Positions 1 to 28,195 of a DNA stretch of 28,195 nucleotides are shown here, piece after piece. A program made the position numbers and the translations under genes. The notes beneath the pieces are model-generated. The model worked only from the letters and a program-made list of their open reading frames with translations. It did not search any database and was not told where the DNA came from. Source of the stretch: a virus. The stretch is taken from positions 1 through 28,195 of the IMG/VR virus record IMGVR_UViG_3300033144_002368. The stretch is one strand, 5' to 3'. Position 1 is the stretch's first letter. Each line of letters begins with the position of its first letter.

Positions 1-46
1 CATCAGGCACACCATCAGGCACAACGTCTTCAGGAACAACGTCAGG
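1..46 (-). repeat. Short degenerate coding repeat (Pro-Asp-Val-type linker)
   Basis: The first bases repeat CATCAGGCACA-like units, then two diverged copies. Read on the minus strand within the giant gene they encode an acidic linker of the form PDVVPEDVVPDGVPD. This is the sort of flexible linker found between domains. The array continues beyond the left edge, so its copy number is unknown. Confidence 0.55.
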
Positions 47-3000
47 TGTGGGCGCTTCGGGCAACCCTAGTAAGTCAGTTCGCTTCGGCTCTGGTTTATT
101 GCTGCCTGTCGCAATCTTGTCCGCCAGCTTGTTAAGCATTGCGCCGATCTTTGTAGGAATGGGTCCCTTATCGTTGGAAGCAGCAACACGGCCAGCCTCA
201 GCAGCAGATGCTTTCTCGACAGCATCGAACAACTCTCTACGCGCTCCGTTTGTAGCTTCGTCCGCAAAGACTGGATCGTCTGTGATTTTATCCAGAGACG
301 ACACACGTTCTGACATCTCTTTGCCTATAGCTGATATGGCTTCCGGTTCCAGAGGATCACTGTCGGCCAATATCTCAGCTACCCTGTCTGCTACGTCTGC
401 GTCCAATTCCTCTTGATCTTCAGTTCGCAAGTCTCTACCTGAAAGAGAAGATGGATCCACGAATCGTGATCGTCGTTTCGGTGGCAACGGCAACACATCT
501 TGTGGCTTGTTGAGACGGTTGTCCCCACCCAGTGTGGGTCCTATGGTTCCTTCGGAATCGGTACCAATCACGTCCGCTAGCTTGTTGAGCCACGAAGAGA
601 AGTCAACTACATCCTTGATGCTGTGTCCGTAGTCTCTGCCGCTGGACTCCTTCAGCTTGGCCTTGAACTTCTTGTCTTCAGGAGTAGAGGCCCCCACCCT
701 CTTCTTTATATTAGCTAGATCAATACCTAGAAGTGAAGCAGCCTTAACTAGCTTGTTGATCATGGGCTTAGGTGCTGCCACACCACAGTTGCGTCCAAGG
801 GAATCAGAGAACCTACCAGGGAACCGCGTTCCGGGAGCGCAACGATGGCGGTTCACATTAGCATCCATGAACACTCGTCCGGTGCCCGATAGCCTGGAGC
901 CTACCGTACCAGCGCTACCGCCCACACTTGATCGACGGCGACGGCCAGGACGAGCTTTCAGTTCTGCATACAGTTCCATGCCCTGGTCAACACACGCTCT
1001 CTGATACTGAACATCTTTCCACTCAATGTCTAAAGATCGCTGTGTCTTGGTGAGCAGAAACCTAGTAGCAGACTTACCTGTGTCGTCTCCAACTAGCTTG
1101 TATGGCTCATCATCATCGTTCCTACGCGGAGCGGTTCTAGACAGGTAAGTCTGGAACACCCATAGTGGAACCGTGATCTTACGACCAGCACGCTCTACCG
1201 TAACAAGCTCTCGCTTGACACCCTCGGTAGCTGTGTCTTCGGTGTCTATGCTTTGGTCTACCACATAGCGCCCACTGCTATTCTCGGCAAAGCTTCTGAT
1301 CGCTTGGGTAGGATCGCTTATATCCGGATCAGCTCCTTGAAGTGCTGCACCGAACGACCTCAACAACCCGGCACGTTCTTCGTCGGTCATATCGCCGCCC
1401 ACACGGCGCACCGAGAATGATCCAAGATTAGGAACGTGGAAGACTACTGCTCTAAGCCCGGTGACCAAGGCAGGTACTTCTTCAGCCCCAACCTGTGGTC
1501 CTTGCCTGGCTACATCTGAAACGACCAGAACTCCGTCATTCATGTCATCGAACTCACCGAGAGATCCGAGAGTTCCTAGCCCTACGAACGGTTCCAATAT
1601 GATACCGTCACGACGAACAAATCTAGCACCCAGTTCTCCCTTAGGATCTTCATCGAATGCTGACCTTATTAGATCCACAGATCCCTGACGTGCGGCCGTA
1701 GACACTTCCTTGGGAGCTGCAGGAATTTGTGCAGCCCTTATGATGTCCAAAGGATTTCGGTTGCTTCGAAGGTCACCAATGCTTCGCACCAGTGAGGAAT
1801 CTTCAGCTAGAACACGAATGCGTTGTGACGCTTCAGGAGTGAGTGCCCCTGGTCCGGCCTTCGGTATTCCCAGAACCTGTCGACCACAAGTAGAGAAAGC
1901 TGAGTTAGTAAACTTTCCACCGTTCTCGAACCCTGGAGGACATCTGAACTGGTTACGTGCTCCAGTTGCTCTTCGGCCCGGAAGACCGGGCAGACCAACT
2001 CCACGACCACGCCGCCCGCCAGCGCCACCGGGGGTCAGTGATTCGAAAATGGCAGAACGTACAGGCTTTCGAATGTCTCCCAAGTCTCCTGGAGTGACGA
2101 TAGATCCTGCACTTTGCGCAGCCCTTCCCACTCGTGTGTTGCTGGTTACGAATCCTACCTTAACGCTGTTGTGCGCCCAAATGGCTGCCTTGTAATCAAC
2201 GGCATTCGGACCAATTCGATAGTGACTGAGATGAGACATCTTGGAAAGATTAGTTAGTGCTCTGTTCTCCTTCTCCAACGTAGAAGGGATTCCGCTCTTA
2301 CCGCGCTTACGACGACCAGATCTAACAACCCTACGAGCTGTGCGCTTTCCTCTCTTCTTCTTGCCCTTCTTGCCCTTACCTTCATTGGGCCACTTGCCCG
2401 TGGTCTCGTGATGCAGCCATGCACACAGAGGCTCTAGAGGGAACAGTTCTGGATGATCGGCCAGGATCACAATGCAGCGACGGAATCCACCTGGCTTTCT
2501 CATGATGGGTCGCCAGAAATCCAACAACTTCTCAAGGCCACCTCGCCTGGGACCACGGCCACGTGTGAGAGATGTGAGCCGTTCTTGTGGGATGGCGTCA
2601 GGGTGAACTGCTGCCTTACTGCGTGTAGTAGATAGCTGAACCTGTGTCCACATAGGACCGGCTACGACCCAAACATCGTTCACAGCAAACTCAGTGAGAG
2701 CCATCTCTGGGAGAGGTGTCAAGTCAGTTAGCTCTGTGTCGCTGTACGATAGCGTGACGTGAGGAGTGTATCCGTGAGAGTGATCTACCTGGACTCCCAT
2801 CTGTTCGAACATTTGCTTGAGAGAAACGTGGGCATCTTCCAGACCAGGAATATCCACGGAAGCCCACAACACGTTCTTGTCGGGATTGGTAAACGTACCA
2901 AGCCCAGTAAGCCTGCCGTGCATTCTTGGAGTCTTCTCGGCCCACCCTCGGACAGCAGCAACGATAGTCTCTAGGTCGTGATCGTCGCTCTTTCCAATGA

Positions 3001-3184
3001 ACAGAGTGGTGATGTGGAGGTTGTCCTGAGGCTCTGTGGTCAGTGGGTAGCTCATGAGAGCCATCTCTACGCGCCGTGGAACCCTTATGGCCACCATCAG
3101 GCCATCACGCTGCTCGTGCGCCTTCACGCCCATGTAGGACGGTGCGAGGGAAGATATGTCTGCGTAGTTATCTAGAAGGGTCAC
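1..3184 (-). CDS. Giant multidomain phage protein with N-terminal 2H phosphoesterase domain (partial, runs off left edge)
   Basis: The minus-strand frame is open without a stop from GTG 3184 to base 2, giving at least 1061 codons; an in-frame TGA lies 12 codons before the GTG, so this is the first possible start. Residues about 30-180 carry the two HxT signatures of the 2H (LigT/2'-5' RNA ligase-like) phosphoesterases, H57-I-T59 and H142-V-T144, each leading into a hydrophobic strand. Next come a segment with Cys237, Cys254 and a CAWLHH motif (about 230-266), a Lys/Arg-rich tract (about 268-297), and two copies of a cysteine module (C415 to about C433, and C782 onward; pattern CxPG..GxF..CG). 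The visible end is an acidic, Pro-rich repeat. It is the last visible member of the head-gene operon, 67 nt after the exonuclease/CCA gene. 2H enzymes act on 2',3'-cyclic phosphate or 2'-5' RNA linkages. I infer a virion-associated polyvalent protein; its remaining domains are unrecognised. Confidence 0.8.
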   Translation of the reverse strand, partial: MTLLDNYADISSLAPSYMGVKAHEQRDGLMVAIRVPRRVEMALMSYPLTTEPQDNLHITTLFIGKSDDHDLETIVAAVRGWAEKTPRMHGRLTGLGTFTNPDKNVLWASVDIPGLEDAHVSLKQMFEQMGVQVDHSHGYTPHVTLSYSDTELTDLTPLPEMALTEFAVNDVWVVAGPMWTQVQLSTTRSKAAVHPDAIPQERLTSLTRGRGPRRGGLEKLLDFWRPIMRKPGGFRRCIVILADHPELFPLEPLCAWLHHETTGKWPNEGKGKKGKKKRGKRTARRVVRSGRRKRGKSGIPSTLEKENRALTNLSKMSHLSHYRIGPNAVDYKAAIWAHNSVKVGFVTSNTRVGRAAQSAGSIVTPGDLGDIRKPVRSAIFESLTPGGAGGRRGRGVGLPGLPGRRATGARNQFRCPPGFENGGKFTNSAFSTCGRQVLGIPKAGPGALTPEASQRIRVLAEDSSLVRSIGDLRSNRNPLDIIRAAQIPAAPKEVSTAARQGSVDLIRSAFDEDPKGELGARFVRRDGIILEPFVGLGTLGSLGEFDDMNDGVLVVSDVARQGPQVGAEEVPALVTGLRAVVFHVPNLGSFSVRRVGGDMTDEERAGLLRSFGAALQGADPDISDPTQAIRSFAENSSGRYVVDQSIDTEDTATEGVKRELVTVERAGRKITVPLWVFQTYLSRTAPRRNDDDEPYKLVGDDTGKSATRFLLTKTQRSLDIEWKDVQYQRACVDQGMELYAELKARPGRRRRSSVGGSAGTVGSRLSGTGRVFMDANVNRHRCAPGTRFPGRFSDSLGRNCGVAAPKPMINKLVKAASLLGIDLANIKKRVGASTPEDKKFKAKLKESSGRDYGHSIKDVVDFSSWLNKLADVIGTDSEGTIGPTLGGDNRLNKPQDVLPLPPKRRSRFVDPSSLSGRDLRTEDQEELDADVADRVAEILADSDPLEPEAISAIGKEMSERVSSLDKITDDPVFADEATNGARRELFDAVEKASAAEAGRVAASNDKGPIPTKIGAMLNKLADKIATGSNKPEPKRTDLLGLPEAPTPDVVPEDVVPDGVPD

Positions 3185-3251
3185 TTCTGGTTCCGTCCTG
3201 GCGTTCTCTGATAGTCTATTGTAGTTTCAGTTGAGGGGCTACCCATTATCA

Positions 3252-5855
3252 CTAGGATGACCTCTTTCCTAGAGTTTGCTGGTACAGTTCAGTTTCGGCC
3301 TGCGCTATGGCTCTACCAATGGCAGCTCCTTCTAGTCCTGCAGCTATTAGATCCTCCGACCTAACAGCCTGAGGAGCAGTAGCAAACTCAACGAAAGCCG
3401 ACATGTCTTCCTTCGGAAGGTTCATAGCAGTTGCGAATTCCAGCACGTCACTCTTGTCAAGATCTCGCTTGTTGAATTCCTTCTTCAATCCAGGGGCCGT
3501 GGTCGGAGTTATCTTGCTCAAGTTCATCAAGAACCTAACGTCCGCTATTTCGGTGTTCTGGTACTTCATGGCTTTCAGGGTAGACTCGACTGCATTAACG
3601 TCATTGGCTCCAAGGATGGCAGCTAGCTGTACGTTTGGATTCGAGGACGATGACACTCGGCCAACGTCCACGTTCAAGGCTGGTGCACTTCCAGGAGTCT
3701 GGAATATCTGAGGCCATAGATTCAGCTCATCTATCAACTGAATGTACGTCTTCGTATCCTTAGCAGACCTAAGACCAGCCAGTATCTCTTCACGTATTCT
3801 CTCAGAAGAAACACCAGACAAGTCGTTGTCCGCCAGAATAGCGTCCTTGGTCGGCTGATCCAGATCGAATCCTGTGCGCCCTGTGAACCTTACGGCTCGA
3901 AGAATCCTTAGCTTGTCTTCACGGAACCTGTCCGTAGGATCACCCACGGATCGCACTACACCGTTCTCGATGTCGTCAATACCGCCAACGTAATCTATCA
4001 CCTCGTTGGAATCCAGATCGAAGAACAGAGCATTCATCGTGAGATCTCGGCGCGCCACATCTTCTTCTATCGTAGCTAGTGCTACGCCACCGTCAGGTCT
4101 ACGGCCTTCTCCTATGTCAGTTCGGAACGTGGCTATCTCGTACTCGTTGCCGTCCGGAGTCCTAACTCTGACAACGGCAAAGTCCTCTCCGGTGAGATCT
4201 ATCTTCAGATCTGGGTTCTTCTCCAACATGGCGATCACTTCGTCAGGAGTAGCGTCCGTGGCGAGATCGAAGTCCAATCGCTTGTCGTTGTCTTTGAAGA
4301 CATCATGGATGGGGTCAAGGTCATCAGGAGTTTCTATGCTTAGTGGCTTCCTGACAGGATCGTCCAAAACCTGTGCTCCTGGAATCTGAGCATCAGCGCG
4401 CTCGGGCGGCTTACCAGGATCAGATGTAGCGTAACCGCGCTGAAGGAGATCAGCGTGAACTCGTTCTAGTTCAGCGAACCGCTCTTTGGCTACGGTCTTT
4501 CGTTCGTTCTCTACGGAGAACCGTTTGGCAGCACGATCTGGATCCAGAGCCGTCGTGGGAAGGTCGTGGTCATTTGCGTAGTCCAGCATCTTGGACAGTA
4601 ATTCGGCGGTCGCTGCAGAGTCGGCGTCCGCTGTGTGCGCTGAGTCTCCTAAGTCGATACCAAACATGTCCGTCAAGTCTCCCAAAGTGTGGCTGTCGAC
4701 TACCTTGTTCGGATCATCCTTGTCCGACGACATCAACATCCTAGCCAGTGATAGAGTGTCTACCACACCGTCAGGGGTAAAGTCAATCAATTCATCATCT
4801 AACACTTCTTGAAGCATGGGCAAATCGAAGCCCTTCACGTTGTGCCCTACTAGCGTTGAGGCATCACCTATGAAGTCTACGAACTGCGCATGTGCTTCAG
4901 CGCTGCCCAGCTGTCCTTCCATGAATTCTGGAGTAATGGGATTCCCTAGCTCGTCACGCAGATTGCTCTTGGAGAAGTCGCTCCATTCATCAAACGCTAT
5001 TCCTGGATCCATGAAGAGGTTGAATCGTTCAGTGATCACGCCATCTTGCATCTTCACGGCTCCAAGCTGGACCGGCTTTCCTCCGTTGTCAAGCAAGTCA
5101 GTGGATTCGTAGTCGAACACTATCATGTCTTCTTTGAACAGATCTGTCTTGAACTTTCTCCAACTATCGAAGCTTTGTCCATTACGAGCTATAGCTTCTG
5201 TAACTCCTGAGAATGGGGGAGGGGACGGGCGAAGTCTCATGTCAGCTGGCTTCTCTGGCTCTATCAGGTATCCTTCGCTGTTGAACAATTCCGGGTACAG
5301 CCGTCTTTCGGCTGCTGTAGGTCCGTTGAGATCAGTGCCGCTTACGTTCAGAGTAACTTCTGGCAAATTTCCACCAGACCACACAAGATCAGCAGACGAT
5401 ACGGTCATGGGGTGAACCGAGGAGTGGTCCGTCAGGCTCTGTTCAGCGTGTGTGATCGACAGACTAGCGCTTAGTGATCTGGAACTGTTAGTGGGTGGCG
5501 TCAGCCCGTCAGGCATGTTCACGTACACCTCTACCTCATTGCCTCTGACCATATCGCCTAGGGCACTCTCAGTCTCTTCAAAGATGTCCAAGTCGGTGTC
5601 GTTGCCTCCCCTAGCCATGTATCGATCCAGGTTGGTTACAATGTCCGGAGCTGAAGAAAGGATCTCATCCATGGGAAATCCTTCGTCACTGACGGTCGGA
5701 ACTATGGGGACATCGCCCCAAACCCTAACTTCACTAAGACCAAGATCACTATCAAGATCGAAATCGGTCACCAGAGTACCTTTGGGAATGTCTGCCACAT
5801 CCACAGACACGATTCGAATCTGATCAGACGCCCGTAGCCGATGATCGTCTAACAA
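3252..5855 (-). CDS. DEDDh 3'-5' exonuclease fused to class II CCA-adding tRNA nucleotidyltransferase (with ART C-terminal fragment)
   Basis: An 867-residue multidomain protein. Residues about 10-52 look like the last strands of an ADP-ribosyltransferase fold (ending SEVRVWGDVPI) and complete the domain begun in the upstream ORF. Residues about 240-425 are a DnaQ-like DEDDh exonuclease: D248-Y-E250, GHN (338-339) with D344, and H407-T-A-D-A-D412. Residues about 510-860 match class II tRNA nucleotidyltransferase/poly(A) polymerase: DFD (528-530) followed by LATDATPDEV, EIATFR, EEDVARRDLTMNAL (RRD 602-604), DYVGGIDD and the ED-x2-R helix E646-D647-x2-R650. The usual GGxVRD loop before DFD is not recognisable. 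The ORF opens with TTG inside the end of the upstream gene, with no good ribosome site, so it may be made by frameshift. CCA enzymes rebuild tRNA 3' ends and DEDDh enzymes trim 3' ends; the pairing suggests 3'-end turnover, which is inference. Confidence 0.85.
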   Translation of the reverse strand: MLDDHRLRASDQIRIVSVDVADIPKGTLVTDFDLDSDLGLSEVRVWGDVPIVPTVSDEGFPMDEILSSAPDIVTNLDRYMARGGNDTDLDIFEETESALGDMVRGNEVEVYVNMPDGLTPPTNSSRSLSASLSITHAEQSLTDHSSVHPMTVSSADLVWSGGNLPEVTLNVSGTDLNGPTAAERRLYPELFNSEGYLIEPEKPADMRLRPSPPPFSGVTEAIARNGQSFDSWRKFKTDLFKEDMIVFDYESTDLLDNGGKPVQLGAVKMQDGVITERFNLFMDPGIAFDEWSDFSKSNLRDELGNPITPEFMEGQLGSAEAHAQFVDFIGDASTLVGHNVKGFDLPMLQEVLDDELIDFTPDGVVDTLSLARMLMSSDKDDPNKVVDSHTLGDLTDMFGIDLGDSAHTADADSAATAELLSKMLDYANDHDLPTTALDPDRAAKRFSVENERKTVAKERFAELERVHADLLQRGYATSDPGKPPERADAQIPGAQVLDDPVRKPLSIETPDDLDPIHDVFKDNDKRLDFDLATDATPDEVIAMLEKNPDLKIDLTGEDFAVVRVRTPDGNEYEIATFRTDIGEGRRPDGGVALATIEEDVARRDLTMNALFFDLDSNEVIDYVGGIDDIENGVVRSVGDPTDRFREDKLRILRAVRFTGRTGFDLDQPTKDAILADNDLSGVSSERIREEILAGLRSAKDTKTYIQLIDELNLWPQIFQTPGSAPALNVDVGRVSSSSNPNVQLAAILGANDVNAVESTLKAMKYQNTEIADVRFLMNLSKITPTTAPGLKKEFNKRDLDKSDVLEFATAMNLPKEDMSAFVEFATAPQAVRSEDLIAAGLEGAAIGRAIAQAETELYQQTLGKRSS
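5824..5855 (-). other. Candidate +1 frameshift region joining two halves of an ART domain
   Basis: Frame 1 (upstream gene) ends GGC GTC TGA at 5824. The downstream frame is +1 relative to it, is closed upstream by TGA about eight codons before its TTG, and offers only TTG 5855 as an early start. Slipping +1 at GTC-TGA would give ...ATGV-DQIRIVSVDV..., a seamless join to a predicted beta strand. The arrangement, a sense codon followed by UGA, resembles the prfB-type +1 site. No mass or ribosome data are available; a one-base error or real mutation would look the same. Confidence 0.45.
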
Positions 5856-6729
5856 AGTAGTCGTCCCACAGACCCTTCATGTTGGTAGCTACTGATCCTT
5901 TCAGAACGCCTGGCTGATAGTCCCACCCATCTATGCCTGCAGCTTCTTGTAACTCGGCCACTAGCTCATCGAACGACCTGCCTTCTCGCCGCGCTATGGA
6001 AACATCTCTCATGTCTCTGAATAGTTGTTCCGCTATGTCTCTATCCAACGTAAGAGACACACTCAGTTCGTCAGCCGATCCTCCGCCCAATCCTAGCCCG
6101 CCCGTGTTGACGCGCAAGGAACCGTCATCAAAGACGGATGAAGCAGCTGTCGTCACATGGTACATAGTGTCAGGTAAATCGCTGTTGGCCATCTCGCCCT
6201 GCGAACCAACTCGCTTAGACACAGACTCCCCGTTGAGCGTATTGCTGCCGTCAACTCTAAGGATGCCGTTAGAGATGCGGGCGTCGCTAGCCTGAAACGA
6301 CGATCTAGATGGCATCAGTGTGTGCGGAGGAACGGGGTCTACCACGTCTTCAAGTACAGACTCGTTAGACGGAACCAGTAGCGGCGCTCCGCCAATCACT
6401 CCGTGAGTTTCACCGATGGTTCTGTTCTCTCCAATGCCGGGTATCTGTAGCGGTGCTCTAGGCGCTCCGATCACAGCCCCGCGGTTAGAGATCCAGCTTG
6501 GCTGGAATCTTACTGGATTCCCTTCTTCATCAACAAGGGTTAATCCGCTAAGCGCTGAAGGTGAATCAGTTACTGCTCTAGAGATATCACCAAGCGCAGA
6601 AACGAATTTCGTTTTCCCAGGACGTTCCCAGATGGTGCCTTCTTGCACCAAACCATCGCCATCAGAGTCTCTGGCGTCTGGATTGTAAGGAGCCGGTCGT
6701 GGCCCTCCCCAACGTCTAAACCTAGCCAT
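5824..6729 (-). CDS. Phage head-operon protein with EF-hand-like loop and N-terminal part of an ADP-ribosyltransferase-fold domain
   Basis: A 301-residue ORF from ATG 6729. The N-terminus is Arg/Pro-rich and carries a calcium-loop-like D21-S-D-G-D-G-x3-E30 followed by GTIWERP. Residues 50-185 look like a low-structure linker. Residues about 186-300 begin an ART-like fold: MYHVTT with His191 at the NAD-site position, a Gly-rich turn GGLGLGGG (210-217) and SVSLTLDRDIAEQLF, which corresponds to the second ART signature strand and helix. The expected last strands are absent here but are encoded in the +1 frame just downstream. ART-fold proteins transfer ADP-ribose, or in the KptA/Tpt1 branch remove RNA 2'-phosphates; the subfamily cannot be decided. 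It follows the scaffold gene. Virion-packaged ARTs are known from phages such as T4 (Alt), so injection with the DNA is plausible. Confidence 0.7.
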   Translation of the reverse strand: MARFRRWGGPRPAPYNPDARDSDGDGLVQEGTIWERPGKTKFVSALGDISRAVTDSPSALSGLTLVDEEGNPVRFQPSWISNRGAVIGAPRAPLQIPGIGENRTIGETHGVIGGAPLLVPSNESVLEDVVDPVPPHTLMPSRSSFQASDARISNGILRVDGSNTLNGESVSKRVGSQGEMANSDLPDTMYHVTTAASSVFDDGSLRVNTGGLGLGGGSADELSVSLTLDRDIAEQLFRDMRDVSIARREGRSFDELVAELQEAAGIDGWDYQPGVLKGSVATNMKGLWDDYFVRRSSATGV

Positions 6730-6743
6730 GGCAGGTCACCCCA

Positions 6744-6875
6744 CTACTGTGACTCGTCTCCGCTACTTTCAGATACATCAACTGACCGTTTACCTCTCAG
6801 CCGCCAACCGCCACCGATCGACTCCATGGCTTCGTTGCCTTCTGCTATTCGTTTGGTGGCCTCAGTCGGTGTCAT
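6744..6875 (-). CDS. Small hypothetical ORF (43 aa) between scaffold-like and ART-like genes
   Basis: ATG 6875 overlaps the last codons of the scaffold-like gene by 14 nt and the frame stays open to TAG at 6744, 14 nt before the next ATG. It fills an otherwise empty gap. The product is charged and begins MTPTEATKRIAEGNEAM, with a GGGWRLRGKR stretch in the middle. There is no Shine-Dalgarno sequence, so expression would depend on translational coupling. I recognise no family. It could simply be a chance frame in a 130-nt spacer. Confidence 0.35.
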   Translation of the reverse strand: MTPTEATKRIAEGNEAMESIGGGWRLRGKRSVDVSESSGDESQ

Positions 6876-8163
6876 CGGAAAAGGATGCTGCTAGTTCTGC
6901 CATCAAGGCAATGTCATCTTCAAGAAGGATGTTCTCATCAGTAGCTACATCCTCCTCTGCGGTCTTCTCTTCTTCCACACTCACTGAAGGTGCTGCCTCC
7001 TCTGCAGACTCGTCTCCGTTATCGCCAGCTTCCTCAAGCCAGCCGTCAGGTAGAAGATCTGTTAGATTCAGTGCCTGAGCACGCTTCACGATATGCCGTT
7101 TAGCCGTCTCTACATCGTCTGCTCTACCGTGAGCCTGAATGGCGTTCTGTAGATCTGTTTCGTCTACGATGGGGAACGATCCGTCAGGCAAAGCCACACC
7201 GGACTCAGCCAAAGAAGCTCGCTCTTCCTGTGAGAATGCTCGCTTGATCCTGATCTCTGCTTCAGCAGCAGCAATCCGATCAGCCAAATCGTCCTCAAGT
7301 TCCTTGATCTCTACGTCTTCAGAATCGTCATCCTTGATTTCGAATTCGTCGTAGCCCAGAACCTTGCCGTCTATAGACACAAACACATCGTAGGACTTGG
7401 CTTCTGCTTCCAACTCCACCACGTAGGCATCGGTGTCATAGAAGAACCCAACCTCAACGCCCTTGGTCTCACCGGGCAAGATGTTGGAGGCCAACTCGGC
7501 GGCGTCATCACTAGAGATGACATCTCCCATGTCGGCAGCCTTCTCAACGTAGTCGGAATCGATAGCAAGCCAGCCAAGCTGCTTACCTGATCCACTTACG
7601 AAAGCTTCTCGGTAATCGTCATCAGCAACCTTCACATCTACCACGTAGATATCTTCGACGTTGGAGTATCCAGAGGTAACAATTGCAGCACCTTCTGGCA
7701 GAGACGAAAGCACGTCTTCTTCGATAGTCTTCAGTCCTGGCAGGTCTCCTTCTGGAGCACAACCACCGCGACAGAAATCGCACGGAGTCTGTGCACTCTT
7801 GCGGCTCACTCCACACAGGAACTCGCCATCAGCCACGGCAGGAGCCTCTATCTTCTCTTCGATCGTATCCTGGTCGTCCTCGACGCTCATCTGAGTGAGC
7901 AAGTCGTCTACGGCCTTTACAGCATCGCTGGTGGGATCGCTATCAGTTGACTCTTCTTCCAAAGCGGACTTCTCTTCATCATCAACTGTTTCGTCCGAAA
8001 CCTCAGCATCGTCAGTCTCTACGATCTCTTCATCGGCAGACTTCTCTTCAACCTCATCGTCAGCGGACTTCTCTTCATCCACCTCTTCCTCTTCAACCAC
8101 GTCAGGCTCAGTGATCTGATCCGCCACAGTTTCTAGGGCTGCAATTTCTTCATTGATGTTCAT
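6862..8163 (-). CDS. Acidic scaffold-like head protein with PepSY-like repeats and a Cys cluster
   Basis: A 433-residue, strongly acidic protein between the prohead protease (ATGA overlap at 8160-8163) and the ART-like gene, the usual place for an HK97-type scaffold. Residues 1-110 are Glu/Asp-rich with three EEKSA repeats and are probably disordered. C117, C128, C131 and C135 could bind a metal. Residues about 143-200 and 217-275 look like two PepSY-like alpha-beta units, the second containing AAELASNILPG and SIDGKVLG. Residues about 308-377 (ERASLAESG, ALPDGSFPI, AKRHIVKRAQALNL, LLPDGW) form a small helical module I associate with phage head proteins. The C-terminal helix (410-428) could contact capsid, as in other scaffolds. 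A role in head assembly is inferred from position and composition; it is not an obvious major capsid protein. Confidence 0.6.
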   Translation of the reverse strand: MNINEEIAALETVADQITEPDVVEEEEVDEEKSADDEVEEKSADEEIVETDDAEVSDETVDDEEKSALEEESTDSDPTSDAVKAVDDLLTQMSVEDDQDTIEEKIEAPAVADGEFLCGVSRKSAQTPCDFCRGGCAPEGDLPGLKTIEEDVLSSLPEGAAIVTSGYSNVEDIYVVDVKVADDDYREAFVSGSGKQLGWLAIDSDYVEKAADMGDVISSDDAAELASNILPGETKGVEVGFFYDTDAYVVELEAEAKSYDVFVSIDGKVLGYDEFEIKDDDSEDVEIKELEDDLADRIAAAEAEIRIKRAFSQEERASLAESGVALPDGSFPIVDETDLQNAIQAHGRADDVETAKRHIVKRAQALNLTDLLPDGWLEEAGDNGDESAEEAAPSVSVEEEKTAEEDVATDENILLEDDIALMAELAASFSDDTD

Positions 8164-9410
8164 AGTTCCTCCTGGGAAACTGCTGTCAACTCTACACGCC
8201 TGGATTCAAGCGACGTTATGCCGTGCTTCTGGAGCACAGATGCGATTCTCTTCTTCATGGAATCTTCATCGATTCCGGGGTCCAGTGTTATCTTAAACCC
8301 ATTTACCTTAACGCGCAAGCCCTCTAGATCAGCGGAGATGGCGTTCATGTCTGAGTCCTCAGAGATTTCAAACTCTAGAACCTTCTCGACAGGAGCAGCT
8401 CCTTGCGCCGCCGCCTGCGGATCACCCGTAGGTGCTTCCGGCGTGACTGGCTCGGGAGTAGGCTCATCACCACGCAGCTTCACAACTGCCTTCCCAAAGT
8501 CCTTGATCACTTCAATGGCGCTCACGAGGCGACGCAGATCGTCATCAGACATGCCAGGTAGCGAACCCTGCTTCTCTTCCAGATCATCGTCAATCGCTTT
8601 GCTCACTGCAGTTCTGCGAGCTTCTACTAGTGCTTCTGGACTCTCACAGGGGAAGAACTTCCCGTTTGCGTTGTGGGTACCACTACATCCGATCTGTGCT
8701 CCACGGCTGGCCGCTTCTGCTTCATCAGCATACCCTTCGATGAGATCCTTGGTGAGCATATCGTCAGCTGAGATGTCCTTAGTCACAGTTAGCGAATTGT
8801 TCGTGACCGTGAACGAACCGTTACTTGTGTTCGTGGTACCTGTGGAGAGTCCGCCTGCCGTTGTAGTCAGGGTGTCAGACGTGTAGTCCTCGGACTTGAT
8901 CGACACCGTGCCGGTGAGGTTGTTAGCTCCATGCAGCACTGGAGAAACCTCGAACAACTCAACTTCCTTGAGTCTGTTAGCTTTGGCCATGGGATCGTAA
9001 TCCTGGAGAATGGTCTTGTAACCGATGCTCCACTCCTGCTCTTCTCCGAAGAAGGCTACCGTGTTGAATGCTTCTCTGCCCTTCTCGGACAACAGGTTGA
9101 ACTGCACCCTAGCGAATAGTCCGCCAATGTTAGCTACCTTCATCTTGTCTGGAAGACTCTCGTCGCCAGCAGGCACCTCACGAATATCTAGTACCTTACC
9201 GATTGGGTGGTTCCAGTCGTGTCCCCAAACAACTCTGGGCGTGCGTTCTCTCAGGGACTTGTCGAAAGCCCCCTTCTCTACGATGTCGGCAACACTGTCT
9301 TTGTTGCCAATGCCAGCTACAAACGCCTCTACGATACCTTCAGCTGCGTTCAAGACCTCAGCACCCTTGGTGCCGGTCATGTGGTCTAGCTTCTCCATGA
9401 GCGTGCTCAT
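8160..9410 (-). CDS. Prohead (capsid maturation) serine protease, HK97/U35-like
   Basis: A 416-residue protein from ATG 9410, chosen over the upstream in-frame codons because GGAG lies 6 nt before it. Residues about 20-175 match phage prohead proteases: an N-terminal VEAFVAGIG strand, EKGAFDKSL, the catalytic His64 in VVWGHDWNHPIG and the catalytic Ser128 in EEQEWSIGY, then ELFEVSPVLHGAN. This class cleaves scaffold and capsid delta domains during head maturation and is then released. The family is usually about 200 residues, so roughly 230 extra residues follow: a Ser/Thr-rich linker, a Cys module (GCSGTHNANGKFFPC, 241-255), a Pro/Ala-rich linker and an alpha-beta tail (EFEISEDSD, LRVKVNGFKITLDPG). 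The tail may be a fused scaffold-like part or a cargo tag. It sits directly before the scaffold-like gene (ATGA overlap). Confidence 0.88.
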   Translation of the reverse strand: MSTLMEKLDHMTGTKGAEVLNAAEGIVEAFVAGIGNKDSVADIVEKGAFDKSLRERTPRVVWGHDWNHPIGKVLDIREVPAGDESLPDKMKVANIGGLFARVQFNLLSEKGREAFNTVAFFGEEQEWSIGYKTILQDYDPMAKANRLKEVELFEVSPVLHGANNLTGTVSIKSEDYTSDTLTTTAGGLSTGTTNTSNGSFTVTNNSLTVTKDISADDMLTKDLIEGYADEAEAASRGAQIGCSGTHNANGKFFPCESPEALVEARRTAVSKAIDDDLEEKQGSLPGMSDDDLRRLVSAIEVIKDFGKAVVKLRGDEPTPEPVTPEAPTGDPQAAAQGAAPVEKVLEFEISEDSDMNAISADLEGLRVKVNGFKITLDPGIDEDSMKKRIASVLQKHGITSLESRRVELTAVSQEEL

Positions 9411-9496
9411 AAAAATCTCCAAATCGATCTCTTGACTAGTCGTAGCTTACTGTGTGTAGGATACGTCGGTTATCAGGTTTATGGAAACTATTTTCA

Positions 9497-10207
9497 TTAA
9501 AGAGGTTGGATGCCGTATCTCAAGAAGCAACGACATTGCATTATCAGATGCAGCGGTGCTGTGGGATCTCCAGGAAATCTGATTGGAATACCTTCAACAA
9601 AGAACGGTTCGTCTATTCTCACCGTGTCGCCGTCCAGCTTTCTGTGCGTAATTCTAACCTTTGCATCTCGTTGAGATACCCAAGTCTTCGTAATCTTCCC
9701 CGAGAGCAAAGCGGCCGTGTGTGCTCCAGAGTTGAACGAGGACACAGCTACAAATGTGGCTGTATTCGGTACCTCTCTCTTCCTACGAGCAAAGATTGCC
9801 CTTATCAAAAGTATCAGAATGGCCGTCCTGGCAGCCTTCTGTAGCAGGTCTATATCGTAGGTATCATTAAAGGCTTTCTGAATCAAAGTGAACGTCACGA
9901 GATTGGACTTCTCGGCAGACTCTGCAATCTGCTCTGTCAATCGCTCCACTTCAGCCGGTGAAAGTGGCTCTCCAGAAGAAGCCGCTCCTTCTATTATCAA
10001 CTGTTCGATCTCTGCATCCAGAGAGCTTCGGAAGTTGAAATCAGATACAGGAAGGATCATAACACTGCCAGCTGTGAGCGTGCCGAACAGCAACTCTGCC
10101 CGTCTATCATTGATAGATGTAATCACGCTACGTTCCAGTCTCGTCAGAAACTCTTCGTAGATAGCACTGATCGATGACTCTCTAGCGGCTAGGTTGGGTT
10201 CGTCCAT
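9497..10207 (-). CDS. MuF-like minor head (head morphogenesis) protein
   Basis: A 236-residue protein. The ATG at 10207 has AAAGGTG 5 nt upstream. The C-terminal third matches the Phage_Mu_F family: KTWVSQRDAKVRITHRKLDG, a DEPFFVEG segment, PGDPTAP and a terminal QCRCFLRY, where the CRC dyad and the surrounding His/Arg are the family hallmark. The N-terminal part is helical, including a hydrophobic AILILLIRAIF stretch. MuF-type proteins sit at the portal side of the procapsid, in few copies, and can be ejected with DNA. The gene lies 11 nt after the portal gene and is followed, after a 86-nt spacer, by the protease, the classic portal-MuF-protease order. Here the MuF protein carries no toxin domain; the effector-like domains lie in separate genes downstream. 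Confidence 0.85.
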   Translation of the reverse strand: MDEPNLAARESSISAIYEEFLTRLERSVITSINDRRAELLFGTLTAGSVMILPVSDFNFRSSLDAEIEQLIIEGAASSGEPLSPAEVERLTEQIAESAEKSNLVTFTLIQKAFNDTYDIDLLQKAARTAILILLIRAIFARRKREVPNTATFVAVSSFNSGAHTAALLSGKITKTWVSQRDAKVRITHRKLDGDTVRIDEPFFVEGIPIRFPGDPTAPLHLIMQCRCFLRYGIQPL

Positions 10208-10218
10208 GGCAACACCTT

Positions 10219-11649
10219 TTAGACGACAGCAGCACCCGTGTCACCGCCACCGGTAGGTGCTGGTGCTGGGGCTGGTGCTCCTCCTGCGGCGGGATCTCCG
10301 AACTGTCCAGTTTCGGGATTGAACTCAGTCACCTGTTCCTGCTGAGCCTGCTGGCCAGCGCCCGCTTGATCATCTAGCGAACCTTCACCGACTGCACCAG
10401 GAACCTCAGTAGGCTTCTCAGTGTTACCCATGGGTGTGAGGTTGGGGTTAGCTAGTAGAGAATCAGCCAACTCGGATTCAATCTTCTTCTTTCCGATGAT
10501 GGTACGGTACTCGTTAGCGCTTATGAGTCCGGTTTGGAATTCCTCCAGAGCGAACCGCGCTTGCTCTTGCTTGGCAAGCACTAACACGGGAACCTCATCT
10601 GTGTTGAACCCCAAGATATGATCAGGTGTTAGATGACTCAAGGGCCTTGACAGCAGTTCCAAGTGAGGACTCATGGTTTCCATCCAGAACACTCTGCCCT
10701 CTTCTTGGGCATTGCTGAAAGTTCTGCCAGAAGCGTTACCAATGATAGACTCCGGAACGCCGAAGGCTGCCAGGATCTCTTCCTTGGTCAACTCTCTCAT
10801 CTGAACGTAAGCGGCATCTCGTGGTGAGGCTGCTGTGTCCACGAAATCAGCGCCGTCCTCCGATGAGATAACGCCCACGGATCCGGTTCGGTTGATGTTG
10901 CCACGGAATCGAGAAGCCAACTCTTGTTTGTCGTCATCGTCAATTTCTGAACGCAGAACCAACAGACCTCCGGGCCGTCCGTCGTTCAGAAGGAACTGAC
11001 GGTTGTAGAGCTTAGCTAGCATCTCGATTTCGATAGCTACACCAGCTGCTTCCATCGGTGTCATGGAGAGGTACGGGTCAAGAGGGTGTGGTCTTCGGAT
11101 CCATATAACGTCCTTGGGCGCCAGCTTTATGACCTTAGCACTTGGCACAGCTACTTCATACCCAGACACGAATCCTTTGGCAGCCGGTATGGGAGAGGTG
11201 TGTTGGGGCGGCAATAGATTACACGCCATAACATCACCATTCTTGTCTCGAACGTCTCGAACGACTTCGATAAACACACCACGAGTGCTCATGAGCAACT
11301 GAGCAGACACGCGATATCTGAAGATGAAGGAGTTCTCGCCATCATTGGTTTGAGAGTTCATCAAATCAAGAATGGGATCGACAGTGATTATCTCACCGTC
11401 AGGACGATTGTCTGCTCGTAACTGCATGGGCAGCTTGGCTTGGTTTCCAGCTATGGCATCTATCGCCCTGAACAGCCATGTGACCTTCGACACACCGTCT
11501 CGGTAAGCTCGCTCTATGTCCCAGCCGTCCTTGTATCCTTGCTTACTGTTGGTTACTCCAGGATTCATCGCCGCTGGAGCACCGACCGGCACTCTCTTGA
11601 TCTGAACAGGAACAATGTCCTTAGATCGAGCGTTTGTATTCCAAGCCAT
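10219..11649 (-). CDS. Portal protein (HK97-like)
   Basis: A 476-residue protein. ATG 11649 is chosen because GGGAG lies 6 nt before it, and it overlaps the stop of the small membrane gene as TGATG. The sequence follows the HK97-type portal family: an N-terminal region with VTWLFRAIDAIAGNQAKLP, a central clip/wing part with DVIWIRRPHPLDPYLSMTP, the stem segment RQFLLNDGRPGGLLVL, and EEILAAFGVPESIIGNASG followed by an EGRVFWMETMSPHLE helix. The C-terminal 70 residues are Gln/Ala/Pro/Gly-rich and probably disordered. The portal forms the dodecameric ring at the capsid vertex through which DNA is packaged and ejected. Its partners in the window are the terminase on the opposite strand and the MuF protein just downstream. 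Confidence 0.93.
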   Translation of the reverse strand: MAWNTNARSKDIVPVQIKRVPVGAPAAMNPGVTNSKQGYKDGWDIERAYRDGVSKVTWLFRAIDAIAGNQAKLPMQLRADNRPDGEIITVDPILDLMNSQTNDGENSFIFRYRVSAQLLMSTRGVFIEVVRDVRDKNGDVMACNLLPPQHTSPIPAAKGFVSGYEVAVPSAKVIKLAPKDVIWIRRPHPLDPYLSMTPMEAAGVAIEIEMLAKLYNRQFLLNDGRPGGLLVLRSEIDDDDKQELASRFRGNINRTGSVGVISSEDGADFVDTAASPRDAAYVQMRELTKEEILAAFGVPESIIGNASGRTFSNAQEEGRVFWMETMSPHLELLSRPLSHLTPDHILGFNTDEVPVLVLAKQEQARFALEEFQTGLISANEYRTIIGKKKIESELADSLLANPNLTPMGNTEKPTEVPGAVGEGSLDDQAGAGQQAQQEQVTEFNPETGQFGDPAAGGAPAPAPAPTGGGDTGAAVV

Positions 11650-11825
11650 CAATCACTCCCAAGTAATATACCGAACAACCCCATACACGTCCCCGCTACC
11701 AACATCCCTAATCCGGGATGTACAAACCAACCAGCACCTACGCCAACTAGAGTAATACCAATGAACACTAGCCAGAATGGTGTTGATCCTCCGGTCATTA
11801 TCTGTGTTAAACTTGGGAAGGCCAT
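11649..11825 (-). CDS. Small two-TM membrane protein
   Basis: A 58-residue protein from ATG 11825; a longer reading from ATG 11861 would run through the promoter and is less likely. Two hydrophobic segments, FWLVFIGITLVGVGAGWFV and GMLVAGTCMGLFGILLG, are separated by a short HPGL turn, a helical hairpin. It is the first gene of the head operon, immediately before the portal (TGATG overlap). I cannot assign a function. Holin-like or membrane-anchoring roles are possible, but its position is unusual for a lysis gene. Confidence 0.6.
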   Translation of the reverse strand: MAFPSLTQIMTGGSTPFWLVFIGITLVGVGAGWFVHPGLGMLVAGTCMGLFGILLGSD

Positions 11826-11832
11826 GCCAACT

Positions 11833-11861
11833 ACCTTAGTGCATTTGGTTGTAAGAAACAA
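11833..11861 (-). promoter_or_regulatory. Candidate minus-strand promoter for the head operon
   Basis: Reading the minus strand, TTGTTT (11861-11856), a 17-nt spacer and TAAGGT (11838-11833) end 7 nt before ATG 11825. The geometry predicts a leaderless or near-leaderless transcript. The -10 hexamer is weak and AAGG within it could instead serve as a ribosome site. It interleaves with the opposing terminase promoter. Confidence 0.4.
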
Positions 11862-11877
11862 GAGTCCACTCTAGATT
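11849..11877 (+). promoter_or_regulatory. Candidate plus-strand terminase promoter
   Basis: TTGTAA (11849-11854), a 17-nt spacer and TAGATT (11872-11877) end 11 nt before ATG 11889. The predicted leader is only about 4-5 nt, and there is no Shine-Dalgarno sequence, consistent with near-leaderless initiation. It overlaps the divergent head-operon promoter, so the two probably compete for RNA polymerase. Confidence 0.5.
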
Positions 11878-11888
11878 GTAGCTGACAA

Positions 11889-13208
11889 ATGACGAACACA
11901 CAGAATTGGGAGGCAGTGTATGACTTTCTCCAGCCCAAGTCATCACCGTACTGGGTAGAGCCTCCCTCCATGAAGCAGAAGGTTTTCCTACGATCTCTCG
12001 ATTTAGAAGTCCTATTCGGTGGTGCCGCTGGAGGCGGTAAAAGCAGTGCTCTGCTCATGTCCGCTTTGCAATACGTGGATGTGCCGAACTACTCAGCAAT
12101 CTTGCTACGTAGGACGTTCGCTGACCTCAACCTTCCTGGCGCCTTGATGGACCGGTTCCGCGACTGGATGGCAGATTTCGATGATGTTAGATGGAACAAC
12201 AACACCTACACGGCCACGTTCCCCAGCGGAGCACGAGTAACCTTCGGATATCTGAACAACGTGAACGACTACTTGCGTTACAAGGGATCCGAATTCCAGT
12301 TCGTGGGAATGGACGAAGTAACCGAAATTCGATCAGCCGACTACACGTACCTGTTCTCTAGAATCCGTCGACCAGCCACAGGCCCGTTGAGCAAGGTTCC
12401 ATTGAGAATGCGCGCGACGACCAACCCTGCCCCTAACTGGGTACGTCAGAGGTTCATCGTGGAAGGTAAGGAGAAGGGTAGAATCTTCATCCCTTCCACA
12501 CTGATGGACAACCCCGGAATCGACCACGTTGCCTATCGAAGGTCTCTGGCCGAGCTTGACCCTGTTGAGCGTAAGCGACTTGAGTTTGGTGATTGGTGGG
12601 CTACTAGCCTGGGATCCCTATTCCAGCGTGAAGATTTCATCATCATGGGTCCTGAGGACGATGCCTTTCCGATCTTTGACAAATCCACCACGTGGGTGAG
12701 GTTCTGGGATCTCGCAGCCACTGAGCCTTCCGAAGCCAACAAAGACCCTGACTGGACAGTGGGATCTCTGGTAGCGTTCCATGACGGCCGCTACTACATC
12801 ATGGACATTCAGAAATGCCGAAGAGACGGCGCTGGGGTTGAGAACCTGATCAAGCAGGTGGCTGCTCGTGACGGAGTGGGCATCCCTATCCGGATGGAGC
12901 TAGAGCCTGGATCTGCAGGTAAGAACCTGATAGACCAATACTCTAGGTACGTTTTGGCCGGATTCAATTTCGATGGAGTCAGAGCTACAGGTGACAAGGA
13001 AACCAGAGCACAGCCCATGTCTTCAGCCGTGCGAAGAGGTAACGTGATTCTTATGCGAGCAGCATGGAACACCGACTACGTAGACGAAATGTCTGCCTTC
13101 CCAGAAGGTGAGACGCATGACGATCAGGTGGACTCCACGGTACATGCTTGTAACCACGTTGCCGGTCTCGGTACCGGGTTCAAGCGTAAGGTGCAAATCA
13201 TAGTCTGA
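11889..13208 (+). CDS. Terminase large subunit (DNA packaging ATPase/nuclease)
   Basis: A 439-residue protein and the only clear plus-strand gene. The ATPase part shows a Walker A GGAAGGGKS (about residues 43-51), an Arg-rich LLRRTFADL segment, Walker B FVGMDEVTE and a coupling motif near ATTNPAPNW. The C-terminal RNase H-like nuclease shows RFWDLAAT (first acidic residue), the ELEPGSAGK region and HDDQVDS with the last metal-binding Asp. This enzyme cuts concatemeric DNA and pumps it through the portal. No small terminase subunit is recognisable nearby. The gene is convergent with the small coiled-coil/TM gene, with one base between the two stops, and divergent from the head operon. This single-gene inversion decouples its expression from the structural genes. 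Confidence 0.95.
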   Translation: MTNTQNWEAVYDFLQPKSSPYWVEPPSMKQKVFLRSLDLEVLFGGAAGGGKSSALLMSALQYVDVPNYSAILLRRTFADLNLPGALMDRFRDWMADFDDVRWNNNTYTATFPSGARVTFGYLNNVNDYLRYKGSEFQFVGMDEVTEIRSADYTYLFSRIRRPATGPLSKVPLRMRATTNPAPNWVRQRFIVEGKEKGRIFIPSTLMDNPGIDHVAYRRSLAELDPVERKRLEFGDWWATSLGSLFQREDFIIMGPEDDAFPIFDKSTTWVRFWDLAATEPSEANKDPDWTVGSLVAFHDGRYYIMDIQKCRRDGAGVENLIKQVAARDGVGIPIRMELEPGSAGKNLIDQYSRYVLAGFNFDGVRATGDKETRAQPMSSAVRRGNVILMRAAWNTDYVDEMSAFPEGETHDDQVDSTVHACNHVAGLGTGFKRKVQIIV

Positions 13209-13209
13209 G

Positions 13210-13416
13210 TCAGACGATGATCAGTCCTACCACAGCAGCTACCACTATCAGAGTGAAGGATACCAGGAACGTGGCTATTGTGTTGCGCAGCCACTTCACT
13301 TCTTCGGAGAGGGCTTCCTGTCTCTCGGCAGTTCCGTCCATGCGTACCTCTATAACGATAACGCGTTCCTTTACATTAGACAGTTTTTCCACAAGTTCTG
13401 CCAACTGATCATCCAT
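13210..13416 (-). CDS. Small coiled-coil/TM protein, XhlA- or holin-like
   Basis: A 68-residue protein. Residues 1-45 are a charged amphipathic helix likely to form a coiled coil (LAELVEKLSNVKERV, ERQEALSEEVKWL) and residues 47-68 are one transmembrane segment (TIATFLVSFTLIVVAAVVGL). This layout matches the hemolysin XhlA/holin-accessory family, short membrane proteins acting in lysis. It starts 10 nt after the stop of the membrane-anchored protein, with a weak AGG upstream. No endolysin gene is in the window, so a lysis role rests on architecture only. Confidence 0.6.
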   Translation of the reverse strand: MDDQLAELVEKLSNVKERVIVIEVRMDGTAERQEALSEEVKWLRNTIATFLVSFTLIVVAAVVGLIIV

Positions 13417-13426
13417 TATGTCAGAC

Positions 13427-13921
13427 CTATTCTACGAGTTCGAAGTTTTCGGTAACCCATACGATAGGCTCGCCACGCTCACCGGTATCAGGGTCTATGG
13501 GCCACTCTGTGCCCGTTATGAACCACACATCGCCTGGTTCATTTATATCTAGAACAGCTTGTGGTATGTCATTCTCAAACTGTGCTGTAGTGCATCCCGG
13601 CAGCACGTCATGTCGAACACCCGATACCGGAGAAGTTCCATACCCAGGAGGGATAACTCTAAACCAATTAAACTCTCCCACGATGGTGATTGGGCCATCG
13701 TGATCGTGACATTTGACTCCCGTTATCAAAAGCCTATCACTTGTCACCTCGTCAACCGTTTGTATGCTGTAGTCTGTAAGCACATCAAATGGGGAACTTT
13801 GGAGGATGTGGTTGACTAGTCCAGCAGCTACGGTCAGTGTTATCACAAATGATAGTACCCACACAACGATAAACAACTGTTTCGATGATGGTCCCTTGTC
13901 TGTGGGTGTTTGCAAAACCAT
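13427..13921 (-). CDS. Membrane-anchored protein of unknown function
   Basis: A 164-residue protein. ATG 13921 is preferred because it overlaps the preceding stop as TAATG; the longer GTG 13999 start lies inside the upstream gene. Residues about 16-36 form one membrane segment (LFIVVWVLSFVITLTVAAGL), and the remaining 125 residues look like an exported beta-rich domain with two cysteines that could form a disulfide (KCHDHDGP and LPGCTTAQ). No family recognised. Its position between a Cys-rich protein and the XhlA-like protein suggests a role at the host membrane, such as lysis control or superinfection exclusion, but that is a guess. Confidence 0.65.
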   Translation of the reverse strand: MVLQTPTDKGPSSKQLFIVVWVLSFVITLTVAAGLVNHILQSSPFDVLTDYSIQTVDEVTSDRLLITGVKCHDHDGPITIVGEFNWFRVIPPGYGTSPVSGVRHDVLPGCTTAQFENDIPQAVLDINEPGDVWFITGTEWPIDPDTGERGEPIVWVTENFELVE

Positions 13922-14136
13922 TAGAACAGTGTCTCCGTCTGTGTAGACACTCCTGATCGGTGCCTCTTTTCCTTCTGAATACAACTTCCGTGCGCCCACG
14001 CCTGTGGGCCTTCAGTAAGGGCAAGACTGTTTGAACCGCCCTGAACTCTTACTTGTGCCCACCCGGAAATGAGCCGGTAGACACCAAGGTCAGTAGAATT
14101 GAGCGGCCGAGGACAAAATTCGCACTCTTCGACCAC
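13921..14136 (-). CDS. Small Cys-rich (probable zinc-binding) phage protein
   Basis: A 71-residue protein. GTG 14136 is chosen because AAAGGAG lies 5 nt before it; an upstream in-frame ATG at 14184 has no such site. CEFC near the N-terminus, a central GWAQVRVQGGSNSLALTE segment and a single later Cys (AHGSC) make a CxxC...C pattern typical of small phage proteins with a half zinc knuckle. I have seen this layout in actinophages, but no function is known to me. It ends TAATG into the membrane-anchored gene, so the two are translationally coupled. Confidence 0.65.
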   Translation of the reverse strand: MVEECEFCPRPLNSTDLGVYRLISGWAQVRVQGGSNSLALTEGPQAWAHGSCIQKEKRHRSGVSTQTETLF

Positions 14137-14148
14137 GGTTACTCCTTT

Positions 14149-14170
14149 ACACTTACTCAGTACTAAGTGT
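14149..14170 (-). repeat. 7-bp inverted repeat upstream of the Cys-rich gene
   Basis: Arms ACACTTA and TAAGTGT are separated by 8 nt and lie just upstream of the AAGGAG ribosome site of the 14136 gene. On the transcript it would form a hairpin next to the ribosome site; on DNA it could be an operator half-site pair. No protein partner can be named. Confidence 0.4.
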
Positions 14171-14176
14171 ATCAGG

Positions 14177-14265
14177 AGGCACACCGCGCGTGCCGCGGGT
14201 ATCTAGAATTCGTTTACTAAATGGTACTTATCACCTAGCCAAATTGTGAATGGCGCGGTGTGCCT
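14177..14265 (-). promoter_or_regulatory. 13-bp perfect inverted repeat with an alternative hairpin (possible attenuator)
   Basis: AGGCACACCGCGC at 14177-14189 is the exact reverse complement of 14253-14265, which lies inside the 3' end of the DUF932 gene. The 14178-14194 part can alternatively fold on itself (GGCAC/GTGCC, 7-nt loop). On the minus-strand transcript these two structures are mutually exclusive, an attenuator-like layout between DUF932 and the Cys-rich gene. There is no U-tract, so it is not a standard intrinsic terminator. Confidence 0.4.
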
Positions 14266-15271
14266 TTATCTTGTGGCGATGCACTAAGTTGGCCAGTTCC
14301 ATGGACTGCTGTGCAGCCTGTTCGGGTGGAACGTTTCTGCCATGATCCAGGTGCTCTCCTATAGCATTCATCAAACTCCAACCGTTGTCTCCGAACCCAG
14401 CAGCGTTCCTACGTGAGCCGAACCGGCTACGAACGCTCACCATGATCTCTTCCCGGTTGACCCGTTTGCGGTCAGTGTCGGCATCCTTCTCAGGCCACAC
14501 AACGTTGAGAACCTTGTCGATTCGATTCGAGTACGAAGGCATCTCGATAGACATGAGAAATTCAGCTTCCTTGGCGAACGCTTTCGACCAATCGGAGCTG
14601 ATGCCCAGAACCTTGCCAGCCTCGTCCAGACGATCTACCACGTTCGTTGTGTGGCGCGCTGTGAAGATAGAGGCTGCGTGCATCTTCCCCATACGAACGG
14701 TGTTTGCACAAACGGCTCTGATGTCAGTGTTGGAGTACACGATGGGGCTGGTGCCGTCGTGACTGGTGGACACCACCAGATACCGGCATATGATGTCTCT
14801 GACTCCTGCAGGATCCACGATCACCTGACCGAGATCAATGGTAGCAAAGAATTTGCGGCCGTCGTTCAACACACCAGCCGTGTCCATCACTGCATCTCCG
14901 TTGGATGCTCCCACCACAGCAAGAGCCTTATCAAGCACAACAGAGTTCTGCACAATCTGGTAGCGGCCTTTCACAACTTCCCACGGAACAAAGTCTCCTG
15001 GCTCTCCGTGTTGATCAGCTTCGACGCGTCCAGTTACATATCTACCGGGCACTTCGATCAAGGCGTGATTGCCGTCGATTGTGCGATTCGGATGACCAGT
15101 CAAACACGGTTGCATGACAACCTCGTAATCAGCGTTTGATGCTGAGAGGACTTCAGAGGCAGTCATATGGCCATCGATAGCCTTACCTAGCTTGTGCCAG
15201 GGCGCTCCACCGGCTGCTCTGTATGCAAAGCTGGCCTCTCCGGGAGCTGTGATCTCTAGTTCATGAGCCAT
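14231..15271 (-). CDS. DUF932 (phage/plasmid-like) protein
   Basis: A 346-residue protein. ATG 15271 has AGGAG 6 nt upstream. It matches the DUF932/phage-plasmid-like family: an N-terminal FAYRAAGGAPWHKLG, then DYEVVMQP, VVKGRYQIVQN, NDGRKFFATIDLG, the conserved DIICRYLVVSTSHDGT segment with NTDIRAVCANT, and ARHTTNV followed by a helical C-terminus. The family is common on phages, plasmids and integrative elements, often near recombination genes, and its biochemical role is not settled. It is transcribed as its own unit from a promoter region built around a strong inverted repeat, which suggests tight regulation and probably early, high expression. Confidence 0.88.
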   Translation of the reverse strand: MAHELEITAPGEASFAYRAAGGAPWHKLGKAIDGHMTASEVLSASNADYEVVMQPCLTGHPNRTIDGNHALIEVPGRYVTGRVEADQHGEPGDFVPWEVVKGRYQIVQNSVVLDKALAVVGASNGDAVMDTAGVLNDGRKFFATIDLGQVIVDPAGVRDIICRYLVVSTSHDGTSPIVYSNTDIRAVCANTVRMGKMHAASIFTARHTTNVVDRLDEAGKVLGISSDWSKAFAKEAEFLMSIEMPSYSNRIDKVLNVVWPEKDADTDRKRVNREEIMVSVRSRFGSRRNAAGFGDNGWSLMNAIGEHLDHGRNVPPEQAAQQSMELANLVHRHKIKAHRAIHNLAR

Positions 15272-15280
15272 TGTGATCTC

Positions 15281-15328
15281 CTGTGTCAGTTAGATTGTAC
15301 AATCAATAGTCTAACCTAACTGACACAG
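15281..15328 (-). promoter_or_regulatory. Inverted-repeat operator/promoter of the DUF932 gene
   Basis: CTGTGTCAGTTAG (15281-15293) and CTAACTGACACAG (15316-15328) are perfect 13-bp inverted arms around a 22-nt centre. The centre contains a second palindrome, ATTGTACAAT (15294-15303), which on the minus strand includes a TACAAT -10-like hexamer (15299-15294). The AGGAG ribosome site follows directly after one arm. No T-run follows, so an operator or a 5'-UTR hairpin fits better than a terminator. Confidence 0.6.
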
Positions 15329-15332
15329 AAAG

Positions 15333-16052
15333 TCAACTAGCTCTGAAATACTCCGTGTCAAATAGCCACATGGAGTTCTCTCGGCTGTCGTTGGAAAGCC
15401 CAACGATGTGTGTTTCATTAGTGGTACACTTGTACCCAATATGATAGTGTCCGTGGATGACTATCTTGGGCTGGACTTGTTGGAAGTAGTCTTCCACAGT
15501 CAGTCTGGACTTCAGGCTCTCGAACTCCATCTTCGGAGACATTGGGTCGAGATGTGTAAACAGATGCCCTCGTAAGCTATCAGGGATATCGTGACACACC
15601 AGAACGTCTGCCGTCCTACCAGCAGCTGCCAGCGGAACAGGACTCTCATCCGGCCACCAGGAGATGTGTGGCGTGCGCGCCCACTTGTCGACGGAGTTAG
15701 CTCCGCCTTGGAAGGCAAACGTAACTCCATCAATCTCCATGAAACACCCGTCAGGGATCCACTTCAGATTCTCCCACACCCATTCAGGCTCGTCTCCGTA
15801 CAGCAAGTCTAGCTGTGAGTTCAGTAGGATCCACTCTGTGCTATCGTGGTTACCTCTAATGAAGTACCAGGGAATGGTAGACTGCTCTACTCTTTCCAAG
15901 AACGTACGACCCTGCTCGGTAGCATCAAAGGTGTAACCGAAGTCGCCCACCTGAATGATCATGTCCGCGTCAGACTCAATCGCAACCTGGCTAGCGATCA
16001 GGATGTTCTCTGGTCCCATGTGGGTATCGCCTACGAACAAAATCTTAGTCAT
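15333..16052 (-). CDS. Calcineurin-like metallophosphoesterase
   Basis: A 239-residue protein. ATG 16052 is chosen over an upstream GTG because a leaderless promoter points exactly at it and the hydrophobic first strand KILFVGDTHMG starts there. All metal-binding motifs of the family are present in order: GDTH, QVGDFG, RGNHD, VCHDIP and HGHYHIG. Such enzymes hydrolyse phosphomonoesters or diesters, including cyclic nucleotides, dinucleotides and nucleic-acid ends, using a di-metal centre in the cytoplasm. The substrate cannot be read from sequence. It follows the IbrA/IbrB-like pair, the nuclease and the RNA ligase but has its own promoter. Confidence 0.88.
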   Translation of the reverse strand: MTKILFVGDTHMGPENILIASQVAIESDADMIIQVGDFGYTFDATEQGRTFLERVEQSTIPWYFIRGNHDSTEWILLNSQLDLLYGDEPEWVWENLKWIPDGCFMEIDGVTFAFQGGANSVDKWARTPHISWWPDESPVPLAAAGRTADVLVCHDIPDSLRGHLFTHLDPMSPKMEFESLKSRLTVEDYFQQVQPKIVIHGHYHIGYKCTTNETHIVGLSNDSRENSMWLFDTEYFRAS

Positions 16053-16058
16053 TTTTAC

Positions 16059-16087
16059 AGAATAGCACACAGATCATCAAAAATCAA
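16059..16087 (-). promoter_or_regulatory. Leaderless promoter of the metallophosphoesterase gene
   Basis: On the minus strand TTGATT (16087-16082), a 17-nt spacer and TATTCT (16064-16059) end 6 nt before ATG 16052, so transcription should begin at or next to the A of the start codon. No Shine-Dalgarno sequence exists. A possible second promoter, TTGACA (16138-16133) with a 16-nt spacer and TACAAA (16116-16111), lies upstream. Confidence 0.6.
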
Positions 16088-16134
16088 GCCTTTACTTCCA
16101 TCATTTGGATTTTGTATTCCAGTTTGTGGACATG

Positions 16135-16665
16135 TCAAGTCTTTTTCTCTGAGATGCCCGTGGGTCGTTCGATGCGAACGTCTTCTCCCGTAGCCGACTC
16201 GATCGGTACCCACGCTGCAGAGTACGCGTGCGCCGGTATTTTACGCTGCTTCAGAATTGTACCATCAGCGAGAACATCAAACTCGTCGTAAGACATCCCC
16301 AGCTTAGCTTGCAAGGAATCTGCATCATACGCTCCGGACACCAGGATCCTTCGGATTATCTGAGACAGTCTTCTAGCCACCACCTCACCACGATAACGAT
16401 TCATTTGAACGTGAAGAATCATAGCCTCAACCTCGCCGCACTCCACGAACACTACCGGTATGTGCGTGCTTCCAAGCTCTAGAGCTATCTCTGATCTGGT
16501 CTTACCGTCGATGATCCAGTTGGTTTCGGTCTGAGCAATCACGGGAGACAGCACGCCGTGCGTCTTAATGGAGGCTCTGATCTGACGCTTCTCTGGCTTT
16601 AGTGTGTACACGCTAGACCACGGTGGAGCCTTGAGAGTGCGTATCATAACTAGTTCTGGATTCAT
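16135..16665 (-). CDS. ParB/Srx-fold protein, IbrB-like
   Basis: A 176-residue protein. Residues about 8-75 look like the ParB N-terminal (sulfiredoxin-like) domain: LKPEKRQIRASIKTHGVLSP, then the signature IIDGKTRSEIALELG with D53-G54-x2-R57 and HIPVVFVE. The second half is helical with many Arg residues (VARRLSQIIRRIL), ending in a DNA-binding-like segment. It overlaps the PAPS-reductase-like gene by ATGA. That pair matches the IbrA/IbrB gene pair of E. coli, where IbrB is ParB-like and IbrA is PAPS-reductase-like. ParB-type domains bind CTP or act as nucleases; which applies here is unknown. Confidence 0.75.
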   Translation of the reverse strand: MNPELVMIRTLKAPPWSSVYTLKPEKRQIRASIKTHGVLSPVIAQTETNWIIDGKTRSEIALELGSTHIPVVFVECGEVEAMILHVQMNRYRGEVVARRLSQIIRRILVSGAYDADSLQAKLGMSYDEFDVLADGTILKQRKIPAHAYSAAWVPIESATGEDVRIERPTGISEKKT

Positions 16666-17816
16666 CTTGTGTCATCCTGTATGTCGAGACTATTGGCGTC
16701 GGCAAGGGCTGCCATTCGGACAGAGTGAGCCTTGGTTCCTGGGCCTACGGGTGTGGGGGCTGTGTGCTCAAACTCATTCAACATCAGAGTTCGTATCAAA
16801 GCATCAATCGGATAACCAAACGGATCCAGAACATACTTTTTCTTCCACGTGGAAACGAACTTCATCGCTGCCAGATTGAGACCGTCAGTAAGCATGTTGT
16901 CCTCTATGCAATCCCTGACACCATTCCAAGAATCTTCCGCATAGGACGAAATCAGCGCCTCCATATCGAACTCCGACCAGAGCCATCGCTGTGCATCTAT
17001 CTGTGGGAAACACTCAACAAGTCTGTCGTAGAACTCAGGCTCCGTGCGGACAGCATCCATGATTCGTCTAGAAGCTACCGAATGCAACGGAATGCCTACG
17101 CGTTGGTTGGACCCACTCATAGCTGCATAGTCGTAGTAAGCACAGTACGAGCCTTCGTGCTCCTCAGTGATGAACTTGTAAACGTCGTTCACGGTCCAGT
17201 CATAGATCACCTTAGCGAACCTCATGGGGATAGCCTTAGAGAGTCTGTACGGCCGGTTGATGTAGTTCTCGCTGAGCTTCTGCACCACGGTCCGATGTCT
17301 GATCATGGACTCTGCTGCTCTGATGCCTGTCACAAAGGCTGTCATCCCCGACTTCCCTTGCATGGTGTAGTAGTCGATGGGTTCCGGAATAGGTTCGGAA
17401 GGATCCAACCCAAAGGACTCTGCAGTGATAGCGCCGTCTGGAATAGGACGGAAAAGCCGCCCGTCAGCTTCACGTTCCTTAGACCATAGAAGAGTGTACT
17501 CTCTACGACCCAAGACCCATACCTCTTGCCCCTGAGGCATGCAGTACCACTCCATGTCTATCCAGTCGTACGCAGCTACCTCTTCCACGTAATCCACCAC
17601 GGAGGGGGACAGCATCTCTTCGTCTCTGAAGATGACCTTCACCGGCCCAAGGTCTCGCTCTTCGTGGATCTCCTTGGCCAGGTACAGGCAAGCCGTGCTG
17701 TCTTTGCCGCCGCTGAATTGAACGCACACAGTATCGAACGTGTCGTACACGTGTCGCATTCTCTGTCGAGAGGCTTCGACAACATTGATATCTAAGAACA
17801 TGCGTCGTCTAGCCAT
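16662..17816 (-). CDS. PAPS-reductase/ATP-pyrophosphatase-like protein, IbrA-like
   Basis: A 384-residue protein from ATG 17816, which overlaps the nuclease stop as TAATG. The N-type ATP-pyrophosphatase PP-loop is clear: VCVQFSGGKDSTACLYLA with S35-G-G-K-D-S40, then VKVIFRDEEMLSPSVVDYV and WYCMPQ. The middle has MTAFVTGIRAAESMIR and PIYDWT-like segments (VIYDWTVNDVYKFI) typical of the DUF3440/IbrA branch. These enzymes activate a substrate by adenylation; relatives reduce PAPS or, as DndC, take part in DNA phosphorothioation. No DndD/E or cysteine desulfurase is seen, so phosphorothioation is not supported. It may supply sulfur or adenylation chemistry together with the IbrB-like partner downstream. 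Confidence 0.82.
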   Translation of the reverse strand: MARRRMFLDINVVEASRQRMRHVYDTFDTVCVQFSGGKDSTACLYLAKEIHEERDLGPVKVIFRDEEMLSPSVVDYVEEVAAYDWIDMEWYCMPQGQEVWVLGRREYTLLWSKEREADGRLFRPIPDGAITAESFGLDPSEPIPEPIDYYTMQGKSGMTAFVTGIRAAESMIRHRTVVQKLSENYINRPYRLSKAIPMRFAKVIYDWTVNDVYKFITEEHEGSYCAYYDYAAMSGSNQRVGIPLHSVASRRIMDAVRTEPEFYDRLVECFPQIDAQRWLWSEFDMEALISSYAEDSWNGVRDCIEDNMLTDGLNLAAMKFVSTWKKKYVLDPFGYPIDALIRTLMLNEFEHTAPTPVGPGTKAHSVRMAALADANSLDIQDDTR

Positions 17817-18214
17817 TACCAATCTTTCCAGTCCTCAGTATCGTGGCCTGCTTCCTTGAGTGCTTCAACCAAAGATGACTGAGTATATAGAGGATCGCTA
17901 GGATCTGGGTTGTGGTTCTCGTGCCACTCGAACGTGGGCCAAATGTTTGCTAGCCAGCGCCCGTACTTGCCGGTCTTCCTGGTGCGGACTACTAAAGGCC
18001 AGTCGTCATTACCTATCGACCGTAGTGCGATCCACTCGGTAACGAACTGCTTGGCTGCCAGTCCTTCCGGACGCTCGACGCCTCGGACCTCAGGCGTGTC
18101 GATGTTCAGGAGACGTAGACGGATGTCATGGCTGATACCAAACCCGAGATCCACCGTTACATCAATCGTGTCACCGTCGTAATGTCCGCGGTAACGGCAG
18201 CGATATTCCCACAT
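17816..18214 (-). CDS. Staphylococcal nuclease (thermonuclease) homologue
   Basis: A 132-residue protein consisting of essentially the SNase OB-fold domain alone. Seen motifs: HYDGDTIDVTVDLGF (D13, D15), then IRLRLLNIDTPE with R34, D39 and E42 at the catalytic Arg, Asp and Glu positions, and GKYGRWLANIW with the second catalytic Arg. The family cleaves DNA and RNA with Ca2+. There is no signal peptide, so it should act inside the host cell. The start overlaps the RNA-ligase stop (TGATG) and the end overlaps the IbrA-like start (TAATG), so it sits in one translationally coupled operon with nucleic-acid enzymes on both sides. Confidence 0.9.
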   Translation of the reverse strand: MWEYRCRYRGHYDGDTIDVTVDLGFGISHDIRLRLLNIDTPEVRGVERPEGLAAKQFVTEWIALRSIGNDDWPLVVRTRKTGKYGRWLANIWPTFEWHENHNPDPSDPLYTQSSLVEALKEAGHDTEDWKDW

Positions 18215-19320
18215 CAGTCCTTCTCCTTCAATAGGTACTTGTTGCTGATAGCCTTAAAGCTGCTACGTCTGCCGGGAGCTTCCGAACGCTCCCATACGAC
18301 ACCTTCGGCCAGCCTGTCTGGCGAGATAAGGGACCTGATCCCATCTACTTGAGCAATCGCTTCATCGATCGTGGATGCTAGCTTCAGTTCTGTGTAGTAA
18401 GGAGCATGAGGCACTTTGCTGTGCCAGTCAGACGCCTTGTTAGCTTCGAAGCTGCGGAACATTTCTTCAATAGGAATCTCTCCATTGACGAACAGATCCA
18501 CCAGGGGAGCCATTGCTTCATCGTACACCGTTCCGAATTTGAAGTTGAAAGCAGCAAGGTGAACACCCTTGACTCCCAGACGATTGCCTTGGATACCTTC
18601 GCCGTAGATCTCACCCTGCACCACAGCACCGATCGGCATCAGGTTTGCTAGATCGTACTTGTGAGCAATGGTCCAGTAAAAGTTCTCGCCTTCCTTGATC
18701 ATCCAGTTGCGCGAGCAAACCAACAGGCCCTCGTCTTCAGTCATAACAAACGTGGACGACGTGCCGTCGATCTTCTCAGTAGCAATCCACGTTTCAGAAT
18801 GCTCGATGATCTCGTCCCATTCCTTGGTCAGGTTCTGGACACGTTCTTCATTCGTCTTGCTAGCGTACTGTGTGGGGAAGTTGCCCTTAGGCTCACCACC
18901 ACCAGCCGAAGAAGGTAGAGGCGGCTCCCACTTGGTGACGCCGTGCTCTCGCTCCATGGTCTCGGTCAGATCCATATCTTCCACAAGCCACTCGTGATCC
19001 CAATGGTCATCTGGCCACAGATCTTCAGGCAGCACCATGAGGCCCTGTGATACCACGCCGCGTAGTTTGGCAGTCCTGATGACGTGACAAGTCTCGCCGT
19101 TCACGATACGCTTGGGAGAACGGTTAGCGAGGAACCCAAAGAACCCTGACAGCGGCAGAGCAGAATCGATCTCGAAGAAGATGGTCTTGTCGCCAGGCTT
19201 GTAGTTCTCGGCCTTCTTGACCACGACATCCCAGCCACCAACACGGGCGCGCTCAATGGCGTCAGCCCCTTCGATGGGGTGAACAGAGTCTACGATTCGG
19301 ACGGACACTAATGCTCGCAT
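18214..19320 (-). CDS. RNA ligase, DraRnl (Rnl5)-like
   Basis: A 368-residue protein from ATG 19320. A leaderless promoter ends 7 nt before this ATG, and the first strand MRALVSVRIVDSV starts there, so the longer TTG start is rejected. Residues 1-120 form the N-terminal OB-like module characteristic of the Deinococcus DRB0094-type ligases. The nucleotidyltransferase domain shows motif I TEKIDGTSS (adenylated Lys183), SRNW (motif Ia-like), motif III VQGEIYGEG, motif IIIa AAFNFKFG, motif IV AEGVVWE and motif V RSSFKAISN. Enzymes of this type seal 3'-OH/5'-phosphate RNA ends, preferring nicked duplexes. It opens an operon with a nuclease and the IbrAB-like pair. A tRNA- or RNA-repair role is plausible, as with T4 ligases, but its substrate is unknown. 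Confidence 0.9.
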   Translation of the reverse strand: MRALVSVRIVDSVHPIEGADAIERARVGGWDVVVKKAENYKPGDKTIFFEIDSALPLSGFFGFLANRSPKRIVNGETCHVIRTAKLRGVVSQGLMVLPEDLWPDDHWDHEWLVEDMDLTETMEREHGVTKWEPPLPSSAGGGEPKGNFPTQYASKTNEERVQNLTKEWDEIIEHSETWIATEKIDGTSSTFVMTEDEGLLVCSRNWMIKEGENFYWTIAHKYDLANLMPIGAVVQGEIYGEGIQGNRLGVKGVHLAAFNFKFGTVYDEAMAPLVDLFVNGEIPIEEMFRSFEANKASDWHSKVPHAPYYTELKLASTIDEAIAQVDGIRSLISPDRLAEGVVWERSEAPGRRSSFKAISNKYLLKEKD

Positions 19321-19327
19321 GTTCCCA

Positions 19328-19356
19328 ATTCTAGTGGAACTGTGGGCCGGTGTCAA
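19328..19356 (-). promoter_or_regulatory. Leaderless promoter of the RNA ligase operon
   Basis: On the minus strand a consensus TTGACA (19356-19351), a 17-nt spacer and TAGAAT (19333-19328) end 7 nt before ATG 19320. The TTGACA overlaps the stop codon of the ParB-like gene. This is the best promoter in the window and predicts transcription from the start codon itself. Confidence 0.7.
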
Positions 19357-20129
19357 TCTATCTCAGAGTGTATCCGGATAAAGTCGATGACCTGCTCTGC
19401 TGTTGTACCTGACGCAGATCCAGGATCCTCTTTAAGATGTCTCAGGAAAGCATACCATGTGGTCTGCTGCTCAGGTTCATCGAACACCAGGGTGTACTGG
19501 ATGATGGCGTGTGTAGAACCGGACTGAGACGTGGATGGACTTCCTTGCGTGACGATCGTATCTGTATCTACCGCTGGCTCGAACCCCTTAGCTCGCTCTT
19601 CAGGGGTAGCATCAGGATCGATCAGTGGCGCTATGATCTCAGGCGCAGTCCAACCGGCGTTGGGGGCGGGAGCTTCGTTAGCATTTTCTGCAGCCAGAAC
19701 AGCGTTGCTCTCCATAGAAGCAAGTTCGAAGTCGTCCCACCCTATCATTTCGAATAGCTCTGGTGCGACATTGCCAGAAGCTTCCAGCATGGCATACTGA
19801 AGAGCTTCGTCTATGCCGCCGACATCGCCCCAGTGATTATCAATAGCAGCAAACGCTAAGGCTTGTTCATGGGACAGATGATCGTGAACGGCTGCTGCGA
19901 TGTGTGTCCATCCTAGCTCGTCTCTAGCCGCCATCAATTGATGGTTACCGGCGAGTACCATGATCTCGTCATCTTGTCGAAGACAGATAATAGCTGATAG
20001 CTGACCAAACTCTTCGTAGGACTTTGCTATCGCTTGAATGTCAGAACGACGAGGGTTGCCCGGTAAGTGTGTGAGAGACTCCACCGGCACCATCAAATCG
20101 CTCAGTGCTTCCGCTACATTGTGCTTCAT
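19353..20129 (-). CDS. ParB-like nuclease-domain protein
   Basis: A 258-residue protein whose ATG overlaps the previous stop (ATGA). Residues about 12-95 match ParB-like N-terminal domains: VPVESLTHLPGNPRRSD, AIAKSYEEFGQLSAI, VLAGNHQLMAARDELGW and IAAAVHDHLS, with GNH replacing the commoner GxxR. A helical part follows (AFAAIDNHWGD), then an Ala/Pro-rich acidic linker and a C-terminal domain with YTLVFDEPEQQTTWYAFLRHLKE, resembling the tail of phage ParB-like proteins. Such proteins are often annotated as nucleases or methylase-associated regulators; activity is not proven by sequence. It lies in the resolvase/HNH operon and is a different subfamily from the IbrB-like protein. Confidence 0.8.
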   Translation of the reverse strand: MKHNVAEALSDLMVPVESLTHLPGNPRRSDIQAIAKSYEEFGQLSAIICLRQDDEIMVLAGNHQLMAARDELGWTHIAAAVHDHLSHEQALAFAAIDNHWGDVGGIDEALQYAMLEASGNVAPELFEMIGWDDFELASMESNAVLAAENANEAPAPNAGWTAPEIIAPLIDPDATPEERAKGFEPAVDTDTIVTQGSPSTSQSGSTHAIIQYTLVFDEPEQQTTWYAFLRHLKEDPGSASGTTAEQVIDFIRIHSEID

Positions 20130-20521
20130 GATTGCACCTGTGTTCTGACGTTCGCTGCCAACGTGCGCAGCGAGTCCAGCCTTGTTCTCAACGAATGCAG
20201 TCGCTCTCGCTTGGCCTTGACCAGCGCTTCAGCTACCTGGGATTCCAGATACATGTCGGCATGCCTGTATCCGGCGAAGGACTCTCTCTCCTTGATGGAA
20301 CCTTCAGCGTTCAGGTAGGAGCCGAACCACAACTTCTTGAACTCGGCTTCCTTTCGAGCATGATCTACAGACAGCGTTTCAAACGCTTCGGTTTCTTCTT
20401 CTAGCTCGTTGGATAGGCGGATGATCTCGCCTTCGATGTCTATCTGATTGATAGGAGCGTTACGGCGACCGCCTTGTGCGCTGTCACGTTTACTCTCCCA
20501 GCCGTCCCATGATTCGTTCAT
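20126..20521 (-). CDS. Coiled-coil phage protein of unknown function
   Basis: A 131-residue protein from ATG 20521, preceded by AGGATACAGGT. After a polar N-terminal 25 residues it is almost entirely helical with heptad-like spacing: INQIDIEGEIIRLSNELEEE, ARKEAEFKKLWFG and a C-terminal ALVKAKRERLHSLRTRLDSL. The pattern resembles small phage proteins encoded beside recombination genes, but I cannot name the family. It is coupled to the ParB-like gene by ATGA and follows the RuvC-like gene by 9 nt. It may be a structural partner of one of these nucleases. Confidence 0.65.
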   Translation of the reverse strand: MNESWDGWESKRDSAQGGRRNAPINQIDIEGEIIRLSNELEEETEAFETLSVDHARKEAEFKKLWFGSYLNAEGSIKERESFAGYRHADMYLESQVAEALVKAKRERLHSLRTRLDSLRTLAANVRTQVQS

Positions 20522-20530
20522 ACCTGTATC

Positions 20531-21073
20531 CTAGTCATCAAACGGACTCCAGTCAATCTTCTCCAAAGCTTCCAGATTTGCTTTCGGCCAGTCGAACTGC
20601 GGCGAGTCCAAAGCAGCCAATGTCATCTGGCGAAGTCCCCATGCGTCTACGCGGTCATCGGCGCCCTTGCCCGTCCACGTGCGCGACGTGCGCAGCGTCA
20701 CCGAAGACACCATGTCGTTCTTGTTGGCGTTGCCCTTACCCGTGGTGAACTTCTTGAGACTCGTGGGAGGGATCTCAATGTACGGAATCTCCAACTCATG
20801 CAACTTCAGCCGAACGATGCCGCCAAGCTCGCCCTGAGCGTGAGCGTGAGAGGAGCGCTTGGCGAAAGCGTAGCCCTCGATGAGCACAAGAGGCTGGGAG
20901 GCTTCCGACCAAATGTCTTGCTGAATGATCTCAAAGATGCCATCCCTGATAAACACATACCGATCTATGGGATGTTCGAAATCATCAGGCTTGGTGAAGA
21001 CGTTGTACTCACCATCCCATGTGGCTATGCCTGTTGACGTTAGGCTGATATCTAGTCCTACTACATTGTCCAT
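20531..21073 (-). CDS. RuvC-like Holliday junction resolvase
   Basis: A 180-residue protein. ATG 21073 is chosen because GGAGG lies 7 nt upstream. The RNase H fold of RuvC-type resolvases is recognisable: VVGLDISLTSTGIA (Asp8), PLVLIEGYAF (Glu66), HAQGELGGIVRLKLHE, IPPTSLKKFTTGKGNANK and the last acidic cluster DDRVDAWGL (Asp139, Asp140, Asp143). Such phage enzymes resolve branched DNA before packaging. It overlaps or abuts the HNH gene (stop at 21075) and probably works with the Rad52-like and Cas4-like proteins upstream in the same gene stream. Confidence 0.9.
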   Translation of the reverse strand: MDNVVGLDISLTSTGIATWDGEYNVFTKPDDFEHPIDRYVFIRDGIFEIIQQDIWSEASQPLVLIEGYAFAKRSSHAHAQGELGGIVRLKLHELEIPYIEIPPTSLKKFTTGKGNANKNDMVSSVTLRTSRTWTGKGADDRVDAWGLRQMTLAALDSPQFDWPKANLEALEKIDWSPFDD

Positions 21074-21074
21074 G

Positions 21075-21572
21075 TTAGTCCTCCACGTAGAACGGTGTGT
21101 AGATGATTCCATCTCTCAAGGATTCTAGTGTCTTACAAGCTTCAGCCACATGTTCGTCGTCATATTGATAACTCTTGAGGTACAGGCCCATCAAGTAAGC
21201 TACCCCAGGATCGTCGCCCACTTTCTTGTGGCAAGTGTCACATATTGATATGATGATCCTTTCATCTAGAATATCGCCACTTTGTGATCTAAGCACAATC
21301 TCATGCAGTTGTGAAGAAGGGTATATTGTGTGTGTAGGAACTCCTTGAATATCTGATCTAAACATGTTCTCACACATAGCATATGCTGAACACGCTTCGC
21401 ACAGTGGCCGGTCCCTAAGCACTCTTTCCACCAAAGCTCGTCGTTCAACGTACTTGGCTTTCGTTTTCTCGGAACGAAATGGTAATGGTTTCTTAGATTG
21501 TAAGCGTGATTTGCTCTTCAATTCGGAGCGCTTCAGTTTATATGTGCCGCGCTTCAAGGGAGTCCGTTTCAT
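21075..21572 (-). CDS. HNH endonuclease-like protein
   Basis: A 165-residue protein. ATG 21572 has GGAGG 6 nt upstream and overlaps the glycosyltransferase stop (ATGA). The first 45 residues are highly basic (Lys/Arg/Ser), suited to DNA contact. CEAC and a later CDTCH frame an HNH core with LHEIVLRSQSGD in between, the pattern of zinc-stabilised phage HNH nucleases, including NinG-like ones. The segment between the first Cys pair and LHEIV is longer than usual. Phage HNH enzymes nick or cut DNA in packaging, recombination or homing; the operon with RuvC favours recombination or packaging. Confidence 0.75.
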   Translation of the reverse strand: MKRTPLKRGTYKLKRSELKSKSRLQSKKPLPFRSEKTKAKYVERRALVERVLRDRPLCEACSAYAMCENMFRSDIQGVPTHTIYPSSQLHEIVLRSQSGDILDERIIISICDTCHKKVGDDPGVAYLMGLYLKSYQYDDEHVAEACKTLESLRDGIIYTPFYVED

Positions 21573-22687
21573 AACGATCCTCCGGCTAGCTCTAAGAACT
21601 CTTCGAACTTCATAGCTCCCATGATCACGTCCAGTTGCTTGACTGTTTCCAGGTTAGCGTCAGCAATGTCTCTACGCATAATGGGATCGCTTGATAAACT
21701 CTTGATAGCCTTTATCCATGCCGCCGTATTCTTGGCCACGTAACCCATATCGTACTCCTCCTGAAGGCGTACGTACTCTGGCATCCTTGACGATACGAAA
21801 GGTATACCGGCTGACGCATACTCAAGCCCTTTGATCCACGACTTGCCATGGTTAAACGGAACATCGTTCAGGGGAACGGTGCCAATATCAAACTGAAACA
21901 TTCCCGGATACTTACTCGCAGAGCACAGCGGTATGCGCTTGTAGTATTCCTGCTCAAGTCCTACCAGTTCTCCGAAAGAGGGCATCCAGTTAGCGTGTCC
22001 CCCATGCAGCCATGGGAACATCTTGGCGAAGGGCTTGATTACTCCAAGGTCTCCACTTCTAAATCCTGTAGCTCCAACCCATCCAACGGTGGTAGGGTCA
22101 CCATGATCATGGTCCCACCTAGTGAACTTACGTGTCTCCACGTGGTTCTCTAATACGTATGTGCGGGGGTTCCATTCACGAATCTTATCTCGCAAGTACG
22201 GAGTTGATACGACTACAGCAGAGGACAGCTTCAAGGCTCTACGGTAACCTTCTATGTTGTAGACTGGGTTGTTCTTCGGATCTGTTGCAGCGTATGCCCG
22301 GTTACGTCTGTCTAGTCCCCAGTACCAGTCGTCCACGTCATTGATGACTATCTGACCAGCAGACCTGGCTCTAGCTATCTGCCGATCACTGTCTACGTGC
22401 ATGTTTCTTTGCGTGTAAATGATGTCACAGTCGAAATCTACATCCTCTTCTGAGGCGGGTGAGTTAGCGTCAAGGGTTCCGTCTTCTAGTCTACCCATGC
22501 TACTCACTCTGTGTACTCCGAAGATTCCCTTCTTTACATGGAATGCTGGAGCGCCGATAGCGTGATCTATAGACATGTACGGAAGGTATTGAGCTATCCG
22601 TATATGGCCTGACCCTCCTAGCGATGGAAGGCCGTCAGCATCCATTACCGTAGACGACCAATCGACCGTTAAGAACCCTACCTTCAT
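21569..22687 (-). CDS. GT-B-type glycosyltransferase
   Basis: A 372-residue protein. ATG 22687 overlaps the preceding exonuclease stop (ATGA). The N-terminal half has VGFLTVDW and LGGSGHIRIAQYLPYM, as in GT4-like enzymes, plus DIIYTQRN, INDVDDWYWGLD and VVVSTPYLRDKI with YVLENHVE. The C-terminal half has TVGWVGATG, FDIGTVPLNDVPFNHGKSW and the donor-site helix IKGLEYASAGIPFVSS, matching the family's E-x7-G-x-P region. Such enzymes transfer a nucleotide-activated sugar to an acceptor. It is embedded in the recombination operon but fits functionally with the glycan genes at 25027-27878. The acceptor could be virion protein, DNA or a host glycan. Confidence 0.82.
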   Translation of the reverse strand: MKVGFLTVDWSSTVMDADGLPSLGGSGHIRIAQYLPYMSIDHAIGAPAFHVKKGIFGVHRVSSMGRLEDGTLDANSPASEEDVDFDCDIIYTQRNMHVDSDRQIARARSAGQIVINDVDDWYWGLDRRNRAYAATDPKNNPVYNIEGYRRALKLSSAVVVSTPYLRDKIREWNPRTYVLENHVETRKFTRWDHDHGDPTTVGWVGATGFRSGDLGVIKPFAKMFPWLHGGHANWMPSFGELVGLEQEYYKRIPLCSASKYPGMFQFDIGTVPLNDVPFNHGKSWIKGLEYASAGIPFVSSRMPEYVRLQEEYDMGYVAKNTAAWIKAIKSLSSDPIMRRDIADANLETVKQLDVIMGAMKFEEFLELAGGSL

Positions 22688-23445
22688 TGGAACGCCGGAC
22701 ACTCGGGTTTGAAGTCACACCAGTTGCATAGCGGTCCGGTCTGTGTGGGAAACACCTCGGTTTCACAAGCCACACTCATGGCGTCCCATGCCGTCACTAA
22801 CGTGTCGCTGGTACGCTGCCTTAGTTCCTTGGTAGGCTTGTACGTGACCTTCTTGCCGTCCTTCACGTACAGCAATTCCATCTTAGACGCTTCTCGCCCA
22901 GTCTGCTGTTCGATGAGGTCCGCATAGATCATGATCTGCAGCTTCTTCTCAGCTGAGTATTGAGACTTAGGTACCTTGCCAGTCTTGTAGTCAGATATCA
23001 CTATCTTCCCGGACGGTGTAGCTGTCCACCTATCCACTATACCAAATATGGGCACCCCGTCTATTCGTCCTTCGACCTTCACTTCCAGCCCCAGCGGCTC
23101 GATCTCTCGTGGGTCCTCTATCTTGAAGTAGTTCTCCACACACCACCAAGATGTCCACCGGAATGCGTGGAGATCCTTATCGGACATGTGCAGTATCGAA
23201 ACCTTTTCGGACCAAGTACTATCCCACAGACCCCTAGTAAGAGCCTTAGCATTATCAAGGGTACGGTATCCTGGCTCTAACGTCAGTAGTTCTTCGAGAA
23301 CCTCATGCACAAAGTTACCGCGCATCTGTGGTTCTGTACTAGCCGAACGACGGCCTTCTATCTTCTCATAGTAGAATCGCTTAGGACACTGTTCCCACGT
23401 GGATAGCGAGGACGGTGAGAAGTAACTGGGTGCGGTATAGGACAT
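22684..23445 (-). CDS. Cas4/RecB-like PD-(D/E)XK exonuclease with Fe-S cysteines
   Basis: A 253-residue protein. The start SPSSLSTWEQCPKRFYYEKI contains Cys20, and the C-terminus has Cys240, Cys243 and Cys249 (CNWCDFKPEC), the four-cysteine set of Cas4/AddB-type 4Fe-4S nucleases. The catalytic core is complete: His47 in GNFVHEVLEEL, Asp138 in GIVDRW, then VISDYKTGK with Asp152 and Lys154, and LQIMIYADLI. These enzymes resect DNA ends. It follows the Rad52-like gene by 2 nt, giving an exonuclease plus annealing-protein pair equivalent to lambda Exo-Beta. No CRISPR array or other cas genes are present. Confidence 0.9.
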   Translation of the reverse strand: MSYTAPSYFSPSSLSTWEQCPKRFYYEKIEGRRSASTEPQMRGNFVHEVLEELLTLEPGYRTLDNAKALTRGLWDSTWSEKVSILHMSDKDLHAFRWTSWWCVENYFKIEDPREIEPLGLEVKVEGRIDGVPIFGIVDRWTATPSGKIVISDYKTGKVPKSQYSAEKKLQIMIYADLIEQQTGREASKMELLYVKDGKKVTYKPTKELRQRTSDTLVTAWDAMSVACETEVFPTQTGPLCNWCDFKPECPAFQ

Positions 23446-23447
23446 GG

Positions 23448-24041
23448 TTAGTCGTCGGTATTACCAGCAGCATACTCGGTAGCAAACAGTACTAGATCCG
23501 CTAGATCATCAGCTGATACTCGTTTCCAGTTGATGTCTGCTAAGGAAGCATACTCCTTGACCGCAGCTTTGAACTCGTCGTCGCGGCTTGCCATCTTTGC
23601 CTTGAACGCATCCAATGACTTAGGGTCAGCCCTATCAGCCATAGCATCCATGGCAATAGCCTCTTCCTTACGGGAAAGATGAAGGCCGACACCCAGTGCT
23701 TGGGCTGCTTTCTTCAACGCTTCCGATGTTGCCGACTTGTGAGCATCTGCCAAATCCATACCCTTGTTGGATGTGTCGTATCCTCCCACACCGGAACGGG
23801 CGGCACTCATGCCGTCGACTATGGCTGTGAGATCAACGATTGCTATAATCCAATTAGGCTTCTCGTCATCGTGGTACAACCCTCGAACGGAGTATCCCCA
23901 ACCGCCGACCCCCAAGACGTTGTTCAGTCTCGTGATCACCTCGGCTACCGGAACGTACGTGAGTCCACCAGCTTTGGGCAGAGTCCGTAGCACCTCTTCA
24001 GGGAACTCTTCTACTAGTTGTTCGTATTGTGTTTTGGTCAT
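23448..24041 (-). CDS. Rad52/22-like single-strand annealing protein
   Basis: A 197-residue protein. AGGAG lies 6 nt before ATG 24041, which overlaps the previous stop (ATGA). The Rad52-type signature is clear: VITRLNNVLGVGGWGYSV near residue 40, a central beta sheet (NWIIAIVDLTAIVDG), and GVGGYD followed by KGMDLADAHKSATSEALKKA and ALGVGLHLS, the helix found in Rad52/Redbeta-type annealers. The last 60 residues are a variable acidic tail that may bind partners. These proteins anneal complementary single strands during phage recombination. The Cas4-like exonuclease is encoded next. Confidence 0.87.
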   Translation of the reverse strand: MTKTQYEQLVEEFPEEVLRTLPKAGGLTYVPVAEVITRLNNVLGVGGWGYSVRGLYHDDEKPNWIIAIVDLTAIVDGMSAARSGVGGYDTSNKGMDLADAHKSATSEALKKAAQALGVGLHLSRKEEAIAMDAMADRADPKSLDAFKAKMASRDDEFKAAVKEYASLADINWKRVSADDLADLVLFATEYAAGNTDD

Positions 24042-24538
24042 TTGTTTCTCCTGACAATGAGGTTCTTTGGTCCCTCAGTTGATTCGCAGTACATGTCAAC
24101 GTTCAGCCCGATGCTCTCCATGGGCTTCACCTTCCAATATCCTACGCCTGCATACTTCAGCAGTTCTGTGATCATGGCTTCTGGATCCATGAGTCGTTCG
24201 CCTGTGTCCATGTCGATGGACGATTCCATGATGCGCTTCGCCACTTCCGCGGCAGCTGCTGGATGGTCCCACTTCTTGCGAGTGTTGCCACCCTTGATCT
24301 CGACTGTAGCGCCAGCCACCTCAAGAGGCACCGGGGTGTACTCGATTCGATTGATGACTTCCGTGACGAACAGGCTGTACGATCCCTTGGCCTGATCCAG
24401 AAAGGCGTGGAACAATGAAGCTCCCTCAGCCAACTCCTGGTCAGAGCCTTCGAGTCCGGTTTCGTCAATGTCTTCGATCAACTCGAACATCAACGCAGCG
24501 ATGCCATCCAGACGGGCACCCAGTTCCTTTACATGCAT
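24038..24538 (-). CDS. Hypothetical protein heading the recombination operon
   Basis: A 166-residue protein that I do not recognise. ATG 24538 has a leaderless promoter exactly upstream. The N-terminal half is helical (LDGIAALMFELIEDIDETG, SLFHAFLDQAKGSYSLFV), followed by a small beta part (VPLEVAGATVEIKGGN), a conserved-looking KKWDHPAAAAEVAKRI and a C-terminal strand pair ending NLIVRRNK. It ends ATGA into the Rad52-like gene. Being the promoter-proximal gene of an annealing/exonuclease operon suggests an accessory DNA-metabolism role, such as binding single-stranded DNA or the exonuclease, but no motif proves it. Confidence 0.7.
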   Translation of the reverse strand: MHVKELGARLDGIAALMFELIEDIDETGLEGSDQELAEGASLFHAFLDQAKGSYSLFVTEVINRIEYTPVPLEVAGATVEIKGGNTRKKWDHPAAAAEVAKRIMESSIDMDTGERLMDPEAMITELLKYAGVGYWKVKPMESIGLNVDMYCESTEGPKNLIVRRNK

Positions 24539-24544
24539 GCCATT

Positions 24545-24573
24545 AGTCTAATCTGCATCGGTGGAAGAGTCAA
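24545..24573 (-). promoter_or_regulatory. Leaderless promoter of the recombination operon
   Basis: On the minus strand TTGACT (24573-24568), a 17-nt spacer and TAGACT (24550-24545) end 6 nt before ATG 24538. No ribosome-binding sequence precedes the ATG. Its geometry is identical to those at 16059-16087 and 19328-19356. Confidence 0.65.
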
Positions 24574-25026
24574 CCCCTTGCCAAGGTTTGGATACTGAAC
24601 TACGCTATGGCCAAATGCCTCGATCCATGGAGGAACTCCAGCGCCAGAACTAACCCGGCTAGAGGCCGATGACATACACCGCCCATGGATGACCGATGAG
24701 GGACACGCGTTAAGTATTGACATTAACACGCATAACTTACGGGCAGTGTCCATGGCAAAGAGTGACGGTATGAATCGCACGATACCCCTTCCGGGCTATG
24801 CACGCGACCACTAGGACTTGCGCCATGGATTCAGATCTAGCTAATTGCCCATGCAGATCTGGCAGACCGGTTTCCTGAACCGTAATCAGGGGAGCGTGGC
24901 AGAGACGAACCAAATAGATCTCTGTTGGAAAGCGTCTTCATGGGACACCTGTTTAGACCCCACCGCATTTGCGTATGACGTTGGTAAGGCACCTCAGTGT
25001 CAGACTAATGGGTAGAGGAACGCGAG
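24574..25026. other. Non-coding spacer between glycan and recombination operons
   Basis: About 450 bases without a convincing gene. The only minus frame of length (24529-24780) would run through the promoter of the next gene and has no ribosome site. No cloverleaf tRNA could be folded by eye and no terminator with a T-run follows the acyltransferase stop. It holds four CCATGG palindromes (24625, 24683, 24750, 24822), a near-palindrome around GTTAAGTATTGACATTAAC (24709-24727) and several short hairpins, such as CGGTT/AACCG near 24869-24883. It could hold regulatory sites or an origin; nothing proves it. Confidence 0.5.
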
Positions 25027-25803
25027 CTAAACCCAAGGCTGGTAGCGACCATCACGTGCCTCAAAACGGAAGCGAACCCCGTTACGTCGAAGTTGGTGTC
25101 TAGCAAGCTCCGTGTGTTCGGTAGCCGGTCCTTTGATGGTGTGATACCTAGTGTTGAACACGGTACGGTCCACGATCATGTTGGGCACCTGAGCCATCAC
25201 CTTGCACTGATACTCCGCACGAACTTGAATCTCCAAGCTGATGCGTTCCAGAATTACCTGCTGTTCTTGCCGACTGAGTTCCTTGGGATAGTGATCCGCC
25301 CGTAGAACCTTGGCAGGATTGCCTCCGGCCAGACAGTTGCTGGGCATGACTCCACTGATAACAGAACCAGGAGCGTACACAGACTGCGGCCCGAGCGACG
25401 CCCCAGGATTGACTTGGCCGTTAGGTATCCATACTTGATCACCGATCGTGACTCCCTCGAAAGAGCATGGGAAGCCGTCTAAGGCCGACAGGTACACTCC
25501 GTGCGTAAACACCCTGGTCTGCACACCCAAGCCCACCTCGTGGCCAATGGAGACGCCTCGTGCCGTATTCACCTCACCGTTTATCCCAAGATGGAAGAAG
25601 TCGCCAGCAACAAGGAAGGCACCGGGATCGAAAGAACTTCCTCCTCCGATAAGAGCCTGATCCCCAACCCAGCTATCGCGTCCCAAATGAACCTTAGTGC
25701 CTTCCAGTCTAGCATAAGCGCCTATAGTCGTTCCGGCTCCCAGGAAGAGATCGTCAACTTCTATGACAGCTGTGGGGTGTACGTTACAGTCATCCAGGTG
25801 CAC
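25027..25803 (-). CDS. Left-handed beta-helix (hexapeptide) acyltransferase
   Basis: A 258-residue protein. GTG 25803 is chosen because GGAGG lies 8 nt upstream; it overlaps the glycosyltransferase end by 14 nt. Residues 1-165 are hexapeptide-repeat sequence with I/V/L-G-x4 spacing: FLGAGTTIGAYARLEG, GRDSWVGDQALIGGG, SIGHEVGLGVQTRVFTHGVY (the catalytic-type His in THG), VTIGDQVWIPNG and GSVISGVMPSNCLAGGNPAKVLR, as in WbbJ/maltose-O-acetyltransferase-like enzymes. The C-terminal 80 residues are unrelated and unknown. Such trimeric enzymes acetylate, or otherwise acylate, sugars. It ends the operon of glycosyltransferases and deacetylase, so it probably tailors the same glycan. Confidence 0.85.
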   Translation of the reverse strand: MHLDDCNVHPTAVIEVDDLFLGAGTTIGAYARLEGTKVHLGRDSWVGDQALIGGGSSFDPGAFLVAGDFFHLGINGEVNTARGVSIGHEVGLGVQTRVFTHGVYLSALDGFPCSFEGVTIGDQVWIPNGQVNPGASLGPQSVYAPGSVISGVMPSNCLAGGNPAKVLRADHYPKELSRQEQQVILERISLEIQVRAEYQCKVMAQVPNMIVDRTVFNTRYHTIKGPATEHTELARHQLRRNGVRFRFEARDGRYQPWV

Positions 25804-26518
25804 GGCGCAAACCTCCAACAGATCTCACCCGCTTGTGTACTTGGGCTGGAAGATCCTCCAGCACCCACGTGCCAAGCGTCGGATCACAATGATCCTGGTA
25901 GTACTGATCTTCGTCTGTCATGTTATTGGGATCCCAGTACCACGCAGTGTGCTTGGCCATTCTTGGGTAGTCGGTGCGCCACGCAGCCGTGGGCCACTTA
26001 GCAGTATTAGGCCGATGCAGTGACAGTACACCATCTAGAGCAGCGTTAAAGTAGATACTCCGGACTCGCTTAGCGTCCGTCTGATGTCGTGGATGCAGTG
26101 TCATGACTACTTCCTTGTGAGGGTAATAGTCTGGAATGTCATCTAGTTTTATTGAGAACCCCACCTTGGGGCAATCTCTGTACGTCTGTAGTGTCCACAT
26201 GAAATGATCCAAGGTATCCAATGGGCATTCAGGTAACGGAACAATGTCCGGATCTGATACTATGAAAAATCTATCCTTGGCATACTTTTCGAGCACTCCG
26301 GCTTTCCAGTGAACTTCGTTTCCCAAGTTTTGGCCAGTCATGATCACGTTGTGCGGGGAGCTGGCTAGATACTCCAAGAGGGGAGGGTAAGAACTATCGT
26401 TGTCTACTAGGTAGATTTCTTCTTGACCGGCTTTCTCTAACCAAGTTACCAACTCGGTAAGAGAACTTACCGTGTCTCTAGTGCTTATGAAGATTGGAAT
26501 ACTCTCGTTGTTAGACAT
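25790..26518 (-). CDS. GT-A-type glycosyltransferase, copy 2
   Basis: A 242-residue protein starting 3 nt after the upstream paralogue. The N-terminal nucleotide-sugar fold shows IPIFISTRDTVSSL, EEIYLVDNDSSYPPLLEYL and the metal-binding FFIVSDPDIVP (D89-P-D91, a DxD motif). Later motifs shared with the neighbour are SIKLDDIPDYYPHKEV, LDGVLSLHRP and the pair WRTDYPRMAKHTAWYWD. The similarity to the 26522-27211 product runs over the whole length, so the two arose by tandem duplication. The first residues look cytoplasmic, with no membrane segment. Acceptor and sugar are unknown; the operon suggests decoration of a virion or DNA glycan. Confidence 0.82.
   Translation of the reverse strand: MSNNESIPIFISTRDTVSSLTELVTWLEKAGQEEIYLVDNDSSYPPLLEYLASSPHNVIMTGQNLGNEVHWKAGVLEKYAKDRFFIVSDPDIVPLPECPLDTLDHFMWTLQTYRDCPKVGFSIKLDDIPDYYPHKEVVMTLHPRHQTDAKRVRSIYFNAALDGVLSLHRPNTAKWPTAAWRTDYPRMAKHTAWYWDPNNMTDEDQYYQDHCDPTLGTWVLEDLPAQVHKRVRSVGGLRRAPG
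26394..26422. repeat. 29-bp direct repeat, copy A (glycosyltransferase duplication)
   Basis: Bases 26394-26422 are identical to 27091-27119. Both encode the EEIYLVDNDSS segment of the paired glycosyltransferases. Exact identity including third positions suggests a recent duplication or gene conversion of this motif, because flanking bases differ. Confidence 0.8.
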
Positions 26519-26521
26519 GAG

Positions 26522-27211
26522 CTATCCCGCTATGTTGAGATTCTGTTTGGACCAATTGGTAATTCCGCCTCTTCTGACATTGGCCATGTAGTATGCTAGC
26601 TCTTCATTCATGTTGGACAGGTCGTCGTACCATGAGGTGTGGCGTGCTAAGTAAGGATCATCCGCTCGCCATCCCGTTATAGATTTGGCTGCTCCCGGTC
26701 GATGGAGTGCGAGAATGGCGTCGTTAGCACATGCGAAAAACTTACCCCCCATAACCCTGCACCTGTCAGATTGACATCTACCGTGTCTACTTATGGCCAA
26801 CTTCTTGTGCTTGTAGTGATCTGGTAAATCGTCCAACCTTAGTCCGAAGGAAATCTTCGTAGGCCCGGTCTTGTGGTTGGCAGACTTAAGAATCGACTCA
26901 AAGTACTCAAACACATCGTGAGGGCACGTATCGACTGGTATGATGTCCGGATCAGTGGTAGCAAAGTATCGATCACTGGCATATTCGTCAATCGCTCCAG
27001 ACACCCACGGAGACGTGTTTCCTATGTTCGCACACCTAATAACGGTATGATCGGTAGAGTTCAACCAATCCAGAAGAGGGGGGTAAGAGCTATCGTTGTC
27101 TACTAGGTAGATTTCTTCCTGACCCACCTTCTCTAGCCAGTCCACAAGTTCTAAAACGCACTCCAGCCGATCACGCGTGGTTATGAATATGGGGTACTGT
27201 TCCTGAGTCAT
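26522..27211 (-). CDS. GT-A-type glycosyltransferase, copy 1
   Basis: A 229-residue protein starting 4 nt after the deacetylase stop, without a clear ribosome site. It is a full-length paralogue of the next gene: YPIFITTRDRLECVLELVDW, EEIYLVDNDSSYPPLLDWL, YFATTDPDIIP (D87-P-D89), GLRLDDLPDHYKHKKL, NDAILALHRPGAAKS and WRADDPYLARHTSWYDD. It differs by extra cysteines around RHGRCQSDRCRVMG. The DxD and the N-terminal fold mark a metal-dependent GT-A enzyme. The two copies probably add successive or different sugars. Confidence 0.82.
   Translation of the reverse strand: MTQEQYPIFITTRDRLECVLELVDWLEKVGQEEIYLVDNDSSYPPLLDWLNSTDHTVIRCANIGNTSPWVSGAIDEYASDRYFATTDPDIIPVDTCPHDVFEYFESILKSANHKTGPTKISFGLRLDDLPDHYKHKKLAISRHGRCQSDRCRVMGGKFFACANDAILALHRPGAAKSITGWRADDPYLARHTSWYDDLSNMNEELAYYMANVRRGGITNWSKQNLNIAG
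27091..27119. repeat. 29-bp direct repeat, copy B (glycosyltransferase duplication)
   Basis: Second copy of the 29-base identity with 26394-26422, in the homologous position of the upstream glycosyltransferase gene. The distance between copies is 697 bases, about one gene length. Confidence 0.8.
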
Positions 27212-27215
27212 GATG

Positions 27216-27878
27216 TTAGTCTAACCAGAATTGTTTCTGAATTCGGAAGGCTTCCACAAGTCGAGGTCTACTACCTATAGTGGCATCGTGTCCGTTCATG
27301 TTGGTCATCCATCCCCAGACTCTAGCCCGGTCTTCTAGGGCTTCCAGCCAACCTGGATACTTGACAGCCTGAGAAGGATACGCTTCGATGATCTGCTTCT
27401 TCACGTACCAGTAGCGGCTCACGTCCACGAAGAAGTTGGGGGCAGGAGCATCCGGTTCAATACCACCAGGCATAGCTTGTTCCATCTCCCACACGGTGAC
27501 GTTGTTCTTTCTGGCAATCGAATGAGCGATGTTGGCTAAATGTGAGTGGTGCTGTTGGCTATCTCGAACTCTGTGTGTAATGATGAGGTCTGGATCCAGC
27601 GACTGCACCAACTGGTCGTACGGCTGTATGTTGTCTCTGGTCCAGGCGAAGTCGCTCTCCGGGTCATCCCATATGTGCATGAGGCTAGAATCGATACCAA
27701 GCACTTCTAAAGAAGCTTTGTATTCAGCTACGCGATCATACTCGTGTTGTTGAGGCTGACAAGAAACTACCATGTCCACTTTACAGCCACCGGCTTGAAG
27801 CTTCATGATCGTGCCAGCGCACATAAGCTCATCGTCTGGATGAGCTATCATCACCAGCACTTTTTCGAAAGGAATCAT
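27216..27878 (-). CDS. PIG-L/LmbE-type N-deacetylase
   Basis: A 220-residue protein; ATG 27878 overlaps the previous stop (ATGA). The family signature is complete: VLVMIAHPDDELMCAGTI with His13, Asp15, Asp16 and Glu17 for zinc and catalysis, VDMVVSC, ASLEVLGID, DPDLIITHRVRD and the second metal cluster HHSHLANIAHS (His110-His113). PIG-L-type enzymes remove N-acetyl groups from GlcNAc-containing glycans or glycolipids; actinobacterial relatives act in mycothiol synthesis. In this operon it most likely deacetylates a GlcNAc-type sugar used or made by the glycosyltransferases, with the beta-helix acyltransferase able to re-acylate it. That chain is inference from gene order. Confidence 0.9.
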   Translation of the reverse strand: MIPFEKVLVMIAHPDDELMCAGTIMKLQAGGCKVDMVVSCQPQQHEYDRVAEYKASLEVLGIDSSLMHIWDDPESDFAWTRDNIQPYDQLVQSLDPDLIITHRVRDSQQHHSHLANIAHSIARKNNVTVWEMEQAMPGGIEPDAPAPNFFVDVSRYWYVKKQIIEAYPSQAVKYPGWLEALEDRARVWGWMTNMNGHDATIGSRPRLVEAFRIQKQFWLD

Positions 27879-28192
27879 AGTCCGTCAATCTGTAGTTTGC
27901 GAATCTGTAACGTATCTAATGTAATCTGACAACCGCCTTCGAACATGACGATCTGATCGGTGTCAACGCCGAACGTAGCGGCCAGTCTGACCTTCGTGAA
28001 GTCCTCACTCAAGTCGAGCACATAGTCGTCCTCAGGCTGAGGCAGGCACTGGTCACAGCACATACGTTCCTTGGATGGTTTCCTCAGGAGGTTGTGGACG
28101 TGGCCACACTCCAACTCAATCAACCATCTGGTGGTGCCTCGTCGGCCCGCCTTCTCGGAACGCAATACCTTGCGAAAGGGGCCGCGTTCCAT
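27875..28192 (-). CDS. Small zinc-ribbon-like protein (may extend beyond the right edge)
   Basis: At least 105 residues. ATG 28192 is only 3 bases from the window edge, so the true start may lie outside. It has ELECGHVHNLLRK and later MCCDQC, a CxH...CxxC arrangement that could bind one zinc ion. The C-terminal 50 residues look like an alpha-beta fold (YVLDLSEDFTKVRLAATFGV, QIVMFEGGCQITL). No family recognised. It ends ATGA into the deacetylase and so belongs to the glycan operon by position. Confidence 0.6.
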   Translation of the reverse strand: MERGPFRKVLRSEKAGRRGTTRWLIELECGHVHNLLRKPSKERMCCDQCLPQPEDDYVLDLSEDFTKVRLAATFGVDTDQIVMFEGGCQITLDTLQIRKLQIDGL

Positions 28193-28195
28193 CAG

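What the first reader, a model, noticed from the sequence alone, without database searches (positions are those of the whole stretch)
3252..5855. DEDDh exonuclease fused to a CCA-adding tRNA nucleotidyltransferase inside a head-gene operon
Both domains have nearly complete motifs. CCA enzymes in phages are rare, and a fusion to a 3'-5' exonuclease directly after scaffold and ART-like genes is an arrangement I do not know. It could trim and rebuild tRNA 3' ends, or polymerise/degrade at RNA 3' ends, and may be packaged and injected as a polyvalent protein (the class described by Iyer, Aravind and colleagues).
Basis: partly seen in the sequence, partly recalled or inferred. Interest (0 to 1): 0.85.

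Follow-up and report, generated by a model that had tools for sequence, protein, structure and literature searches.

The report
Damaged tagged phage cargo enzyme gene
A gene in a water-phage head operon joins a DNA-type exonuclease to a tRNA end-repair enzyme whose active site is deleted in this copy; it belongs to a large, barely described family of phage proteins that share a short front tag and carry many different enzymes, probably packed in the virus head and injected into the host.

Summary
The minus-strand ORF at 3252-5855 encodes a DEDDh exonuclease with all five catalytic residues and a class II CCA-adding nucleotidyltransferase, inside a head operon. Three corrections follow.

First, the CCA domain is not nearly complete. 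It has a 17-codon gap that removes the first strand and the GGxVRD motif. The residues are present in all 78 intact relatives, including a syntenic sister (L253, 56% identical). This copy should not add nucleotides.

Second, the ORF starts inside another domain. An ART-like domain spans ORF 5824-6729 and this ORF, with about 22 residues missing and a frame change between them. The gene is probably one damaged gene: tag, ART-like, DEDDh, CCA.

Third, CCA enzymes are common in phages (431 records). DEDDh and CCA are independent modules: CCA was in 1 of 32 tag, DEDDh or portal records, and DEDDh in none of 25 CCA records.

The polyvalent-protein reading is supported. The gene's N-terminal tag (DxDxDGxVQEGTxWERP) precedes many cargo enzymes in related phages. 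A trim-and-rebuild tRNA enzyme is not supported for this copy. An intact CCA cargo beside a 2H RNA phosphodiesterase exists in L253. Whether the lesions are real or assembly artefacts cannot be told here.

The parts
6640..6729 (-). N-terminal tag core (NPDARDSDGDGLVQEGTIWERP) of the cargo gene; the whole tag region runs to about residue 77 of ORF 5824-6729
   Evidence: Tag alignments A1 and A9; 120 tag ORFs in fetched loci
5824..6729 (-). ORF with tag plus first part of an ART-like domain (conserved H in DTMYHV)
   Evidence: Custom HMM from L112, L149 and L188, model positions 18-133, E 7e-17. ART assignment is by motif only; no Pfam, NCBIfam or PDB hit
5828..5833 (-). Break in the ART-like domain: frame change with about 22 residues missing relative to three relatives in which the domain is in one frame
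   Evidence: HMM continues at model position 156 in the frame of ORF 3252-5855
5700..5828 (-). C-terminal part of the ART-like domain, including the conserved acidic motif LSEVRVWGD
   Evidence: HMM positions 156-196, E 1.3e-5
3252..5855 (-). The 867-codon ORF of the finding: ART-like C-terminus, linker, DEDDh, linker, CCA nucleotidyltransferase
4551..5153 (-). DEDDh 3'-5' exonuclease domain, residues about 235-435; D248, E250, D344, H407, D412 all present
   Evidence: Pfam RNase_T E 5.7e-10; 35-48% identity to DEDDh modules of tag proteins L112, L188, L106, L107, L124
3252..4343 (-). Class II CCA-adding nucleotidyltransferase domain, residues 505-867, no HD domain detected
   Evidence: Pfam PolyA_pol E 9.8e-23; 56% identical to L253 over 376 aligned positions; VIA Z 22.2 to 4x4w
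4274..4275 (-). Junction of the 17-codon in-frame gap in the CCA domain, between L527 and D528
   Evidence: 72 relatives support a gap of exactly 17 residues; alignment A8; DNA alignment with L253
2615..3184 (-). 2H RNA 2',3'-cyclic phosphodiesterase domain at the N-terminus of the next gene (HIT and HVT motifs)
   Evidence: TIGR02258 E 9e-15, Pfam 2_5_RNA_ligase2 E 5.6e-12; 62% identical partner in L253
6862..8163 (-). Putative scaffold gene (no family match), conserved upstream neighbour of the cargo slot
   Evidence: homologues in about 60 loci
8160..9422 (-). Prohead serine protease
   Evidence: Pfam Peptidase_S78 E 1e-11
9497..10207 (-). MuF-like minor head protein
   Evidence: Pfam Phage_Mu_F, PHROG head morphogenesis
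10219..11652 (-). Portal protein
   Evidence: Pfam Phage_portal E 2e-49

Best explanation
This is a polyvalent cargo gene in the variable slot of a tailed-phage head operon, lying after portal, MuF, protease and a putative scaffold. In design it is one polypeptide of about 1,170 residues: N-terminal tag, ART-like domain, DEDDh exonuclease, CCA-adding nucleotidyltransferase. The modules are drawn from a shared pool and combined independently. In this contig the gene carries two lesions: a frame break inside the ART-like domain and a 17-codon in-frame gap that removes the nucleotide-binding half of the CCA active site. Shown here: the domains, the tag family, the slot, the independence of the modules and the lesions in the assembled sequence. 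Inferred: the tag takes the protein into the head; it is injected; in intact relatives (L253) the CCA domain restores host tRNA 3' ends damaged by defence enzymes, beside a 2H phosphodiesterase that opens cyclic-phosphate ends. In this copy only the DEDDh nuclease keeps a complete catalytic set, and it probably acts on DNA ends.
For: Domains. Tag family: 61 distinct tag ORFs among the fetched loci, carrying zeta-toxin kinase, RNase_T, DUF3626, PI3/4 kinase, ART, UvrD, MPTase-PolyVal and prohead protease domains; 39 of 95 tag loci hold a window head-gene homologue. DEDDh module in phage ORFs of about 1,200 to over 4,200 aa, some with ArdC-N, MPTase-PolyVal, ART, NUDIX or GNAT. Slot swap: L002 and L003 carry a different 407-aa protein there; L253 carries kinase plus intact CCA and the 2H gene downstream. 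Lesions. Module independence.
Against: No proteomics or infection data: packaging and injection are inferred from position, tag and class. The ART assignment rests on motif resemblance; no library or PDB match. The rest of the CCA domain is well kept, so the deletion is either recent or not real. The tag model has no confident PDB match, so its targeting role is a guess.
Confidence: 0.72

Rival explanations
1. The two lesions are assembly or sequencing artefacts; the virus in nature carries an intact tag-ART-DEDDh-CCA protein with both activities.
For: Both lesions fall in one gene; the rest of the CCA domain and its frame are intact; no other conserved gene in the window has such a well-supported gap; a single metagenome contig with no near-identical copy found.
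Against: A clean in-frame gap of exactly 17 codons is not a usual short-read error; no other frame break was detected in conserved genes of the window by homology, apart from one weak case.
Confidence: 0.3
2. One reading: one working enzyme in which the DEDDh domain trims and the CCA domain rebuilds tRNA 3' ends.
For: Physical adjacency; a CCA fold with most motifs; the same phage encodes an RNA ligase and a 2H phosphodiesterase.
Against: Nucleotide-binding half of the CCA active site missing; DEDDh closest to PolC/DinG/DnaQ; the modules do not co-occur elsewhere.
Confidence: 0.06
3. The CCA domain has lost catalysis but is kept as a tRNA-binding domain that steers the exonuclease to tRNA or other RNA 3' ends, making an attacker rather than a repairer.
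For: The deletion is in frame; the RNA-binding neck, body and tail stay conserved and the fold is recovered.
Against: The lost piece is part of the structural core of the head domain; DEDDh affinity is to DNA exonucleases; the neighbouring ART-like domain is also broken, which suggests decay.
Confidence: 0.12
4. Ordinary phage CCA enzyme that matures phage-encoded tRNAs, fused by chance.
For: Stand-alone CCA enzymes are common in large phages.
Against: No tRNA gene in the window; location in the head slot and a multidomain architecture; active-site loss.
Confidence: 0.04

Closest known systems
Polyvalent proteins of phages (Iyer et al. 2017, PMC5512222)
   Same: Large multidomain proteins among late virion genes; relatives carry MPTase-PolyVal, ArdC-N, ART and kinase domains; 2H and Pol-beta NTases are already listed for the class.
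   Different: Text searches for 'CCA' and 'DEDD' in that paper find nothing; its Pol-beta NTases are minimal forms in firmicute elements, not CCA enzymes. I saw no mention of this tag in the parts I read. The copy here is damaged.
Class II CCA-adding enzymes (PRK13299 / tRNA_CCA_actino; PHROG 2244)
   Same: Fold, DxD, RRD and EDxxR motifs, RNA-binding region.
   Different: First strand and GGxVRD absent; no HD domain detected; fused behind DEDDh.
PolC/DinG/DnaQ-type DEDDh exonucleases (PDB 2p1j, 9qpc, 8zef; PHROG 192)
   Same: All five catalytic residues and the ExoI-III motifs.
   Different: Free of a polymerase or DinG helicase; a cargo module with a proline-rich linker.
L253 cargo protein (IMG/VR 3300035698_002642)
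   Same: Same operon slot, 56% identical CCA domain, same 2H gene downstream.
   Different: HipA/PI3K-like kinase instead of ART-like and DEDDh; GGxVRD intact; a Cys motif instead of the DxDxDG tag.
MuF polymorphic toxins of temperate phages (PMC5576092)
   Same: Head-operon position and variable enzymatic cargo (known to me as a class; paper listed, not read).
   Different: The cargo is not fused to MuF here and no immunity gene was noted.

Membership tests
Polyvalent proteins | Several unrelated enzymatic domains in one polypeptide | tested here: met
   DEDDh plus CCA in one ORF; ART-like part in the same gene by HMM across the frame break
Polyvalent proteins | Encoded among late virion genes of a portal-terminase phage | tested here: met
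   Portal, MuF, protease directly upstream, terminase nearby
Polyvalent proteins | Domain pool shared with known polyvalent proteins (MPTase-PolyVal, ArdC-N, ART) | tested here: met
   In relatives with the same tag or DEDDh module, not in the window protein itself
Polyvalent proteins | Packaged in the virion and injected | not testable with these tools
   Needs virion proteomics and an injection assay
Class II CCA-adding enzymes | hGG[ST/A]xVRD nucleotide-binding motif next to DxD | tested here: not met
   17-residue gap
Class II CCA-adding enzymes | DxD, RRD and EDxxR motifs | tested here: met
   Residues 528-530, 602-604, 646-650
Class II CCA-adding enzymes | Overall fold | tested here: met
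   AlphaFold2 pLDDT 86, VIA Z 18-22 to CCA enzymes
Class II CCA-adding enzymes | Adds CCA to tRNA | not testable with these tools
   Needs an assay
DEDDh exonucleases | D, E, D, H, D catalytic set | tested here: met
   D248, E250, D344, H407, D412
ADP-ribosyltransferases (upstream part) | Significant match to an ART family | tested here: inconclusive
   No match in Pfam, NCBIfam or PDB; motif resemblance only

The most novel reading that the evidence does not exclude
The roughly 70-residue DxDxDGxVQEGTxWERP tag is a portable head-loading signal that lets uncultivated aquatic phages package and inject an interchangeable set of enzymes, among them (in intact relatives such as L253, which uses a different N-terminal motif) a tRNA 3'-end repair set of CCA-adding enzyme plus 2H phosphodiesterase that undoes tRNA-directed defences at the moment of infection.
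Probability: 0.25. Interest if true: 0.75.

Novelty: new variant of a known kind. Interest (0 to 1): 0.48.

Why it matters
The DEDDh-CCA fusion itself turns out to be a pairing of two independent modules in a damaged copy, which saves others from building a trim-and-rebuild story on it. The family it points to matters more. A short, very conserved tag precedes dozens of different enzymes in phage head operons, gave no Pfam match of its own, barely touches one PHROG of unknown function, and has no match in the phage collection searched. If the tag is a loading signal, it would make injected phage effectors predictable from sequence and testable by moving the tag to a reporter. CCA enzymes as head cargo would also be a new kind of early counter to defences that damage or block tRNA 3' ends.

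Tried and rejected
Full-length protein relatives of the ORF: none in viral contigs or phages. Tag in phage records: no match at E up to 1. A substitute GG motif elsewhere in the window: none in six frames. Frame breaks in other conserved genes: the only signals were the natural split of portal and MuF and one weak protease case, L076. DEDDh in CCA records and CCA in DEDDh/tag records: none, except CCA in L253, which lacks DEDDh. RNA ligase of the window in 27 related records: none, without a positive control. ART family by profile against PDB and NCBIfam: nothing. Alignment A7 with both domain sets was misaligned and discarded. The first CCA alignment was too diverse for a scan. The 2H scan found only L253's own contig, because its patterns were weak. 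Foldseek with the tag model: best E 1.5, no confident match. A programmed +1 frameshift between the two ORFs was considered: about 22 missing residues fit a deletion better.

Full report
Observation. The ORF at 3252-5855 lies on the minus strand and is 867 codons long with a TTG start. Pfam finds RNase_T (E 5.7e-10, residues 245-420), the poly(A) polymerase/CCA head domain (E 9.8e-23, residues 525-635) and its RNA-binding region. NCBIfam and PHROGs agree. Upstream in the same operon are portal, MuF, prohead protease and a putative scaffold, and the next gene starts with a 2H phosphodiesterase domain. So both domains and the head context are real.

DEDDh. All five catalytic residues are present (D248, E250, D344, H407, D412). 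A scan with a five-member alignment gave 59 loci in which this module sits mostly inside large phage ORFs, from 1,177 to over 4,200 aa. Those proteins also carry ART, MPTase-PolyVal, ArdC-N, UvrD, NUDIX and GNAT domains. Against solved structures the module is closest to PolC, DinG and DnaQ, that is, DNA exonucleases.

CCA domain. The closest relative is L253 (56% identity, E 1e-125). Aligned with it and 33 others, the window copy lacks 17 consecutive columns that the others keep: the first strand, the GGxVRD motif and the start of the next helix. 72 relatives support the same 17-residue gap, and no comparably supported gap exists in any other conserved gene of the window. All 78 relatives with a whole ORF have the motif; the window has it nowhere. 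DxD, RRD and EDxxR remain. AlphaFold2 gives a class II CCA fold (pLDDT 86, VIA Z 22.2 to the human mitochondrial enzyme), but a model guided by intact relatives cannot show activity. From what is known of the Pol-beta superfamily, the lost GG turn and strand bind the incoming nucleotide, so this copy should not add nucleotides.

The gene is broken once more. A profile built from three relatives with a contiguous ART-like domain (L112, L149, L188) matches ORF 5824-6729 at model positions 18-133 and then ORF 3252-5855 at 156-196. About 22 residues are missing and the frame changes. The TTG start has no convincing ribosome-binding site. The two ORFs are therefore most simply one gene: tag, ART-like, DEDDh, CCA. 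The ART label itself rests on motif resemblance; libraries and PDB sequences give nothing.

The tag. ORF 5824-6729 begins with NPDARDSDGDGLVQEGTIWERP. The same tag, with a second short motif about 30 residues on, occurs in 120 ORFs of fetched loci, 61 of them distinct. At least 192 stretches in IMG/VR encode it and only three in genome contigs, all MAGs. None was found in 50,697 phage records. Of 95 tag loci, 39 hold a homologue of a head-operon gene of the window. Tag proteins carry zeta-toxin kinase, RNase_T, DUF3626, PI3/4 kinase, ART, UvrD, MPTase-PolyVal and prohead protease domains. The tag model has no confident PDB match. PHROG 7924 (unknown function) weakly covers the tag core in the window (E 0.1) and matches 5 of 40 tag proteins overall (best E 3e-12).

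The slot. In L002 and L003 the space between the putative scaffold and the downstream gene holds a different 407-aa protein, and the downstream gene lacks the 2H domain. In L253 it holds a HipA/PI3K-like kinase fused to an intact CCA domain, and the downstream gene has the 2H domain at 62% identity. So cargo is swapped at this place. CCA and 2H occur together in the two cases seen and are both absent in two others. That is a lead, not a statistic.

Do DEDDh and CCA belong together? No evidence for it. CCA was found in 1 of 32 tag, DEDDh or portal records, namely L253, which has no DEDDh; DEDDh was found in 0 of 25 CCA or portal records (many records are incomplete, and the DEDDh search had no positive control among its genomes). 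CCA is fused to other domains in other phages: DUF192 and PAP2 in L261, and a zincin-like HELQH stretch in L260, seen by eye. L260 lies in a replication region, not a head operon.

Mechanism. Best supported: a polyvalent head-cargo gene built from interchangeable modules, damaged in this contig. In intact relatives the CCA domain could restore tRNA 3' ends. Host systems that act there are known: MenT toxins extend tRNA acceptor ends (PMC11541572, PMC10435456) and FaRel2 pyrophosphorylates the CCA end (PMC11559606); these are read from abstracts only. Phage CCA enzymes are described as tRNA-end restorers in PMC7824862. The window also encodes an ATP-dependent RNA ligase (TIGR02306 E 5e-44), which fits an RNA-repair theme in this virus. 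Injection, loading and the tRNA role are inference.

What cannot be told. Whether the two lesions exist in the virus or only in the assembly needs the raw reads. Whether the tag loads proteins into heads needs virion proteomics.

Noticed in passing
window 18214-19356 (-): ATP-dependent RNA ligase of the DRB0094 family (TIGR02306 E 5e-44, just under the curated cutoff). With the 2H domain it suggests an RNA-repair theme in this phage.
   Followed up: partly
window 9497-11652 (-): Portal and MuF are separate ORFs here and in L002/L003, but one fused ORF of about 735 aa in more than 20 relatives.
   Followed up: partly
window about 2435-2615 (-): A 60-residue module (RGRGPRRGGLEKLLDFWRPIMRKPGGFRRC...W) is 65-80% identical across dozens of phages, far more conserved than its surroundings.
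   Followed up: no
window 2-3184 (-); L253:639-4163: Repeated Cys motif of the form RCPPG..GG.FT....C, which also stands near the N-terminus of the L253 cargo protein, perhaps a second tag.
   Followed up: no
L195, L209, L211, L221: Open frames that run through the whole 12.6-kb locus (over 4,180 codons) and contain the DEDDh module: very large phage proteins.
   Followed up: partly
L082:6916-8580, L114:3976-8019, L124:2053-8307: Single ORFs with two or three copies of the tag, each followed by other sequence.
   Followed up: no
window 17816-18214 (-): Small SNase-like ORF (weak) whose relatives lie near the CCA genes of L254, L259 and L263.
   Followed up: no
window 25790-26518 and 26522-27211 (-): Two adjacent similar ORFs with shared N-terminal sequence (glycosyltransferase-like by eye), apparently a tandem duplication.
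   Followed up: no
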